A stretch of DNA of 64,000 nt from contig NZ_RBWE01000001.1 of assembly GCF_003627965.1 (NCBI RefSeq), positions 124,001 through 188,000 of the forward strand, in the 5' to 3' direction. The notes below the pieces were generated by a model. It ran no database searches. It was not told the origin of the DNA and saw only the letters and a program-made list of their open reading frames with translations. Each line of letters begins with the position of its first letter. Positions within the stretch are counted from its first letter, which is position 1. The position numbers were made by a program, and so were the translations under genes. This document shows positions 1-64,000 of this stretch, piece after piece. Source of the DNA: Desulfofundulus salinus. GTDB taxonomy: Bacteria > Bacillota > Desulfotomaculia > Desulfotomaculales > Desulfovirgulaceae.

Positions 1-618
1 GGCCCAGGCCAGCGTTTGTATTATCCGGGGCAGGCCGCTCAAGGGGAAAAAGACGCCGGAAAAGAGAAAAAGGGGCGTCATGATCAGGGAGAAGAAGTAG
101 TTGAAATTTTCCATGTTGGGCACCAGCCCCGTCCAGATCATGGAAAGAACGGCAAATAAAAGCCCCGCCACGGCCAGCACCGGGGGCACCAGCAGCGCCC
201 AGGGCGAGGCCACCAGGCCCAGGGCCAGGATGACCACCAGGATCACCGAGCCGTAGAGGACACTTTTAAAAGTGCCGTACAGTATTTCGGCCACAATTAC
301 ATCGTCTATGCTCACCGGGGTGGCCACCATGGCGTGAAAGGTTTTCTGGTATTCCATGCGCACAAAGGTGCCGTAGGTGCACTCGTAACTGGTGGCGAAC
401 ATGGCCGAGGAGGCCACCAGGCCGGGGGCCAGGTAATGCAGGTAAGGCAGCCCTTCCATGGGTTTTACGTAGGCGCCCAGCCCCAGTCCCAGCGCCGCAA
501 TGTACAGGAGGGGTTCAAAGAAGTTAAATGAAAGGTTTGTTTTCCAGTTGCGGCTGAACACGATCAGGTGGCGGCGCAGCACCTGCCATACCAGGGGGGA
601 AGTGTCAATCGACCTCAA
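1..618 (-). CDS. ABC-2 type transporter permease (partial, runs off the left edge)
   Basis: Membrane subunit of an ABC exporter; it would form the pore for the ATPase encoded just upstream on the same strand. The frame is open across all 206 codons to the window edge. It starts with TTG at 618, overlapping the ATPase stop by four bases (TTGA), a sign of translational coupling. The protein begins LRSIDTSPLVWQVLRRHL and has several hydrophobic segments. One stretch reads NFFEPLLYIAALGLGLGAYV, as in NodJ/DrrB-type ABC-2 permeases. The C-terminal part lies outside the window. The substrate cannot be told. Confidence 0.85.
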   Translation of the reverse strand, partial: MRSIDTSPLVWQVLRRHLIVFSRNWKTNLSFNFFEPLLYIAALGLGLGAYVKPMEGLPYLHYLAPGLVASSAMFATSYECTYGTFVRMEYQKTFHAMVATPVSIDDVIVAEILYGTFKSVLYGSVILVVILALGLVASPWALLVPPVLAVAGLLFAVLSMIWTGLVPNMENFNYFFSLIMTPLFLFSGVFFPLSGLPRIIQTLAWA

Positions 619-1586
619 GAATGCAACCCCCTTCCGGTGAGCTTTAAAAACACGTCCTCCAGGGTGGCGGGGCGCAGCAACAGGTGGGAAAAACGCACGG
701 GCATGGACTGCAAAACCTTTAGCAGCGCCTGGCCGTTATCCCGGGGGAAAAGGAATAGGTTATCCCCCACCGCCAGGTGGTCCCGGAGCAGTTGTTTAGT
801 CCGGCCCACAACCATTTTTATCGTATCATCGCAGTTGACCGCTGGCTGGAACTGTTCGGCGTACTCCATCCGGCCCAGGCCCACCTCCACCACTTCCCGC
901 CCAATGTGTTTGGCCACCAGCCCGCCGGGATCCCCTTCCTCCAGGATTTCCCCTTTGTCCATGATTACCAGGCGGTCGCAGAGCTGGCTGGCCTCCTCCA
1001 GGTAATGGGTGGTCAGCAGCAGGGTCACCCCCCGCTCTTTCAGGCGGCGCAGGCGCTGCCAGACCAGGTGGCGCGCCTGGGGGTCGAGCCCGGTGGTGGG
1101 TTCGTCCAGGATCACCAGGTCGGGGTTATTGATCAGCGCCCGGGCGATGGTGAGGCGGCGTTTCATTCCCCCGGACAGGCGGTCCACCCGGTCTTGAGCC
1201 CGGTCGGCCAGGTCGAAAAACTCCAGCAGTTCCATGGCACGGGCGCGGGCAGTGGACGCCGGGATGCGGAAATAATTGGCGTAGACCAGCAGGTTTTGCA
1301 TCACCTTTAAATCCGGGTCCAGGTTGTTTTCCTGGGGCACCACTCCCAGGCGGCTTTTTATTTCCCGGGACTTTTTTTGTACATCCATGCCCAGGACGGT
1401 GAGCCTCCCGGATGTAACGGGGGACAGGCAGTAGATCATGTTCACGGTAGTGGTTTTCCCCGCCCCGTTGGGGCCGAGAAAGCCGAAGCATTCCCGGGGC
1501 CGCACGCGAAAGTCGATGCCGCGTACGGCCACTTTACCGTTATATTCCTTGGTTAGTTTTTCAGCAACTATAACATCCATATCCAT
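615..1586 (-). CDS. ABC transporter ATP-binding protein
   Basis: ATPase that powers the adjacent ABC-2 permease, with drug or polysaccharide export as typical family roles. Walker A is GPNGAGKTT, the signature motif is LSGGMKRR, Walker B is LVILDEPTTGLDP and the switch histidine is in LLTTHYLEEA. A C-terminal extension of about 90 residues follows the nucleotide-binding domain, as in DrrA/NodI-like proteins. I chose ATG at 1586 because MDMDVIVAEKLTKEY is the usual family N-terminus; a TTG at 1625 with a GGAGGAGG upstream is the alternative. The two genes form an operon. Confidence 0.93.
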   Translation of the reverse strand: MDMDVIVAEKLTKEYNGKVAVRGIDFRVRPRECFGFLGPNGAGKTTTVNMIYCLSPVTSGRLTVLGMDVQKKSREIKSRLGVVPQENNLDPDLKVMQNLLVYANYFRIPASTARARAMELLEFFDLADRAQDRVDRLSGGMKRRLTIARALINNPDLVILDEPTTGLDPQARHLVWQRLRRLKERGVTLLLTTHYLEEASQLCDRLVIMDKGEILEEGDPGGLVAKHIGREVVEVGLGRMEYAEQFQPAVNCDDTIKMVVGRTKQLLRDHLAVGDNLFLFPRDNGQALLKVLQSMPVRFSHLLLRPATLEDVFLKLTGRGLHS

Positions 1587-1720
1587 AAAACTTGAATGTC
1601 TCCCCTGCTGAATCAATCTTAACAATCCGGTCCGTTTCCTCCTCCGTATCTATTGTATTACAAAACAACTTTCCCATCCATTGGTTTTCCGTCTGTAAGG
1701 GTTGTATCTTTTGGGCGCCA

Positions 1721-1748
1721 TTTTGTGGTATACTTTTTGTGGTATACT
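1721..1748 (+). promoter_or_regulatory. Tandem duplicated extended -10 promoter of the Sua5 gene
   Basis: Two identical adjacent copies of TTTTGTGGTATACT (1721-1734 and 1735-1748). Each contains an extended -10 (TGG before TATACT). The second lies 33 bases before the ATG of the Sua5 gene. I see no good -35, which fits an extended -10 promoter. Confidence 0.5.
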
Positions 1749-1781
1749 AACCGGCAAAGTTTCCAAAACGAAGGTGTTACC

Positions 1782-2873
1782 ATGGAGCGATCGAAGAATC
1801 CGGCGGGGCGGACGGCGTACTGGCGGGTGGATCCTGCCAGACCCGATCCCGGGATCATGGCCCGGGCCGGGTTAATTTTGCGTCAGGGTGGGCTCGTGGC
1901 CTTTCCCACCGAAACGGTTTACGGCCTGGGAGCCAATGCCCTGGATGCCCTTGCCGTAGCCCGCATCTTTGAAGCCAAGGGGCGTCCCCAGGACAACCCC
2001 TTGATTGTCCACGTGGCCGACCGGGAAACGGTAGGCCGGCTGGCCTGCCGGGTGCCTGCCAGTGCCGGCAAGCTGATGGACGCTTTCTGGCCGGGTCCCC
2101 TTACGCTGGTGCTGCCTGCGGCGGATACTATTCCCCGGCAGGTGACGGCAGGGCTGGACAGCGTGGGCATACGCATGCCCGCTCACCCCGTGGCCCTGGC
2201 CCTGATTGCGGCCGCCGGGGTGCCGGTGGCGGCGCCTAGCGCCAACCTTTCCGGCCGCCCCAGCCCCACCACCGCCGAGCACGTTCTACAAGACCTGAAC
2301 GGCCGGATTGAAGTCATCCTGGACGGCGGTCCCGCGGGGGTGGGTCTTGAGTCAACGGTACTGGATCTTACCGGGGATGTGCCCGTGATTCTCCGTCCCG
2401 GGGGTATAACTCGCGAGGAACTGGAAAAGGTTATTGGTGAGGTGCGGGTAGACCCGGGCATTGATGGCGTGCCCGACCGTGGTTCTCCTGCCGGCGAATT
2501 TCGCCCCCGTTCGCCGGGGATGAAGTACCGGCATTACGCCCCCCGGGCCCCCCTGGTGCTGGTGGAGGGGGAGCCGGAACGGGTGGCGGCCCGGTTGAAG
2601 GGACTGGCCGAAAGCTACCTATCCCGGGGCTGGCGGGTAGGTATTCTGGCCACTGCGGAAACAGCGGGAGAATACAAAGAGGGCCAGGTCGTGGTGGCAG
2701 GCTGGCGAAAAGATCCTGCCACCATCGCTTCCAGGCTTTTTGGCGCTTTACGCCGGTTTGATGAACTGGGGGTGGACATCATCCTGGCCGAGGGTATAGA
2801 GCCCCGGGGCATGGGGCTGGCCGTGATGAACCGCCTGCGGCGGGCCGCGGACAACCGCATTGAGCGGGTGTGA
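1782..2873 (+). CDS. L-threonylcarbamoyladenylate synthase (Sua5/YwlC)
   Basis: Makes threonylcarbamoyl-AMP from threonine, bicarbonate and ATP, the first step of t6A modification of ANN-decoding tRNAs. The N-terminal YrdC/Sua5 domain shows KGRPQDNPLIVHV near residue 65 and APSANLSGRPSPTTAEHV near residue 152, the conserved nucleotide and threonine binding segments. A C-terminal Sua5 domain follows after FRPRSPGMKYRHYAP. The length of 363 residues is typical of the two-domain Sua5 type. Start ATG 1782 follows GAAGGTG; the frame is open upstream but that part has no family similarity. In Bacillus the homologue ywlC also lies near ywlE, rpiB and glyA. Confidence 0.95.
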   Translation: MERSKNPAGRTAYWRVDPARPDPGIMARAGLILRQGGLVAFPTETVYGLGANALDALAVARIFEAKGRPQDNPLIVHVADRETVGRLACRVPASAGKLMDAFWPGPLTLVLPAADTIPRQVTAGLDSVGIRMPAHPVALALIAAAGVPVAAPSANLSGRPSPTTAEHVLQDLNGRIEVILDGGPAGVGLESTVLDLTGDVPVILRPGGITREELEKVIGEVRVDPGIDGVPDRGSPAGEFRPRSPGMKYRHYAPRAPLVLVEGEPERVAARLKGLAESYLSRGWRVGILATAETAGEYKEGQVVVAGWRKDPATIASRLFGALRRFDELGVDIILAEGIEPRGMGLAVMNRLRRAADNRIERV

Positions 2874-2940
2874 GGCTCACCGGAGCGAGCGAGAGCCAAA
2901 ACAGGCCAGGTTAGAAATGGGGATAACTCAGTGTAGAAGG
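2868..2940 (+). repeat. Dispersed intergenic repeat A, copy 1
   Basis: Begins at the Sua5 stop codon. The core GGAGCGAGCGAGAGCC is followed by AAAACAGGCCAGGTT and then by GGGGATAACTCAGTGTAG. Close copies lie at 18405-18478 and 48639-48706, each just after a stop codon in the same orientation. GGCTC and GAGCC can pair around the core. It is open in one frame and lengthens the apparent N-terminus of the next gene, MntP. Confidence 0.75.
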
Positions 2941-2961
2941 AGTTTTCTGGAGGCAACAGCG

Positions 2962-3495
2962 GTGAGTATTCCAACCTTGCTTTTGCTGGCGGTGGCCCTG
3001 GGCACCGATGCCTTTTCCCTGTGCCTGGGCATTGGAATGACCGGAGTCAGACGCCTGCAAATATTGCTCATTACTTTGACCGTGCTTCTTTTCCACATTG
3101 CCATGCCCCTTTTGGGCTTTCAAGCAGGGGAACTGGTGGGGGGGTTTTTGGGCCGCGCGGCCACCATAGCGGGAGCAGTGCTGCTCCTTTACCTGGGCCT
3201 GCGCATGATCAGGGAAGCCTTTAGCCGGGAAGAGCCGCGCATTGTTTTGCTGAACAACTGGGGGTTGTTTCTTTTGGGGGCCAGCGTAAGCATGGATGCC
3301 TTGAGTGTAGGTTTTACCCTGGGTACCCTGCGGACGCAGCTGCTTTTTACCGTGCTTACCTTCGGGCTGGTGGCCGGTCTCATGACCTTTTCCGGGTTGG
3401 TGCTGGGCCGCTACCTGGGGCATATAGTGGGGGAACGTGCGCGGCTTTTGGGCGGGCTGATCCTGGTGGGTATCGGGGTTAAGCTGTTTTTGTGA
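2962..3495 (+). CDS. mntP: Manganese efflux pump MntP
   Basis: Integral membrane Mn(II) exporter. The 177-residue protein has about six hydrophobic segments in two related halves. Each half has the conserved acidic motif: ALGTDAFSLCLGIG near the N-terminus and GASVSMDALSVGFTLG in the middle, where the aspartates are thought to bind Mn. GTG at 2962 is chosen because GGAGG sits eight bases upstream and VSIPTLLLLAVALGTDAF is the family N-terminus. A longer frame from 2860 runs through repeat A and is not credible. I saw no yybP-ykoY manganese riboswitch upstream. Confidence 0.92.
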   Translation: MSIPTLLLLAVALGTDAFSLCLGIGMTGVRRLQILLITLTVLLFHIAMPLLGFQAGELVGGFLGRAATIAGAVLLLYLGLRMIREAFSREEPRIVLLNNWGLFLLGASVSMDALSVGFTLGTLRTQLLFTVLTFGLVAGLMTFSGLVLGRYLGHIVGERARLLGGLILVGIGVKLFL

Positions 3496-3525
3496 GTGTT
3501 GATAGCATTACCGGGAGGCGTGATC

Positions 3526-4074
3526 ATGACCAGGAAAATACTCTTTGTGTGCACCGGCAACACCTGCAGGAGCAGTATGGCGGAGGCTCTGGCCAGGGAC
3601 ATGGTGGCCAGGAAGGGTTTGCAGGGGGAGATTGAAGTTGTTTCCGCGGGGATAGCCGCCCTGCCCGGTAGCGAGGCATCGCCGCAGGCCGTGGCGGTGA
3701 TGGAGGAAATGGGCCTGGATTTGCGATCCCACCGGGCCACCCTGCTTACCCGCCGGGATGTGGAAGAGGCCGACCTGGTGCTGACCATGACTAAAAGCCA
3801 CAAACAACTGATCCAGGAACAGGCGCCGGATCTGGCAGAAAAAATTTTTACCCTGGCCGAATACGCCGGCAGGGGTGGTGATGTCCCCGATCCCTTCGGC
3901 GGACCGGTGGATGTTTACCGCCAGTGTGCCGGCGAGCTGCGTTATCTGATCTCCCTGGCCCTGGACAGGCTGGCTGCCGAAAAAGCCGGGCCGGCACAAG
4001 CAAGCCCGGACCCCGGGGCGGCCCCGCCTTCCGGCGATCAAAAGACAGAACCCGGGCAGCCGGGGCCTGCATAA
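3526..4074 (+). CDS. Low-molecular-weight protein phosphatase, probable protein-arginine phosphatase (YwlE-like)
   Basis: Removes phosphate from protein arginine (or tyrosine) residues. The catalytic loop VCTGNTCRSSMAEAL lies at residues 8-22. A threonine in CTGNTCRS, as in Bacillus YwlE, favours phosphoarginine as substrate. The general-acid motif is VPDPFGG. The C-terminus carries an Ala/Pro-rich tail of about 30 residues beyond the usual 150. Start ATG 3526 has GGGAGG upstream. YwlE counteracts the McsB arginine kinase; no mcsB is in this window. The Sua5-YwlE-RpiB-GlyA order matches Bacillus, without spoIIR. Confidence 0.85.
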   Translation: MTRKILFVCTGNTCRSSMAEALARDMVARKGLQGEIEVVSAGIAALPGSEASPQAVAVMEEMGLDLRSHRATLLTRRDVEEADLVLTMTKSHKQLIQEQAPDLAEKIFTLAEYAGRGGDVPDPFGGPVDVYRQCAGELRYLISLALDRLAAEKAGPAQASPDPGAAPPSGDQKTEPGQPGPA

Positions 4075-4153
4075 ATTGAAGCAGGAAAATAGCGTTTTTT
4101 GTAGAAAGAAACTGGTTGTATTTCTTTTTTGGAGATAGGGGTGAAGTTGGTCC

Positions 4154-4615
4154 GTGCGGATTGCCCTGGCCGCCGATCACGGTGGCTTTCGCTTAAAGGA
4201 AGAGGTTATTTCTTTTTTACGGGAGAACGGCATTTCCTTTCATGATTTCGGCACCTATTCGGAAGAAGCAGTAGATTACCCCGATTTTGCCCTCCTGGTG
4301 GCCGAGGCCGTACGCAGCGGGGAATACCAGCTGGGCATCCTTTGCTGTGGTACGGGGATTGGGGTGGCCATTGCGGCCAACAAGGTGCCCGGCATCCGGG
4401 CGGCCCTTTGTCACGATACCTTTTCCGCCCGGGCTTCCCGGGAGCACAACGACGCCAATATCCTGACCATGGGCCAGCGGGTAATCGGCCCCGGGCTGGC
4501 CCGGGAGATCGTCCGGGTGTGGCTGGCTTCTGAATTTGCCGGCGGGCGCCACGCCCGGCGGGTGGCCAAGATCGCCGAGATTGAAAAGAAATACGGCGGG
4601 TGTACTGACCGTTAG
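4154..4615 (+). CDS. rpiB: Ribose 5-phosphate isomerase B
   Basis: Interconverts ribose 5-phosphate and ribulose 5-phosphate in the pentose phosphate pathway. Family motifs are [11 protein letters not shown] near the N-terminus, [18 protein letters not shown] with the catalytic cysteine, and [21 protein letters not shown]. The length of 153 residues is standard. It starts with GTG at 4154 behind a GGGGTGAAG-rich leader. It sits just upstream of glyA, 37 bases away, in a syntenic block common in Firmicutes. Confidence 0.95.
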
Positions 4616-4652
4616 CCGCAAAAGCACGTCGTGGGGGAGGAAACTGTATAAC

Positions 4653-5894
4653 ATGGAAATGAACAGATCATTAGCTGCAGTGGATCCTGAAATTGCCCGG
4701 GCAATTGAGCTGGAGCTGGGCCGCCAGCGCGATACCCTGGAACTGATCGCTTCGGAAAATGCCGCCAGCCGGGCGGTAATGGAGGCCCAGGGTTCAGTGC
4801 TGACCAACAAGTACGCTGAGGGTTATCCCGGGCGGCGTTATTACGGCGGCTGCCAGTTCGTGGATATTGCGGAGGAACTGGCAATTAACCGGGCGAAGGA
4901 ACTCTTTGGTGCCGAGCATGTCAATGTGCAGCCCCACTCCGGTGCCCAGGCCAATATGGCGGTTTATTTCGCCCTGCTGGAACCGGGGGATACCATCCTG
5001 GGCATGAACCTGGCCCACGGCGGTCACCTCACCCACGGCAGCCCCTTGAATATGTCCGGGAAATACTTTCGGGTAGCTTTTTACGGGGTGGAAAAGGATA
5101 CAGGCCTGATCAACTACGAGAAGGTTTTTGCCGCCGCCTTTGAACATAAGCCGAAGATCATCGTGGCCGGGGCCAGCGCCTACCCCCGGGCCATTGACTT
5201 TTATAAGTTTAAGGAAATTGCCGGGGAAGTGGGGGCCTACCTGATGGTGGACATGGCCCACATTGCCGGACTGGTGGCCGCCGGGGAGCACATGAACCCG
5301 GTGCCCTACGCCGATGTGGTGACCACCACCACCCATAAAACTCTGCGCGGCCCCCGGGGGGGCATGATTTTGTGCCGGGCTAAATACGCCGCGGCCATTG
5401 ACAAGGCGGTTTTCCCGGGCATCCAGGGGGGGCCCCTGATGCACGTCATTGCCGCCAAGGCCGTGGCCCTCAAAGAGGCGCAGCAGCCGGAATTTAAGGA
5501 GTACCAGCGGCAGATCGTCAAAAACGCCCGTGCCCTGGCCCGGGCTCTGATGGACCGGGGCTTTGAACTGGTCAGCGGCGGCACCGATAACCACCTGATG
5601 CTGGTGGATTTGCGCAACAAGGGAGTTACCGGCCGTGAGGCGGAAACCGTCCTGGATTCCGTCGGCGTGACGGTGAACAAAAATGCCATTCCCTATGACC
5701 CGCAGCCCCCGGCGGTGGCCAGCGGGATACGCATCGGCACGCCGGCGGTGACCACCCGCGGCCTGAAGGAAGCGGATATGGAGACGGTGGCCGAAATCAT
5801 CCACCTGGCTTTGAGTTTCCGGAATGACCCGGACCGCCTGAATCGGGTGCGTGAAATGGTGGCCGGGCTGTGCCGCCGGTACCCGCTGTATTAG
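4653..5894 (+). CDS. glyA: Serine hydroxymethyltransferase
   Basis: PLP enzyme converting serine and tetrahydrofolate to glycine and methylene-THF, the main source of one-carbon units. The PLP lysine lies in [16 protein letters not shown] (about residue 229). Other signatures are [15 protein letters not shown] and [15 protein letters not shown] near the N-terminus. Length 413 residues, as usual. I chose ATG 4653 after GGGGGAGG; the frame continues upstream to 4536 inside the end of rpiB, which is not real coding sequence. Likely cotranscribed with rpiB. Confidence 0.97.
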
Positions 5895-5991
5895 GCGGGG
5901 CACTAAGAGAACAAAGGACCGGCGCCCCGCCGTTCCTGGAGACCGGAGGTGAGCAGCCCTGGTTAAAAGGCCTTCATTCGATGAGATTTAT

Positions 5992-6402
5992 ATGGAAGTG
6001 GTTGACGTTATTGCCCGGCGCTCCACCTGCCTGCGCAAAAAGGTGGGGGCCGTCATTGTGGTGGACCGGCGGATTATTTCCCACGGCTACAACGGGGTGG
6101 TCAGCGGAGCGGAGCACTGTATTGATACCGGCCAATGCCTGAAGGATCTGGCCGGCCGGGAAGACTACAAGCCCTGCGTCCACGCCGAGCAAAACGCCAT
6201 CTGCCTTTGCGCCAAGCGCGGCCTGGCCGTGGGCGGCGGCACCATGTACGTGAACGCCGACATCTGCCTGACCTGCGCCAAGCTGATTGTCTCCTGCGCC
6301 CTGTCCCGGGTGGTGGTGCGCCGGGATTACCGGGGCACCGATGAGGGCATAGAATTCCTGCGCCGCCACGGCGTACAGGTGGAACTGTGGGAAAAGCCCT
6401 GA
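5992..6402 (+). CDS. dCMP deaminase family protein (ComEB-like)
   Basis: Zinc deaminase converting dCMP to dUMP for dTMP synthesis, or a related late-competence ComEB protein. Zinc-site motifs are CVHAEQNAIC (His and catalytic Glu) and ICLTCAKLI (two Cys). RRSTCLRKKVGAVIV and GYNGVVSGAEHC are typical. ATG 5992 gives 136 residues, slightly short. In-frame codons upstream read LVKRPSFDEIY and match the usual N-terminus. They would need a rare CTG start at 5959, seven bases after a GGAGGTGA site, because a stop lies at 5950-5952. Upp, often found between glyA and comEB, is absent. Confidence 0.9.
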   Translation: MEVVDVIARRSTCLRKKVGAVIVVDRRIISHGYNGVVSGAEHCIDTGQCLKDLAGREDYKPCVHAEQNAICLCAKRGLAVGGGTMYVNADICLTCAKLIVSCALSRVVVRRDYRGTDEGIEFLRRHGVQVELWEKP

Positions 6403-6464
6403 TCTTTTTAGAACTGTTGTTTGGTTAATAGAATGATGTTTTAAAAAAACAGGAGTGAACGTCC

Positions 6465-7178
6465 ATCGCCAAACGAAAGGCAGCCCTTTTCGATATCGGA
6501 GCCACCCTGATCACCGGACCGGAAGTGTCTCCAACAAAACAAATTGCCCGGCTGCTGGGACTGCCCCCGGGGCAGGACCGGCTGGTGGGGGATGTAATTA
6601 TGTGCCGGGAGTTTGCCGGCCCCCGGGAAGTTTGCGCCGCCCTGGCTGAGGTGACCTCCCTGGACCGGCAGCAAGAGGAGGCCCTCACGCGCCTCTGGGT
6701 TGACCAGGAGAAGGCCGCGGTGGAAATACCGGGCGCGGCCAGGGCGGTCATGCGGGCCCGGGAACTGGGCTTTGCCGTGGGCCTGGTCTCGGACATCTGG
6801 GTTCCCTACTACCGGGCCTTTTTAGGTGCCTGTCCGGATATCGCCGCTCTGGTGGACTACGCCGCTTTGAGTTTTCGCGTTGGCAGGAAAAAGCCGGCAG
6901 AAGAGCTCTATCGGGCCGCACTGGAGGCTCTGGGTGCCGACCCCCGGCGTTCCGTCATGATCGGGGATACCTATGAAAAGGATATCCTGCCGGCCATAAA
7001 CATGGGGCTGGCCACCATCTGGGTCCTGTCCCGCCCCGAGCGGGAGTACCCGGCCATGGCCCGGGTGTTATGGGGTGAATGGCCCCGGCCGGACATCATT
7101 GTGCGGAATACAAGTCGGATTGCCCGGGCCCTCGACGAACTTGAGCAAAAGAGGAGAGGTACTTATTCATGGAAATAA
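6465..7178 (+). CDS. HAD superfamily hydrolase, apparently with a non-canonical ATC start
   Basis: Phosphatase-like HAD protein. Motif I is AALFDIGATLI, motif II contains GLVSDIW, the lysine motif is GRKKPAEELY and motif IV is VMIGDTYEKDILPA. The first standard start, ATG 6525, would remove motif I and the nucleophilic Asp. The frame is open only back to a TGA at 6456-6458. An AGGAGTGA site ends there, so ATC 6465 (or ACG 6459) is the likely initiator. The position two residues after the nucleophile is Gly rather than the usual Asp acid/base, so the reaction may differ from classical phosphatases. It overlaps the next gene by 10 bases. Confidence 0.75.
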   Translation: MAKRKAALFDIGATLITGPEVSPTKQIARLLGLPPGQDRLVGDVIMCREFAGPREVCAALAEVTSLDRQQEEALTRLWVDQEKAAVEIPGAARAVMRARELGFAVGLVSDIWVPYYRAFLGACPDIAALVDYAALSFRVGRKKPAEELYRAALEALGADPRRSVMIGDTYEKDILPAINMGLATIWVLSRPEREYPAMARVLWGEWPRPDIIVRNTSRIARALDELEQKRRGTYSWK

Positions 7179-7777
7179 CCAAAGTGGTACGCCATACACC
7201 CGAGGAACTTGTGGACAAACTGCGCCGGGTTACCATGCTCACCGACCCGGACTGTTACATATACCGGGACGTCTTCATCTCCCTGGAAAAAATCCACACG
7301 AATTTTCTGGCCCCGGCTCAATCCTACGTCCTCACCGGTGAACTGCAAAAGGTGCGGGAGCTGAGGTGGGAACTGGCCCGCCACGACTGTGACCTCTTCC
7401 ACCTCGAAGGGTATGTTACCCTTTACCTGGCCGGTTACGATGAGCCGGTGGACCTCCTGCCGCCTGTCATCGAGGAATCGGTGGAGGCCGACGGATCGGT
7501 ATTCAACATCATCTGCGACGGCATGCACCGGGTCTACCTGGCCCGCCTGGAATGGACCGTTCCCCAGGTGATCTTTATCCGGGGGGTGCCGAAGGACAAG
7601 CCCTATTACGCCTATCCCCTGCCCGGGGGCTGGTCCCAGGTGGTTTTGCGGGAGGACCTGCCGCCGGGATTCATTAAAAAATGGCACCGCATTGCCGGGT
7701 ATAAATCCCTGTACCGCAACTTTAATTCCGCCTTTTACAATGTGGGTGGCCCCCGGGGGCACTTCCGCAAAGGATGA
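7169..7777 (+). CDS. Conserved hypothetical protein with a ParB/sulfiredoxin-like segment
   Basis: A 202-residue soluble protein of unknown function. The middle part, LLPPVIEESVEADGSV followed by IICDGMHRVYLARL, resembles the ParB/Srx fold pattern (two strands, then a DGxHR motif leading into a helix). The C-terminus is aromatic-rich (WHRIAGYKSLYRNFNSAFYN). The start overlaps the HAD gene by 10 bases and the two are surely coupled. The pair lies between the ComEB-like and epimerase genes, where Firmicutes usually have other genes. The fold assignment is an inference from a short motif. Confidence 0.6.
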   Translation: MEITKVVRHTPEELVDKLRRVTMLTDPDCYIYRDVFISLEKIHTNFLAPAQSYVLTGELQKVRELRWELARHDCDLFHLEGYVTLYLAGYDEPVDLLPPVIEESVEADGSVFNIICDGMHRVYLARLEWTVPQVIFIRGVPKDKPYYAYPLPGGWSQVVLREDLPPGFIKKWHRIAGYKSLYRNFNSAFYNVGGPRGHFRKG

Positions 7778-7874
7778 TGGGGATGGAATTTACTCCCTTA
7801 TATTTCAAGGATAAGCTGCATATAGTTAATCCGCGGGGATTTGTCGTTTAATTACCAGTCCAAGGAGACAAACT

Positions 7875-9020
7875 ATGCTCAAGGTTCTAACTGTTTTCGG
7901 CACCCGGCCGGAGGCCATCAAGATGGCCCCCCTCATCAAGGAGCTACAGCGCCACTCGAACCGGGTCCTCTGCCGGGTGGCCGTTACCGCCCAGCACCGG
8001 GAGATGCTGGATCAGGTGCTGCATCTTTTTCGGATTACTCCCGACCACGATCTGGATATCATGAGGCCCGGCCAGAGCCTCTTCGACATCACCCGCCGGG
8101 CGCTGGACGGCCTGGAGCAGGTCATAGCACAGGAAAGGCCGGACCTGGTGCTGGTGCACGGCGATACTACCACCACCTTTGTGGCCGCTTTAGCCTCCTT
8201 TTACTTTCAAATACCGGTGGGCCACGTGGAGGCAGGCCTGCGCACGGGGGACAAATATTCCCCCTTTCCCGAGGAAATAAACCGCCACCTCACGGCGGTG
8301 GTGGCCGACCTGCACTTTGCCCCCACCGCCACCGCCCGGGATAACCTGCTGCGGGAAGGGGTGGCCCCGGAAAAGATCTTTGTCACGGGAAATACCGTCA
8401 TCGACGCACTGCTGGCCACCGTGGACCCAGATTACCGGTTCAGCAATGCTGGACTGGCCGGTATAGATTACCGGCGCCGGCGGGTGCTGCTGGTGACCAC
8501 CCACCGCCGGGAGAACCTGGGCGAACCCATGCGGGAGATTTACCTGGCTTTGCGGGATATCGTTGCCCTTTATCCCGATGTGGAGATAGTCTTTCCCGTG
8601 CACATGAACCCGGCGGTACGCGGGGTAGTGCAGGAAGTGCTGGGGGAGCTGCCCCGGGTGCACCTTATCGAGCCCCTTTCTTACCAGCCCTTCGTCAACT
8701 TGATGAACCGTTGCTACCTGGTGCTCACCGACTCGGGCGGGTTGCAGGAAGAGGCCCCGGCCCTGGGCAAGCCCGTACTGGTGCTACGCAACACCACCGA
8801 ACGTCCCGAAGCCATACGGGCCGGTACCGTACGCCTGGTGGGTACAACCCGGGAGGCGGTTTACAACGAAACCAGGCGCCTGCTGGAAGACGCAGCCCAC
8901 TACCGGCAAATGGCCGAAGCAGTAAACCCCTATGGGGACGGCCGGGCTTCCCGGCGCATCAGCCAGGCCATTCTGTACCACTTCGGCCTGAGTGACGAAC
9001 CGCCGGAGCCTTTTGAGTAA
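7875..9020 (+). CDS. wecB: UDP-N-acetylglucosamine 2-epimerase (non-hydrolysing)
   Basis: Interconverts UDP-GlcNAc and UDP-ManNAc, the donor used by TagA/WecG enzymes. Family motifs are FGTRPEAIKMAPL at the N-terminus, LVHGDTTTTF, HVEAGLRTGD, PEEINR and the UDP-binding LTDSGGLQEEAPALGKPVLVLR. The 381 residues match the MnaA/WecB family. ATG 7875 follows AAGGAG. Its product could feed the TagA/WecG homologue at 47.8 kb. The position before the atp operon is a known Firmicute arrangement. Confidence 0.95.
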   Translation: MLKVLTVFGTRPEAIKMAPLIKELQRHSNRVLCRVAVTAQHREMLDQVLHLFRITPDHDLDIMRPGQSLFDITRRALDGLEQVIAQERPDLVLVHGDTTTTFVAALASFYFQIPVGHVEAGLRTGDKYSPFPEEINRHLTAVVADLHFAPTATARDNLLREGVAPEKIFVTGNTVIDALLATVDPDYRFSNAGLAGIDYRRRRVLLVTTHRRENLGEPMREIYLALRDIVALYPDVEIVFPVHMNPAVRGVVQEVLGELPRVHLIEPLSYQPFVNLMNRCYLVLTDSGGLQEEAPALGKPVLVLRNTTERPEAIRAGTVRLVGTTREAVYNETRRLLEDAAHYRQMAEAVNPYGDGRASRRISQAILYHFGLSDEPPEPFE

Positions 9021-9176
9021 ATGCAGGACCATTTCTTATGAAAAAAGTCTTCCGGCGGTGAAGGAATAAACGACTTTATGTAGAACAATAACTTTGTGAC
9101 GGGTGTAACGCAGCCGACATTTTTTCTGACAAAAAGTGACAGGTTGTCGCACCCGCACCAGGAAAGGTGACCTACC

Positions 9177-9407
9177 ATGGGCGAGCGCCGGGTGGGAGGC
9201 CGTGTCCTGGCGGCCCTGGCCCTTACCACCACCATCGGCATGGAAATGGCCATCATGGTTACCGCCGGGTTTTACACCGGCCGGTGGCTGGATTACCAGT
9301 TACATACCGGGCCCTGGCTGATGACGGCGGGCATCCTGCTGGGGACTGCCGCCGGCATCTGGGGGGTAGTCCAGACCGTGTCACGTTTTTTCAAAGACTG
9401 GGGGTAA
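9177..9407 (+). CDS. AtpZ/AtpI family protein
   Basis: A 76-residue protein with two hydrophobic segments (LAALALTTTIGMEMAIMVTA and LMTAGILLGTAAGIWGVV). It is the small AtpZ-type protein often found at the head of F-type ATP synthase operons, implicated in Mg/Ca handling and c-ring assembly. The start ATG 9177 follows AGGAAAGGTGACCTACC. It opens the atp operon, seven bases upstream of atpI. Confidence 0.8.
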   Translation: MGERRVGGRVLAALALTTTIGMEMAIMVTAGFYTGRWLDYQLHTGPWLMTAGILLGTAAGIWGVVQTVSRFFKDWG

Positions 9408-9413
9408 AGCCCT

Positions 9414-9845
9414 GTGCCTTCCTTATCACCCGTTCCCGAACTGGATAACCAGTTAAAGCGCACAACCCGCATCACCGGAGCGTTGCTCGTTTTGGTGTTG
9501 CTGGCCATTGCGGCCAACCCGGGGGACTCCCTGGCGTGGGGCCTTTTTCTCGGCCTGGCCACCGGGCTGTACAATACCGTCTCCCTGGCCCTGCGGATCA
9601 AGCGCCTGGGCTCGCTGGACAGGAGCGGTGCCCGGAGCTACATGCGCCAGGGCTTAATCATGCGCCTGGTGCTGGTGGCAGCCGTGGTTTTGCTGGCCAG
9701 CCGGGTGGCAAATGTAAATGTGTACTGGCTGGGGGCGGGCCTTTTGGCCGTCCCCTGTATTACCGCTGTGGACGCGGCTGTTCACGCGGCGCGCCTGAGC
9801 CGCTCTGAGGGGGGAGTGTTTTCCAGGATAGAAGAAAAAATTTAA
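9414..9845 (+). CDS. atpI: ATP synthase subunit I
   Basis: Membrane assembly factor for the ATP synthase c-ring. The 143-residue protein has four hydrophobic segments and the family layout, with an N-terminal basic stretch (DNQLKRTTRITGALLVLVLL) and the loop SGARSYMRQGLIMRL. It starts with GTG 9414, six bases after the atpZ stop. The atpZ-atpI-atpB order is typical of clostridial atp operons. Confidence 0.82.
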   Translation: MPSLSPVPELDNQLKRTTRITGALLVLVLLAIAANPGDSLAWGLFLGLATGLYNTVSLALRIKRLGSLDRSGARSYMRQGLIMRLVLVAAVVLLASRVANVNVYWLGAGLLAVPCITAVDAAVHAARLSRSEGGVFSRIEEKI

Positions 9846-9865
9846 AAAGAAGGAGGTGATAACTG

Positions 9866-10603
9866 GTGAAAAGCCTGGAACAAATCCACGAGGAATTAAA
9901 CGTGTGGGGTTTCCCCCACCATCCATGGGAATTTACCCTGGGCAACACCCATATTGTCCTGAATCCCAAGACACTGGTGATGACCTGGATCGTCATGTTA
10001 CTGGTGATCCTCTTCACCGTGTCGGCCACCCGCAACATGAATATGAAACGGCCGGGTAAACTCCAGTTGATGGTGGAGGAGATCTTCCAGTTTTTGCGGG
10101 GCCTGGTTTACGAAAATATGGACCCCAAGAAGGGCGCAGGCCTGATGTCCCTGATCTTTACACTCTTCATCTTCCTTCTCTTCAGTAACCTCTGGGGCCT
10201 GGTTCCCACCATGATGTCGCCCACCGCAGACGTGAACACCACCGCCGGGATGGCCATAATGGTTTTCTTCCTTGTCCAATTCATGGGGATCCGCTACAAA
10301 GGGGCCGGGCATTTCAAGCACTTCCTGGAACCGTTTCCCTTCTTCCTGCCACTGACCATTGTTGAAGAACTGGCTAAACCGGTAACGCTGGCCTTCCGTC
10401 TATACGGGAACATATACGGCGGCGAGGTTCTCATTGCGGTTCTCCTGGGGCTTTTGGGACTGAACACCTTTATCTTTGGCGGGTTTATCCCTTCGGTAGT
10501 GTGGCTGGCCTTCAGTATCTTTGTAGGGTTTATCCAGGCCTTTATCTTTACCATGCTTACCATTGCCTACATTTCTCAGGTAGTTAAAGAACACGAACAT
10601 TAA
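9866..10603 (+). CDS. atpB: F0F1 ATP synthase subunit a
   Basis: Membrane stator subunit that provides the proton half-channels. The essential arginine is in KPVTLAFRLYGNIYGGEVLI (about residue 178). Several transmembrane segments are visible, including SLIFTLFIFLLFSNLWGLVP. Start GTG 9866 follows a near-perfect AAGGAGGTGATAACTG ribosome site. Length 245 residues. Confidence 0.97.
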   Translation: MKSLEQIHEELNVWGFPHHPWEFTLGNTHIVLNPKTLVMTWIVMLLVILFTVSATRNMNMKRPGKLQLMVEEIFQFLRGLVYENMDPKKGAGLMSLIFTLFIFLLFSNLWGLVPTMMSPTADVNTTAGMAIMVFFLVQFMGIRYKGAGHFKHFLEPFPFFLPLTIVEELAKPVTLAFRLYGNIYGGEVLIAVLLGLLGLNTFIFGGFIPSVVWLAFSIFVGFIQAFIFTMLTIAYISQVVKEHEH

Positions 10604-10638
10604 GTTTTTCCCATCTCTTAATAGAGATATGGTTTTAG

Positions 10639-10911
<273 letters not shown>

Positions 10912-10932
10912 CGCAGGTAACGGTGGGTAAAA

Positions 10933-10976
10933 GGTGGCATAGCGGGTTTTGAATTACCTGCTATTGCCTCCCTTTT
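10933..10976 (+). other. Hairpin with T-run between atpE and atpF
   Basis: GGTGGCATAGC (10933-10943) can pair imperfectly with GCTATTGCCTCC (10960-10971), leaving one bulge and one mismatch, and TTTT follows. This looks like a leaky terminator or processing hairpin that could keep c-subunit mRNA above the downstream genes, as c is needed in excess. Inference only. Confidence 0.35.
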
Positions 10977-11013
10977 GTCCACGGCAACGGGTAGTAAGGA
11001 AGGAGGGGAACCG

Positions 11014-11508
11014 GTGGAAGCGCTGGGAATTAATCATACCCTGGTGGCCCAGATCATTAACTTTGTCATTTTGCTCATATTCCTTCGTTTAGTTGTCTAC
11101 AAGCCCATCGTCAATATTCTGGAACAACGCCAGCAATATATAGCCAATAACGTGGCCGCCGCCGAAGAAGAGCGGAAACAGGCCGAGGCGCTACGCCAGC
11201 AATACCTGGCTGAGATGCAAAAAGCGAGGGAAGAGGCCCAGGCCATCATCCAGCAGGCCACCAAGGCCGGTGAAGAAAAGGCCCAGGAGATTGTTGAGGC
11301 AGCCAGGGCCGAGGCGCAACGGATCAAGGAGAGCGCCCTTGAGGAAATTGCCCGGGAGAAGGAGAAGGCGGTTGCAGAATTGCGCGACCAGGTGGCCTCA
11401 CTGTCCATCCTGGTGGCTCAAAAGATCATCAACCAGACCATCACCCCCGAAATTCAACACAGCCTGGTCCAGGAATTCATTAAAGAAACGGGGGATCTGC
11501 CATGTTAA
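11014..11508 (+). CDS. atpF: F0F1 ATP synthase subunit b
   Basis: Peripheral stalk subunit. It has one N-terminal membrane helix ([20 protein letters not shown]) and a long charged coiled coil rich in Glu, Ala, Gln and Arg. GTG 11014 is chosen because AAGGAGGGG lies just upstream and [11 protein letters not shown] is the family N-terminus; the frame extends to 10975 without support. 164 residues. It overlaps atpH by seven bases. Confidence 0.95.
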
Positions 11509-12044
11509 AGGGGGCCGTAGCGCAGCGTTATGCCCAGGCCCTTTATGACCTGGCGGAAGCGCAAGGCCTGGTGGATCAGGTAGAGCAGGAGCTAAGGGCG
11601 GTAGATCAGGTCATAGCCGATTCCCGTGAATTCCAAAAGGTGCTCTATCATCCCCGCATTACTGCACAGGAAAAGAAAGATGTGCTGAAAAATATCTTCT
11701 CCGGCAAAATTTCCCCCGTTACCGAGAATTTTCTCTTTTTACTGGTAGACAGGCACCGGGAAGCCTTCTTAAGTGATATTGTGGCCCATTATTCCAGCCT
11801 GGCCGACCGGGCCCGCAATATCGTGAAAGCTGAAGTAGCCAGTGCCATCGAACTTACTAAAGAAGAAAAGAAAAAACTGGGGGAAGTTTTGAACAAAATT
11901 ACCCGCAAGAAAGTGCAGACCGCATACAGCGTGGACCCCGCGCTAATTGGCGGGGTGGTGGTGCGCATTGGCGACCGGGTTATCGACGGCAGCCTGCGTA
12001 CCCGTCTGGCAACCTTAAGAGAGCACCTCAGGCAAATAAGTTAA
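11502..12044 (+). CDS. atpH: F0F1 ATP synthase subunit delta
   Basis: Couples the peripheral stalk to F1. The N-terminal motif [14 protein letters not shown] and the C-terminal [26 protein letters not shown] are diagnostic. 180 residues. ATG 11502 lies inside the end of atpF, so translation is coupled. Confidence 0.96.
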
Positions 12045-13604
<1,560 letters not shown>

Positions 13605-13654
13605 TCAACGCTTCCCGGTCTTCCGGTAGTAGCGACGCGAGGTGGTGAAAAAGA

Positions 13655-14521
13655 GTGCCAAGTTTACGGGACTTGCGGCGGCGTATTAAAAGTATCAAGA
13701 GCACCCAGCAGATCACCAAGGCCATGAAGGCGGTTTCCGCCGCCAAGATGCGCCGTGCCCAGGAGCAGGTTCTGTCGGCCAGGCCCTACGCCCGGCGGAT
13801 GAAAGACGTCCTGGGGCGGGTGGGCACCGCCGCGGCCGGGGTTAAGCATCCCCTTCTGGAGGTACGGGAGCCCAAAAGAGTGGCCTACGTCCTTATCACT
13901 GCCGACCGGGGGTTGTGCGGCGGTTTTAACGCCAACCTGATCCGCAGGACCATTCAGGAAACAAAGAACATCAACGCCGAATTACACCTGGTCTGTGTAG
14001 GGCGTAAAGGCCGCGACTACTTCCGCCGCCGGGGTTACAATATCGCCCAGCAGTACGTGGGCCTGGGCGAGACCATCAGGTTAAGCCACGCCCAGGAGAT
14101 TGCTCGCTACGTTATGGATAAATATGCGGCGGGGGAATTTGACGCCGTCTACCTCATTTACAGCGAGTTTGTCAACGTGCTGGTACAGCGGCCCAGGGTG
14201 GTCAAACTCCTCCCCGTGGAGCCTCCCGAGGGGCAGGAAAACGGCGAGGGAAAGCCCGGCAGGGTGGAGTATATCTTCGAGCCTTCGGCAGAAAGCGTAT
14301 TGTCCGAGCTGTTGCCCATGTACGTGGAGAACATGGTCTTTCACGGCCTTCTGGAATCCAAGGCCAGCGAGCACAGCGCCCGCATGACCGCCATGGACAA
14401 CGCCACCAAGAACGCTGGCGATATGATCAACAGGCTGACCCTGTCCATGAACCGGGCCCGCCAGGCCGCCATTACCAAGGAAATTTCCGAAATTGTCGGC
14501 GGAGCAGCGGCCCTGGAGTAA
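13655..14521 (+). CDS. atpG: F0F1 ATP synthase subunit gamma
   Basis: Central rotor shaft. N-terminal [21 protein letters not shown] and C-terminal [20 protein letters not shown] are the signature segments. The 288 residues match the family. GTG 13655 is preceded by GAGGTGG. Confidence 0.97.
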
Positions 14522-14575
14522 CCGTGACCGTTTCCCGGGCTAACTTAAGCTTCGCGCGAAGGAGGTACGGAGTAG

Positions 14576-15982
<1,407 letters not shown>

Positions 15983-15983
15983 A

Positions 15984-16385
15984 ATGGCGGAAAAAACCCA
16001 ACGCCTGGAAATTGTCACTCCCGAGCGCAAGGTATACAGCGGCGATGTCCGCTTTGTGGTGGTGCCGGGCGTGGAAGGCGAACTGGGCTTCCTGCCGGAT
16101 CACGCTCCCCTGGTTAGCGCCTTAAAGATCGGTGTGATGAAGGTCCAGGAGGATAACAGGACCTTCAAGGTGGCGATAAGCGGGGGATTTGTCGAGGTAC
16201 GGAACAGCCGGGTCACCGTCCTGGCCCGTACTGCAGAGCGGGACGACGAAATCGACCGGGAGCGGGCCGAAGCGGCCAAAGCCAGGGCCGAACAACGGCT
16301 GGCAGCCAGAACGCCGGACATTGATGTGGTCAGGGCCGAACTGGCCTTGAAGCGCGCCCTGGCCCGGTTGAAGGCGGTATCGTAA
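15984..16385 (+). CDS. atpC: F0F1 ATP synthase subunit epsilon
   Basis: Regulatory rotor subunit with an N-terminal beta barrel (LEIVTPERKVYSGDVRFVVVPGVEGELGF in the usual layout) and a C-terminal helical hairpin rich in Ala, Glu and Arg. ATG 15984 lies one base after the atpD stop; an in-frame GTG at 15975 is less likely. 133 residues. Last gene of the atp operon. Confidence 0.95.
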   Translation: MAEKTQRLEIVTPERKVYSGDVRFVVVPGVEGELGFLPDHAPLVSALKIGVMKVQEDNRTFKVAISGGFVEVRNSRVTVLARTAERDDEIDRERAEAAKARAEQRLAARTPDIDVVRAELALKRALARLKAVS

Positions 16386-16399
16386 TTGAGGGGTAATTT

Positions 16400-16433
16400 A
16401 AGGTGGCAGTTGGATCTGCCACCTTTAGTTTTT
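16400..16433 (+). terminator. Rho-independent terminator of the atp operon
   Basis: Ten-base-pair stem AAGGTGGCAG / CTGCCACCTT with the six-base loop ttggat, followed by TTTAGTTTTT. It lies 15 bases after the atpC stop. Confidence 0.9.
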
Positions 16434-16440
16434 GCCCGCC

Positions 16441-16499
16441 TGTAAATGTTTAGTGGCCTGCTATGATGCCGTTGGTAACGGTTTTACTGAATAATTACG
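16441..16499 (+). repeat. Dispersed palindromic repeat B, copy a (short form)
   Basis: A 59-base element with inverted ends: TGTAAATGTTTAGT on the left and ACTGAATAATTACG on the right. The same ends bound longer copies at 50611-50703 and 62782-62900. It sits between the atp terminator and spoIID. Confidence 0.55.
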
Positions 16500-16625
16500 C
16501 CCGCCCGGTATGAACAGGAAATTTTTAGGCAACAATGGGGGATAAGTACGACCCGGACCCTGAAGGCATGTCCGCCGCGCCCGGAGCATATAAATTTCAA
16601 CAGGTGGACAGGGGAGGTGGAGACG

Positions 16626-17594
16626 GTGCGCAGGCTGCTGCTGGGCTTGATCTGTATTATGCTGTCCCTCACCATGGGCCTGCCCGTGCTGGTGAATTAC
16701 CTTTCGCCGGTCCGGATCCAGGAAAGGGAGACCCGGGTACGCCTTTACGTCCACAGCACCGGACGGATCGAGGAAATCCCCCTGGAAGAATACGTCACCG
16801 GGGTGGTGGCCGCCGAAATGCCGGCCGCCTTCCCCGTAGAGGCCCTGAAGGCCCAGGCGGTGGCCGCCCGCACCTATATCGTGCGCCGGCTGACCGCCGG
16901 CGGGGTAATAAATAACGACCACCCCGGGGCCGACGTCTGCGATGACCATACCCACGGGCAGGCCTGGATTTCCCGGGAGGAGATGCGCCGGCGCTGGGGC
17001 ACCCTCCGTTATTACGAGTACTATTACAAGATTAAAAAGGCGGTCGATGAAACCCGGGGCATGGTCCTCACCTACGAAGGGCAGCTTATCGACGCCGCCT
17101 ACCATGCATCCTGCGGCGGGCGTGGCACGGAAAGCGCCTCCGCAGTGTGGGCGGCCGACCTGCCCTACCTGGTAGGGGTGCCCTGCCCCCACGACGCCGA
17201 TCCGGAACCCGTGCGCACGGTGAGCCTGCCCCTGGCCCAGGTGGACCGGGCCCTGGGCGTGAACCTGGAGGTACTGCCGGTAGCTGCCGGCGGCCGTGCC
17301 GGTGAAAAAATTTTTCTTGAGGTATTGGAACGCACTCCCGCCGGCCGTCCCAAAACGGTCCGCATTGGGGAGAAGAAAGTGGCGGCTACGGTGGTACGGG
17401 ACCGCCTGGGCCTGCGTTCCACCGATTTTACCATGACCTTGAAGGGCGATCGTGTGGAGATTACCACCCGGGGCTACGGCCATGCCGTGGGTATGTGCCA
17501 GTACGGGGCAAAGGGTCTGGCTGGGCACGGTTACACTTTTGACCGCATACTGAAGCATTACTACACCGGAGTGGAGATTACCCGAATAAATTAA
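16626..17594 (+). CDS. spoIID: Stage II sporulation protein D (peptidoglycan lytic transglycosylase)
   Basis: Acts with SpoIIP and SpoIIM to degrade septal peptidoglycan and drive engulfment in sporulation. N-terminal membrane anchor VRRLLLGLICIMLSLTMGL. The catalytic Glu is in EYVTGVVAAEMP (about residue 64). AYHASCGGRGTES and TRGYGHAVGMCQYGAKGLA are SpoIID family motifs. GTG 16626 has GGAGG eight bases upstream; GTG 16617 would overlap that site. The gene order spoIID-spoIIQ-spoIIID-mbl is conserved with Bacillus, except that murAA is not between atpC and spoIID. Confidence 0.93.
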   Translation: MRRLLLGLICIMLSLTMGLPVLVNYLSPVRIQERETRVRLYVHSTGRIEEIPLEEYVTGVVAAEMPAAFPVEALKAQAVAARTYIVRRLTAGGVINNDHPGADVCDDHTHGQAWISREEMRRRWGTLRYYEYYYKIKKAVDETRGMVLTYEGQLIDAAYHASCGGRGTESASAVWAADLPYLVGVPCPHDADPEPVRTVSLPLAQVDRALGVNLEVLPVAAGGRAGEKIFLEVLERTPAGRPKTVRIGEKKVAATVVRDRLGLRSTDFTMTLKGDRVEITTRGYGHAVGMCQYGAKGLAGHGYTFDRILKHYYTGVEITRIN

Positions 17595-17618
17595 TAACCA
17601 AATGGTCACAATACTCCT

Positions 17619-17638
17619 AAAAGCTTTGTAAAGCTTTT
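17619..17638. promoter_or_regulatory. Perfect palindrome between spoIID and the spoIIQ-like gene
   Basis: AAAAGCTTT, two spacer bases, AAAGCTTTT: nine-base arms about 16 bases before the TTG start. It could be a regulator site or a small hairpin. No function is shown by the sequence. Confidence 0.3.
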
Positions 17639-17654
17639 GTCGGGAGTGATTACA

Positions 17655-18386
17655 TTGTGGCCGTTTGGTAAACGCCTTTCCGAACAGGATCCGGTGGAAA
17701 AATACCGCCGTTGGCTGCGCCGGTGGCTGCTGGGCAACTGGCTGCGCTATGCGGTGGTGAGCACCGTGGTTATTACCCTGGTGATGGTTTTGCTCTGGGC
17801 CATGTTGAGTACCTGGCAGCCCACGGGTTCAATTCCAGTACCGGCTCCGGGTAAAGACCGGGGGGTGCAGCTGATGCACTCCCAACTTTCGGAAACAACT
17901 CAACCAGCTGACGGAAAAACATTGGCCGGGGATGACAGTGGCCGGTTTAAGATTTACCTCCCGGTGGACGGCCAGATCGTTCAAGCATACGGGTGGGGCT
18001 ATTCCGAAGTCTACGGTGACTTTCGATTCAACCAATCGGTGGCCTTTAGCGCCGGTGCCGGTGCCCTGGTAACAGCGGCGGCTCCCGGGACGGTCAGGGC
18101 GGTGGAGCCGGGGGCGGCCGTCGGCCAAATCGATGGGGAAAATGTTAAGGGAGCTTCAAGCCACCCGGTTCCCTTTAGCTATACCGTGACCATCGACCAC
18201 GGTTATGGCTGGCAGACGGTCTACAAGGGCCTGGGGGAAGTGCAGGTGAAGGCCGGGCAGCACCTGAGCGCCCGGGCTCCCCTGGGCACCCTGCCCCGGT
18301 CCGGGAAAGTGCTGGAATTTATCCTGCTCAAAGACGGTGCTGCCCGGAACCCGGCCGGGTACCTGGTTGAAAACATTCACCGGTAG
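17655..18386 (+). CDS. SpoIIQ-like membrane protein with a degenerate M23/LytM domain
   Basis: Forespore membrane protein expected to pair with SpoIIIAH during engulfment. A cytoplasmic basic segment is followed by one membrane helix (YAVVSTVVITLVMVLLWAML) and an extracellular LytM-like domain. In active M23 enzymes the segment WGY...YHTGIDI carries two zinc ligands; here it reads WGYSEVY...FNQSVAF, so both appear lost. VTIDHGYGWQTVYKGL keeps one His but lacks the second of HxH. This fits a non-enzymatic scaffold. TTG 17655 lies seven bases after GGGAGTGA. Position between spoIID and spoIIID supports the assignment. Confidence 0.8.
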   Translation: MWPFGKRLSEQDPVEKYRRWLRRWLLGNWLRYAVVSTVVITLVMVLLWAMLSTWQPTGSIPVPAPGKDRGVQLMHSQLSETTQPADGKTLAGDDSGRFKIYLPVDGQIVQAYGWGYSEVYGDFRFNQSVAFSAGAGALVTAAAPGTVRAVEPGAAVGQIDGENVKGASSHPVPFSYTVTIDHGYGWQTVYKGLGEVQVKAGQHLSARAPLGTLPRSGKVLEFILLKDGAARNPAGYLVENIHR

Positions 18387-18404
18387 CTTTGAGCTGAGCA
18401 TTAG

Positions 18405-18478
18405 TTTGGCCCGCGAGGCCCACTGGAGCGAGCGAGAGCCAAAACAGGCCAGGTTGGAAAAAGGTCTGACTCTGTGTA
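18405..18478 (+). repeat. Dispersed intergenic repeat A, copy 2
   Basis: Shares GGAGCGAGCGAGAGCC and AAAACAGGCCAGGTT with copy 1. The distal part is diverged (GACTCTGTGTAG in place of AACTCAGTGTAG). It lies about 20 bases after the spoIIQ-like stop codon, in the same orientation as copies 1 and 3. Confidence 0.7.
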
Positions 18479-18576
18479 GCGTCAGTAGCGGTCCTGCCCG
18501 GCGCGTGGTTTTTGGCAATTTCCCTGCTCCCGGCGCATATATATTTTATCAGGTACCAAGCCGGGGAGGTAGGGCA

Positions 18577-18825
18577 ATGCAGGAATACATCCAGAAAAGG
18601 GTGCTGGACATTTGCGCCTATATCCTGGAGACCAGGGCCACCGTACGCCAGGCCGCACAGGTGTTTCAGGTAAGCAAAAGCACCGTGCACAAGGACATGA
18701 CCGAAAGACTGCCTTCTTTGAATAAAAAACTGGCCCAGGAAGTAAGGGCCATCCTGGAACAAAATAAGGCCGAGCGGCATTTAAGGGGGGGCGAAGCAAC
18801 CCGGAAAAAATACAGGGAAACATAA
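18577..18825 (+). CDS. spoIIID: Sporulation transcription factor SpoIIID
   Basis: Small DNA-binding protein that switches mother-cell transcription after engulfment. 82 residues with a helix-turn-helix in TVRQAAQVFQVSKSTVHKDM. N-terminal MQEYIQKRVLDICAYILE is the family start. ATG 18577 follows GGGGAGGTAGGGCA. The frame is open upstream through repeat A, but that part is not coding. In Bacillus the gene is sigma-E dependent; I could not identify such a promoter here. Confidence 0.95.
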   Translation: MQEYIQKRVLDICAYILETRATVRQAAQVFQVSKSTVHKDMTERLPSLNKKLAQEVRAILEQNKAERHLRGGEATRKKYRET

Positions 18826-18881
18826 AATTTTTCAGCCGGGCTAGAGGAATTTGGCTGAATATGTAGAAACCTACCAAACAT

Positions 18882-18950
18882 GCCTGCCGGGAATAAAGAC
18901 CCTACCCCCGGCCCGCATTACAAGGGGGACAGGCCGGGCAGGCCCTTTTT
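18882..18950 (+). terminator. Branched terminator after spoIIID
   Basis: GCCTGCC at 18882 pairs with GGCAGGC at 18937-18943, followed by CCTTTTT. An inner CCCCC/GGGGG pair makes a branched structure. It separates spoIIID from mbl. Confidence 0.6.
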
Positions 18951-18989
18951 AGCTGACTACGTGGTTGAAGTAAGAAAGGAGACCGCCCC

Positions 18990-20033
18990 ATGCTCGGCTT
19001 AAACAACGACATCGGCATCGATCTGGGTACCGCCAATGTGCTGGTTTACGTAAAGGGAAAAGGCATTGTCCTGCGGGAACCCTCGGTGGTGGCCATAAAC
19101 AAAGAAAATGCCCAGGTCATCGCGGTGGGTTCCGAGGCCCGGCGCATGCTGGGCCGCACCCCCGGCAACATTGTGGCCATGCGACCTTTACGGGACGGCG
19201 TCATTGCCGACTATGACGTGACGGAAAAAATGCTGCGCTACTTCATCAGCCGGGCCGGCGGGAAAAAAGTCCTTTTCCGCCCCCGGGTAATGGTCTGCAT
19301 TCCCTCCGGCGTGACCAGTGTGGAGGAACGGGCCGTGCGCCAGGCGGCCATCCAGGCCGGTGCCAGGCAGGCCTACGTCATCGAGGAGCCGCTGGCAGCG
19401 GCCCTGGGGGCAGGGCTGGACATTTCCGAACCCACCGGGACCATGGTGGTGGATATCGGCGGCGGCACCACCGATGTGGCCGTTCTTTCGCTGGGCGGGG
19501 TGGTATGCAGCCGGTCCCTGCGGGTGGGTGGGGACAGGTTTGACGAGGCCATTGTGCGCTACGTGCGCCGGGTGTTCAACCTGGCCATCGGGGAGCGCAG
19601 TGGTGAGGAGATCAAAATCAATATCGGCAGTGCTGACCCAGGGAATGCACCCCGGCGGGAAATGGAAGTCCGCGGGCGGGATCTGGTATCCGGCCTGCCC
19701 CGGGCGGTAGTCATCACCACCCATCAGGTTCACGAAGCCATTTCCGAGAGCCTGGAGGCGGTGGTGGGCGCGGTGAAAGAAGTGCTGGAGCACACCCCCC
19801 CGGAACTGGCCGCTGATATAGTGGACAAGGGCATCGTCCTGACGGGGGGCGGGGCGCTGCTGCACGGCATCGACACCCTGTTGAGCCGGGAGACGGGCGT
19901 GCCGGTACATATAGCCGAAGACCCCCTCTCCTGTGTTGCCCTGGGAACGGGCCGGGCGCTCTCCATGTTAAACGTCCTCAGCGCCAACTCTCAACGCAAA
20001 AAGCGGCTGTTAAATTTAAAGAAGATCGGGTAG
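18990..20033 (+). CDS. mbl: MreB/Mbl-family rod shape-determining protein
   Basis: Bacterial actin that organises cell-wall synthesis along the cylinder. Actin-fold motifs are [18 protein letters not shown] (phosphate 1), [18 protein letters not shown] (phosphate 2) and [15 protein letters not shown] (adenosine). 347 residues. AGAAAGGAG precedes ATG 18990. The symbol rests on its place after spoIIID, where Mbl is found in Bacillus; sequence alone does not separate MreB from Mbl. Confidence 0.9.
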
Positions 20034-20150
20034 GTGGCGGCCGCCGGCCGGAAAGCCGGTGGTTGACCCGCCGGAGGGTGAGCAAAACGCCCGGTTTACC
20101 CCGGAACTCTTTCCCGGTCTGGTGGTGGAACTGGAGAAGGTCTGGGCGTG

Positions 20151-20184
20151 AAAAGGCCGTCCTTTTCCACGGAAAATGACGGCC
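20151..20184 (-). terminator. Terminator of the AbrB/PIN operon (minus strand)
   Basis: On the minus strand GGCCGTC pairs with GACGGCC and the inner TTTTCC with GGAAAA, followed by TTTTCAC. It abuts the PIN gene stop codon. Between the mbl stop and this site I see only GC-rich sequence. Confidence 0.75.
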
Positions 20185-20591
20185 TATGGTTTCAAAATTT
20201 CCTGCAATAACTCAGACGCCCTTACTATTTTTATTCCAGCATACTCTCCTAACTGTAAGAGATGCTTGTCACCGGTGACAATGTAACTGGCCCTTCCGGC
20301 TATGGCGCATTCGAGAACCATGTTATCGTCCGGGTCCGCTGTAATTATATCCACCTTTTGTACCGGCCGGACAAAGATAATTACCGGCAATAGCCTACCT
20401 ATAAACCCGTCAATTTCCTCATCCTTGAAACCAAACTTGGGATATTGGGTTACACGGTAAAACTCGCTTAAAATCTGCGCGGAAAGGCAGAGCTCCAATT
20501 TTGACTCCAACACCATCTCGACAACGGCGGCCTCTGCACCCTTCCAGCCCAGGGCTGAAATGAAGACATTGGTATCCACCGTTATCCTCAT
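20184..20591 (-). CDS. PIN-domain toxin (putative ribonuclease)
   Basis: Probable VapC-type or PRORP-unrelated PIN ribonuclease, toxin of a type II pair. Acidic active-site residues appear in MRITVDTNVFISAL at the N-terminus, ITADPDDNMVLECAIAG in the middle and YIVTGDKHLLQL. 135 residues. ATG 20591 overlaps the antitoxin stop as ATGA, so translation is coupled. The pair has its own promoter and terminator, a self-contained module inserted between mbl and the protease gene. Confidence 0.88.
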   Translation of the reverse strand: MRITVDTNVFISALGWKGAEAAVVEMVLESKLELCLSAQILSEFYRVTQYPKFGFKDEEIDGFIGRLLPVIIFVRPVQKVDIITADPDDNMVLECAIAGRASYIVTGDKHLLQLGEYAGIKIVRASELLQEILKP

Positions 20592-20848
20592 TCTGTGACG
20601 CCTCGTGCCCATTTGATGGCCGCCTCGACATCATCAGGGGTTATACCTTCCCTTTTAAATCTTTCCCTGATCGGTCTGGCAAAATCATCGAAATCATTGG
20701 GCGGCACCATTTTCTTTATTTCCACGCGGGAACCCTTCTTCTCAAAAAGAATGTAGTCCCCTTTTTTGATGTTCAGGAATTTCCTCAACTCCAGGGGAAG
20801 GGTTACCTGTCCTTTTGTGGTTATCCTGGCGATGTAAAGTTCGCTCAT
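20588..20848 (-). CDS. AbrB/MazE-type antitoxin
   Basis: DNA-binding antitoxin partner of the PIN protein. The swapped-hairpin AbrB domain is ITTKGQVTLPLELRKFLNIKKGDYILF near the N-terminus. The C-terminal part (FARPIRERFKREGITPDDVEAAIKW) would bind and block the toxin. ATG 20848 follows AAGGGGATGATT. 86 residues. It most likely represses its own promoter at 20884-20912. Confidence 0.85.
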   Translation of the reverse strand: MSELYIARITTKGQVTLPLELRKFLNIKKGDYILFEKKGSRVEIKKMVPPNDFDDFARPIRERFKREGITPDDVEAAIKWARGVTE

Positions 20849-20883
20849 AATAATCATCCCCTTGGTAATACATTCTTGCATGT

Positions 20884-20912
20884 AGGATATCATCACCTTT
20901 CTTATCAGTCAA
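20884..20912 (-). promoter_or_regulatory. Promoter of the AbrB/PIN operon
   Basis: On the minus strand, -35 TTGACT, a 17-base spacer, -10 TATCCT, about 35 bases before the antitoxin ATG. Confidence 0.65.
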
Positions 20913-21132
20913 GAACCATGTGTAAAAATTTTTTTGCTCCTAACCCTTCCCGGTGAAACCTTTTACCCCAAAAAAACGTCTTAATGTTGGAGGTCAGAAG
21001 AGGGGAGGGGTGGCTGATAGTTAAGAAATTTAAGTATTTATTTTTACCGGCAGGAAAGTCATTTTCTATGTAGAACTTTCATTTCAGTCAGGAACAGGAA
21101 ATAAGCCCTGCTCTTTTCAAGGAGACCGGATC

Positions 21133-24100
21133 ATGCGTAAATGGTTTCAGCGCTACCGTCTGCCGGCGGTTTTGCTTTTCCTGGCAGCGGGGATTGGTTT
21201 GCTTTTTGCCTGTGCCCTGCCGGGCGTGGAAGAGGCGAAGAACCGGGCCGATGCCGGAGCACCTGACGCCCTTCCCGGCGGCGGCAACGATGAACGGGTC
21301 ATCGACGCCGGCCCGGACGACCTGGGCCTGTATTCTTTATGCCTTTCCCGGCACCTGCAGCCGGCTGAGCTGGAGCAGCTGCGCCGGCTGGCGGAAGTGG
21401 GTGATGTCACCGGCGGCGGATCACTTCTGGTGCGCTGTTCCGCAAAACGGGTGAAGGACCTGGCGGCATTGCCTTATATAAAGGAAGTAAAGCCGTATGC
21501 ACCGGAGGAAAAATTAAAAACCCTGGTTCAGGCCGGTTTATATGCGGATGAAAAGAAAGCTCTGGAAACTCCCGCCCGGGACGCTGCGAAACCCCCTGAT
21601 CCAGCCCCCGCACCGGAAGGCGGCGCTTCCGGCACGGCGGGAGGAGCTGGCGGCGGCCAGATTACCGTCAACCTGGTGGTTTTTCACCCCCGGGACAAGG
21701 ATGGCCTGGCCGCACTGGTGAAAACCCGCGGGGGAGAGGTATTGCGGGGGCTAAATGAAGAGGGGAGCGTGCTGCGGGCGCGCCTGCCCAAACGCGAACT
21801 GCCCGGACTGGCTTCCTCTCCCCTGGTGCTGCGCATCGAACCATATACCGCCCCACGTTTCTTAAACGACCGGGGGGCCGGCATAGTGGGCGCAAGCCCC
21901 CTGCAGGCTCCGGGGTTTGTTGCCCCCGGCGGTTTAAACGGCGCCGGTCAGGTGGTGGCCCTGGCCGACAGTGGCCTGGGAGACGGCGATCTGGAGAACC
22001 TGCACCCGGACTTGAAAGACATACCCGGGCAAAAACCAAAGGTAATCATGCTCAAATCATGGTCCGGCCGCGCCAGGGCCGATGACCCGGTAGGGCACGG
22101 CACCCACATGGCCGCCACCATAGCCGGCACCGGTGCCGCTTCCGGGGGCCAGTTTGCCGGCCTGGCTCCGGGGGCCAGCCTTTATTTTCAGGGCATTCTC
22201 AATAAAGAGGGGAAGATCGATCCCCCGGCGGACCTGACGGCCCTGTTCCGCCCGGCCTACGCGGCGGCCGCCCGCATTCACGTGGACGGCTGGGGCATTC
22301 CCGTGAACGCCTACCTGAGCAGTGCCGCCCAGACCGACGCCTTTGTGCGGCAAAACCCGGACTTCCTGGTTATCTTCGGTGCGGGCAACTCCGGGCCGGG
22401 CGCCGGGACCCTCACTGCCGAGGCCAACAGCAAAAACGCCCTGGTGGTAGGGGCCAGCGAAAGTGTGCGTCCCTCCTTCGGGCCCGCCAGCGACAATGCG
22501 GGGGAAGTGGCCTCCTTTTCCAGCCGGGGGCCGGCCAAAGACGGGCGTATTCGCCCCGACCTGGTGGCCCCGGGGACGGGTATTGTTTCGGCCCGTTCCC
22601 CCCTGGTAAAGGGGAATTTCCCGGCCAACCCGCAGTACACCCGTTTACAGGGAACCAGCATGGCGGCGGCCGTCACCGGCGGGGCGGCCGCCCTTTTGCG
22701 GCAGTACTTCCAGCAGGAGGGATTAAAGGCGCCTTCGGCGGCCCTGCTCAAAGCGGCCCTGATCAACGGAGCCGCCCCTATGGACGGGGAAGGGGCGGGG
22801 TTCGGCCGCCTGGATCTAACCGCCACGGTGCTGGGGCTCGCGGAAAAGACCTTCCTTTACGCCGATGAATCCGCTCCCCTGGCCGCTGGGGACAGTAAGA
22901 CCTACCGGTTCACGGTGGAAGATACCTCCCGCCCCTTCAAGGCCACCCTGGCCTGGACCGACCCTCCCGCCGAGCCGGGAGCGGGCCGGGCGCTGGTCAA
23001 CGACCTGGACCTGGTGGTGGTCGGCCCGGACGGCAGGGAATACCTGGGCAACGCTAAGGGTGGGGGCGGGCGGGACGACCGCAACAATGTGGAACAGGTG
23101 TTGATATCACACCCCGCCAGGGGTACATATACGGTTATAGTGCGGGGTACGGACGTACGCCGGGGCGCAAAACCCTCCTCACCGCCCGGGCAGGATTTCG
23201 CCCTGGTTTACGGCCAGCCCCTGGCCAAAAAGGTTATTGCCGCTGCGGATGAAAAAAGCCGCCAGGTACGCTTTACCGACGGTACCACGGCGGTATTCCC
23301 CGAGCAGGGACGCATTGCCCTGGGCAGCAAAACCCCGCCCTGGACCATCAATCACGCCCTGCCCGGCGCGGAAGTCTATTTAGGTGACGGCAACCGCATT
23401 CTCTATCTTGCAGGCAGCGTCTGGCGGCAAAATGCGGCGGAGCTGCTGCCCCTGGCCTCCGGAACCCTGCTCCAGGAGGCCAGCCCCGGGGCGCGGGAAG
23501 GGGGCTTCTACCTGGACCGGCGGGCAGAAAGCCCCCTGTGGGTCAACGATAGCCCGGCTGGTGTGCGGGATATTCCCCCGGGCGTACGCCTGTGGGCCTC
23601 CATCAATCCCACCACCCAGATGGCCTGGCGGGTATGGGTCTGGTTCCGGGAAGAGGAAGGCATTATTGACCGGGTGGATCTGGAGCACAGGCAAATTTAC
23701 CTGCTGGGGCGGCAGCAGCCCTACCGGCTGGCTGCCGGCGCCACTTACGCCTTTGACGACCGGCTGGCTTCCGCCAGCCCGGAGGATTTGCCCTACGGTT
23801 ATCCGGTAACCGGGGACCCGTCTCAACTGGCCCCGGGGATGAAAGTAAGGCTGATGCTTTCCCCGGGCCAGGACGAAGTGGTCTACCTGGGGGTGCAGCG
23901 CACCCTGGCCGTGGGCACTGTGGAAGAGATGGATCCCGGCCGGAGCTGGTTGAAGCTCCAGGGGGCGGGGCGTTACCGGCTCATGCCCGGCCTTCCGGTA
24001 ACCCTGGACGGGAGGGCCGCCTCCCCCGGCGATATCGCTCCGGGAGACCATGTATGCCTGCTTTTGGCGGGCGACCAGGCCATATCCATAGACGCCCACC

Positions 24101-25605
24101 GGCAGGTGATCTACGGGCAGGTAGTTTTTTATAAAGAAGAAGACAGAACCATTCTTCTGGTGGACAGCCGGAATAAAATGCGCTCCCTGGCCATTACCCC
24201 GGACACCCTCTTTTTCCGCTGGGGCCGGCCCAATGAACCGTCCTCATTGCTGTCCGGGGAATGGGTACGCGTGATCATGGCCGGGGATGCGAGCTGCGCC
24301 CTGCGGGTCGATGTGGCCGAAGTAGCCGCCAGCGGTAACGCCCGGCTGGCCGGGGTGGACCCTGGCCGGGGAACGGTTAATTTCTCCGGGGATCAGGAAG
24401 GTCGCCTTTCCTCCCGCACCCTGATCACCAAAAACGGCTATCCCGTGGGCGTGGAAGACCTCCTGCCCGGGGAAGAGGTGGAATTCACCATTCTGGCCGG
24501 CCTCCAGGGAGAAACAGGGGTGATGGCGGCCATCAACGCTCGCTCCCGCGAGGGGGTACCTGCTCCTTCCTTGCAGGCTGCCTGCCTGCCGGCAGGTAAT
24601 GGTTTTGTAGTTCAGGGCAAAACCTCGGCCGACAAAATATATATATATCTGCAAGAAGGCGCCCCACTGCTTGTCTCCCCCGATGTCCGGGGTTACTTCG
24701 AAACCCGTCTGCCCCGGAATACCGGTGACACCATCCTGCTGGTGGCCGTGGACCGGCGCAATGGGGGCGTGGCCGGCGAATACCTGACCGTCTCCCTGGA
24801 GGCCCTGTTCAGCGACCTGCAGGGCCACTGGGCGAGAAAGGAAATCGGGGAACTGGCTCAGCTGGGGCTGGTCGGCGGCTATCCCGGCGGGAAATTCCAC
24901 CCCGAAAAGACGGTCACCCGGGCGGAGTTCACCCTGATGCTGGTGCGGGTGCTCAAAGAATCGCACCTTCCAGTTGAGGCGGAGCCCCCGCCGGCGGGTC
25001 AACTGCCATCTTCTTCCGGAAATGTTCCGGCACATGGGCCGGGTAACGACAACGACGGCCGGGCCGCAAATTCCGCGCCCTCCGACCTGCCGTCCTGGGC
25101 TGAAAAAGGAATCCGGGAAGCCATCCTCCGGGGCATCGTTTCCGGCTACCCGGATGGAACCTTTAAACCGGACCGGCCGGTCAACCGGGCGGAAGCGGCG
25201 GCCATCCTGGCCCGGGTGCTGCAGGTGACCGGCCTGGTTGGAGAGGGCGGGGAAGCTGGCAATACCGGGGCAGACCGCCATATACGAAACACAGGTGCTT
25301 CCGCCGCCCACGGAGGCGCTTCCGGAGAAACGGGAGATGCAGCTGCCGTTGCTGCTCAGCTCCGGCAGCCGGTCGCCGCGGGCGGTTCGGGTGATCCAGC
25401 CATGGCAGGGACGGGCTCTTTACCCGCTTACCGGGACTGGGACGCCGTGCCGGACTGGGTGCGCCCTTCCGTAATCCTGGTTTCTGCCTCGCGGCTGATG
25501 GTTGGGTACCCCGATGGGCGCTTCGGCCCGGTAGAGCCCCTCACCCGCGCCCAGGCGGCGGTAATTGCCTGGCGTTTGCGTGCACTGATAACTGCCTCCA
25601 GCTGA
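21133..25605 (+). CDS. Large secreted S8 (subtilisin-like) protease with three C-terminal SLH domains, possible lipoprotein
   Basis: Cell-surface protease of 1490 residues. A hydrophobic N-terminus ends in LLFACALPG, which resembles a lipobox, so lipid anchoring is possible. The catalytic triad is visible: Asp279 in VVALADSGLGD, His322 in VGHGTHMAA and Ser509 in LQGTSMAAAV, with the oxyanion Asn in FGAGNSGPG. A beta-rich domain like those following subtilases spans about 560-700, and a long region of beta repeats follows. Three SLH domains lie near 1225-1275, 1320-1367 and 1432-1487 (WARKEIGEL, WAEKGIREA, WVRPSVILV), separated by Gly/Ala-rich linkers. SLH domains bind pyruvylated wall polymer, and CsaB is encoded at 53 kb. 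AAGGAG precedes the ATG. It may serve in surface protein turnover or peptide scavenging. Confidence 0.92.
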   Translation: MRKWFQRYRLPAVLLFLAAGIGLLFACALPGVEEAKNRADAGAPDALPGGGNDERVIDAGPDDLGLYSLCLSRHLQPAELEQLRRLAEVGDVTGGGSLLVRCSAKRVKDLAALPYIKEVKPYAPEEKLKTLVQAGLYADEKKALETPARDAAKPPDPAPAPEGGASGTAGGAGGGQITVNLVVFHPRDKDGLAALVKTRGGEVLRGLNEEGSVLRARLPKRELPGLASSPLVLRIEPYTAPRFLNDRGAGIVGASPLQAPGFVAPGGLNGAGQVVALADSGLGDGDLENLHPDLKDIPGQKPKVIMLKSWSGRARADDPVGHGTHMAATIAGTGAASGGQFAGLAPGASLYFQGILNKEGKIDPPADLTALFRPAYAAAARIHVDGWGIPVNAYLSSAAQTDAFVRQNPDFLVIFGAGNSGPGAGTLTAEANSKNALVVGASESVRPSFGPASDNAGEVASFSSRGPAKDGRIRPDLVAPGTGIVSARSPLVKGNFPANPQYTRLQGTSMAAAVTGGAAALLRQYFQQEGLKAPSAALLKAALINGAAPMDGEGAGFGRLDLTATVLGLAEKTFLYADESAPLAAGDSKTYRFTVEDTSRPFKATLAWTDPPAEPGAGRALVNDLDLVVVGPDGREYLGNAKGGGGRDDRNNVEQVLISHPARGTYTVIVRGTDVRRGAKPSSPPGQDFALVYGQPLAKKVIAAADEKSRQVRFTDGTTAVFPEQGRIALGSKTPPWTINHALPGAEVYLGDGNRILYLAGSVWRQNAAELLPLASGTLLQEASPGAREGGFYLDRRAESPLWVNDSPAGVRDIPPGVRLWASINPTTQMAWRVWVWFREEEGIIDRVDLEHRQIYLLGRQQPYRLAAGATYAFDDRLASASPEDLPYGYPVTGDPSQLAPGMKVRLMLSPGQDEVVYLGVQRTLAVGTVEEMDPGRSWLKLQGAGRYRLMPGLPVTLDGRAASPGDIAPGDHVCLLLAGDQAISIDAHRQVIYGQVVFYKEEDRTILLVDSRNKMRSLAITPDTLFFRWGRPNEPSSLLSGEWVRVIMAGDASCALRVDVAEVAASGNARLAGVDPGRGTVNFSGDQEGRLSSRTLITKNGYPVGVEDLLPGEEVEFTILAGLQGETGVMAAINARSREGVPAPSLQAACLPAGNGFVVQGKTSADKIYIYLQEGAPLLVSPDVRGYFETRLPRNTGDTILLVAVDRRNGGVAGEYLTVSLEALFSDLQGHWARKEIGELAQLGLVGGYPGGKFHPEKTVTRAEFTLMLVRVLKESHLPVEAEPPPAGQLPSSSGNVPAHGPGNDNDGRAANSAPSDLPSWAEKGIREAILRGIVSGYPDGTFKPDRPVNRAEAAAILARVLQVTGLVGEGGEAGNTGADRHIRNTGASAAHGGASGETGDAAAVAAQLRQPVAAGGSGDPAMAGTGSLPAYRDWDAVPDWVRPSVILVSASRLMVGYPDGRFGPVEPLTRAQAAVIAWRLRALITASS

Positions 25606-25677
25606 GGCTTTTCTTACTCCTTATATGGAAAGATTTCCTTACATATGTTTTAAACTTCTCCAGCTTTGAAAGTCAAT

Positions 25678-25713
25678 AAAAAACCGGGTTCAACATTAAG
25701 CTGAACCCGGTTT
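25678..25713 (-). terminator. Terminator between convergent protease and anti-sigma genes
   Basis: Perfect 12-base-pair stem AAACCGGGTTCA / TGAACCCGGTTT with a nine-base loop. On the minus strand it is followed by a run of T, so it ends the anti-sigma transcript, and it may also stop the plus-strand protease transcript. Confidence 0.85.
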
Positions 25714-25725
25714 AAAATTCAATGA

Positions 25726-27069
25726 CTACTCCTGCAGCCACACCACCACTACCTGCTGGCCGGCTTCCTGGTCCCACGCGGCCAGCTGCTGTTCCAGGGA
25801 CTTGATCTGTTGATCCAGGGCGTCCGCTTCGGCCCCGTCAGTGGTCTGGTTGCGTTTGGCTATGAGGGCCTGGTAGCGGTCCAGGGTGGAGGCGAACTGC
25901 TGGGAAATGTCCTGGCTCTGCTGCTGCCGGTCCATCACCCGCCCCAGGCCGGAGGCCGTGGCGGTGAAGGACGTGGCCCGCTCCACCGGAACCACAAAGC
26001 GCAGGATTTCCACCGTATGCCCATCCACCCGCTGCCGGCCGAAGCTCTGGTAGCTGCTACCTCCCGCTGCGGCCAGCAGTGTCTTTTTCGCCGCCTGCAG
26101 GTCGGCCACCTGCACCTTTAACAGCGTACTTTCAATGGTGCGGGTCTGGTTCAGGAATACACGCGGTTCAATGGCAACACCGCTGCCAGCCTTGCTGCTT
26201 ACAGATTGTCCGGTGTTTGCCGCGATGGCGACGCCCTGTTTGTTGTCACTTTGCCGGGGCTGTTCAGGCCGGCTCTTTTGTCCTTCCCCGTTTGCAGCCC
26301 GGCCGGGAGCAGCCGGCACATGGAAACGATTGTCATCATTGTTTGTCTTATCGACCCTGTCACGGGGCCCGGCGGGCGCGTTTTCCCGTTCACCGGGGGT
26401 TTGGGTTTCCCGGGGTTCGTTGTTTGAATTTGCCGGCACATCCCCGCCCGGCTTATCCGTCTTTACTATTGCATTACCGCTGCCCGGGGTCTGTTCACTT
26501 TGCCCGGAGTTATCCACCACCACGGGTAAACCGTTCAACCCCGCCGGAGGCCACCAGTAACGGGCGGCAAAGCTGGCGGAACCCGCCAGCAATATGACCG
26601 CGGCGGCCGCTGCCGCCACTCCTTTGCGCCAGGTGCCGGAAAGCCCCTGCCACCACCTTCCGGGCGTCCATATCCGCGCGGTATGGCCTTTTTTTCGTCC
26701 AAAATCGCCCGCCTGGGCGGCAGGAAAAACCTTCGCCCCGGGCAGTCCACCGGCGGCTGCCGGTTCTGCTGCTTTATGCACATGACGGGCAGGCACTTCC
26801 GGCCCGGCAGAGGCTTCGCTCGCGCTATAAGCCTCCTGGGCAGATAAGGACTCCTTCAGCCGGGACATTACCTGTGCGCTAAACCCTTCCGGCGGCGCCA
26901 CCGCTCTGGACATGCCCCTTAACGCCAGGGTTATGGCCTGCCAGTCTGCCAGTTCCCCGGCACAGGCGGGACACTCCCGCAGGTGTTCCTGGAGCCGGCG
27001 GGCCTCTTCTTTTGCCAGTTCCCCGTCCAGCCAGGGGTAAAAAAGTTGTCTCGCTTCCCGGCATTTCAT
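25726..27069 (-). CDS. Anti-sigma factor with zinc finger and C-terminal DUF4349-like domain
   Basis: Membrane anti-sigma factor for the ECF sigma encoded upstream. Residues 1-50 form a zf-HC2 domain (MKCREARQLFYPWLDGELAKEE, then HLRECPACAGEL in the HxxxCxxC pattern). A membrane helix (VAAAAAAVILLAGSASFAA) lies near residue 165. The outer part has a Pro/Asn/Gly-rich linker, then a domain starting RTIESTLLKVQVADLQAAKK and ending in a coiled coil, as in DUF4349. That sensor domain is unusual on a zinc-finger anti-sigma. ATG 27069 follows GAAGGTG. 447 residues. Confidence 0.85.
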   Translation of the reverse strand: MKCREARQLFYPWLDGELAKEEARRLQEHLRECPACAGELADWQAITLALRGMSRAVAPPEGFSAQVMSRLKESLSAQEAYSASEASAGPEVPARHVHKAAEPAAAGGLPGAKVFPAAQAGDFGRKKGHTARIWTPGRWWQGLSGTWRKGVAAAAAAVILLAGSASFAARYWWPPAGLNGLPVVVDNSGQSEQTPGSGNAIVKTDKPGGDVPANSNNEPRETQTPGERENAPAGPRDRVDKTNNDDNRFHVPAAPGRAANGEGQKSRPEQPRQSDNKQGVAIAANTGQSVSSKAGSGVAIEPRVFLNQTRTIESTLLKVQVADLQAAKKTLLAAAGGSSYQSFGRQRVDGHTVEILRFVVPVERATSFTATASGLGRVMDRQQQSQDISQQFASTLDRYQALIAKRNQTTDGAEADALDQQIKSLEQQLAAWDQEAGQQVVVVWLQE

Positions 27070-27115
27070 GGTGTTCACCTTCTTGTCGCGCATCCACATG
27101 CCCCGGAAAGGCAAC

Positions 27116-27772
27116 TCACCTGGTCCGGCCTGCGCCGGCACCTTCTTTTAAGACTACCGCCCGCCCGTGCTTGCTTTTCCCGCCCGGTAACGCCATTCCC
27201 GCTTCTTCCGCCAGGGCGGATACTCTTTTCTTCAGGGCGTCCCGCGCCCGGTTCAGCCGGGATTTTACCGTACCCAGGGAAAGATCAAGCATCCGGGCAA
27301 TTTCATCATAGCTGTAGCCTTCCACTTCACGCAGGATGAGCACGGCCCGCTGTTCGGCGGACAGCTCCTTCAAGGCCCGGCCCACCAGGCCCCGGAATTC
27401 CTTTTCCTCCAGCTCCTCCTCCGGGTTGCCGGCAGCGGCCGCCACCTCCCGGGGAACTTCTCCGTCACCGGTATGTACCGGTTCGTCCAGTGAAATGAGG
27501 TTCACATTGCCGCGCCGCCGTTTCATGTTCAGCCAGAGGTTGACGGCAATGCGGTGCAACCAGGTGCCGAAATCCGCCTCAAAACGGAAGCTGCCAAGGG
27601 AGCGGTACGCCCGGATAAAAACTTCCTGGGCCAGATCCTGGGCATCGGCATGGTTGCCTGTTAACTGGTAGCTCAAGCTGTATACCCTTTGCTGGTACAT
27701 CTGTACCAGCTGCTCAAAAGCCACCAGATCCTGTTCCTGGGAACGCTGTATGAGGTGTTTGATGGCATCCAA
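27116..27772 (-). CDS. ECF RNA polymerase sigma factor
   Basis: Sigma-70 family group 4 factor (SigW/RpoE-like). Region 2 reads DAQDLAQEVFIRAYRSLGSF and GTWLHRIAVNL; region 4 reads LSAEQRAVLILREVEGYSYDEIARML and LGTVKSRLNRAR. TTG 27772 is chosen because AGGAGTGG lies about eight bases upstream and LDAIKHLIQRSQEQD is a usual start; upstream in-frame codons have no family similarity. 219 residues including a basic C-terminal tail. The anti-sigma gene begins 46 bases downstream. The targets are unknown, but surface proteases flank the pair on both sides. Confidence 0.92.
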   Translation of the reverse strand: MDAIKHLIQRSQEQDLVAFEQLVQMYQQRVYSLSYQLTGNHADAQDLAQEVFIRAYRSLGSFRFEADFGTWLHRIAVNLWLNMKRRRGNVNLISLDEPVHTGDGEVPREVAAAAGNPEEELEEKEFRGLVGRALKELSAEQRAVLILREVEGYSYDEIARMLDLSLGTVKSRLNRARDALKKRVSALAEEAGMALPGGKSKHGRAVVLKEGAGAGRTR

Positions 27773-27909
27773 GGGGAAGCCACTCCTAAAAGATGCCCCA
27801 AACCTCGTCTTACCTGTTAGACACCTTTTTACGGCCAAAAGTTCCGGCCGGCAGCGGCTTGGGGCAAAAAATTTTGTATCTATACTAAATACGCGCTGGC
27901 ACGCACAAT

Positions 27910-27969
27910 TTTGGAGGTAATTCCCCACCATTTACTCCCTGAATTTCGTGCAGGAAAACTACCTCCAAA
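27910..27969. promoter_or_regulatory. Inverted repeat upstream of the ECF sigma gene
   Basis: TTTGGAGGTA (27910-27919) and TACCTCCAAA (27960-27969) are a perfect 10-base inverted repeat 40 bases apart, about 140 bases upstream of the sigma start. It lies in the 426-base divergent region between the sigma gene and the second protease gene. It may be an operator or a stem. Confidence 0.4.
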
Positions 27970-28038
27970 CAGGGCGCCTTACGGTTCCATTTCATATATA
28001 ATACTATAGTACCATGTTTCCCCTGACCGGGCAATTAG

Positions 28039-28076
28039 TTAACTATGAAAACAATAAAATTGATTAACTATAAAAA
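28039..28076. promoter_or_regulatory. Direct repeat pair upstream of the second protease gene
   Basis: TTAACTATGAAAA (28039) and TTAACTATAAAAA (28064) share 12 of 13 bases and start 25 bases apart. They lie in an AT-rich leader about 130 bases before the ATG at 28199 and could be a regulator binding pair. A TATAAT lies at 27997-28002 without a clear -35. Confidence 0.4.
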
Positions 28077-28198
28077 GAGCCGCTTTTTGCCCCCGATTAC
28101 CGCGTATCATTAAAAATATCCGGATTGGTGACGGAGGAAAATCATAGAAACAGTCGAAATATATCTGTGGAAACAACGTTGGAGAAAGGAGACGCATC

Positions 28199-31100
28199 AT
28201 GGTGAACTCTCGCAAGGCCATTGCCACCATTTTGACCGCCGTGCTGCTGCTGGCGGCTGTGGCCGGACCGGCGTCCGCGCGCCCTCTGCCCTTGCTGCCC
28301 GGTGCGAAGGGCGGGAAGGAGGCGGCGCCGGCGCCCTATGTGCCCGGTGAGGTGATCGTCAAGTTCAAGCCGGGGGTTAAGACGGCAGAAGCCAAAAGCC
28401 GGCTGTTTAGCGCCCACCGGGGTCTGGGCCTGGCGGAAAAGAAAGCCCTGCCAAATGGGGTTTCACTTTTTAAAACAAATGAGGACGTACAAGAGGCTAT
28501 AGAGGCCCTGAAAAAAGACCCCCAGGTGGAATATGTGCAGCCGAACTACATCTACCGCGTTTGTGAGGTAAACGTAAACGACCCTCTCTACAACTTGCAA
28601 TGGGGCCTGGTGGATGAAGTCTATGGCACAAAGGCTCCCCGGGTATGGAATGATGCTGCAGGAGAGGGTATCATTGTGGCCGTTATTGACACCGGGGTTG
28701 ACTATAACCATCCTGATTTAAAGGATAACATCTGGCGCAATACCGGGGAAAAGGCTGATAACGGCACGGACGACGACGGCAACGGTTACGTTGATGATAC
28801 GGCAGGATATGATTTCATTGGCAGTGACTTTCTCAATTCCCGGCCGGATAACGATCCCATGGACGAACTGGGCCACGGCACCCATGTGGCCGGGATCATC
28901 GCCGCCGTTGCCGGCAATGGAAAGGGTGTTGTTGGAGTAGCTCCGGGTGTAAAGATTATGGCCCTCAAGGCGGCGGATCGTAACGGCGTTTTCACCACGG
29001 AGGCCATTGTGGCGGCTATCGATTATGCCGCAAAAAATGGGGCAAATGTGGTGAACATGAGCTTTGAGACCCCGCAATTTGACCAGTCCATGTACAATGC
29101 CGTCAAAAATCACCCGGACATACTTTTTGTTGCTGCTGCCGGAAACGAAGGGCAGGATAATGATACCAGCCCGCATTATCCCGCCGGCTTCTCTATGGAT
29201 AACGTGATAGACGGCGTTACATATCCGGCCCTGCCCAACATCATCAGCGTGGCGGCACTGGGAAACCCAGCAGGTTCCAATAGGGGAGGTCTTGCTTACT
29301 TCTCGAACTACGGGTTGAAGTCCGTAGCTTTAGCCGCGCCGGGAGAGGGTATCTTGAGCACCGTGCCCACCTTTGGTGACGCTGGAGTGGCCCTGGCGGT
29401 TTACGACGCTATCTATGGGGGCAGGGCGGTGCTGTGGGGTTTCGGCGCGGAGGCACTGAGTACAGCCGGTGCGGTTTATGACAGTGTGGTGCGGGCTGTA
29501 TACAACTTCCTGGGCATAACCCCTGAGGAAACAATGGACAGGCCCCTGCTGGTGGTGGACGACGACCAGTCGGGAGAAGAAATAAATACGCCATACTGGT
29601 CTTTAACTCTGCCCGATGTAAGCAACTTATATCTTAACGCCCTCTCCACGGCAGGCTACGTTTACACAACCTGCCAGTTAGCTTATGGAAAAGATTGTCC
29701 GCCGGTGGATGCGGCGGTCTATGCTGGTGTGCTCTGGTTTACCGGCCTGGCGCCGGGGAGCGCCTGGCACTGGGATGGGAGCTCTGGATTTGTTGTTGAC
29801 AGCCCGAACCTGACGGTGAGCGACCAGGTTTACCTGGCCAACTACCTGGAAAACGGGGGCAGGCTTTTCTTAAGCGGGTGGGCTGCAGTTGCCGGCGCAG
29901 GGGATTTTGTGAAGGATTATCTCCATGCTCAGATGACCGGTCAATCGTACAACCTGCTGGCAGCCGACGGCCTGGAGGAACCGTACCAGGGAGTTTCTTA
30001 TGAATTTACGGCTCCCGCATACTTTTCACTTTTCCTGACGGCTTCACCTGCCGCGAAAATTGCTTTACTTCCCCGGCCTTACGCTTCCTGGGACGGCACC
30101 TCCATGGCCGCGCCTTTTGTATCCGGCGGGGCGGCGCTGGCCCTTTCGCGGGCCCGGACCCTGGGGGTTGAACTTACTCCCGGCCAGTTAATCAGTATAT
30201 TGAAACAAAGTGTTACTTCCCTGGACAGCCTGAATACCAGGGTGGCTTCTGGCGGCACGCTGAACCTGGAGCAGGCTCTGGACCACGTCAACGCCCTGCA
30301 AAAGACCGGCAGCACTGGTGGCACTGGCGGCAGCGGCGGCGGAAGCAGTGGCGGTAGCGTCGGTGGAGGAGGTGGCGGCGGTGCTCCGGCCCCGCAGCCC
30401 AAAGTCGAACCTTCCCCGGGAACCGCTGAACTAAAGGCCACGGGTGAAGCACAAAAGGCGGAAGTTTTAAACGGCCTGGTGGCCATAGATGTTCCCGCCG
30501 GTGCTTTGCCCAAAGATGCCAGTCTGACCGTTGCGGTGGCCGCGGAAACTCCGGCCGGTGCCCCTGCCGGAGCTATAGCGGCAAGCCCTGTACTGAGCTT
30601 CCAAACTTCTACTCCCCTGGCCAGACCGGTGAAGGTCGGCATCAAATACGATGCATCCAGGCTGGGAAGCCTGGACCCGCGGACGCTTCAGGTTTTCCGG
30701 CAGAACGACGACGGAACCTGGGCGGCGGTGGGCGGCAGGCTTAACCGGGAAAAGGGCACCGTGGTGGTGGAACTGAGCCACTTCTCCAGCTATGCCCTCT
30801 TTGCTCTCAAAAAGACCTTTAATGACGCTGGCGCCCACTGGGCGCAGAAGGACATCGAGCTCATGGCCGCCCGGGGGATAATTGGCGGCTATGAGGACGG
30901 CACTTTCCGGCCCGGGAAACCGGTGAGCCGGGCCGAGCTGGCCGCGCTGCTGGTGAAACTCCTGGGCCTCTCCGAAGTGCGTCCGCAGGCCCCCACCTTT
31001 GCCGACGTTAAACCGTCTGCCTGGTACTACGGGGCGGTGAAAGCGGCGGCCCGGGCCGGGCTGCTTGCGGGTGACGGGCGCAACTTCCGGCCGGACGCCA

Positions 31101-31591
31101 CCCTCACCCGGCAGGAAATGGCCGCCGTAGCGGTGCGCCTGTCCGGGTTGTCCGGCAGTGCTCCTGCGGCAAACTTTGCCGATGAGAAAGAAATAGCCCC
31201 CTGGGCGCGGCAGGCGGTGGCCGCCGCTTATGCCCGCGGTCTGATGCGGGGCGTGGACGACCGGTTGTTTGCACCCGGGTCCATGGTAACCAGAGCGCAG
31301 TGTGCAACGCTTCTGGCCCGCCTGGGCGACCGGCTGGGACTCTTCGAGGAAGCCGTCACCCTGGAAGGAAGGCTCGTGATGAGCACCGTCGAGCGGCCGC
31401 ACTACGAGCTGCTCGTGGGAGACAGGAACTACGTGTTGATTGCAGACCGTTCGGACCAGGCCCTCTCCCTGTGGCTCGATGCCCACCTGGGCCGGAATAT
31501 ACGGGTGAAGGGTTACCTCGTCCCGGGACCCAACATCTACATGCGCGGACCGATCCTGCGGGTGATCAACGCCGAATCAACCGAACAGTAA
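28199..31591 (+). CDS. Secreted S8 protease with nested domain, three SLH domains and an OB-like tail
   Basis: Exported protease of 1130 residues with a signal peptide (KAIATILTAVLLLAAVAGPASA). A propeptide of the fervidolysin type (YVPGEVIVKFKPGV) precedes the catalytic domain. Triad: Asp164 in VAVIDTGVDYNHPDL, His226 in LGHGTHVAGI, Ser635 in WDGTSMAAPFVSGG; the oxyanion Asn316 is in AAAGNEGQ. About 320 residues separate Asn316 from Ser635, against roughly 65 in subtilisin. The insert near 445-560 looks like an alpha/beta domain (PLLVVDDDQSG, VLWFTGL, YLENGGRLFLSGW). A Gly/Ser linker follows, then a ZU5-like segment and SLH domains near 874-920, 934-982 and 992-1042. The last 80 residues look OB-fold-like. 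AGAAAGGAG precedes the ATG. Confidence 0.92.
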   Translation: MVNSRKAIATILTAVLLLAAVAGPASARPLPLLPGAKGGKEAAPAPYVPGEVIVKFKPGVKTAEAKSRLFSAHRGLGLAEKKALPNGVSLFKTNEDVQEAIEALKKDPQVEYVQPNYIYRVCEVNVNDPLYNLQWGLVDEVYGTKAPRVWNDAAGEGIIVAVIDTGVDYNHPDLKDNIWRNTGEKADNGTDDDGNGYVDDTAGYDFIGSDFLNSRPDNDPMDELGHGTHVAGIIAAVAGNGKGVVGVAPGVKIMALKAADRNGVFTTEAIVAAIDYAAKNGANVVNMSFETPQFDQSMYNAVKNHPDILFVAAAGNEGQDNDTSPHYPAGFSMDNVIDGVTYPALPNIISVAALGNPAGSNRGGLAYFSNYGLKSVALAAPGEGILSTVPTFGDAGVALAVYDAIYGGRAVLWGFGAEALSTAGAVYDSVVRAVYNFLGITPEETMDRPLLVVDDDQSGEEINTPYWSLTLPDVSNLYLNALSTAGYVYTTCQLAYGKDCPPVDAAVYAGVLWFTGLAPGSAWHWDGSSGFVVDSPNLTVSDQVYLANYLENGGRLFLSGWAAVAGAGDFVKDYLHAQMTGQSYNLLAADGLEEPYQGVSYEFTAPAYFSLFLTASPAAKIALLPRPYASWDGTSMAAPFVSGGAALALSRARTLGVELTPGQLISILKQSVTSLDSLNTRVASGGTLNLEQALDHVNALQKTGSTGGTGGSGGGSSGGSVGGGGGGGAPAPQPKVEPSPGTAELKATGEAQKAEVLNGLVAIDVPAGALPKDASLTVAVAAETPAGAPAGAIAASPVLSFQTSTPLARPVKVGIKYDASRLGSLDPRTLQVFRQNDDGTWAAVGGRLNREKGTVVVELSHFSSYALFALKKTFNDAGAHWAQKDIELMAARGIIGGYEDGTFRPGKPVSRAELAALLVKLLGLSEVRPQAPTFADVKPSAWYYGAVKAAARAGLLAGDGRNFRPDATLTRQEMAAVAVRLSGLSGSAPAANFADEKEIAPWARQAVAAAYARGLMRGVDDRLFAPGSMVTRAQCATLLARLGDRLGLFEEAVTLEGRLVMSTVERPHYELLVGDRNYVLIADRSDQALSLWLDAHLGRNIRVKGYLVPGPNIYMRGPILRVINAESTEQ

Positions 31592-31597
31592 AGAAAA

Positions 31598-31616
31598 GGG
31601 GCGGGTTTTCCGCCCC
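31598..31616. terminator. Hairpin after the second protease gene
   Basis: GGGGCGG / CCGCCCC seven-base-pair stem starting six bases after the stop codon. The T-run is on the minus-strand side, so termination on the plus strand is uncertain. Confidence 0.5.
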
Positions 31617-31735
31617 CAAAAATTTCTATATTGCTGTGTTCCGGTGGTTGTGGCAGGTGTTCTCTCATGATAAGATTAAATTATGACAGGTGCGGGCAAC
31701 TTTAATTTAATGGAGGCACCCCCCCTTGAAAGGAT

Positions 31736-32368
31736 GTGTTGCCTTTGAGCACGGTGGCCAAAAAGCTCAGCGCGCTGGAAAAGGCCATGATGGAGCTGGC
31801 TTACGAGTCAAGGCTGACGGAGATCAAGTTAAAGCAGCTGGCCGAGGGCATGGAAGAATTTAAAGCGGAGATGAAGGCCTTCAAGGACGAGATGAAGGCT
31901 TTCAAAGACGAGATGAAGGCTTTCAAGGACGAGATAAACAAAAAATGGGGTGAACTGGCCCGTAAAATGGGTACTCTCATCGAAGATATTTTTGTGCCTT
32001 CTATAGACCTGGCCATAGAGAAATACTTCCATGTGGTCGTAAAAGACGTGATGCCCTGCCGGAAGATACGCCGGGATGGCCGGACCTTTGAGGTAGATAT
32101 CCTGGCCCTGGCCGGGGACCTGGCCTTTGTGGTAGAGGTGAAGGCCTCGCCCAACCGGGTGGAGTACGTACACGACTTTATGGAAAAGCTCTCCCAGCTG
32201 CCCGGGTTTATCCCGGAAGTAAGGGACAAAAAAATTGTGCCCATTTATGCTGCCCTGGACATGGCCGGAAGCACGGTGGACCTGCTCACCAAAAACGGCA
32301 TTTACGCCATGGTGGTCCGGGGGGACATTCTGGAGATAGTGAACTTCGGCGCGCTGGGGCCTGTGTAG
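31736..32368 (+). CDS. Coiled-coil protein with PD-(D/E)XK nuclease-like domain (DUF3782-like)
   Basis: A 210-residue protein. The N-terminal half is a charged coiled coil containing three exact or near-exact heptads MKAFKDE, encoded by a 21-base tandem repeat. The C-terminal half has FEVDILALAGDLAFVVEVKAS, an Asp...Glu-x-Lys pattern typical of PD-(D/E)XK nucleases, as in DUF3782 proteins of archaea, cyanobacteria and Firmicutes. No activity is established. The start is uncertain: GTG 31736, or TTG at 31739 or 31745. A Uma2 remnant of the same nuclease superfold lies next to it. Confidence 0.7.
   Translation: MLPLSTVAKKLSALEKAMMELAYESRLTEIKLKQLAEGMEEFKAEMKAFKDEMKAFKDEMKAFKDEINKKWGELARKMGTLIEDIFVPSIDLAIEKYFHVVVKDVMPCRKIRRDGRTFEVDILALAGDLAFVVEVKASPNRVEYVHDFMEKLSQLPGFIPEVRDKKIVPIYAALDMAGSTVDLLTKNGIYAMVVRGDILEIVNFGALGPV
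31871..31933 (+). repeat. In-gene 21-base tandem repeat (3 copies)
   Basis: Three adjacent 21-base units at 31871, 31892 and 31913, each encoding MKAFKDE (the last ends in an identical GAG). One turn pair of a heptad coiled coil per unit, so copy changes would alter stalk length without frameshift. Confidence 0.85.
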
Positions 32369-32369
32369 T

Positions 32370-32398
32370 AAAAAAGGGCCGCCCGGGAGTGGGCGGCC
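32370..32398 (-). terminator. GC-rich hairpin between convergent genes
   Basis: GGCCGCCC / GGGCGGCC eight-base-pair stem with a six-base loop. A run of A on its left gives a T-run for minus-strand transcripts. It lies directly after the plus-strand stop and marks where the Uma2 remnant is cut off. Confidence 0.7.
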
Positions 32399-32807
32399 TG
32401 CGGCAATTTCTTCCCCGTGGGCGGCAAAACCCTTCCACCACCAGATCCGGCGCGCCTTTCAGGCAATTTTCAGTGAGCAGGTCAAAGCGCTCCCGGGAAA
32501 GGTAGAGGACGTCCGGCTGCAGAACCAGGTTGTCGGCCAGCACCACATCGAAAGGTGCAAATAATACCAGCCCCATGTTGTGCTTATCCACGTAAGCCCG
32601 TAAAAGCCCGCCGACGCCGGCCGCTATGTGCTGGTGCAAAAAACCGGGAGAAGGTGTCAAAATCAGTTCCCCCTCGATCAATTCGTACTGCCGCCCGTCG
32701 TCGATTTGCAGGTAATCGCCGTAAGTCAGTGTACCCCGGAGGGAAGATTCCCTGGGTGCTGTCCCGGTCACAGAAATCACTCCCCGCCTCTCTATTCCCT
32801 TTGCCAT
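32399..32807 (-). pseudogene. Uma2-family endonuclease, 3'-truncated
   Basis: PD-(D/E)XK-fold protein related to Uma2 restriction-like nucleases. Recognisable segments are LTYGDYLQIDDGRQYELIEGEL near the start, HQHIAAGVGGLL, LQPDVLYLSRER and GAPDLVVE. Similarity stops at about 32433, where family members continue VLSPST and 60-70 more residues. Here the frame runs into the terminator hairpin and the end of the opposite gene. A GTG behind GGGGAGTG may be the original start. The core catalytic residues remain, but the fold would be incomplete. Confidence 0.65.
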
Positions 32808-32961
32808 TCTTCAATCCAGACGGCCACTTCCCGGGTTTCCGCCAGGAGGAAATCGTCAACCACGAGAACATGATCTTCTCGAATGACTTCCAGCAAGCGT
32901 CGCTCCGGCCCAGAAAAACCATGCCGGAGATGAGCACGTTGGTATCAAGCATTACTCGCAC
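32792..32961 (-). pseudogene. PIN-domain toxin, frameshifted and truncated
   Basis: Begins MRVMLDTNVLISGMVF, a clear PIN N-terminus with the first acidic residue. The frame then becomes nonsense. A shift at the T-run (near 32920) restores GPERRLLEVIREDHVLVV and DDFLLAETREVAVWIEEW, ending in a stop at 32792-32794. The whole is only about 62 residues against the usual 130, so the second half is also missing. It follows an intact AbrB antitoxin by two bases. Confidence 0.65.
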
Positions 32962-32963
32962 AG

Positions 32964-33236
32964 TTAATCTCCCGCCGGATAAAGTTTCTTGATCAGTTGT
33001 TCCCGCACGGCCTCGACCTCCCGCTCCAGATCTTCTCTGGTATATCCTTTCTGGCGGGCTTCGGCTTCCAGCTCCTCCAGAAGGCTATCCAGGGGAGACA
33101 CAGGTTCCAAAACCACTCTGCCCCTATCAGCATACACCCGCAGTTTGGTTTTGGGCGTGAGACCCAGGGCATCGCGGATGGGTTTGGGAATTGTCACCTG
33201 ACCTTTAGGAGTTGGAGATACGAACTCCACATGCAT
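32964..33236 (-). CDS. AbrB/MazE-type antitoxin without a working toxin
   Basis: SPTPKGQVTIPKPIRDALGLTPKTKLRVYADRG is split here as a standard AbrB swapped-hairpin domain at residues 7-40; the C-terminal half is an acidic helix (LEELEAEARQKGYTREDLER). 90 residues from ATG 33236, which lies close behind AAAGGAG; a GTG two codons later has better spacing. The partner PIN gene directly downstream is broken, so this antitoxin is an orphan. Confidence 0.8.
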   Translation of the reverse strand: MHVEFVSPTPKGQVTIPKPIRDALGLTPKTKLRVYADRGRVVLEPVSPLDSLLEELEAEARQKGYTREDLEREVEAVREQLIKKLYPAGD

Positions 33237-33310
33237 CTCTCCTTTGGTGGTTTTCTTACTATAGTCTAGCATGAATTCATACGGTAAACAATAGGAAAGA
33301 AGGGTGCGCA

Positions 33311-33408
33311 ACCCGGATCGCGGTTGCGGATACCATCAAGACCACCAGTAATATCCTGATAACCTCTTCGTGTATCATTTCCACAGCCTGTGGGGTTATC
33401 CACTTCAT
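33311..33408 (-). pseudogene. Doc (Fic-fold) toxin, frameshifted N-terminal remnant
   Basis: ATG 33408 starts MKWITPQAVEMIHEEVIR, the typical first helix of Doc toxins. After a one-base shift the reading continues ITGGLDGIRNRDPG, the GGxxGxRDxG segment that follows it in the family. Sequence similarity ends there, before the Fic active-site motif. The start overlaps the stop of the small gene upstream as ATGA, the usual antitoxin-toxin coupling. It cannot make an active Doc kinase. Confidence 0.6.
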
Positions 33409-33572
33409 CTGGAAGCCAGCTCCTCCAGAGCCGGCCTGTACTGCTCAATGATCTCCCTGGCCAGTTCCAGATCCTGCCTGACAACAAGCTTTTCGACAAG
33501 CACATCCAGCACCTGCTTCAGCTCACCGGGCGGGAGTTTGAGTAAATCATCTACAGGGACTTCACGGGTCAT
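33405..33572 (-). CDS. Small protein, probable antitoxin of the decayed Doc gene
   Basis: A 55-residue acidic helical protein (VPVDDLLKLPPGELKQVLDV, then ARE IIEQYRPALEELASR). It is intact and stops at 33405-33407, overlapping the Doc start. I do not recognise a named family. Its position, size and composition suggest a Doc antitoxin. No strong ribosome site is visible before ATG 33572. Confidence 0.5.
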   Translation of the reverse strand: MTREVPVDDLLKLPPGELKQVLDVLVEKLVVRQDLELAREIIEQYRPALEELASR

Positions 33573-33744
33573 GAAAACCACACCCGGCTCTGGTTATACA
33601 TCAAACAGAGTGTTGCTGCGACGAACTTTAAAAACATATCCCTTGACGCAGACCATTTGGCAATCGATGTTTGCATTGTGCCGGCGGCCATCAAAAAATT
33701 TTTTTCTTCCGGGTGGAACTTTTTCGCCCTTCCGGTTGTCTAAC

Positions 33745-33833
33745 TAACCAGGTAACCGAGGAAAGCCCGTCCAGTCCAGGAGGAATTATGGCGGGCGATG
33801 TAGAATATACCTTCCTCGGTGACTCGCTGGTTA
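33745..33833 (+). ncRNA. Candidate structured leader: long hairpin upstream of the surface protein gene
   Basis: TAACCAG (33745) pairs with CTGGTTA (33827-33833). GTAACCGAGGAA pairs with TTCCTCGGTGAC with one mismatch, and the inner GCCCG pairs with CGGGC. The loop holds AGGAGG and an ATG (33788) that opens a 55-codon frame to 33955 (MAGDVEYTFLGDSLVNEG...). This is either a regulatory leader with a sequestered ribosome site or a small palindromic insertion element. The other parts of 33573-34006 show no gene I can name. Confidence 0.4.
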
Positions 33834-34006
33834 ATGAGGGTGCCCACTGCACCCGGAGGAACAAAGCGGCAGCACCAATCGCAGCCCGGATGATCCAGGA
33901 GACAGGAAAAACGGCAAAGGGGGGATGGGCGGCAGGAAGAGCCCTTGCCAGGTAAGACGTGGAAAGAAATCAACAAGAAACACTTTCTAAAGGAGGTTAA
34001 AACTGG

Positions 34007-36190
34007 ATGCGTAAGTCCAGGAAACTGATTGCCATCCTGGCCACCCTGGCCATGCTGGCGACCCTGCTGGTGCCGATGGTTGGACCGGCGGCGGCGAAGA
34101 GTCTTAACAGCGTGGACCGGGTGATAGGGGTAAGTGATACGTTCTCTGGCAAGCTAGGTAATACCGTAACCATTAAAGAAGACAGCGATTTTAAAACTGA
34201 TTTTAAAGACGGTGACACGTTCAGAGTGAGCCTGCCAAGCCCCATGAAGTGGCTTGTGGGGTCGGGAAATACGACAGTTAAGGTTGTTTATGCTACCACT
34301 GAGACCCCAATAACTCCTCTGAAAGTCAGTGATCAGACACTTGAAATTGTTCTCCCTGGCGGAAGTACGAGTAATGCCGAGGTTGATTCAATCATTATCG
34401 AGCCGGCTATTGATGTCAACGGCGGTACTGGTGACATCACCTTGACGATTGATCCGCGTGATTCGGCGGTAACTGGTGGTACGCTGGTAATCGGTCGCGT
34501 CAGCGGGGACAAGGCCGCCGTTGTGGCCGAGAGTGTGGAAACAATCGGCGAGTCGGGCACGGGCGGCATTATCAGGATCGACGAAGCTGCGGTGGGCGCG
34601 CTTGGTACTTCTGAGAACTTGACACTCAAGTTGCCTGCCAACTTCGAGTGGGATGGAATAACCTCCAGCCATATTACTCTGGGTGGTGGTTTCGCAGGAG
34701 GTGTCGTAGGTACTCCTAGCGTAGACGGAAGGACCTTAACCGTTTCAATAACTCTTCCGGCATCCCGGACACAGCGTGGCACCATCTACGTGACACCCAA
34801 AATCAAGGCCCTGAGCGGTGCAGCCTATGGCGACGTGACGGTGACGGTTTCCAGCGAGGACATTTCCTCGACTGACGTTGTAGTGGCGAAATACGCTGAA
34901 TGGGGCGTAACCGTCAAGGTCAAGGAAGTTAAGGAGCTCCTGGCCGGTAAGTTTGACGACCAGACGACCGAAAAGATTACCATCGAGGAAACAGTACCAA
35001 ATTCTTTGATCACCGGCCGCAAACTGAGAGTTGAGTTGCCCGACTGGGTGAAGATTATTGGGATCGATGGTTGGAGCGTTAGCGGTGGCAACCTGAACAT
35101 TTCGGCGCCCACCGTGGATGGCAAAGACAGCGATTTCGACGTTACAATTTCCCGTAATGCTGGTGATGTCAGTACTACCGGCAAGATTGAGTTCAAGCTT
35201 AAACTGAGCATCGAGGGCAATAAGTCGGGCGACATCGAAGCCTCTATCTCCAGCGCTGGGGCGGCAAATACCAAACTTGTGATCGCTAAAGCTGTAGTAC
35301 CCGTGAGCGCAGAGGCCGAAGTGGCGGACGTGAAGATTGGTGTGCAGAACCAGTCCGCACCAGACCTGGTAATCACCGAGGCCAAGAAGGGCGCAATTGA
35401 GCAGAAGGTTGAAAAGAATATAAGCGGTGCAACGCGCAGTGGCGATGGTGAGATAACCATTACTCTGCCCGCGGGTGTAAAGTTTGCCGCGACTCCGAAG
35501 GTCGAAGTAACATCGGGAGACCTGGAGCTCAAGGCAGACCAGGCCCGGTTGACGGACAACGATGCAGTGTTCAGGATTCCAGTAAAGTCCGAGAGCACCA
35601 AGCCCAGCACCATTAGGGTTTATGGCATCAAGCTGACGCTAGACCGGACTGTCCCCGAAGGGGATCTAATGGTTAAGGTTGGCGGCTTGGCAGTAGTGGA
35701 GAACACCCGTGCTAACGGTGATGATGCGAATGCAATTGAAGCTGGCGAATTTGATACTGGCACTGCAGTTAAAGTGAAGCTGGCGAACTGCATTACCCCT
35801 GCTCCCGGTGAGCAGAAGTCTACCGTGGTGTTCAAAGTCAGCGACACCAAGTTCACCGTGAACGGCGTGGAGCAGACCATGGATGTGGCCCCGTACATCA
35901 AGAACGGCCGGACCTACGTCCCCGTGCGGTACTCCGCCCAGGCCGTGGGTGTGGCTGCTGACAACATCCTCTACAGCGGCGGCAAGGTGACCCTGATTAA
36001 GGGCGACAAGGTCGTCCAGTTCACCATCGGCAGCAACGTCATGCTGATCAACGGCGTGGCTATCAACATGGACGTTAAAGCCGAGATCACCAACGGCCGG
36101 ACCATGCTGCCCTTCCGCTACGTCGCCCAGGCCCTGGGTGCCCAGGTCAACTGGGATCCCACCGAGCAGACCGTCACGATGACCCTGTAA
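34007..36190 (+). CDS. Secreted surface protein with C-terminal copper-amine-oxidase-N-like domain
   Basis: 727 residues with a signal peptide (LIAILATLAMLATLLVPMVGPAAA). The long central part (about 35-600) is beta-rich and repetitive, with many Thr, Val, Lys and Asp residues and recurring TLPAGVKF / VELPDWVK-like strands, as in extracellular adhesin or S-layer-like proteins. The last 120 residues hold two copies of the Cu_amine_oxidN1 pattern (KFTVNGVEQTMDVAP then GRTYVPVRYSAQAVG; MLINGVAINMDVKAE then GRTMLPFRYVAQALG). These are common in Peptococcaceae surface proteins and carry no oxidase activity. AAAGGAGG precedes ATG 34007. GC is visibly lower than in its neighbours. Confidence 0.85.
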   Translation: MRKSRKLIAILATLAMLATLLVPMVGPAAAKSLNSVDRVIGVSDTFSGKLGNTVTIKEDSDFKTDFKDGDTFRVSLPSPMKWLVGSGNTTVKVVYATTETPITPLKVSDQTLEIVLPGGSTSNAEVDSIIIEPAIDVNGGTGDITLTIDPRDSAVTGGTLVIGRVSGDKAAVVAESVETIGESGTGGIIRIDEAAVGALGTSENLTLKLPANFEWDGITSSHITLGGGFAGGVVGTPSVDGRTLTVSITLPASRTQRGTIYVTPKIKALSGAAYGDVTVTVSSEDISSTDVVVAKYAEWGVTVKVKEVKELLAGKFDDQTTEKITIEETVPNSLITGRKLRVELPDWVKIIGIDGWSVSGGNLNISAPTVDGKDSDFDVTISRNAGDVSTTGKIEFKLKLSIEGNKSGDIEASISSAGAANTKLVIAKAVVPVSAEAEVADVKIGVQNQSAPDLVITEAKKGAIEQKVEKNISGATRSGDGEITITLPAGVKFAATPKVEVTSGDLELKADQARLTDNDAVFRIPVKSESTKPSTIRVYGIKLTLDRTVPEGDLMVKVGGLAVVENTRANGDDANAIEAGEFDTGTAVKVKLANCITPAPGEQKSTVVFKVSDTKFTVNGVEQTMDVAPYIKNGRTYVPVRYSAQAVGVAADNILYSGGKVTLIKGDKVVQFTIGSNVMLINGVAINMDVKAEITNGRTMLPFRYVAQALGAQVNWDPTEQTVTMTL

Positions 36191-36201
36191 GCTTCTAAAA
36201 C

Positions 36202-36246
36202 AAACCGGGCTGGAACCCATGATGATTCCGGCCCGGTTTTTCTTTT
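36202..36246 (+). terminator. Terminator of the surface protein gene
   Basis: AAACCGGGC pairs with GCCCGGTTT and an inner GGAA with TTCC, followed by TTTTTCTTTT. Confidence 0.9.
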
Positions 36247-36265
36247 GCTAATTTTTATTTGTCGG

Positions 36266-36390
36266 CTACAACCATTCGAAGCTCTGAACCACGATTATTC
36301 CCTTTTCCTTCGCCCTTTCCATAACCCAGTGGGTACTGAAAACGGCAGGGATGGCGGTGGTCGGCTTGAACACGTTAAGGGAGAGCCGCG
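36266..36390 (-). pseudogene. C-terminal remnant of an unidentified gene
   Basis: On the minus strand an open stretch ends FSTHWVMERAKEKGIIVV then QSFEWL and stop (36266-36268). The amphipathic, conserved-looking end resembles the C-terminus of a real protein, but no start or upstream domain remains. The rest of 36250-36500 shows nothing I can name. Confidence 0.3.
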
Positions 36391-36501
36391 GCGGTAAGAT
36401 GCAGCGGGCACGGCGAAAAGCGGGTGCAGGGGAGGGACCGGGTACGTGTAAAGGGCGCCGACCGGGGAGGGTACGGGATAATTACGGGATGAAGGTGACG
36501 G

Positions 36502-36888
36502 TTAGAGGTACTCCTCCAGGTCGGAGAGAGTGTTTATTTCAAAGATGTTATCCAGAATCAGCCCCAGGGCGTATTCATCCAGGGACTTGATTTTATCCAC
36601 ATAGGGGCGCGGTATTTTCTTGAACTTTTTATGCAAAAGCTTCAAAACACTCTCCCTGAGGGTTTCCTGCCGGCCTTTTTCCATACCCTTCTCCATGCCT
36701 TTTTCAAAAATTCTCCTGTAGCCGGCCGACTCTTCGATGTTCAGCATCTTTTCCACCTCCCGGAAGATTTGTTCAATGACCGGTTTATCAAAGACAAGTC
36801 CAGCGAAAATTTCCGCCCTGAGCAGGGATTGGCGCTTCTCCTCGATGTTTAACGGGGCGTGGACAATGGTCTCCACGCACTCTCTCAA
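36502..36888 (-). pseudogene. C-terminal part of an Rpn/PD-(D/E)XK-family nuclease-transposase protein
   Basis: Encodes about 128 residues: IVHAPLNIEEKRQSLLRAEI, then the EKGMEKGMEKGRQETLRESV repeat helix, then KKFKKIPRPYVDKIKSL and a Leu-rich end. This is the C-terminal layout of Rpn-like proteins (putative recombination-promoting nucleases) common in Desulfotomaculum-type genomes. The N-terminal nuclease domain is missing; a stop lies a few codons upstream. Its last 127 bases are duplicated at 37886-38012. Confidence 0.6.
36503..36629. repeat. 127-base direct duplicate, copy 1
   Basis: Matches 37886-38012 with five mismatches in 127 bases, same orientation. It is the 3' end of the Rpn-like gene. 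The copies are 1.4 kb apart and flank the nucleotidyltransferase gene and the intron remnants. Confidence 0.9.
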
Positions 36889-37119
36889 AAACTCTTCTTT
36901 TTTCCGGTCGATGAGCAGTAACTATTGTGGCGGTGTGGTTATCCCGGTGGTCTATTCCCTGTTGGCGGTCTAAGAAAAGTGCTTAAAAAGTATGTCAGAG
37001 CAGGGGTTGCAGGGACCTGTTCGCACGAACTTCAATAAAGGAGTGTGTTAAAACCACCAGGGCTTCGTTCCCATGGAATGGTGTGAAAATCATGGTCTTC
37101 AAGGACCACCGCGATTATA

Positions 37120-37148
37120 TTGCTCCTGCTGACAGGATATGGTATAAT
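37120..37148 (+). promoter_or_regulatory. Promoter of the nucleotidyltransferase gene
   Basis: TTGCTC, 17-base spacer, TATAAT, with the start codon at 37183. Just upstream, GTGAAAATCATGGTC (37082-37097 region) is repeated before the efflux promoter at about 38012. Confidence 0.75.
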
Positions 37149-37182
37149 CTTGTAATAAATTAACCAGAGGGGTGCATTTTTC

Positions 37183-37662
37183 TTGAATTTAAGTAAAGTT
37201 GAGAAGGAAGTATTGCGCCAGTTCGTTGCTTACCTTAATGATATTTACCCGAAGCAAATTCGATCAGTAATCCTTTACGGTTCAAAAGCCCGGGGCGATG
37301 CCCGGCCGGATTCGGACATAGACATTCTCCTTTTAGTCAATGACCGTCATAAAATTGATCGTGACAAGATATACGATTTCATTGTCGATGCAGATCTGGA
37401 ACACGGTATAGATATTTCGCTAAATATTTACAATGCTGAAGAATTTAACCGGATGGTAACCTGGCAGGCACCTTTCGCTGCCAATGTGGTCCGGGACAGT
37501 AAGATTCTTAAAAGCGCCAGGGATCTCCGCGAGGCCGGTGATTATGACGATTTTTACCTCGTAACCAAAGAGGAAGCTCAATTGGCAATAGATAACGCAG
37601 AAAAATTTATTAAGGGCGTTAAAGAATTTCTTGATGCTTATTACGGACCGAAAAATTTGTGA
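37183..37662 (+). CDS. MNT-type nucleotidyltransferase domain protein
   Basis: 159 residues with the polymerase-beta-like signature LYGSKARGDARPDSDIDIL (Gly-Ser, then two Asp that bind metal). In MNT/HEPN pairs this protein is the antitoxin that AMPylates the HEPN ribonuclease. The C-terminus (KEEAQLAIDNAEKFIKGVKEFL) resembles a HEPN-like helix. No HEPN gene follows; intron remnants and a duplicated fragment come next. TTG 37183 lies behind AGAGGGGTG. The lower GC content suggests acquisition. Confidence 0.82.
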   Translation: MNLSKVEKEVLRQFVAYLNDIYPKQIRSVILYGSKARGDARPDSDIDILLLVNDRHKIDRDKIYDFIVDADLEHGIDISLNIYNAEEFNRMVTWQAPFAANVVRDSKILKSARDLREAGDYDDFYLVTKEEAQLAIDNAEKFIKGVKEFLDAYYGPKNL

Positions 37663-37750
37663 AGTGAACCTCCGAAACAAGCGCTGGAAATAAATATGGC
37701 GAGAAGGAACAAAAAAGGCAAAGGTCAACCTCATTGAAAATAATTGATAA

Positions 37751-37793
37751 GGTAGTGTGAGAGGAGGGGACTAGCCGCCCCCTCCTACTCGAT
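37751..37793 (+). mobile_element. Probable group II intron 3' end (domain VI remnant)
   Basis: TGTGAGAGGAGGGGACTAGC and the complementary GCCCCCTCCTACTCGAT form the GC-rich hairpin ending in TACTCGAT that closes many bacterial group II introns. The catalytic domain V before it is not present. Recognised from memory of intron ends, not by search. Confidence 0.4.
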
Positions 37794-37885
37794 GTGCACC
37801 CGGCATGGGCGTTAACTTGGTGGTAAAAATCTACTGCAGGCGAGGCAGTACGGGTTTGCTGGCCAAAGGCAAGGGTGTCCATCGC
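37794..37885 (+). mobile_element. Probable group II intron 5' end (domain I remnant)
   Basis: Begins GTGCACCCGGCATGGGCG, compatible with the GUGYG intron start, and contains GGCAAGGGTGTCCATCG, typical of domain I upstream of intron-encoded reverse transcriptases. It is cut off at 37885 by the duplicated Rpn fragment. It abuts the domain VI remnant exactly, so a 3' end and a 5' end are joined. Confidence 0.4.
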
Positions 37886-38012
37886 TAGAGGTACTCCTCC
37901 AGGTCGGAGTGAGTGTTTATTTCAAAGATGTTATCCAGAATCAGCCCCAGGGCATATTCATCGAGGGACTTGATTTTATCCACATAAGGGCGGGGTATTT
38001 TCTTGAACTTTT
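37886..38012. repeat. 127-base direct duplicate, copy 2
   Basis: Second copy of the Rpn 3' end (see 36503-36629), non-coding here. It directly precedes the regulatory region of the efflux operon. Confidence 0.9.
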
Positions 38013-38045
38013 GTGAAAATCATGGTCCCCGAGGACGAAAAAACC

Positions 38046-38075
38046 TTGACTGCACCTGTTTGCCAGGGGTATACT
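38046..38075 (+). promoter_or_regulatory. Promoter of the efflux operon
   Basis: TTGACT, 18-base spacer, TATACT. A near-palindrome GGTCCCCGAGGAC lies just upstream of the -35. Confidence 0.7.
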
Positions 38076-38089
38076 GGTGGTGAAAATTA

Positions 38090-38104
38090 GTTAAACAGTT
38101 TAAC
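38090..38104. promoter_or_regulatory. Operator-like palindrome downstream of the efflux promoter
   Basis: GTTAAACAGTTTAAC is a perfect palindrome around a central A, 15 bases after the -10. Position and AT-rich halves fit a MarR-family operator. The MarR gene is 1.5 kb downstream, and TTAACTTGGTGAA follows its own -10. Confidence 0.55.
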
Positions 38105-38151
38105 AATAATTTAACCAGTTGAAACCGGACAGGAAAAAGGAGGGCTTGAAC

Positions 38152-39288
38152 TTGGGCCGCATTCTCACAGTGCTTATCCTCATAGCTTCTTTGCTCGTAC
38201 CACCTTTTGCCTGGGCCAAAGAGCCGGCCACGCCCGAGCTGACCCTGAACCAGGCGGTAGCCCTGGCCCTGGCGCACAGCGAATCGGTGAAAAAGGCGGA
38301 AAAAGAAATCGATCGTACCTATGAGTGGCGTGAGGAAAGGGCTGACCAGCTCGACTACGTGCCCACGGCGCCCCCGGGCAACCCGAAGGTGGAAATAGCC
38401 TGGAGCAACCTCCTGGCCGCCGACCTGACCTGGCGCATGGCCAAGAAAAGTTTAACCGCCGAGCAGGACAAGGTGGCCCTGGACGCGTGCAAAAAGTACT
38501 GGGATGTATTGAAGGCGCAGGAAAAGGTGCGGGCGGCGGAAGAAGGATTGAAAAAAGCCGACTGGGAGCTGCGCAGGGCGCGGGCCAATTTCCAGGTGGG
38601 GATGATCCCGCAGGCCGACCTGGTGGCGGCGGAAGCCGGGCTGGCCCGGGCTAAAGCAGCCCTGGAAGCGGCGAAAAACGATCTCGACAACGCCTATGCC
38701 TCTTTCAACCGGCTGGTGGGCCTGTGGCCCCAGGACCGTCCGGTGCTGGTGGACGGGGTGAATTTCGCCCCCCTGGAGGTGCCCGATGTAAATGTGGAGG
38801 TGGGCCGGATTGTGGCGGAAAGCCCCACCGTCTGGCTGGCCAACGAGAAGGTGACGCTGCAGAAATACTATGAAGACATGATGTTCTATACCGGTGAGTA
38901 CCGGCCCTACCAGGTAAGAAAAATAGAAGTCGAGCAGGCCGAGCTGGAAGCCGCAAGCACCAGGAAAATGATGGAGGAGATAACCCGGTCCCTTTACTAC
39001 AATGCCAAAAGCCTGGAAGAATCCTACCAGGCCCTGCAGGAGGGGGTAAAAACCGCCGAGGAAAACCTGCGGGTGACGAAGGTGAAATACGATGTGGGTA
39101 TGGCCACCCGGGCCGAGGTGGCGGCCGCCGAAGCGGCCCTGGCGGAGGCGAAACAAAAGGCGCTGGAGATAGCCTGCCAGCACGCCTACCTCAAGCTGGC
39201 CTTTGAAAAGCCCTGGGCCTACATCAGCCTGGCCGTCGCCGGCGGCGGTGCGGGCGGCAGCGGTGCTTCGGGAAATGCTCAGGGTTAG
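38152..39288 (+). CDS. TolC-family efflux protein, apparently lacking beta-barrel strands
   Basis: 378 residues with a signal peptide (LGRILTVLILIASLLVPPFAWA) and two TolC repeats made of long helices (LTLNQAVALALAHSESVKKA; EEGLKKADWELRRARANFQV; GMIPQADLVAAEAGLARAKA). In outer-membrane TolC proteins each repeat has two long strands between the helix pairs. Here the first repeat has only about 25 Pro-rich residues (YVPTAPPGNPKVEIAW) and the second only YTGEYRPYQ. The protein may be a periplasm-like helical tube or lattice without a pore in an outer membrane. TTG 38152 lies eight bases after AAGGAGG. It ends in Gly/Ser/Ala. Its substrate is unknown. Confidence 0.8.
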   Translation: MGRILTVLILIASLLVPPFAWAKEPATPELTLNQAVALALAHSESVKKAEKEIDRTYEWREERADQLDYVPTAPPGNPKVEIAWSNLLAADLTWRMAKKSLTAEQDKVALDACKKYWDVLKAQEKVRAAEEGLKKADWELRRARANFQVGMIPQADLVAAEAGLARAKAALEAAKNDLDNAYASFNRLVGLWPQDRPVLVDGVNFAPLEVPDVNVEVGRIVAESPTVWLANEKVTLQKYYEDMMFYTGEYRPYQVRKIEVEQAELEAASTRKMMEEITRSLYYNAKSLEESYQALQEGVKTAEENLRVTKVKYDVGMATRAEVAAAEAALAEAKQKALEIACQHAYLKLAFEKPWAYISLAVAGGGAGGSGASGNAQG

Positions 39289-39303
39289 CGCGGCAGTGAT
39301 GAA

Positions 39304-39336
39304 AAACCCCTGTCCACCAAAAGGGCAGGGGTTTAT
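39304..39336 (+). terminator. Hairpin after the TolC-like gene
   Basis: AAACCCCTG / CAGGGGTTT nine-base-pair stem with an inner CC/GG, followed by a short T stretch. The 268 bases that follow up to MarR hold only the MarR promoter and a weak 38-codon minus-strand frame (39397-39513). Confidence 0.65.
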
Positions 39337-39520
39337 AACTTGGGGTACGGTTGTGGGTGAACCGGCGAACCATGACCGTATGGCGGAACAGCATTGCTAC
39401 AGGTATTCCTCTTTTCCCCGCTTCACGGCTCGCAGATGAAGGCTGACTTGCGGCCGGGCCCGTAGCGGTAGACCAGGAAAGGTAAAGACCCGTTCAATGC
39501 GCAGCCTCTCCATTTTTCTG

Positions 39521-39550
39521 TTGACAAGGTCTTCCTTGTGTCCATATACT
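39521..39550 (+). promoter_or_regulatory. Promoter of the marR gene
   Basis: Consensus TTGACA, 18-base spacer, TATACT. TTAACTTGGTGAA overlaps the start region and resembles half of the 38090 palindrome, suggesting autoregulation. Confidence 0.75.
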
Positions 39551-39603
39551 TAACTTGGTGAACTTTTTGCGGCGTTAATTTTTTCGACGGGAAGGTGACG
39601 GGG

Positions 39604-40137
39604 GTGAGCGATCAAAAATTATCCGCCTGGCTGGACAGGCTGGAAGAGGTGTTCAACCAGGTGGCCAGGCGGCTTCATGCCGAGCTGGATCACCACCTGA
39701 TGGAGGGCCTGACCGGGAGCCAGTTTATTGTGCTCATGCGCATCTTCCGGCGTGGGCGCATGAGTGTGTCCGAGGTGGCCGGGGATATGAGGGTATCACT
39801 GAGTGCCATCACCGCGCTGGTGGACAGACTGCACCGGGCGGGTTTTGTGGAGCGCCGCCGGGATGATGATGACCGCCGTGTGGTGTGGCTTGAACTGACG
39901 CCCAAAGGGGAGGAGGTCGTGCGTTCCTGCCTGGCCACCAGAAGGCGGGTGATGGAAAAATATTTGGGCCAGCTTCCGGAAGAAGATGTGAAGCAACTGG
40001 TACGAATCTACGAGAAATTGCTGTCCATTTTGATACGGGAGGGGGCGGGAGGCGCCGGGGGAAGGTCCGGCCACAGCAGGGGTACGGAGCTGGAAGCTTC
40101 TTCCGGGGACGGCAGCAATGCCCCCAAAGCGGAGTAA
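39604..40137 (+). CDS. MarR-family transcriptional regulator
   Basis: Winged-helix repressor likely to control the surrounding efflux genes. DNA-binding part: LTGSQFIVLMRIFRRGRMSVSEVAGDM then SLSAITALVDRLHRAGFVERRRD and the wing DDDRRVVWLELTPKGEEV. 177 residues with a Gly/Ser-rich tail of about 35. GTG 39604 has GAAGGTG upstream; GTG 39595 is possible. A second operon unit (MarR, adaptor, RND pump, EmrA-like, EmrB-like) starts here. Confidence 0.92.
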   Translation: MSDQKLSAWLDRLEEVFNQVARRLHAELDHHLMEGLTGSQFIVLMRIFRRGRMSVSEVAGDMRVSLSAITALVDRLHRAGFVERRRDDDDRRVVWLELTPKGEEVVRSCLATRRRVMEKYLGQLPEEDVKQLVRIYEKLLSILIREGAGGAGGRSGHSRGTELEASSGDGSNAPKAE

Positions 40138-40254
40138 TTGGGGCAAAAGAAACGGACGATCAATCCCGGAAAGTTGGGGGGATGCCCGTATGAGAGGGGG
40201 TCTCCCGACTGCCGGCTATGGTTGAGAGTATTTACCTGGGGAGAGTGAAGAGGA

Positions 40255-41460
40255 ATGCGTGTAGGAAAAATTGCCCTGGCGGCTTTAATGCTGGCCTTGG
40301 TCCTGGCGGCCGCCGGATGCGGGAAAAAGCAGGCAGCCGCCCCGGCTGATGCGGGTCCCACGGTGGTCAGTACGGCCAAAGCAGCCATGGGACTGCTGGA
40401 CAACCGGGCGGTTGTGAGCGGCAAACTGGATGCCGTTCAAACTGCCAGCATCGTATCCAAAGTGCCCGGCAAGGTGGCCAAAGTGCACGTGGATGTTGGG
40501 GACCGGGTTAGCGCCGGGCAGGTGCTGGTTACCCTGGAGAACAAAGACCTGGCCGACCGGGTGACCCAGGCGCAGGCTGCTGTAGCTCAGGCCGAAGCGG
40601 CTCTGGCCCAGGCGGAAGCGGGGTTAAAGTCGGCCCGGTCAGCCCTGGAGAACGCCCGGGACAACTTTGCCGTGGCCGAAGCCAATTACAACCGGGCTAA
40701 AGAACTCCTGGCCGCCGGGGCCATTTCCCCGGCCGTTTTTGAGAGCCAGTACGAGCTTCCCTACAAGCAGGCCAGGCAGGCAGTTGAGGGCACTGTCCCT
40801 GCGCAGGTGGAACAGGCTCAGGCAATGGTTAAAGTGCAGCAGGCGGCATTGTCCAGCGCCCGGGCGCAGCTGGCCCTGGCCCGGTCGAGCTATGAGGATA
40901 GTTTCATCAGGGCGCCCTTTACCGGCGTGGTTACCGCCCGGAACGTGAATCCCGGGGAGATGGCGTCCACCATGCCTGTAATTTCCATGGCCAACATCGA
41001 CCGGGTGGTGGTCAAGGCCACCGTCGGCGAGGATCACATCAATCAGTTGAAGCAGGGGGAAAAAGTACAGGTGAAGATCGGCGCCGTATCGGCCCAGCCC
41101 TTTACCGGCGTGATCACCAGTATCGCCCCGGCGGCCGATCCGGTGACAAAAGCGTTCCCCGTAAAGGTGGAGATTGACAACCCCAAACACCTCTTAAAAC
41201 CGGGTATGTTTGCCGAGGTGCAGCTGCCCTCGAGCGGGCAAAAGCAATTGCTGATCCCCCGGGAGGCTCTGGTAAAGGACGGGGAGCGGGATTTCGTCTG
41301 GGTGGTTAAAGATGGCAAAGTCCAGCGCCGCGAGATCAAGGCGGGAGAATCGGACGGCAGGTACATTGCCGTTATTTCCGGCCTGGAGGCGGGGGAAGAG
41401 GTGGTCACTGCCGGCCAGGAGAGCCTGCAGGATGGAGCCAGGGTGACGGTCAAGAACTGA
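40255..41460 (+). CDS. HlyD/AcrA-type membrane fusion protein (lipoprotein) of the RND pump
   Basis: Periplasmic-type adaptor of 401 residues. The lipoprotein signal ends LAAAGCGKK, with the modified Cys at about 22. The lipoyl halves (KVPGKVAKVHVDVGDRVSAGQ and FIRAPFTGVVTARNVNPGEM) flank an Ala/Gln-rich coiled-coil hairpin of about 130 residues. A beta-barrel (VVVKATVGEDHINQL) and a membrane-proximal domain follow. The long hairpin would normally contact TolC. Upstream of the RND pump gene in one operon. Confidence 0.92.
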   Translation: MRVGKIALAALMLALVLAAAGCGKKQAAAPADAGPTVVSTAKAAMGLLDNRAVVSGKLDAVQTASIVSKVPGKVAKVHVDVGDRVSAGQVLVTLENKDLADRVTQAQAAVAQAEAALAQAEAGLKSARSALENARDNFAVAEANYNRAKELLAAGAISPAVFESQYELPYKQARQAVEGTVPAQVEQAQAMVKVQQAALSSARAQLALARSSYEDSFIRAPFTGVVTARNVNPGEMASTMPVISMANIDRVVVKATVGEDHINQLKQGEKVQVKIGAVSAQPFTGVITSIAPAADPVTKAFPVKVEIDNPKHLLKPGMFAEVQLPSSGQKQLLIPREALVKDGERDFVWVVKDGKVQRREIKAGESDGRYIAVISGLEAGEEVVTAGQESLQDGARVTVKN

Positions 41461-41499
41461 CGGGGGCCGGCTCCGCCGTCACGGGCGCGGCCCCCGTCA
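41458..41499 (+). other. Perfect 11-base-pair hairpin overlapping the adaptor stop codon
   Basis: TGACGGGGGCC (including the stop TGA) pairs with GGCCCCCGTCA. No T-run follows, so an mRNA-stabilising or processing hairpin is more likely than a terminator. It precedes a 130-base gap before the pump gene. Confidence 0.5.
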
Positions 41500-41629
41500 C
41501 CGGCGACGCCCGTGCCCCGGCGAAATAAACGGGGCCAACCGGAAATACACGGTTCCAAAGGCGCCGGTCATCCCCGTGCTAAAGGCGAATTTTTTAATTC
41601 TCGCCGTGCTTTCGCAGGAGGTTTATTGA

Positions 41630-44600
41630 ATGAAAATTACCGATGTATCCATCCAGCGCCCCATGCTGGTGGCCGTGCTGGTAACCGTACTGCTGATCCT
41701 GGGCGGCGTTTCTTTAAGCCGCCTGGCCATTGACCTGTGGCCCGAAATGAACCTGCCCGTGGCCGCGGTGGTCACCGAATATCCTGGGGCGGGGCCGGAG
41801 GAAGTGGAGCAGCAGGTCACCCGGCCCCTGGAGTCCATCCTGGCCACGGTGGGCAACCTGGATACCATCCGGTCCACCAGCAGCATGGGTACTTCCACCA
41901 TTATCCTCATGTTTGACTGGGGCACGGACATGAACTACGCCGCCCTGCAGATCCGGGAAAAGGTGGATATCATCCGGCAGTACCTGCCGTCGGGGGTCAA
42001 GACACCCATGACTTTCAAGATGGACCCCAACATGATGCCCATCATGCAGCTGGCACTGTCCTCTGAAGATTCCCGGCGGTTGAAACAGCTTACCGATGAT
42101 GTAATTCAACCCCGGCTGGAGCGGGTCGGCGGCGTGGCCAGCGTCTGGTCGGCCGGCGGGTTGGAGCGGGAGATCCGGGTGCTGGTGGACCCGGAGCGGC
42201 TGGCCGGGTACGGTCTGACCTTAAACGGCCTGACCCAGGCCCTTTCGGCGGAAAACCTGAATGTTTCCGGGGGCACCGTGCAGGAAGGCACGAAAGATCT
42301 GCTGGTGCGGGTGACCGGGGAGTTCCGGGATCTGGACCAGGTGCGCCGGGTGGTGGTGGGTGCTCCGGGAGGGCACCCGGTGCACCTGGGGGATGTGGCC
42401 CGGGTGGAGGACGGGCACAAAAAGATCACCCAGTTCAGCCGGGTGGACGGCAAGCCCGGCCTGTCGGTATATATCCAGAAACAGAGCGGCGCCAATACGG
42501 TCCAGGTGGCCCGGGCGGTGCACAAAGCCCTGGATGAATTGAAGAAGGAGCTGCCCGGGGTCCGCTTTGACGTGGTCATGGACCAGTCGGAATTCATTGA
42601 GCGGAGCATCAACCACGTGGTGAAGGAAATCCTGGTGGGCGGCTTCCTGGCCATGCTGGTGATGTGGATTTTCCTGCGCAACCTGCGCAGCACCCTGATC
42701 ATCTCCACGTCCATTCCCATTTCCATCATCGGCACCTTTGTGCTCATTTACTTTAACGATATGACCCTCAACCTGATCACCATGGGCGGCCTGGCCCTGG
42801 GGGTCGGCCTGATCGTGGACGACGCCATCGTGGTGCTGGAGAACATCTACCGCCACCGCCAGCTGGGTTACGGCCTGGTGGAGGCCGCCCGGGTGGGTAC
42901 CGGCGAGGTGGGCGGGGCGGTCATTGCTTCCACCCTGACCACCATGGCCGTCTTCCTGCCCGTGGTTTTTGTGAAGGGCCTGGCGGCCCAGCTGTTTACT
43001 CCCCTGGCTTTGACGGTATCCTTTGCCATTTTTACCTCCCTGGTGGTAGCCCTCACCCTGGTGCCCCTGATGGCCAGCCGCTGGCTCCACCTTGAGGAGG
43101 AGCCAGCGGTGCCGGTACCGGAAGGGAGCGCTTCGCCGGGCAGTGCCGCCTCCGGCCTGCGGGGCTGGCGGAAGCTCTACAAACTGTCGGAGCGCTGGTT
43201 CAACAATTTAAATGACGCCTACCGCCGGTTACTGGAGTGGGCGTTGAACCACCGGCGGCGGGTAATCATCATCGTGTCGGCGCTCTTTGTCCTGAGCCTG
43301 GCGGCCTTTCCCCTGGTGGGCTTCGAGTTCATGCCCTCCATGGACCAGGGGCAGGTAAACATTACCGTGGAAATGCCCCGGGGAACCTCCCTGGAGGAGA
43401 CCAACCGGGTGGCCACGCGCATAGAGAAAATGGTGCAGGACCCCTGGGTGGAGAGCGTGTTTACCGGTGTGGGCTTTACCGGCATGCAGGGCATGTGGGG
43501 CGAGAGCAATACCGATGTGGCCCAGATTATCCTCCAGCTGGTGGATAAGTCCCGGCGCAGTGTGACCGCCGATGAGGTGGCGGAAATACTGCGCCAGAGG
43601 TTTAAAGATATTCCCGGCGCCAAAATCAAGGTGAGCGCCATGGAAGATCAGAGCGGGATGATGGGCGGCACCGCCCCGGTGCAGATCCAGGTGCGGGGCG
43701 ATGATATGGCCACCCTCACCCGTCTGGGCGACCGGGTGGCGGAGGTGGTGCGCCGCGTCCCCGGCACCCGGGAGGTGACCAGCAGCCTCCAGGAGGGCCG
43801 CCCCGAGGTGCAGGTGCTGGTTCACCGGGACCGGGCGGCAGCCTGCGGGCTTTCCCCGGCCGAGGTGGCCTCCACCGTGCGCACGGCCGTTGAAGGCACT
43901 GTGGCCACCCGCTACCGCACCGGCGGGGAAGAGGTGGACATCCGGGTGCAGCTTCGCGATGGTGAGGTCACCCGCCTGCCCGATTTATCAACCCTGACCA
44001 TTTTATCCCCCACCGGTGCGTCCGTACCTTTAAGCCAGGTGGCGGAAATAGTGGAAACCCGGGGGCCCCACGCCATTGACCGGCAGGACCAGACCCGGGT
44101 GGTAACCGTTACCGCCCAGCTGGCGGGGCGGGACCTGGGCAGTGTGATCAAGGATATCCAGGCCGGGTTGAAAGGCCTCTCCCTGCCTCCGGGATACACC
44201 GTGGAATTCGGCGGTGAGCAGGAACAGATGGCCGAAACCTTCGGCGACCTGAGCCTGGCCCTGGTGCTGGCGGTGGTCCTGGTCTACCTGGTGATGGTGG
44301 CCCAGTTTGAGTCAGTGTTGTACCCCTTCATCATCATGTTTTCCGTGCCCGTAACCATGGTGGGGGTTACCTTCAGCCTGCTGGTTACCGGGCGTACCTT
44401 TTCCGTGCCTGCCTTCATCGGCCTGATCATGCTGGTGGGCATAGTGGTGAAAAACGCCATAGTTTTTGTGGATTACGTCAACATCCTGCGCCGGCGGGGC
44501 CTGGAGCGCCGGGAGGCCATTTTGAAGGCCGGTCCCACCCGCCTGCGCCCCATCCTGATGACGGCGCTCACGGCCATCCTGGCCATGCTGCCCATGGCCC

Positions 44601-44794
44601 TGGGCATCGGCGAGGGCTCCGAGGGGCAGGCGCCCATGGCCACGGTGGTGGCCGGCGGGCTGGCTTTTTCGACCGTGATCACCCTGGTGCTGGTACCCGT
44701 GATTTACACCATCCTGGACGACTGGAAGGAGCGCTGGCAGGCCCGGTGGGCCGGGAGACGGACCGCCCGCCTGGAGGCTGTAAATGGAGGTTAG
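41630..44794 (+). CDS. RND-family efflux transporter (AcrB/HAE1-like)
   Basis: Proton-driven multidrug efflux pump of 1054 residues with the two-fold RND layout: 12 membrane helices and two large extracellular loops. Key segments are PVAAVVTEYPGAGPEEVEQQV near the N-terminus, the proton-relay GLALGVGLIVDDAIVVLENI (Asp-Asp near 396-397) and GLIMLVGIVVKNAIVFVDY in the second half. Porter loops are complete. GGAGG lies six bases before ATG 41630. It works with the lipoprotein adaptor upstream; the TolC-like protein may be its third partner. Confidence 0.95.
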   Translation: MKITDVSIQRPMLVAVLVTVLLILGGVSLSRLAIDLWPEMNLPVAAVVTEYPGAGPEEVEQQVTRPLESILATVGNLDTIRSTSSMGTSTIILMFDWGTDMNYAALQIREKVDIIRQYLPSGVKTPMTFKMDPNMMPIMQLALSSEDSRRLKQLTDDVIQPRLERVGGVASVWSAGGLEREIRVLVDPERLAGYGLTLNGLTQALSAENLNVSGGTVQEGTKDLLVRVTGEFRDLDQVRRVVVGAPGGHPVHLGDVARVEDGHKKITQFSRVDGKPGLSVYIQKQSGANTVQVARAVHKALDELKKELPGVRFDVVMDQSEFIERSINHVVKEILVGGFLAMLVMWIFLRNLRSTLIISTSIPISIIGTFVLIYFNDMTLNLITMGGLALGVGLIVDDAIVVLENIYRHRQLGYGLVEAARVGTGEVGGAVIASTLTTMAVFLPVVFVKGLAAQLFTPLALTVSFAIFTSLVVALTLVPLMASRWLHLEEEPAVPVPEGSASPGSAASGLRGWRKLYKLSERWFNNLNDAYRRLLEWALNHRRRVIIIVSALFVLSLAAFPLVGFEFMPSMDQGQVNITVEMPRGTSLEETNRVATRIEKMVQDPWVESVFTGVGFTGMQGMWGESNTDVAQIILQLVDKSRRSVTADEVAEILRQRFKDIPGAKIKVSAMEDQSGMMGGTAPVQIQVRGDDMATLTRLGDRVAEVVRRVPGTREVTSSLQEGRPEVQVLVHRDRAAACGLSPAEVASTVRTAVEGTVATRYRTGGEEVDIRVQLRDGEVTRLPDLSTLTILSPTGASVPLSQVAEIVETRGPHAIDRQDQTRVVTVTAQLAGRDLGSVIKDIQAGLKGLSLPPGYTVEFGGEQEQMAETFGDLSLALVLAVVLVYLVMVAQFESVLYPFIIMFSVPVTMVGVTFSLLVTGRTFSVPAFIGLIMLVGIVVKNAIVFVDYVNILRRRGLERREAILKAGPTRLRPILMTALTAILAMLPMALGIGEGSEGQAPMATVVAGGLAFSTVITLVLVPVIYTILDDWKERWQARWAGRRTARLEAVNGG

Positions 44795-44796
44795 AG

Positions 44797-44817
44797 GTTG
44801 GAGGTCGGAAGTGGGAA
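44797..44817 (+). repeat. Short purine-rich dispersed repeat, copy 1
   Basis: GTTGGAGGTCGGAAGT followed by a near-identical GGGAA. 20 of 21 bases match 54186-54206. Both lie at the 3' end of a gene. A related stretch is at about 20990. Confidence 0.5.
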
Positions 44818-44863
44818 ATAAGTTGGAGGCCGGAATCCAGAGAGAGAGAAGGGAGAGTGCGGG

Positions 44864-45517
44864 ATGAGAAACAAAAAGGCTATGCTGGCCGTGGCCGCGG
44901 TGATGGTGGCCGTCCTTGCCGCCATATCCTTTTACTACTGGCATATGAACCGCTACTACGTTACTACCGAAGATGCCCGTATCGACGGGGATATTTACCG
45001 GGTGAGTCCCCAGGTGTCCGGTAAACTGCTGGAGATAAACGTGGAAGAGGGGCAGGCGGTCAGAGCGGGGGATATCGTTGCCCGCCTGGACGACACCACC
45101 CTCCCCCCGGGGGCCAACATTGACCTTGCGGTGGTGCGGTCACCCGTAAGCGGCGTGGTGGTTAAAAAGGTGGCCCATGTGGGTGAAATTGCCGCCCCGG
45201 GACAGCCCGTTATCATGGTTGTGGATCCGTCAGCCCTCTATATCACCGCCAATATCGAGGAGACCGACCTGAAAAAGGTGCGTCCGGGTCAGAAGGTGGA
45301 CATCACCCTGGATGTCCTGCCGGGGCACAAATTCACGGGCTATGTGGCACGCATAGGGCGGGCCTCCCTTTCCACCTTCTCCCTGCTGCCCGCCAACACC
45401 GGCGGAAGCTTTACCAAAGTGGTGCAGCGGGTGCCCGTGAAGATCGTATTTGACGAGTATCCCGAAAATTATGTGGAAGTAGGCACCAATGCCCGGGTGA
45501 AGATTCATATCCGGTGA
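44864..45517 (+). CDS. EmrA/HlyD-type adaptor without the coiled-coil hairpin
   Basis: 217 residues: an N-terminal membrane anchor (AMLAVAAVMVAVLAAISFYY), the EmrA-like YYVTTEDARIDGDIYRVSPQVSG, then two lipoyl halves and a beta-barrel (ALYITANIEETDLKKVRPGQ). The halves are joined by only DDTTLPPGANIDLAVV where EmrA has a hairpin of over 100 residues. This short form could not reach an outer-membrane channel, which fits a monoderm cell. ATG 44864 follows GGGAGAGTGCGGG. Partner of the MFS pump downstream (16 bases apart). Confidence 0.88.
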   Translation: MRNKKAMLAVAAVMVAVLAAISFYYWHMNRYYVTTEDARIDGDIYRVSPQVSGKLLEINVEEGQAVRAGDIVARLDDTTLPPGANIDLAVVRSPVSGVVVKKVAHVGEIAAPGQPVIMVVDPSALYITANIEETDLKKVRPGQKVDITLDVLPGHKFTGYVARIGRASLSTFSLLPANTGGSFTKVVQRVPVKIVFDEYPENYVEVGTNARVKIHIR

Positions 45518-45533
45518 CCGGGCGGGGGGTTGT

Positions 45534-47066
45534 ATGATCATGTCCAAGGCTAAACCGGCCGTTTCTGAAGGAAACGGGTTTCCCTGGCGGGAATTGTTCA
45601 TCCTGGTCATCGGTCCCTTTATGGCCATACTGGACGGGAGCATCGTCAACGTGGCCGTACCCAAGCTGATGGCCGTTTTTGGCGTGGGCACGGATAAAGT
45701 GCAGTGGGTTTTAACCGCCTACCTGCTCACCTCCGGGGTCGTCATTCCGGTCAGCGGGTATTTGGGGGACGTCCTGGGGTACAGGCGCATGTACATCCTG
45801 TCCCTGGCGGCTTTTACCCTCGGTTCCCTTTTCTGCGGCCTGTCGTGGAGCAACACTTCCCTGGTGGTGGCCAGGGTATGCCAGGCCGTGGGGGGCGGGA
45901 TGCTCGTCCCCATCAGCATGGGCATGCTTTTTAAAGTCGTTCCCCGGGGAAAGATGGGTATGGCCATGGGTATCTGGGGGATATCGGCCATGATGGCCCC
46001 CACCATCGGCCCCACCCTGGGCGGCTACCTGGTGGATGAACTTTCCTGGCACATGATCTTTTTAATCAACCTGCCGGTTGGTTTGCTGGGTATGTTCCTT
46101 GCCGCCGTTTTTTTGAAGGAAACCCCCTTGCTGAAAGCCAGGTTCGACCTGGTGGGTTGTCTTTTGTGCGGGGCCGGCTGCTTTGCCGTCCTGCTGGCTT
46201 TAAGCGAAGGGCAGGACAAGGGGTGGACTTCCCAGTATATCGTTACCCTCCTGGCGGCGGCCTTCTTCTTCCTGCTCCTGTTCGTGCTCTGGGAACTGCA
46301 GGAAGAACAACCCATGCTGGACGTCCGGCTGCTGGCGAATCCCGTGTTTGCAGCCAGCCTTTTAACCACGGCCGTGGTGACTATCGGCCTTTTCGGCGGG
46401 CTTTTCCTGGTCCCCATTTTTACCCAGAACCTGCTGGGTTTAACACCCATGCAGACGGGTTTGCTCATTATGCCTTCAGCACTGGCCAGCGGCCTGATGA
46501 TGCCCATCAGCGGCCGGTTGTACGATAAAATTGGGGCGAAGCCGCTGGCCCTGGTGGGGCTGTCGGTGGTTGCCTATACCACGTGGGAACTTCATAAAAT
46601 AAACCTGGACATTTCCACACACTGGCTGCAGATGATGATGGTGTACCGGTCTCTCGGTATGGGGCTGGCCATGATGCCCATCGGCACGGCGGGTATGGAG
46701 GCCGTTGAGGCCAGGCTTTCCGGGCGGGCGTCGGCTTTTAACAACCTGGTGCGCCAGGTTTCGGCTTCCCTGGGCATCGCCTTTCTCACTTACGTTATGA
46801 CAAAGCGCCAGGCCTACCACTTCAGCTGGCTGGCCGACGGTTTTTCCTGGACTTCCCCGGTGGCTTATGGAGCCCTCCAGCAGGTCAAGCAGGCCCTGGC
46901 CCTGTCCGGGGATAGCGCCCTGGCCGTCATCAGCCTGGCCGCCCAGCGGCAGGCCATGGCCAGCGCCATTGCCGATACCTTCATTGTCAGTGCCGTGATG
47001 GTGGCCGTGGCCATACCACTTTCGCTGTTTCTGGGAAAGAAGGGGAAGGATGCCAGGGGTGGATAG
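45534..47066 (+). CDS. EmrB/QacA-type MFS drug exporter (DHA2 family)
   Basis: 510 residues, about 14 membrane helices. Motifs: ILDGSIVNVAVPKLMAVFGV (helix 1), WVLTAYLLTSGVVIPVSGYLGDVLGYRRMYILS (helix 2 and motif A, split here as one region) and GGGMLVPISMGMLFKVVPRG. Proton-coupled export of toxic compounds is the family role. ATG 45534 or 45540 behind GGGGGGTTGT. It forms an EmrAB-like pair with the gene upstream, the end of the MarR-headed operon. Confidence 0.93.
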   Translation: MIMSKAKPAVSEGNGFPWRELFILVIGPFMAILDGSIVNVAVPKLMAVFGVGTDKVQWVLTAYLLTSGVVIPVSGYLGDVLGYRRMYILSLAAFTLGSLFCGLSWSNTSLVVARVCQAVGGGMLVPISMGMLFKVVPRGKMGMAMGIWGISAMMAPTIGPTLGGYLVDELSWHMIFLINLPVGLLGMFLAAVFLKETPLLKARFDLVGCLLCGAGCFAVLLALSEGQDKGWTSQYIVTLLAAAFFFLLLFVLWELQEEQPMLDVRLLANPVFAASLLTTAVVTIGLFGGLFLVPIFTQNLLGLTPMQTGLLIMPSALASGLMMPISGRLYDKIGAKPLALVGLSVVAYTTWELHKINLDISTHWLQMMMVYRSLGMGLAMMPIGTAGMEAVEARLSGRASAFNNLVRQVSASLGIAFLTYVMTKRQAYHFSWLADGFSWTSPVAYGALQQVKQALALSGDSALAVISLAAQRQAMASAIADTFIVSAVMVAVAIPLSLFLGKKGKDARGG

Positions 47067-47072
47067 GGTTGC

Positions 47073-47101
47073 TTGACGGTAGGGCTAACGGGTAGTATTA
47101 T
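47073..47101 (+). promoter_or_regulatory. Promoter of the RHH/PIN operon
   Basis: TTGACG, 17-base spacer, TATTAT, ending 19 bases before the antitoxin ATG. Confidence 0.75.
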
Positions 47102-47120
47102 AAGGTAGGAGGTGAAGGGT

Positions 47121-47372
47121 ATGAAAACTGTAAAGTTATCGATTACCCTGCCCAAGGATCTTGTTGACCAGATGAAAAACCTCACTACAAATATAAGTTC
47201 CTTTATTGCTGCCGGAATGAGGGAATATGTTTCCCGTGAACAAAGCCGGCGGGCGATTAAAGAAAGCGCCGGTGCCTGGTCCGATGAAAACCACCCTGAA
47301 CTGCAAACTGTTGTAGATGTAGAAAAATATGTACGTGAGGTTAGATCAACATGGCGGCGTGCAGAACATTAG
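47121..47372 (+). CDS. Ribbon-helix-helix antitoxin
   Basis: 83 residues. The N-terminal strand and helices (VKLSITLPKDLVDQMKNL, then ISSFIAAGMREYVSRE) are a CopG/MetJ ribbon-helix-helix domain. The acidic C-terminal tail would bind the PIN toxin. GGAGGTGAAGGG precedes ATG 47121. It overlaps the toxin gene by 22 bases and is expected to repress its own promoter. Confidence 0.85.
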   Translation: MKTVKLSITLPKDLVDQMKNLTTNISSFIAAGMREYVSREQSRRAIKESAGAWSDENHPELQTVVDVEKYVREVRSTWRRAEH

Positions 47373-47773
47373 GCTGCCTGCTGGATACCAGCGCGGTGAT
47401 TTTACACCTGCGCAACTTTCCCGGGATGAAAGAACTTTTGCTCGAACTGCTCGATGCCCGGGGGCAGCTTGCCGTTTCAACGGTTACCCTGGTTGAAGTC
47501 TGGCAAGGAGTAAAGGCGGGGGAAGAAGGCAAAACCCGCCGCTTTTTTGAAGGAGTATCAGTAATCCCTCTAGATGCCGAACTGGCGGAAAAAGCGGGTG
47601 AACTGGCCCGGTCCTTGCGGGAAAATGGTTTTACCATTGAACTGGCCGATATTATTATTGCCGCAGCGGCGTTGGCAGCAAAAGTACCGGTTTTAACGAC
47701 CAACCGGCGCCATTTTTCATTTGTTGACGGCCTCGAAGTGCTGGAAATTAAATCACTACTGGGCTGTCGCTAA
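47351..47773 (+). CDS. PIN-domain toxin (VapC-like)
   Basis: 140 residues. Acidic residues of the ribonuclease site: CLLDTSAVILHL, TLVEVWQG, ELADIIIAAAAL and LTTNRRHF. VapC toxins cleave tRNA or rRNA; the target here is unknown. The start lies inside the antitoxin gene. The module separates the efflux operon from the surface polymer genes and appears intact. Confidence 0.87.
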   Translation: MAACRTLGCLLDTSAVILHLRNFPGMKELLLELLDARGQLAVSTVTLVEVWQGVKAGEEGKTRRFFEGVSVIPLDAELAEKAGELARSLRENGFTIELADIIIAAAALAAKVPVLTTNRRHFSFVDGLEVLEIKSLLGCR

Positions 47774-47803
47774 CGTTTATTGCCAGAAGGAGAGTTCTCG
47801 CCC

Positions 47804-48637
47804 ATGCAAATCAACCTCTTGGGTGCACGGGTTGATGCGGTCGATCTGGCCGGAGCGGTGGAGAAAGTGGCTGCCTTTATTGCCACGGGACGCCCTCACC
47901 AGGTAATTACCTTAAACCCGGAAATTTTGTACCGTGCCCAGCAGGAGCCGGAACTGCTGGCCTTAATTAACCAGGCCGACCTGGTTACCGCCGACGGCAT
48001 CGGCATCGTCTGGGCGGCAGGGGTGGCCGGCACCCCCGTGCCCGGGCGGGTGACGGGCATCGACCTCATGCTGGCGCTGGTGGAAAGGGCCGCCCGGGAA
48101 GGCTGGCGCGTCTTTTTGCTGGGGGCGGCGCCGGGGGTGGCGGAGGAGGCCGCCCGCCGGCTGCAGGAAAAACACCCGGGGCTTGTGGTGGCCGGCACGC
48201 AGCACGGCTACTTCAGGCCGGCTGAAGAGGGACCCGCGGGGGGAGCGGTGGGTACGTCGCCCGCTCATACGCCGGGTAACTCTCCGAACAACAGCACTGG
48301 TGGCCTGCCCGAGAACCCAAAGGTCCCAACCGAATGGGACGTGGTGCAACAAGTCCGGAGTGCAAAGCCAGACCTGCTTTTTGTAGCCCTTGGGGCCCCA
48401 AAACAGGAAAAATTCATCGCCCGGCACAAGGAGGTCCTGGGTGTGCCTGTGGCCATGGGCGTCGGAGGCAGTTTTGACGTGATTGCCGGCCGGGTGGCCA
48501 GAGCTCCAGTGTGGATGCAGCGCCTCCACCTGGAATGGCTGGGCCGGCTGCTCCGGGAACCGCGCCGCTGGCGCCGCATGCTGGTGTTGCCCCGCTTTGC
48601 CTGGCTGGCCTGGCGGAAAGCGCGGTTGGGGAAATGA
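47804..48637 (+). CDS. WecG/TagA/CpsF family N-acetylmannosaminyltransferase (GT26)
   Basis: Adds ManNAc (from UDP-ManNAc made by the WecB at 7.9 kb) to undecaprenyl-PP-GlcNAc, the linkage step of teichoic-like polymers. Motifs: TLNPEILYRAQQEPELLALI, DLVTADGIGIVWA with the conserved Asp, GWRVFLLGAAPGVAEEAA, and LLFVALGAPKQEKFI. Residues about 141-180 are a low-complexity insert (EEGPAGGAVGTSPAHTPGNS...) absent from typical family members. ATG 47804 follows AGAAGGAG. 277 residues. Confidence 0.92.
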   Translation: MQINLLGARVDAVDLAGAVEKVAAFIATGRPHQVITLNPEILYRAQQEPELLALINQADLVTADGIGIVWAAGVAGTPVPGRVTGIDLMLALVERAAREGWRVFLLGAAPGVAEEAARRLQEKHPGLVVAGTQHGYFRPAEEGPAGGAVGTSPAHTPGNSPNNSTGGLPENPKVPTEWDVVQQVRSAKPDLLFVALGAPKQEKFIARHKEVLGVPVAMGVGGSFDVIAGRVARAPVWMQRLHLEWLGRLLREPRRWRRMLVLPRFAWLAWRKARLGK

Positions 48638-48638
48638 T

Positions 48639-48706
48639 TAAGGCTCACCGGAGCGAGCGAGAGCCAGAACAGGGTAGTTGGAAAGTGGGGATAACTCAGG
48701 CAGGAA
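48639..48706 (+). repeat. Dispersed intergenic repeat A, copy 3
   Basis: GGCTCACCGGAGCGAGCGAG continues into AGCC as in copy 1. It starts about five bases after the TagA stop, followed by GGGGATAACTCAGGCAGG. The middle is diverged (AGAACAGGGTAGTT). Same orientation relative to transcription as the others. Confidence 0.7.
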
Positions 48707-48759
48707 AGAGAAAGCTTTTGTCGAACCTTAAATTAATTATGGCCATTGGAGGGATTCAA

Positions 48760-49224
48760 ATGGGAAAAAAATGGCCTGCCGTGGTGGCAGCCGTGTTATT
48801 GTGCGGGCTGCTCGCGGTTGGGGGGTATGCCCGCCTGGCCGGGGCGGCGGTCGGCGGGGAACCGGGTTCTGACGCCGACCCCCTGGTAAGCAAGAGCTTC
48901 GTGGAGGAATATGTGGCCAAATATGTACGCGAAGCCCTGGGAGAAAGGCAGGGCGGCGGGGACTTCCAGTGGCGGGTGGCCACCGTACCTGCCGGGCAGG
49001 AGTTTACCGGCGGTGCGGGAATGGAATTTATCCTGCGTTCCGGTAAGGCAGTGGCCGTGGATCCCACGGGCAGCGGGATACCGGATGTTACCTCCGGCAC
49101 CAATCTGACCGCCGGGAAGGCGGTGGCTCCCAACCACCTGTACATCATTCCCAGGGCCGACGGCCGGGGCTTGCGTGCCCAGACCAGCGTGATTATCATG
49201 TACCGGGGTGCGGCCGGCAAATAG
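48760..49224 (+). CDS. Conserved secreted protein of unknown function
   Basis: 154 residues with a signal peptide or anchor (WPAVVAAVLLCGLLAVGGYA). The outer part contains PLVSKSFVEEYVAKYVREAL, then FQWRVATVPAGQEFTGGAGMEF and HLYIIPRADGRGL. I know similar proteins only as hypothetical secreted proteins of Firmicutes, often near LCP genes. ATG 48760 follows TTGGAGGGATTCAA. No function is claimed. Confidence 0.7.
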   Translation: MGKKWPAVVAAVLLCGLLAVGGYARLAGAAVGGEPGSDADPLVSKSFVEEYVAKYVREALGERQGGGDFQWRVATVPAGQEFTGGAGMEFILRSGKAVAVDPTGSGIPDVTSGTNLTAGKAVAPNHLYIIPRADGRGLRAQTSVIIMYRGAAGK

Positions 49225-49235
49225 GCCGGCCTTTA
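49212..49235 (+). terminator. Hairpin overlapping the stop codon before the LCP gene
   Basis: GGCCGGC, loop AAATAG (contains the TAG stop), GCCGGCC, then TTTATC. A short, strong stem that could attenuate readthrough into the LCP gene. Confidence 0.5.
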
Positions 49236-49266
49236 TCACCCGGCTGGAAAAAAGCGGGGTGTTGGT

Positions 49267-50610
49267 ATGGTTAGACGCAGGCGGAGGTGGAGACCAAAGC
49301 CCCTGTTCCTGCTTTTATTAATGCTTTGTCTGGCGGGGGGAGGCTATTTGCTCGCAGGCCACCTTGGCTTGGGCTGGCCGGAATTGCCTGCCGGTCCCGA
49401 GAACAATGAGGCGCAGGCCAGTCAGCCCCCGGAGTCCTTTACCGTGCTGCTCCTGGGTACCGATGCCCGGCCCGGGGAAAAGGTGGGGCGAACCGACAGT
49501 ATTATTGTGGCCAACGTGGATGGCGAGAAAAAGCGCATTGCCCTGTTGTCCATACCCCGGGATACCCGGGTGGAGATCCCCGGCCACGGGACGGATAAAA
49601 TCAATGCTGCCGCCGTTTACGGCGGGCCGGCGCTGACCTGCGAGACCGTCTCCAACCTCATCGGGATGCCCGTGCAGTATTACGCCCTGGCCCGCTGGGA
49701 AGGGTTCAAGAACATCGTGGACGTCCTGGGCGGCGTGACCATCGACGTGGAAAGGAACATGTATCACTACGATAGTTCCGACGGGCGTGAGTACGCCATC
49801 AACCTGCGCAAGGGGGTACAGCGCCTGGATGGCGACAAGGCCCTGCAGTATGTCCGTTTCCGGGGGGACGCCCTGGGGGACATCGGCCGCACGGAAAGGC
49901 AGCTGAAATTCTTAAAGGCCCTGGCCGCGGAAGTGATGAAACCGTCCACCCTGGTGAAACTGCCCCGCCTGGTGCCGGAAATAAATAAGAGCGTGGAAAC
50001 AAACATGGGCTTCAAGCAGATGCTGGCCCTGGCCCAGGCGGCCCGGTATTTCGACCAGGCCGAGATCGTCACCCAGACCCTGCCCGGGCGGTTTTTGGAT
50101 TTAAGGGGCGTCAGCTACTGGTATGTGGACCCGGCGCAGGCCCATGAGGTGGCCCTGGCCCTCTTTGAAGAGGGGCGGGTGACCCAGGTGGTACAGGGGT
50201 CCACGGTCAGCGAGGGGGGGCCTTCTTCCAGCCCGCCCGCGCGCAGGACGGAGACGGGCCAGCTTGCTGCCGGTGAGCCGGCAGTCACCCGGTCCGCATC
50301 GCCTGCGCCGGCTGTGCCGCCGGTTCCTCCTGCACCGGAGGCGAATACTCCGGATGGCGAGCCGCAGCCCGGGGATGGTTCCATCGGCGATACGCCTGGG
50401 GGCAGCATGCCGGGGCAGGATAACGCCCCGCCTCCCGCCGGCCATACGGGCAACGGTGGAGAGACCGGTGACGGCAGCTCTTCTCCGCCTGCGGCGCGAA
50501 CAAAAACGGGTGAAAAACAAAAGGTGCTTGTCCCAAATAACGGAAAACAGAGCGGTGATAGCGGCGCGGTCATGGAAATTATCCCCATTCCCAACGGAAG
50601 TGCCAGTTAG
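49267..50610 (+). CDS. LytR-CpsA-Psr (LCP) family wall-polymer ligase
   Basis: Transfers undecaprenyl-linked polymers to peptidoglycan. N-terminal basic region and one membrane helix (PLFLLLLMLCLAGGGYLLAG); LCP domain with LLLGTDARPGEKVGRTDSII, LLSIPRDTRVEIPGHG, KINAAAVYGG and GDKALQYVRFRGDALGDIGR, including the Arg and Asp residues that bind the pyrophosphate. The last 130 residues are Pro/Gly/Ser-rich and low in complexity. 447 residues. It fits with TagA, WecB and the WecA-like enzyme of this window. Confidence 0.93.
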   Translation: MVRRRRRWRPKPLFLLLLMLCLAGGGYLLAGHLGLGWPELPAGPENNEAQASQPPESFTVLLLGTDARPGEKVGRTDSIIVANVDGEKKRIALLSIPRDTRVEIPGHGTDKINAAAVYGGPALTCETVSNLIGMPVQYYALARWEGFKNIVDVLGGVTIDVERNMYHYDSSDGREYAINLRKGVQRLDGDKALQYVRFRGDALGDIGRTERQLKFLKALAAEVMKPSTLVKLPRLVPEINKSVETNMGFKQMLALAQAARYFDQAEIVTQTLPGRFLDLRGVSYWYVDPAQAHEVALALFEEGRVTQVVQGSTVSEGGPSSSPPARRTETGQLAAGEPAVTRSASPAPAVPPVPPAPEANTPDGEPQPGDGSIGDTPGGSMPGQDNAPPPAGHTGNGGETGDGSSSPPAARTKTGEKQKVLVPNNGKQSGDSGAVMEIIPIPNGSAS

Positions 50611-50703
50611 TGGTAAAAATTCAGTAAAACGTTATGAGGAGGATGCGGCGCTGTCGGCGCGTGACAGCGCCGCATCCAACCTGGTTCACTGAATATTTAC
50701 CCG
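50611..50703 (+). repeat. Dispersed palindromic repeat B, copy b
   Basis: Starts one base after the LCP stop. Ends: GGTAAAAATTCAGTAAAAC (left) and the inverted CACTGAATATTTACCC (right). The centre is a perfect 15-base-pair hairpin, GGATGCGGCGCTGTC / GACAGCGCCGCATCC (50641-50677) with a seven-base loop. Confidence 0.8.
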
Positions 50704-50814
50704 TGAAGGTTTCCGTGCGCCTCCTGTAGCACCACTTGCAGTGCCCGCAGGAGGCTTGTAACTTAAGGGCCCCCTCCGGGGAACATTTTGTCTATGCTGG
50801 AGGTCTGTTATATT

Positions 50815-52749
50815 ATGAGACAACGCTGGTACCCCCTGTTGCTGGTGTTTCTGTTGCTGGCGGGTGTGATCGCAGCCGGCGCGGCCGCCTGGCAGCGCTA
50901 CCGGGTGGAGGCCGGTTTTCGCAGCGTGGAAGTGGCCATGCCCTACGAGGATCTGAACGCCCTGGCCCGGCTGTCGGGACGGGATACCCTGGAAGTGATG
51001 CGCCTTTTCCGGGAACAGGGGCTGACCACCGTGCTCTTTAAAGAGCCCACGGCGGACGAGCTGCGTCGTGCGGGGGAAATAGCGGTAATGACCGGCCAGG
51101 AACTGCAGTTAATGTCGCCCCCCTGGCTGGGACAGCTGCGGACCGGGGGTGGAATAGCCACCCGGGATACCTACCTGGTCACCTCCCGGGAGGAAACCTT
51201 CCGGCGCCTGCTGGTCCAGCTGGAAGCCAGGATCCCGGGAGCGCGGGGTTACCGGCCGGCGCCGGGGGTTTACGTGGTGCGCACTTCTGCCGACCCCGGC
51301 CTGTTGTCACAGCTGGGCCTGGGTTTTCCGGACGGTCCCCTGCAGGACAGCGCCCGGGCCGGGTTGCTGGCCATGGTCCAGGTGCGCAGCTGGTCCGGGG
51401 CCACCGCCAGGGGGATTGAACAGGCCCTGGCGCCCTTAAAGGAGATCCCCAACCTCTCAGCCCTGGCCTTTAACGACGACACCCTGCCCGGCTACCCGCA
51501 GAAACTGCGGGCGCTGGCCCAGGTGGTGGACCAGCTGGGGGTTCCTGTGGCCCAGATTGAATTTTACCCCCAGAAAGGCCTTGATAAGCTGGGGGTGCTG
51601 CTGGACAAGGATGTGGTGCGCCTGCACAGCATTTCCCCCAGGGACATGGGTCGCTACACCCCGGCCGAAGCACTGGAACGCTACAGGCTGGCTGCCGCCG
51701 AACGCAACATGCGGGTACTGCTGGTGCGGCCCTTCCCGGGGGCGGGAGTCCGGGACGTGCTCCAGGAAAACCTCGATTATATAAGCAGCCTGAAAGAGAG
51801 TTTGCAGCGGGAAGGCCTGGTGGTGGGGCAGGCTTCCACCCTGCCGGCCCTGCCCGTCTCCCGCGCCAATCTCTTCGTCATGGGCCTGGGGGTTATTGCC
51901 GGCGGCCTTTTGCTCGCCGGGCGCCTGGGTTTACGCCGGGGGGAACTGTGGTTGCTGCTCCTGGCGGTGGCGGCCTGGGCAGGAATATTATTTGTGGCTC
52001 CGTCCCCGGCGCGCAAGCTCATGGCCCTGGCGGCGGTGATCATTTTCCCCAGTTTGGCTCTAATTACCAACGTGTGCGCCCGGGGTGCCCCCGCCCTGGA
52101 AAGTGCGGGCATGCTTTTGCGCACCACCCTGGCTTCCCTGCTGGGTGCACTTTTTACCGTGGGCTTTTTGGCGGATGCCGGGTTCATGCTCAAGCTGGAC
52201 CAGTTTAGCGGGGTTAAGCTGGCCCACCTGGCGCCTCTGGTGCTGGTGGCCGGGGTGTTTTTCTTCCTGTCCGGCCCTGCAGAACCCTTTGGAAAGCGCC
52301 TGGAGAGGACGTTGAACCAGCCGGTGCTGGTCAAGTGGGCCGCCCTCGCCGCATTGCTCCTGGCGGTTCTGGCCGTTTACCTCGTGCGTACGGGCAACGA
52401 AGGGCAAATGGCCACCTCCGCCCTGGAGCTGAAGTTCCGGGGATTCCTGGATGCCGTCCTGGGGGTGCGCCCGAGAACCAAGGAATTTTTGCTCGGTCAC
52501 CCCGCTTTGATGCTGCTCTTCTACACCGGCTACCGGGACAACCGCTTCCTGCCCCTGCTGTTGCTGGGGACTATTGGCCAGGTTTCCCTGGTGAACACCT
52601 TTGCCCATATCCACACGCCGCTTCTGGTTTCCCTGATGCGGCTGGTCAACGGCCTGTGGCTGGGGATCCTGGTGGGCCTGGCGCTCATCCTGGTGGTGAA
52701 CCTGGCCCAGCACTGGTGGCGCAGGTTCTCCCCGGGGGATAGTCAGTGA
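50815..52749 (+). CDS. DUF5693 family membrane protein
   Basis: 644 residues. One N-terminal membrane helix (WYPLLLVFLLLAGVIAAGAAA), an extracellular alpha/beta domain of about 350 residues (MPYEDLNALARLSGRDTLEV; YVVRTSADPGLLSQLGLGF), then about eight membrane helices. This layout and its place next to csaB fit DUF5693, a family of unknown role in Firmicute surface polymer loci. ATG 50815 follows GGAGGT; ATG at 50788 would overlap that site. Confidence 0.8.
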   Translation: MRQRWYPLLLVFLLLAGVIAAGAAAWQRYRVEAGFRSVEVAMPYEDLNALARLSGRDTLEVMRLFREQGLTTVLFKEPTADELRRAGEIAVMTGQELQLMSPPWLGQLRTGGGIATRDTYLVTSREETFRRLLVQLEARIPGARGYRPAPGVYVVRTSADPGLLSQLGLGFPDGPLQDSARAGLLAMVQVRSWSGATARGIEQALAPLKEIPNLSALAFNDDTLPGYPQKLRALAQVVDQLGVPVAQIEFYPQKGLDKLGVLLDKDVVRLHSISPRDMGRYTPAEALERYRLAAAERNMRVLLVRPFPGAGVRDVLQENLDYISSLKESLQREGLVVGQASTLPALPVSRANLFVMGLGVIAGGLLLAGRLGLRRGELWLLLLAVAAWAGILFVAPSPARKLMALAAVIIFPSLALITNVCARGAPALESAGMLLRTTLASLLGALFTVGFLADAGFMLKLDQFSGVKLAHLAPLVLVAGVFFFLSGPAEPFGKRLERTLNQPVLVKWAALAALLLAVLAVYLVRTGNEGQMATSALELKFRGFLDAVLGVRPRTKEFLLGHPALMLLFYTGYRDNRFLPLLLLGTIGQVSLVNTFAHIHTPLLVSLMRLVNGLWLGILVGLALILVVNLAQHWWRRFSPGDSQ

Positions 52750-52750
52750 C

Positions 52751-52925
52751 CCCGGTTGGATGCGGCCCAGCACTCACCCAAATATGATTCTGTTCCCGGA
52801 GTTACAGGTTTAATTGACACATCAGGTTTCGGGAAGAGCCAGTAATCCCAGTGAGTGCTGGGTCCTCGTTCACTCCGATGCTTCGCGCCGACAGCACCGC
52901 ATCCTTGTCATAACGGTTTTTCATA
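52751..52925 (+). repeat. Dispersed palindromic repeat B, copy c (interrupted)
   Basis: Reads as the reverse complement of copy b: CCCGGTTGGATGCGG on the left, CGCCGACAGCACCGCATCC and CATAACGGTTTTTC on the right. The outer GGATGCGG/CCGCATCC pair encloses a second, perfect 12-base inverted repeat, CCCAGCACTCAC (52766) and GTGAGTGCTGGG (52851-52862). That suggests a nested insertion. Confidence 0.6.
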
Positions 52926-52967
52926 TACTTCCAGCAGAATAACTCGGGTGAAAACGGGGGTGTAGTT

Positions 52968-54224
52968 ATGGCGGCTGGTGAAGGGCCGGTGGTGGCCATT
53001 TCCGGTTATTACGGTTTCGACAACCTGGGGGATGAGGCGGTCCTCTACAGCCTGCTGGAGGCCCTGCGGGAGGTGTGTCCCACCGTCCGCCCGGTGGTCC
53101 TTTCCCATGCCCCTGAAAGAACCAGTGCCCTTTACGGCGTAGAGGCGGTAAACCGCTGGCGGGTAGGGGAAGTCTACCGCGCCCTCACCAGAGCCGATTT
53201 GCTGCTCAGCGGCGGGGGTAGCCTGTTGCAGGATGTCACCGGCCTCAAAAGCCTGGTTTACTACCTGGGGGTGGTCTGGCTGGCCCGGCGCCTGGGCAAG
53301 CCTGTGGTTTTCTACGCCCAGGGCATCGGCCCCGTAAAAAGCAAAACCGGCCGGCTGTTGATGCGCCTGGTGGCCAACGATGTACAGCTCATCACCGTGC
53401 GGGACGAAAATTCCGCCCGGGACCTGGCGGAAATGGGGGTAACCCGGCCCCCGGTGGAGGTTACCGCCGACCCGGTGCTGGGTCTGGACCCGGCCCGGGC
53501 GGATAGGGAGAAAGGGATGGAGATCCTGGAAAGGATGGGTATTCTCGAACCACCGGTTAGCAGTGATCAGGGAGACAAACTTCCCGATCAGGGGGATAAC
53601 TCCCGCCCTTTGGATAAGGGAGGAACGGTTCCCGGTGAAGGAGGAGCTGTTTACGGGACCCCCGCACCTGTGGTGGGAGTATCGGTGCGGGAATGGCCCG
53701 GTTTTGGGGAGAAACAGCAACGGGACCTGGCCCGGGTGTGCGACGACCTCTGCCGCCGGGGCTACCGGGTGCTTTTCATCCCCCTGCAATACCCCGAAGA
53801 TCTGACCGTGAGCCGGCAGGTGGCCGCCATGATGCGGGAACGGGCAGCCGTTTTGGACCGGGGGCTGACCGTTGGTGAGGCAGTTTCCCTGGTTGCCTGC
53901 CTGGAGCTGCTCATCGGCATGCGGCTGCACTCCCTGATCCTGGCGGCGGTGATGGGTGTACTGCCGGTGGGAATAAGCTACGACCCGAAGATTGACCGTT
54001 TCCTGGAACAGCTGGGGCTGCAGCCTGCGGGGCAGGCAGCCGGCCTGGAGTACGGCGCTTTGAGCCGGGCAGTGGAAGGGGTACTGGCCGATCCTGCCGG
54101 GTTCAGGGCCAGTCTGGCCCGGATGGTCGGCCCCTTAAGGGAACGTGCCCGGGCTACCGCCCGGCTGGCCGGCGCATTAATGGAAGTTGGAGGTCGGAAG
54201 TCGGAAGTTAGAACAATTGATTAG
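52968..54224 (+). CDS. csaB: Polysaccharide pyruvyl transferase CsaB
   Basis: Adds pyruvate ketals to the secondary cell-wall polymer, the modification that SLH domains bind. Motifs: ISGYYGFDNLGDEAVLYSLL, LLLSGGGSLLQDVTGLKSLVYY, VFYAQGIGPV, and the C-terminal LLIGMRLHSLILAAVMGVLPVGISYDPKI (one conserved block). 418 residues. About 33 low-complexity residues are inserted near 196-228 (EPPVSSDQGDKLPDQGDNSR...). It is the functional partner of the SLH proteases at 21 and 28 kb. GGGGGTGTAGTT precedes ATG 52968. Confidence 0.92.
   Translation: MAAGEGPVVAISGYYGFDNLGDEAVLYSLLEALREVCPTVRPVVLSHAPERTSALYGVEAVNRWRVGEVYRALTRADLLLSGGGSLLQDVTGLKSLVYYLGVVWLARRLGKPVVFYAQGIGPVKSKTGRLLMRLVANDVQLITVRDENSARDLAEMGVTRPPVEVTADPVLGLDPARADREKGMEILERMGILEPPVSSDQGDKLPDQGDNSRPLDKGGTVPGEGGAVYGTPAPVVGVSVREWPGFGEKQQRDLARVCDDLCRRGYRVLFIPLQYPEDLTVSRQVAAMMRERAAVLDRGLTVGEAVSLVACLELLIGMRLHSLILAAVMGVLPVGISYDPKIDRFLEQLGLQPAGQAAGLEYGALSRAVEGVLADPAGFRASLARMVGPLRERARATARLAGALMEVGGRKSEVRTID
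54186..54206 (+). repeat. Short purine-rich dispersed repeat, copy 2
   Basis: GTTGGAGGTCGGAAGTCGG, nearly identical to 44797-44817. It lies within the last codons of csaB and encodes EVGGRKSEV, so the protein end is likely repeat-derived. Confidence 0.5.
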
Positions 54225-54314
54225 TTAAATTCGCCCCGGGCGAAAAATTTTTTGCCCCTTCGCCCTGGAAAAATTACGAAGGCGAGGCACTGTTTATCTG
54301 GGGAGGTAATTCTG

Positions 54315-55886
54315 TTGCGTAGTGTGAAAAAATTAGTCGCCCTCCTGCTGGGGGGGACCTTTCTATGGGGCTGCACGGCTGCCTTTGCCGTTCTACCGGC
54401 CGGGGCGGATAGTGCCGCCGCCGGTTCCCAGGCCGTACAGGCCACGGTCGTGGGCAGGCCGGCACCGCAACCCCTGGTTGCCAGGCCGCCTGCCGGCCAG
54501 ATCCAGATCCTGGCCCCGGGCGTCCGCTATTACCCCATTTCCGGCCGCACCTGGCAGGGTGAACCCCTGAAGGGGCATGTGGTGGAGGTAGACCCCGGCC
54601 AGGCCCTGCTGGAGGTGCGGGTGGCAGTGGCCGGTGACGCCCTGGGCAATAAGGAAACTTTGAGCCAGCTGGCCGCCCGTCACGGGGCGGTGGCCGCCGT
54701 AAACGGGGGATTCTTTGATCCCTCCCGGGGACACCCCATCGGCAGCCTGGTCCAGGACGGCCAGCTCCTGGCCACCTCCGAGATTTTGCGCACCTCCATT
54801 GGTATCACCGGGCGCAACCAGGTCCAGTTTGGTTACTTTGCGCCCCGGGTGAGTGTACGTTTTGGCTCGTCCGGGCCCCTTGCGGTGGCGCGGGTCAATA
54901 CTTCTCCCGCACCCGGGGGCATTACCCTTTATACCCCGGCCTGGGGTGAGCGCGCCGGTTCCGCCGGTGACGGTATTGATGTGGTGGTGCGCCCGGAGAC
55001 GGAAAAAAGCAACCGGTACATAGTTTCGGAAATTGGTTACGGGGGCAGCCCGATTCCCGGGGACGGTTATGTACTTGCTTTCCGGGGTGAGGCGGTTGCA
55101 GAAGCTGCGGTGCTGGCCGTGGGTACCCCGGTGATCCTGCAGTTTGACTGGGGACCCGGCTGGGAGGGGTTAAAACACCTGGTTACCGCCGGTCCGTTGC
55201 TGGTGGATGAAGGGCAGCCGGTACTGCAGGCGATTATGGAAGGGTTCCGGGGGAGCGTCCTGGAGCCGGCACCCCGCACGGCCATTGGTGTAGACGGCAA
55301 GGGCCAGCTCCTGCTGGTGGAGGTGGACGGCCGGCTGAAAGATTGGAGCGCCGGTGTCACCCTGGAGGAACTGGCCTACCTGATGACCGACCTGGGAGCG
55401 GTGCGCGCCGCGGCCCTGGACGGGGGCGGTTCCAGCGGCCTGTGGGTTAAGGGCAAGCTGGTCAGCCGGCCATCCGACGGCCGTGAGCGGGGACTGGCCA
55501 ACGCCATTCTGGTGCTCCGCCAGGTGCCGGTTTACCTGAACGGCAAGCGCCTCTTCTTTGACGTACCTCCGGTGGTGGACAAGGGGCGCACCCTGGTGCC
55601 CATGCGGGGGATTTTCGAGGCCCTGGGGGCCACGGTGCACTGGGATGAAAAAACCAAAACCGTAACGGCAGCCCGCGGCGGGCGTACGGTCAGCCTGACC
55701 CTGGGTAAGGGTGAGGCGCTGGTCAACGGTAAAACGTTGCCCCTGGACGCCCCGGCCCGGGCGGTGGAAGGACGCACCATGGTTCCCCTGCGGTTTGTGG
55801 GCGAGGCTCTGGGGGCTGCAGTAAGCTGGCAAAACGCCCCGCCGGCGGTAATAATTGAGGTAAAGTCAGTTGATCAGCTAAGATAA
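54315..55886 (+). CDS. Phosphodiester glycosidase (NAGPA) domain protein with copper-amine-oxidase-N repeats
   Basis: Exported 523-residue protein with a signal peptide (KKLVALLLGGTFLWGCTAAFA; a lipobox-like LWGC is present). NAGPA domain: AAVNGGFFDPSRGHPIGSLV, TAIGVDGKGQLLLVEVDGR, and AAALDGGGSSGLWVKGKLV. Such enzymes cleave sugar-1-phosphodiesters and in Bacillus (YoeB/YhdB-like contexts) may trim wall polymers. Two Cu_amine_oxidN units form the C-terminus (KGRTLVPMRGIFEALGATVHW; EGRTMVPLRFVGEALGAAVSW). TTG 54315 follows GGGGAGGTAATTCTG. Confidence 0.88.
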   Translation: MRSVKKLVALLLGGTFLWGCTAAFAVLPAGADSAAAGSQAVQATVVGRPAPQPLVARPPAGQIQILAPGVRYYPISGRTWQGEPLKGHVVEVDPGQALLEVRVAVAGDALGNKETLSQLAARHGAVAAVNGGFFDPSRGHPIGSLVQDGQLLATSEILRTSIGITGRNQVQFGYFAPRVSVRFGSSGPLAVARVNTSPAPGGITLYTPAWGERAGSAGDGIDVVVRPETEKSNRYIVSEIGYGGSPIPGDGYVLAFRGEAVAEAAVLAVGTPVILQFDWGPGWEGLKHLVTAGPLLVDEGQPVLQAIMEGFRGSVLEPAPRTAIGVDGKGQLLLVEVDGRLKDWSAGVTLEELAYLMTDLGAVRAAALDGGGSSGLWVKGKLVSRPSDGRERGLANAILVLRQVPVYLNGKRLFFDVPPVVDKGRTLVPMRGIFEALGATVHWDEKTKTVTAARGGRTVSLTLGKGEALVNGKTLPLDAPARAVEGRTMVPLRFVGEALGAAVSWQNAPPAVIIEVKSVDQLR

Positions 55887-55905
55887 GTGAAAGGTGAGGA
55901 TCACC

Positions 55906-56985
55906 ATGACCATAAGGGCAAATAAGTTCCTGGCTGCCGTTCTTGCCATATTCCTGGCCGCCGGTACCCTCCTTCCCCTGCCGGCCCTGGCCCAGGAGGC
56001 GGCGGTGGAGGTGGATTACCGGGACGACATTACCGTTAACCATCCTTACTGCGTGGAGCAACTGCCCGGCGGCAACCTGCTCATGACCCGGGTGGGACAC
56101 CAGTCCCCGGCGGTGGTGGAAATCACCCCGGCCGGGCAGGAGGTGTGGTCTTATCAAGGCGTCCAGGCCGCTTCGGCCCGGCGCCTGGCCAACGGCAATA
56201 CCCTCATCGCCGATTCCGGTGCGCCGGGCCGCCCCTTTGTGCCCCGGGTAATTGAAGTGAGCCCGGCCGGCAAGGTGGTCTGGGAATACCGGCTGCCTTC
56301 CCCGGCCCGGGCACCCCGCTATGCCCAGCGCCTGTCCGGCGGCAACACCCTGATCACCCTGCCCTACCAGATTATCGAGGTAACCCCGGACAAAAGGGTG
56401 GTCTGGTCCTACGGCTGGGGCAGGCCGGTGCCGCCCGGCACGCCGGGTCACCTGGCCAACCCGGTGCAGGCCGTCCGGCTGTCCAACGGGCACACCCTGA
56501 TTGTTGACCAGGGCTTTACCGGGGGGCGGGTACTGGAAATCGACGCTAAAAAGCGGGTGGTCTGGCAGGTGGGTGATGGTACGTATGATCCACCTCCCGC
56601 CATACAAAAGGCCGCGCCGGACGCAACGGGGAATAACGAAGATCAAAACGGCAAAACTATCGTTCCCGGCCGGGACGGGGCAACCGCCAGCACTACAGCG
56701 GCAACTGAAAAAGTCAGGCTCAAGCGCCCCACGGGTGCTGCTCGCCTGCCCAACGGGAACACGCTCATTGCCGATGCCGGCACTTCCACCCTGCTGGAAG
56801 TGGCTCCGGACCGCCAGGTTGTCAATTCCTGGTCCTGGAGAGGTGCGCTGGCCGGCCTGCCCGTGATGAACCAGTGGCTGGTCACTCCCCTGGACCAATC
56901 CAGGGTGATCGTACCCCTGACGCTGACCAGTTCCAAATCCCGCGTGCTGGTGGTTTATATGAATAAAGTATTTTCTGGCAAATAG
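55906..56985 (+). CDS. Secreted beta-propeller protein (arylsulfotransferase/PQQ-like repeats)
   Basis: 359 residues with a signal peptide (FLAAVLAIFLAAGTLLPLPALA). Repeats of the form 'LPNGNTLIADxG...VxEVxPxxxVVWxY' recur about six times (RRLANGNTLIADSG, QRLSGGNTLITL, VRLSNGHTLIVDQGF, ARLPNGNTLIADAG), the pattern of arylsulfotransferase-like and PQQ-like propellers. A low-complexity insert (about 229-268) breaks one blade. No catalytic His motif was recognised. Possibly a binding protein cotranscribed with the NAGPA gene 19 bases upstream. Confidence 0.8.
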   Translation: MTIRANKFLAAVLAIFLAAGTLLPLPALAQEAAVEVDYRDDITVNHPYCVEQLPGGNLLMTRVGHQSPAVVEITPAGQEVWSYQGVQAASARRLANGNTLIADSGAPGRPFVPRVIEVSPAGKVVWEYRLPSPARAPRYAQRLSGGNTLITLPYQIIEVTPDKRVVWSYGWGRPVPPGTPGHLANPVQAVRLSNGHTLIVDQGFTGGRVLEIDAKKRVVWQVGDGTYDPPPAIQKAAPDATGNNEDQNGKTIVPGRDGATASTTAATEKVRLKRPTGAARLPNGNTLIADAGTSTLLEVAPDRQVVNSWSWRGALAGLPVMNQWLVTPLDQSRVIVPLTLTSSKSRVLVVYMNKVFSGK

Positions 56986-57088
56986 TGTAACCTGCAAAAC
57001 TCCCGGCCTTATAGCCATAGCGTGAGGTTTCATTGAAGGGCAAATTTTACCTGCAGGATCTTGACACGGACCCACGGACTTTGGAGTA

Positions 57089-57116
57089 TTGACAGTTGCT
57101 GTGTTTCAGGTATATT
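57089..57116 (+). promoter_or_regulatory. Promoter upstream of the structured leader
   Basis: TTGACA, 16-base spacer, TATATT; a second TTGACA lies at 57061. The surrounding sequence is AT-rich. Confidence 0.6.
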
Positions 57117-57122
57117 ATTATA

Positions 57123-57330
57123 CTTAAAGTAATTAAATAGGAGTTATTAACTTATAGAAATATAAAGTAAACAAGTCTTTGCAGGTCAACTATGGAAGAC
57201 TTTACGAAAGGCCTTGTTTCTTAATGTATGGGGCTCAATTTGGAGCCAATACGGAATGAAAAATAATAAAGGGGCTGGTCGTAAAGTAAGCCAACACTCA
57301 CACTTTTATAAAGGGGTGTTGGCTTTTTCT
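57123..57330 (+). ncRNA. Candidate structured leader RNA or small RNA ending in a terminator
   Basis: About 200 bases between a consensus promoter and a strong terminator, with no open frame. Predicted pairings by eye: AAGTCTT (57173) with AAGACTT (57196-57202); GGCTC with GAGCC around 57231-57246; then the terminator AAGCCAACAC / GTGTTGGCTT followed by TTTTTCT. It fits a riboswitch or attenuator before the MpsC-like gene, or an independent small RNA. It matches no class I recognise. Confidence 0.5.
57288..57330 (+). terminator. Terminator ending the leader RNA
   Basis: Ten-base-pair stem AAGCCAACAC (57288-57297) / GTGTTGGCTT (57316-57325) followed by TTTTTCT, about 130 bases upstream of the MpsC-like coding region. 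Confidence 0.85.
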
Positions 57331-57458
57331 CGTATAACGCCCTGGGAGGTGGTTGTATCTCGTCTCTCCGGTGTTCCCTTAAGACGACCGCCGCCACTCA
57401 ATCGTCTTTGAATTTTGCGACAGTTTCTTATAAAGGAACCTTTAAAGTTAATGATAAG

Positions 57459-57845
57459 GTGGGAAAGGGATTGGAACTGACTAAAGGACAAATGGAAGCA
57501 GAAATTAGCAATAGTATTATTCGGTTTGAAAAGGAGCATATGGGCCGGGGGCCAACTGAGGCCAAGACCTATATTTTAGATGACATGATAGTGGTTCGTC
57601 TAAAAAACGTCCTAACACCAGCCGAGCATCAGCTAGCCAGGACCCAGGAAGGTAAAGGTCTGATTAAACAGATGCGAATCCAGCTATTTGAAAACTCTCG
57701 ATCTATCCTTGAGGATTTAATTTTAAAGGTAACCGGATGTTCTGTCGTAAGCATTCATTCGGATATCAGTACAGTAACCGGTGAACGAGTAATTGTTTTT
57801 ATATTGAGTAAGAAGTTGAAAGAGTTATACTCTGGTAACCGATAA
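57459..57845 (+). CDS. MpsC/DUF2294 family protein
   Basis: Cytoplasmic protein of about 128 residues. KGQMEAEISNSIIRFEKEHMGRGP and TYILDDMIVVRLKNVLTPAE are DUF2294 (MpsC) signatures. In Staphylococcus MpsC is linked to MpsAB, a sodium-dependent bicarbonate/membrane-potential system; no mpsA or mpsB is nearby, but a carbonic anhydrase is. The start is uncertain: GTG 57459, TTG 57471 or ATG 57492 (behind AAAGGA). The codons are much AT-richer than in flanking genes. Confidence 0.8.
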   Translation: MGKGLELTKGQMEAEISNSIIRFEKEHMGRGPTEAKTYILDDMIVVRLKNVLTPAEHQLARTQEGKGLIKQMRIQLFENSRSILEDLILKVTGCSVVSIHSDISTVTGERVIVFILSKKLKELYSGNR

Positions 57846-57933
57846 AGGTTGCGGGATGCCTGGTAAGCTTTTGCCTGGCGTGGAATTGATAAGGTGGTCA
57901 CTAGACATAAAAGATGCGGAGGGGAAATGTAAA

Positions 57934-58570
57934 ATGGGAAGTGTAAAGGATTTAGTTGTATTAAAGCAACCCAATGATGTTGAGACTGGCATAGGGCGTT
58001 TTATCTTCTCAGATCGTTACTCGATATTTGACTGGGGGGAGATGCCCAATTATATCGAGAATAAGGGTAAAGCTCTTTGTATTTTAGGTGCATACTTTTT
58101 CGAGAAACTTGAAGATATAGGAATAAAAACCCATTATCTGGGGGTGGTGAACGACTCTGGCTGTTAACGAATTGATCACTAAGGAAGTTACACCGTTGGG
58201 TCTTGTCAATGAGGACGGTAAAATTGAGTTCGGGTTTGATGAGAACCGGGACCTCATATTAGTCGATGTGGTTGGGACACCAGATGAATGCAGGTTTAAT
58301 TTTCATGGTGTACCTGTAAGTAAGGAAGCTATGAGGATATTTTACCGGAATACTGAGTGGTACACCGAAGTAAGTGAAGCGAGAAAGAAGGATAGATTGA
58401 GATGGAAGGAGCTGGTAAATTCTCAGCCACCATCCCTTCCGTCGAAGCTTGAGAAACTAATTTCGTTGCTATATCAGGCATGTGCTAATGAAATAACCCG
58501 GAAGGAGTGGTTTGCAACGCCATCTTTAAGAGAAATAGTGTTAGAAATTAAGGGGATTCTTGGACAGTAA
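57934..58570 (+). pseudogene. SAICAR synthetase (PurC, archaeal-like type) with an internal deletion
   Basis: Purine biosynthesis enzyme, now broken. The first part, 57934-58167, encodes MGSVKDLVVLKQPNDVETGI, then IFSDRYSIFDWGEMPNYIEN and a segment ending THYLGVV. The second, from about 58155, encodes NELITKEVTPLGLVNEDGKI, then the PurC C-terminus with NTEWYTEVSEARKKD and LYQACANEITRKEW. Between HYLGVV and NELITK roughly 75-80 residues are missing, including the central catalytic part, and the frame shifts. A functional purC presumably exists elsewhere. Confidence 0.8.
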
Positions 58571-58613
58571 ACCTCCCCCCGGGACGATTCCAGGTACTTC
58601 GTCCTGGGGGTTT
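58569..58613 (+). terminator. Terminator after the purC remnant
   Basis: CCCCC and GGACG pair with CGTCC and GGGGG around a 13-base loop, flanked by AAACC and TTT and followed by TTTCTCAT. Confidence 0.7.
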
Positions 58614-58683
58614 CTCATGTCATCGAAGGATCCCCGCCAGAACGCAGGTCTTACGCCCTATTGTGAACCCCCCGGCTGGGTGA

Positions 58684-58729
58684 CGCCCCTTTCATCCCAC
58701 GGGACAAAGCCCGTGGGTTTTCAGGGGCG
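58684..58729. mobile_element. Orphan IS200/IS605-like element end
   Basis: Nested symmetric hairpin: outer CGCCCCT/AGGGGCG, five-base internal loops, inner CCCACGGG/CCCGTGGG with loop ACAAAG. This resembles the subterminal palindromes and guide-RNA 3' ends of IS605/TnpB elements. No tnpA or tnpB lies nearby. It would also serve as a terminator for the genes on either side. Confidence 0.4.
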
Positions 58730-58734
58730 ATTTT

Positions 58735-59262
58735 CTATAAATCAGCATTTTTGATCAACACTTCCACATATCCTGTATCAGGATCCATTAACAATCCATG
58801 AACCTGAACATCTTGCGGAATTAAGGGATTATTACGAATCTGCATAACGACCTGCCGAACGTTTGTCGCCTCGTCTTCAAATGCGCCGACCCACTTTGCT
58901 AGATCACCAACTTCTGCGATAACCTCTTCGCGCACCCCCCGACGGATCATCTCCTGACGCAAAACGTTTATATCCAACCCGGCCATGCCGCAGTCTTTGT
59001 GGCCGACAACAATGATTTCCTCGACCCCAAGTAAATAAATGGCCACCACCAGGCTGCGCAGAGCTCCTTCATCAAGAAGGTTACCCGCATTCTTGATGAT
59101 TTTCGCATCTCCCCTGGATAATCCCAAAGCTGGTTCCAGCATATCGACCAAACGGGTATCCATACAGGTTAATATGGCTAGCCGGCGGTGCGGGTGCTTT
59201 GAAACAGAGGGAAGTGGTTTGCTTGTAAATTTGCGGTTAGCCAGCAAAAGATCATCAATCAT
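58735..59262 (-). CDS. Beta-class carbonic anhydrase
   Basis: Zinc enzyme interconverting CO2 and bicarbonate. Zinc ligands: Cys in ILTCMDTRL (with the Asp-Arg dyad) and His and Cys in VVGHKDCGMAG. 175 residues, a short beta-class form. ATG 59262 follows GGAGGG. It is transcribed opposite to the AT-rich island that carries the MpsC-like gene. Confidence 0.92.
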   Translation of the reverse strand: MIDDLLLANRKFTSKPLPSVSKHPHRRLAILTCMDTRLVDMLEPALGLSRGDAKIIKNAGNLLDEGALRSLVVAIYLLGVEEIIVVGHKDCGMAGLDINVLRQEMIRRGVREEVIAEVGDLAKWVGAFEDEATNVRQVVMQIRNNPLIPQDVQVHGLLMDPDTGYVEVLIKNADL

Positions 59263-59344
59263 TGTATAGTCCCTCCTATCTCAATGTTTTGTAACCGTGC
59301 TTCAAAAAGCACAGTTTGTCAGCCTTAAATTTAAAATGCTTTTT

Positions 59345-59380
59345 ATAGAAAAACAGCACCACCCCATTCTGGTGGTGCTG
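59345..59380 (-). terminator. Terminator for minus-strand transcripts
   Basis: CAGCACCACC / GGTGGTGCTG ten-base-pair stem with a seven-base loop; on the minus strand TTTTTCT follows. It lies three bases after the stop of the frame at 59383-59682. Confidence 0.8.
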
Positions 59381-59382
59381 GT

Positions 59383-59682
59383 CTACCCGGCAACTAGCCT
59401 GTAAAATGAAGAGACTTTTGTCGGGTCAACCTGACACGTATCGTGAAGCGAACCACCCCAGTACAGCAGGAAGCCGGTTCGCCTTGCAGCATTAATCTCA
59501 GTTACTTTAATGAGGCCAATTCTATGCAGTTTGTAAAAATCCTGCTGGCGCATGTAAAAAATCACTTCTCCAGCTTTACTCCCATACGGCGCAGGGTTTG
59601 CTGTACCCAACTGATCTGGGCGGGGCCAAAGCGGGCCGGTGCCTCCCCGTCCGTCAACGTTGAAAACCACCAGGGCGTTCAC
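59383..59682 (-). CDS. Hypothetical protein, possibly the 3' part of a broken gene
   Basis: 99 residues from ATG 59682; the frame is open further upstream (SEWWVNALVVFNVDGRGGTG...). Not recognised. The terminator immediately after it argues that something is or was transcribed here. It may have been joined to the frame at 59730-59936, from which it is separated by a stop. Confidence 0.35.
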   Translation of the reverse strand: MNALVVFNVDGRGGTGPLWPRPDQLGTANPAPYGSKAGEVIFYMRQQDFYKLHRIGLIKVTEINAARRTGFLLYWGGSLHDTCQVDPTKVSSFYRLVAG

Positions 59683-59729
59683 CCACCACTCGGAACTGCC
59701 CGGGCCGTCGGAAGCGGCATTTAACGGTT

Positions 59730-59936
59730 TTAAAGCACGTCGCTACCCCAGCGGGTTACCCCGTTCTGGTCCGGGAAAACTTCCCGCAGAACCAGTTGCA
59801 CAATGCGCCGGGGGTGGCCGGTATAATCTACCGCTTCTATATCGTGGGACCAGAGAATAGAGATATTATCGTGCCGGCACCGAAAATGCCTCGGCCGGTA
59901 ACCGTTTTCACGCACGGGCCAGGTCTTGTTGTCCAT
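59730..59936 (-). CDS. Hypothetical protein, possibly the 5' part of a broken gene
   Basis: 68 residues (MDNKTWPVRENGYRPRHFRC...). ATG 59936 has AAGGTGG upstream. Rich in Arg, His and Trp, with IEAVDYTGHPRRIVQLVLRE in the middle. No family recognised. Confidence 0.4.
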   Translation of the reverse strand: MDNKTWPVRENGYRPRHFRCRHDNISILWSHDIEAVDYTGHPRRIVQLVLREVFPDQNGVTRWGSDVL

Positions 59937-60025
59937 ACCATTGCCACCTTATCGCAAATTTTTTCCGGCAAAAGGGTTGGCCAGGAGAAAGACTCCTGTG
60001 GTATAATATTCCTGTTTTAAGCTCG

Positions 60026-60112
60026 AAGCTTTAGCGTAGTCCGCTTGCAGTCGTTCGCTCCGGACAGCGCCGCATCCGTGTCAAAACGATTTTACTGAAA
60101 TATTTACGGAAA
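60026..60112 (+). repeat. Dispersed palindromic repeat B, copy d (partial)
   Basis: Contains TCGTTCGCTCCGGACAGCGC followed by CGCATCC and the right end TTTTACTGAAATATTTACGG. It shares the GGAGCGAACGA block with copy e (inverted) and GACAGCGCCGCATCC with copy b. The left terminus is missing. Confidence 0.6.
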
Positions 60113-60145
60113 GGAGTGTCACACCGGCTAAGGCCGGGAAAAAGC

Positions 60146-60568
60146 ATGCTGGACGTGCAGTCGATACAAAAAATTCTACCCCACCGCTACCCCTTCCTGC
60201 TGGTGGACAGGATTGTGGAAGTGGAAGAGGGAAAGCGGGCCGTGGGCATTAAAAATGTCACCATCAACGAGCCCTTTTTTGCCGGGCACTTTCCCGGCCA
60301 TCCGGTGATGCCCGGGGTGTTGATTATTGAAGCCATGGCCCAGGTGGGGGCGGTGGCTCTCCTGCAAATGCCGGAGTTTGCCGGAAAGCTGGCTCTTTTT
60401 GCCGGTATTGATAAGGCCCGGTTCCGCCGCCAGGTAGTACCCGGGGATCAGCTGCTCATTGAAGTCCAGATTCTCAAAATGCGCGGCAGCATTGGCAAGG
60501 CGGCGGGGCGGGCCATGGTGGGAGACCAGCTGGCGGCTGAAGCAGAGCTCATTTTTGCCGTAGAATAG
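60146..60568 (+). CDS. fabZ: 3-hydroxyacyl-ACP dehydratase FabZ
   Basis: Dehydrates 3-hydroxyacyl-ACP in fatty acid elongation. Hot-dog fold with the catalytic His in [15 protein letters not shown] and Glu in [12 protein letters not shown]-terminal [17 protein letters not shown]. 140 residues from ATG 60146; a GTG at 60116 is possible but less family-like. It stands alone here, away from other fab genes. A TATAAT at about 60003 and repeat B copy d precede it. Confidence 0.95.
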
Positions 60569-60669
60569 GGAAGTTAATCAAATTTTCCTTGAGCAGGCAA
60601 TAAGTTAAAAAAGCTTGTCCAGATTCCACCGTACCCCATTTATCACCCTCCGACATCATATAGCGCAGT

Positions 60670-60699
60670 TTGTAGTTATAAAGTTCATAATGGTACAAT
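60670..60699 (+). promoter_or_regulatory. Promoter of the WecA/TagO-like gene
   Basis: TTGTAG, 18-base spacer, TACAAT, 44 bases before the TTG start. Confidence 0.5.
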
Positions 60700-60743
60700 A
60701 CCTCTGATACTATGGGTTATTGTCGGTTGCGGAGGGATAGAGC

Positions 60744-61811
60744 TTGTTCAAAGTGTTGCTGGGCCTGTTGCTGGCCGGCGGAATTACCCTGGCGGCAACC
60801 CCCTGGGTACGGCGGCAGGCCTTCCGTTGGGGAGCGGTGGACCGGCCCAATGCCCGCAAGGTGCATAAAGGTGTTATGCCGCGTTTAGGTGGTTTGGCGG
60901 TATACGCAGGTTTTGTTACGGCCGTTCTGGCCACCATGCAGCCCACCCGCAGTCTTTACGGGCTGCTGCTGGGGATGACGTTGATCATGCTCCTTGGTGC
61001 ACTGGATGATATCCGGGGTCTTTCGCCCCGGGTGAAGCTGGCCGGGCAGGTAGCTGCGGCACTGGTCCTGTTGCCTCTGGGTGTGCAGGTATATTTTGTC
61101 ACCAATCCCTTTAACGGCCATATAATCGATCTTGGGTGGCTGGGCATTCCCATCACCATTTTCTGGGTGGTGGCCGTTACCAACGCGGTCAATTTAATTG
61201 ACGGGTTAGATGGTCTTGCCGGCGGCGTTTCCTGTATTGCCGCCTTAACCATGGCGGTGGTAGGCTGGACACAGTGGCAGGTTTTTGGTGCCGCAGGACA
61301 GCGGGAAATAATCATGCTGGCCTTAATGCTTGCTGCGGCATTGCTGGGCTTCTTACGCTACAACTTTCATCCGGCTAAAATCTTCCTTGGTGACTCCGGC
61401 TCCATGCTGCTCGGTTATACCCTGGCCGTAATGGCCATCATGGGTTTGACCAAGAGTGTAACTGCCGTTTCGGTGCTGGTGCCCCTGGTTATTCTGGGCA
61501 TTCCCCTGCTGGATACCTTCTTTGCCGTATTGCGCCGCTACCACAGGCACCGGCCCATCTTCCAGCCGGATAAGGAGCACCTGCATCATCAGTTGCTGGC
61601 CCTGGGACTTTCCCACCGGCAGGCCGTCCTGGTGATTTACGGCATCAGCGCCCTGCTGGGAGCCAGCGCGGTGGTATTGAACCTGGTGGCTACCGACCAG
61701 GCCCTGGCCCTGCTGGTTATACTGGCCGTTGTGGTCATTGCCGCGGCAAACAAAGTGGGCGTGATTGGTAGGGCCCCTGAAAAGGATCGGCAGATATCAA
61801 GTAGATTATAG
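60744..61811 (+). CDS. Undecaprenyl-phosphate GlcNAc-1-phosphate transferase (WecA/TagO/MraY family)
   Basis: Integral membrane enzyme that starts teichoic-like or O-antigen-like polymers on undecaprenyl phosphate. About 11 membrane helices in 355 residues. Conserved loops: LGALDDIRGLSPRVKL (Asp pair), NAVNLIDGLDGLAGG, KIFLGDSGSMLLG and the cytoplasmic DKEHLHHQLLALGLS. TTG 60744 follows GGAGGG. Feeds the TagA enzyme of the same window. Confidence 0.93.
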   Translation: MFKVLLGLLLAGGITLAATPWVRRQAFRWGAVDRPNARKVHKGVMPRLGGLAVYAGFVTAVLATMQPTRSLYGLLLGMTLIMLLGALDDIRGLSPRVKLAGQVAAALVLLPLGVQVYFVTNPFNGHIIDLGWLGIPITIFWVVAVTNAVNLIDGLDGLAGGVSCIAALTMAVVGWTQWQVFGAAGQREIIMLALMLAAALLGFLRYNFHPAKIFLGDSGSMLLGYTLAVMAIMGLTKSVTAVSVLVPLVILGIPLLDTFFAVLRRYHRHRPIFQPDKEHLHHQLLALGLSHRQAVLVIYGISALLGASAVVLNLVATDQALALLVILAVVVIAAANKVGVIGRAPEKDRQISSRL

Positions 61812-61824
61812 CTTGCGTTACAGC

Positions 61825-61860
61825 AGCGGTCCTGCCTTGATGGAGGACCGCTTAATTTTA
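61825..61860 (+). terminator. Hairpin between the WecA-like gene and galU
   Basis: AGCGGTCCT / AGGACCGCT nine-base-pair stem with a ten-base loop, then TTAATTTTA. Confidence 0.6.
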
Positions 61861-61880
61861 CATGATGGGGGTGTTGCTTT

Positions 61881-62750
61881 TTGCAGATCCGTAAGGCCAT
61901 TATTCCGGCGGCCGGTTTGGGGGTACGTTTTTTACCGGCTACCAAGGCACAGCCCAAGGAGATGCTGCCCATAGTCGACAAGCCCACCATCCAGTACATC
62001 ATTGAAGAGGCAGTGCATTCAGGCATTGAAGATATTCTGATCATTACCGGCCGTCATAAGCGGGCCATAGAGGATCATTTCGATAAGTCTCCAGACCTGG
62101 AGGAGCAGTTAAAGGCCAGGGAGAAGCTGGGGCTGCTGGAACTGGTTCAAGATATCAGCGAACTGGTTGATATATATTATGTGCGGCAAAAAGAGCCCAG
62201 GGGTCTGGGCCATGCCGTATACTGCGCCCGGAAGTTTATCGGCAGCGAGCCCTTTGCCGTACTCCTGGGCGACGATATCGTGCGCAGCAGGACCCCGTGC
62301 TTGAAGCAGCTTTTAAACCTCTACGAAGAAATGCCCGGCACCATCCTGGCGGTGCAGGAAGTGTCCCCGGAAGATGTCAGCAAGTACGGGATCCTGGATG
62401 CCGAGCCCATCAGAGAAGGCGTTTACCGGGTGCGGGATCTGGTGGAAAAGCCGGCTCCCGAAGAGGCCCCCTCCCGCCTGGCTATCATGGGCCGTTACAT
62501 AATTGACCCGCGTATCTTTGATATACTGGCCAAAACACCCCCCGGGGCGGGCGGGGAAATCCAGCTTACCGATGCCCTCCGGGTGCTCTGCCGGGAGCAG
62601 CCCGTGTACGGCCTGGTCTTCAAAGGGCGGCGCTACGATGTGGGAGATAAGCTGGGCTACCTGAAAGCCATGGTGGAATTTGCCCTGGAACGCCCGGATC
62701 TTGGTGAAGAGTTTGCGGCCTATCTCAAGGAGGTTGCCCGGACCCTCTAA
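61881..62750 (+). CDS. galU: UTP-glucose-1-phosphate uridylyltransferase
   Basis: Makes UDP-glucose. Motifs: IRKAIIPAAGLGVRFLPATK (nucleotide binding), PKEMLPIVDKPTIQYIIEEA, LLGDDIV, and YGLVFKGRRYDVGDKLGYLKA. 289 residues. TTG 61881 after GGGGGTG. UDP-glucose would be the substrate for the epimerase downstream. Confidence 0.95.
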   Translation: MQIRKAIIPAAGLGVRFLPATKAQPKEMLPIVDKPTIQYIIEEAVHSGIEDILIITGRHKRAIEDHFDKSPDLEEQLKAREKLGLLELVQDISELVDIYYVRQKEPRGLGHAVYCARKFIGSEPFAVLLGDDIVRSRTPCLKQLLNLYEEMPGTILAVQEVSPEDVSKYGILDAEPIREGVYRVRDLVEKPAPEEAPSRLAIMGRYIIDPRIFDILAKTPPGAGGEIQLTDALRVLCREQPVYGLVFKGRRYDVGDKLGYLKAMVEFALERPDLGEEFAAYLKEVARTL

Positions 62751-62781
62751 GGGCCTGGCAGGTACGGGAGCCGGTGGCAAA

Positions 62782-62900
62782 GGCCGGCTGTAAATGTTCA
62801 GTAAAACCGCTCTGTTAACTGCAGGGGCACGGCGTTGTCCAGAGCGAACGATTTTGCGGAGCGCCGGTAAAGCGGATTAACTGAACACTTACGGCCGGCT
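62782..62900 (+). repeat. Dispersed palindromic repeat B, copy e (longest)
   Basis: 119 bases with 30-base imperfect inverted ends (25 of 30 match): GGCCGGCTGTAAATGTTCAG... and ...CTGAACACTTACGGCCGGCT. The centre has GGCGTTGTCCAGAGCGAACG, matching copy d inverted. It is non-coding and lies between galU and the epimerase gene. Confidence 0.8.
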
Positions 62901-62936
62901 CCTGTTTGGTTACATAAGAAACGAAAGGAGTTAATC

Positions 62937-63878
62937 ATGCGGATTCTGGTTACCGGCGGTGCCGGTTTTATTGGTTCCCATGTGGTGGAACAGCTGGCGA
63001 CCTGCGGAGCAGATGTTGCGGTGCTGGATGATCTCTCCCGGGGAAGCCTTTCCAACCTGCACCCTGCGGCCAGCCTCTATCACGGAGATATCCGGGACGA
63101 AGAGTTCGTGCGGGAAACTCTGGAGCAGTTTCGGCCCCGGGTGGTCATTCACCAGGCGGCCCAGGTGGACGTGCAGACCTCCCTGGAAGACCCTGCCCGG
63201 GATGCCGCGGTAAACATTGGCGGCACCATCCACCTGCTGGAGGCGTGCCGGCGCACAGGGGTGGAAAAGGTGATCTATGCCTCCTCGGCGGCGGTTTACG
63301 GGGATCCCCTCTACCTGCCCGTGGACGAGGAACATCCCGTTCGCCCCCTGGCGGGGTACGGTATTTCCAAGCATACGGTGGAACACTACCTGGAAGTTTA
63401 CCGGGGGCTTTACGGGTTGGATTACACCGTGCTGCGCTACGCCAACGTTTATGGCCCCCGGCAGGACGCCACCGGTGAGGGGGGCGTGGTGGCCGTTTTT
63501 ATCCACCGTCTGCTGCAGGGTGAAGCTCCCTGTATCTTTGGTGACGGCGAGCAGACCCGGGATTTCGTTTACGTGGGGGATGTGGCCGCGGCCAACCTGG
63601 CCGCCGTGAAAAAAGGCAGCGGCCGGGTGTTTAATGTGAGCACCGGCCGGGCCACGTCGGTGAACGATCTATTCCAGCTGCTGCGACAAATTACCGGGAG
63701 CAAAATAAAAGCCCGCTACTGCCCGCCCCGCCCGGGGGACATTCGCCATAGCTATTTATCCTGCGATCTTGCGCGAAACATCCTGGGCTGGCAGGCCCTC
63801 ACGGACCTGGTTGCCGGTTTGAACTTGACCGTGGAGTGGTATAAAAAAGAAAGGTGTCTATTTGTGAACGGTTCTTGA
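62937..63878 (+). CDS. NAD-dependent epimerase, probable UDP-glucose 4-epimerase
   Basis: Extended short-chain dehydrogenase of 313 residues. NAD-binding MRILVTGGAGFIGSHVVEQL, catalytic Ser in IYASSAAVYGD and Tyr-Lys in YGISKHTVEHY, with VLRYANVYGPRQD and FGDGEQTRDFVYVGDVA. GalE-like sequence and its place after galU suggest UDP-Glc/UDP-Gal or UDP-GlcNAc/UDP-GalNAc epimerisation. The last residues are weakly conserved. AAAGGAG precedes the ATG. Confidence 0.9.
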   Translation: MRILVTGGAGFIGSHVVEQLATCGADVAVLDDLSRGSLSNLHPAASLYHGDIRDEEFVRETLEQFRPRVVIHQAAQVDVQTSLEDPARDAAVNIGGTIHLLEACRRTGVEKVIYASSAAVYGDPLYLPVDEEHPVRPLAGYGISKHTVEHYLEVYRGLYGLDYTVLRYANVYGPRQDATGEGGVVAVFIHRLLQGEAPCIFGDGEQTRDFVYVGDVAAANLAAVKKGSGRVFNVSTGRATSVNDLFQLLRQITGSKIKARYCPPRPGDIRHSYLSCDLARNILGWQALTDLVAGLNLTVEWYKKERCLFVNGS

Positions 63879-63992
63879 GCTCCCGTAGCCGGCCGGGGGC
63901 TTGCTTTTCCGGCTTTGCTGAAGCTGCCGGAGATATTCTTCAAACATCTTTTGTCTCTTTTCAAGCTGTTTAAGCAGTTTTTGGCTGTTCAT
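63858..63992 (-). CDS. Possible small basic protein at the right edge
   Basis: 44 codons on the minus strand (MNSQKLLKQLEKRQKMFEEY...), Lys/Gln-rich and probably helical, overlapping the end of the epimerase gene by 21 bases. The upstream ribosome site cannot be seen because the window ends. Low support. Confidence 0.25.
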   Translation of the reverse strand: MNSQKLLKQLEKRQKMFEEYLRQLQQSRKSKPPAGYGSSRTVHK

Positions 63993-64000
63993 GCGTTACA

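Follow-up and report, generated by a model that had tools for sequence, protein, structure and literature searches.

Introduction

TolC-like proteins have been described in monoderm Firmicutes, where their genes stand in operons with adaptor and pump genes in the absence of BAM, and the S-layer has been proposed as their seat (PMC8809574, Stubenrauch et al. 2022). The homology model built for the Clostridioides difficile protein shows an omission in the beta-barrel, and one monoderm operon encodes two TolC-like proteins (PMC8809574). Most of the idea that a TolC-like conduit sits in the wall or S-layer of monoderms was already put forward, as a hypothesis, in that work of 2022. A protein with the same domain (PF02321), Dred_3141, has been detected in the surfaceome of Desulfotomaculum reducens (PMC4137172), and a monoderm phenotype with absence of outer-membrane marker homologues has been described for the Peptococcaceae (PMC5007114). 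On the pump side, the RLS motif of the adaptor MexA (R119, L123, S130) has been proposed as the contact with the channel, and it is not absolute among adaptors (PMC4446572).

Here we analyze a TolC-like gene of Desulfofundulus salinus and its relatives in Bacillota. The window, that is, the whole stretch of DNA that was analyzed, is 64,000 nucleotides long; its features are listed in Table 1.

Table 1. Features of the window from the surface-layer genes through the TolC-like gene and the pump genes to the wall-polymer genes.
Feature	Coordinates	Strand	Basis
Second subtilase with S-layer homology (SLH) domains	21133..25605	+	domain match
Subtilase with SLH domains	28199..31591	+	domain match
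Surface protein, 727 aa, signal-peptide-like start, C-terminal CuAO_N1 (PF07833); candidate partner	34007..36190	+	Pfam, neighbourhood survey
Promoter-like site of TolC-like gene, 10/12 consensus positions	38046..38075	+	consensus match only
Perfect 15-base palindrome 5' of TolC-like gene; possible operator	38090..38104	.	repeat scan
Barrel-less TolC/OEP-family protein, 389 aa, TTG start 38119	38119..39288	+	ORF list, Pfam, PDB matches
Tip 1, residues 78-95, remnant at first strand-pair site	38350..38403	+	anchor measurement, clade alignment
First VG turn, V160-G161	38596..38601	+	clade alignment
Tip 2, residues 257-264, remnant at second strand-pair site	38887..38910	+	anchor measurement
Second VG turn, V326-G327	39094..39099	+	clade alignment
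Terminator-like hairpin after TolC-like gene, -21.4 kcal/mol, z -3.1, weak T tail	39304..39334	+	folding energy
Promoter-like site for MarR gene, 11/12 consensus positions	39521-39550	.	consensus match only
MarR-family regulator, first gene of pump cluster	39595..40137	+	Pfam
Lipoprotein RND adaptor (HlyD/RND_mfp)	40255..41460	+	ORF list, profile matches
RLS motif at adaptor hairpin tip, R147, L151, S158	40693..40728	+	motif scan
RND pump (ACR_tran), 1054 aa	41630..44794	+	Pfam
Second adaptor, 217 aa, EmrA-like, too short for hairpin, RLS motif absent	44864..45517	+	ORF list, profile matches
EmrB-type MFS pump	45534..47066	+	profile match
WecG/TagA glycosyltransferase	47780..48637	+	domain match
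LytR-CpsA-Psr family protein	49267..50610	+	domain match
Polysaccharide pyruvyl transferase (PF04230)	52968..54224	+	domain match
Phosphodiester glycosidase (NAGPA) with CuAO_N1 domain	54252..55886	+	domain match

The TolC-like gene and its protein

The initial annotation began this reading frame at position 38152. The frame is real, but 38152 is its second in-frame TTG, and the ORF opens at the first. The protein starts with a signal peptide whose cleavage is placed near residue 33 by inspection and whose region contains no Cys; a hydrophobic N-terminal segment is present in 82 of 83 TolC-like proteins. Past residue 60, the hydrophobicity scan found no strongly hydrophobic segment (best 19-residue mean 0.94). 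In the profile search the Pfam OEP domain (PF02321) was matched in two stretches (E 1.5e-25), so both OEP repeats are present. TolC chains were the best matches in the PDB (7ng8, E 7e-6; 1ek9, E 4.9e-5), with both halves of the protein matched, and residues 100-192 and 315-387 of TolC in 2wmz align with residues 114-206 and 275-349 here. The closest named relatives come from Desulfofundulus thermosubterraneus (93%), a metagenome-assembled genome named "Desulfovirgula sp." (91%) and D. australicus (87%). A second barrel-less protein, the own paralogue, is encoded in the same genome downstream of MacA- and MacB-like genes.

The glycines of the two VG turns are invariant in all 53 proteins of the clade to which the window protein belongs (clade I) and in all 30 proteins of a second clade, while positions of the tip regions such as P82 and K110 are conserved in 87% of clade I. 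This conservation argues against decay of the gene.

The TolC-like gene has a promoter-like site, a palindrome and a terminator-like hairpin of its own, and on these grounds the pump operon looks separate from it. Placing the RND genes in one operon with the TolC-like gene of the window was therefore not upheld. Promoter-like sites were scored by consensus match only, and nine were found in the region where 5.8 would be expected; the hairpin is missing from the list that the consensus scan produced. The palindrome is common to the near relatives L009, L010, L011 and L036, and elsewhere in the window no other match with fewer than two mismatches was found. Rfam gave no matches at the gathering threshold.

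Loss of the strand segments

How much of the beta-barrel is left in this protein? To express this in residues, each repeat was measured from its NP position as far as the glycine of its VG turn. In the window protein this gives 106 and 91 residues, in Escherichia coli TolC 132 and 144, so that the repeats of the former are shorter by 26 and 53 residues. From the layout of strands and helices in TolC, the outer-membrane strands belong where residues are missing here. What stands at these two sites is confined to the tips (residues 78-95 and 257-264), so the initial annotation was right in considering both inter-helix segments too short for strands.

The same measurement separated two sets of proteins completely. 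The barrel-less set (n=32: the window protein, its own paralogue and relatives in the order Desulfotomaculales, with L031 excluded as a fragment and L036 as identical to L011) ranges over 101-115 residues in the first repeat and 85-94 in the second, and both strand segments are absent in 32/32. The full-length set (n=31: E. coli TolC and 30 Bacillota proteins from the best-scoring OEP loci) ranges over 128-170 and 130-170, with zero overlap. The description of the protein as a TolC-family member without a beta-barrel is borne out by this gap.

Among TolC-like ORFs in genomes without Omp85, 74 of 80 are without both strand segments; in the remaining six only the second is missing and the first is longer. 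These 80 ORFs, which partly share proteins with the 32-protein set, come from 79 of 80 loci (L180 had none, L171 two). Half of the loci belong to the order, one per genome, and represent the top of the OEP match list (40 of 113 genomes); for the other half, 70 of the 161 non-order genomes with OEP and without Omp85 were searched, and 40 of these supplied the loci.

The AlphaFold2 model, built on four sequences, is helical with zero strands, though it is weak (mean pLDDT 57) and the tips are among its worst parts. With this model as the Foldseek query, the first 42 matches were all TolC-family channels, at TM-scores of only about 0.2. The four strands per protomer that a 12-strand barrel takes are thus absent both from the measured repeats and from this weak model. 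Judged from the sequences, it is nearly certain that the TolC-like protein has lost both outer-membrane strand segments.

Outer-membrane markers among Bacillota

The D. salinus genome (2.89 Mb, 99.98% complete) gave no match to Omp85 (PF01103) in a test that was positive in 7 of 14 controls. There was also no match to LptD (PF04453), a weaker test than Omp85, as only 2 of 14 controls were positive. The absence of outer-membrane genes that had been noted for the window extends, for these two markers, to the whole genome. In the order, Omp85 was found in one of 113 genomes and LptD in none, while OEP proteins above the Pfam cut-off were found in 100 of 113. The sole Omp85 match (L071, G091:C2:2346-3287) is a 314-aa frame in an assembly of 170 contigs, possibly contamination. 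The host cell appears to have a single membrane.

Across 398 Bacillota genomes OEP was detected in 277 and Omp85 in 101; both occur in 100 genomes, OEP alone in 177, Omp85 alone in one and neither in 120.

Pump genes and adaptor docking

A lipoprotein adaptor and an RND pump had been reported near the TolC-like gene, and both are present in the cluster that begins with the MarR gene. Among the matches listed, this pump is the only one in the genome with ACR_tran at E<=1e-20. The RLS residues of its adaptor have the same spacing as those of MexA. In adaptors near barrel-less genes that are most like that of the window, the strict RLS motif was found in 31 of 43, whereas shuffling would lead one to expect 1.2. 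In L134_30, which is among the 31, the motif stands at residue 62, outside the hairpin and probably by chance. It is absent in the other 12 of the 43, in 8/8 MacA-type adaptors and in 5/5 without a hairpin. The adaptors without the motif include the pump adaptor of L134, a genome in the same genus.

An RND gene occurs in the stretch of about 7 kb on either side of the TolC-like gene in 6 of the 40 loci from the order, and in 24 of the 40 from elsewhere. When a distance of up to 15 kb on one contig is allowed, at least 20 of the 113 genomes of the order have one, as counted by eye. The 217-aa EmrA-like adaptor of the window adjoins the EmrB-type pump; having no hairpin, it probably does not extend as far as a TolC-type tube.

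Surface proteins and wall-polymer genes

Of the 40 order loci, 28 encode a CuAO_N1 protein of at least 500 aa upstream of the TolC-like gene, on the same strand and no farther than 1.5 kb away. In the window the two genes fail this limit, since they are separated by 1.9 kb, in which a DUF4351 fragment and a nucleotidyltransferase gene lie. Outside the order, 8 of 40 ORFs have a CuAO_N1 neighbour, and in clade II only one does (L166). The genome of D. salinus contains only 14 CuAO_N1 matches in total. In two TolC-like proteins of different families, L123_15 and L165_7, a CuAO_N1 domain is fused to the end of the protein.

Between the CuAO and TolC-like genes of the window, a 127-base repeat (96%) occurs at 36503-36629 and 37886-38012 and flanks the nucleotidyltransferase-HEPN gene. 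Its first copy covers the end of the DUF4351 ORF (36502-36888, minus strand).

How conserved are the parts of this surface protein? Within the genus the ectodomain is 32-34% identical, while the CuAO domain is 91-95% and the TolC-like protein 88-89% identical. By sequence, the contrast between ectodomain and CuAO domain is as expected for a surface-exposed protein with a conserved anchor. In other genera it is weaker: 73% against 94% for L117/L124 and 66% against 78-80% for L112. The AlphaFold2 model of the CuAO protein, made from two sequences, was unusable (pLDDT 37).

Farther downstream lie the wall-polymer genes. The pyruvyl transferase among them is of the CsaB type; CsaB acts in SLH anchoring. 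Among the 15 order genomes assembled into no more than 10 contigs, 13 have a gene of this type at a distance of up to 65 kb from the TolC-like gene; the limit of 65 kb was chosen after the distances were known, and related genomes are not independent. For these two reasons the probability of 9e-17 calculated for this proximity is not taken as evidence. Of the 40 stretches from the order, 17 encode SLH proteins, and so do 17 of the 40 from elsewhere. The wall-polymer locus of the window also contains a DUF5693 protein (50788-52749), and relatives of it are encoded near TolC-like genes in 3 of the 40 stretches from outside the order.

A possible conduit in the monoderm wall

On balance, we think that the protein is probably a helical conduit in the monoderm wall, which would lead pump output through the wall and would have a partner on the S-layer side. 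Three copies of the TolC-like protein would form an all-helical tube and dock on the adaptor of the RND pump, the paralogue docking instead on a MacAB-like pump. The tube would carry pump output across the inner wall zone, and its far end would stop at the wall or S-layer rather than in a lipid bilayer. There, the CuAO_N1 surface protein encoded upstream may hold the end in place. Such a protein would keep the conduit role of TolC, yet would not be an outer-membrane protein.

This proposal is favoured by the loss of the strand segments, the glycines of the VG turns, the RLS motif of the adaptor, the RND genes nearby, the hydrophobic N-terminal segment, the CuAO and CsaB neighbours, the TolC-CuAO fusions, the contrast between ectodomain and anchor within the genus, the family member in a surfaceome and the gene pairs described below. 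It is weakened by the poor AlphaFold2 model, by the apparently separate transcription of the TolC-like gene, by the low number of order loci with RND (6/40) and by the 12 of 43 adaptors without the strict RLS motif. The scarcity of the CuAO neighbour outside the order, the weaker ectodomain/anchor contrast in other genera and the unusable model of the CuAO protein weaken it too.

Barrel-less and full-length gene pairs in Omp85-positive Bacillota

Is the loss of the barrel simply a consequence of the loss of the outer membrane? This explanation was rejected, as some Omp85-positive Bacillota encode barrel-less OEP proteins beside full-length TolC. We collected 39 loci from 29 of 30 Omp85-positive genomes, which had been hand-picked out of 100, most of them for weak best OEP matches. 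These loci encode 38 barrel-less, 33 full-length and four mixed proteins. In 32 of the 39 loci, from 25 of the 29 genomes, a barrel-less and a full-length OEP gene are adjacent on one strand; because of the way the genomes were picked, this frequency is not representative of Omp85-positive Bacillota. The pair count used a looser definition of full-length and so includes L225 and L250, whose proteins otherwise class as mixed. Seventeen of the 32 pairs overlap by 1-64 bases and 14 are spaced by 2-84 bases; the barrel-less gene comes first in 27. Many pairs are clustered with adaptor and ABC or RND genes, and the paired barrel-less proteins have very uniform tip lengths (91-95 and 91-93). At L238 the 952-aa frame L238_5 (G459) has a full-length OEP score, overlaps its barrel-less neighbour in another reading frame and probably has an over-extended start owing to the first-start rule; the locus was counted as a pair all the same, and the match positions put the barrel-less gene first.

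With 32 of 39 Omp85-positive loci pairing the two forms, the loss of the barrel is not merely a monoderm remnant. Even where Omp85 is present, a barrel-less OEP protein can belong to the regular components of a pump, and the coupling of the genes suggests that the barrel-less form is a maintained part of the pump. The initial annotation had raised the possibility of a barrel-less helical conduit, or of a tube across the wall, in the efflux machine of a monoderm cell. This is partly supported, by the absent barrel, the export signal, the lack of Omp85 and LptD, the RND pump and its lipoprotein adaptor close by, the conserved turns and RLS tip, and the surface genes. A restriction to monoderms is not: barrel-less OEP proteins occur outside monoderms too, as some Omp85-positive Bacillota encode them next to full-length TolC.

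The gene pairs also suggest that the TolC conduit may be a two-part structure. The barrel-less protein would then be one half of it, co-assembling with full-length TolC or stacked under it, and monoderms would have lost the outer-membrane half and changed partners. We regard this as possible but doubtful. The adjacency of the genes, the usual precedence of the barrel-less one, the frequent clustering with adaptor and ABC or RND genes and the uniform tip lengths all speak for it. Against it, the pair frequency comes from hand-picked genomes, two pairs (L225, L250) rest on mixed proteins, and the barrel-less proteins of monoderms and of pairs do not form one well-supported clade.

This last point comes from two trees, both made with FastTree and both with weak deep nodes. 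The first, of 114 proteins (138 rows before contained and duplicate sequences were cut; five long or odd proteins removed), has a single branch (support 73) that sets all full-length rows apart, and the mostly CuAO-linked clade of the window comprises 53 rows with support 100. In the second, to which the paired proteins were added to give 187 (after removal of a mixed row and of a frame longer than 650 aa), the monoderm clades remain whole, with 53 rows (support 93) and 30 rows (95), the paired proteins are scattered, and five changes are needed. A single origin of the barrel-less form was consequently not upheld by the larger tree.

Other explanations

Instead of drugs, the conduit might export surface-layer or wall-polymer material or serve in peptide defence, the adjacency of the RND gene being incidental. 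Within the order, the neighbours that recur most steadily are the CuAO surface protein and, farther off, the CsaB-type gene; SLH proteins are encoded near the TolC-like genes as often within the order as outside it (17/40 each), and the own paralogue follows a MacA-MacB pair. We nevertheless find this export role rather unlikely, as a surface protein with its own signal-peptide-like start should presumably need no such tube, and the neighbouring MarR, RND, EmrA- and EmrB-like genes look like drug efflux.

Another idea is that the protein serves as a scaffold and forms no channel, or that it is a decaying remnant of an outer-membrane pump of an ancestor, given that without strands the closure of the helical barrel would not be assured. 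The invariant VG glycines, the conserved tip positions, the occurrence of OEP above the cut-off in 100 of 113 order genomes and the family member in a surface proteome make it improbable. Finally, some deeply branching Bacillota stain Gram-negative (PMC11448272), but an unrecognised outer lipid layer with the tips inserted in it is very improbable in view of the Omp85 counts (zero in the own genome, one of 113 in the order), the LptD count (0/113) and the weak hydrophobicity of the protein after residue 60.

The wall conduit and the gene pairs can be joined in one broader picture, which we put forward tentatively. Barrel-less TolC may be a separate old module which, in Omp85-positive Bacillota, would belong with full-length TolC to a pump of four parts (transporter, adaptor, helical segment and outer-membrane segment). 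Monoderms would keep the helical segment only, and a CuAO_N1 protein resembling those of S-layers would fix it in the wall. If this is true, it was the modular build of their tube that let pumps outlive the outer membrane. The findings bear on how Bacillota lost this membrane and give a testable picture of a two-membrane pump in a one-membrane cell, with a candidate for the wall-side partner named.

Comparison with known systems

In the open-access literature searched we found no two-part TolC conduit, no barrel-less/full-length pairs, no pairing with CuAO proteins and no TolC-CuAO fusions. Like E. coli TolC, the window protein has two OEP repeats, helical regions that can be aligned in both halves, VG turns and a signal peptide; unlike it, it is missing the strand segments and is encoded in a genome without Omp85. 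With Dred_3141 of D. reducens it shares the PF02321 domain, and that protein was found at the surface of a Gram-positive sulfate reducer, where its authors treated it as the TolC of a type I-like system (PMC4137172). The mycobacterial efflux pump MmpS5L5 likewise works in an unusual envelope and has a helical tube, although this tube is a coiled coil and is not called a TolC relative in the description drawn on here (PMC12501195). The TolC-like proteins of monoderm Firmicutes (PMC8809574) resemble the one described here in the host genome without BamA and in the omission in the barrel, and the window encodes SLH proteins. That description covers 12 proteins of five families and one homology model, whereas here the loss of both segments was measured over many proteins. 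The CuAO_N1 neighbour, the fusions and the barrel-less/full-length pairs of Omp85-positive Bacillota go beyond what we draw from that paper (PMC8809574).
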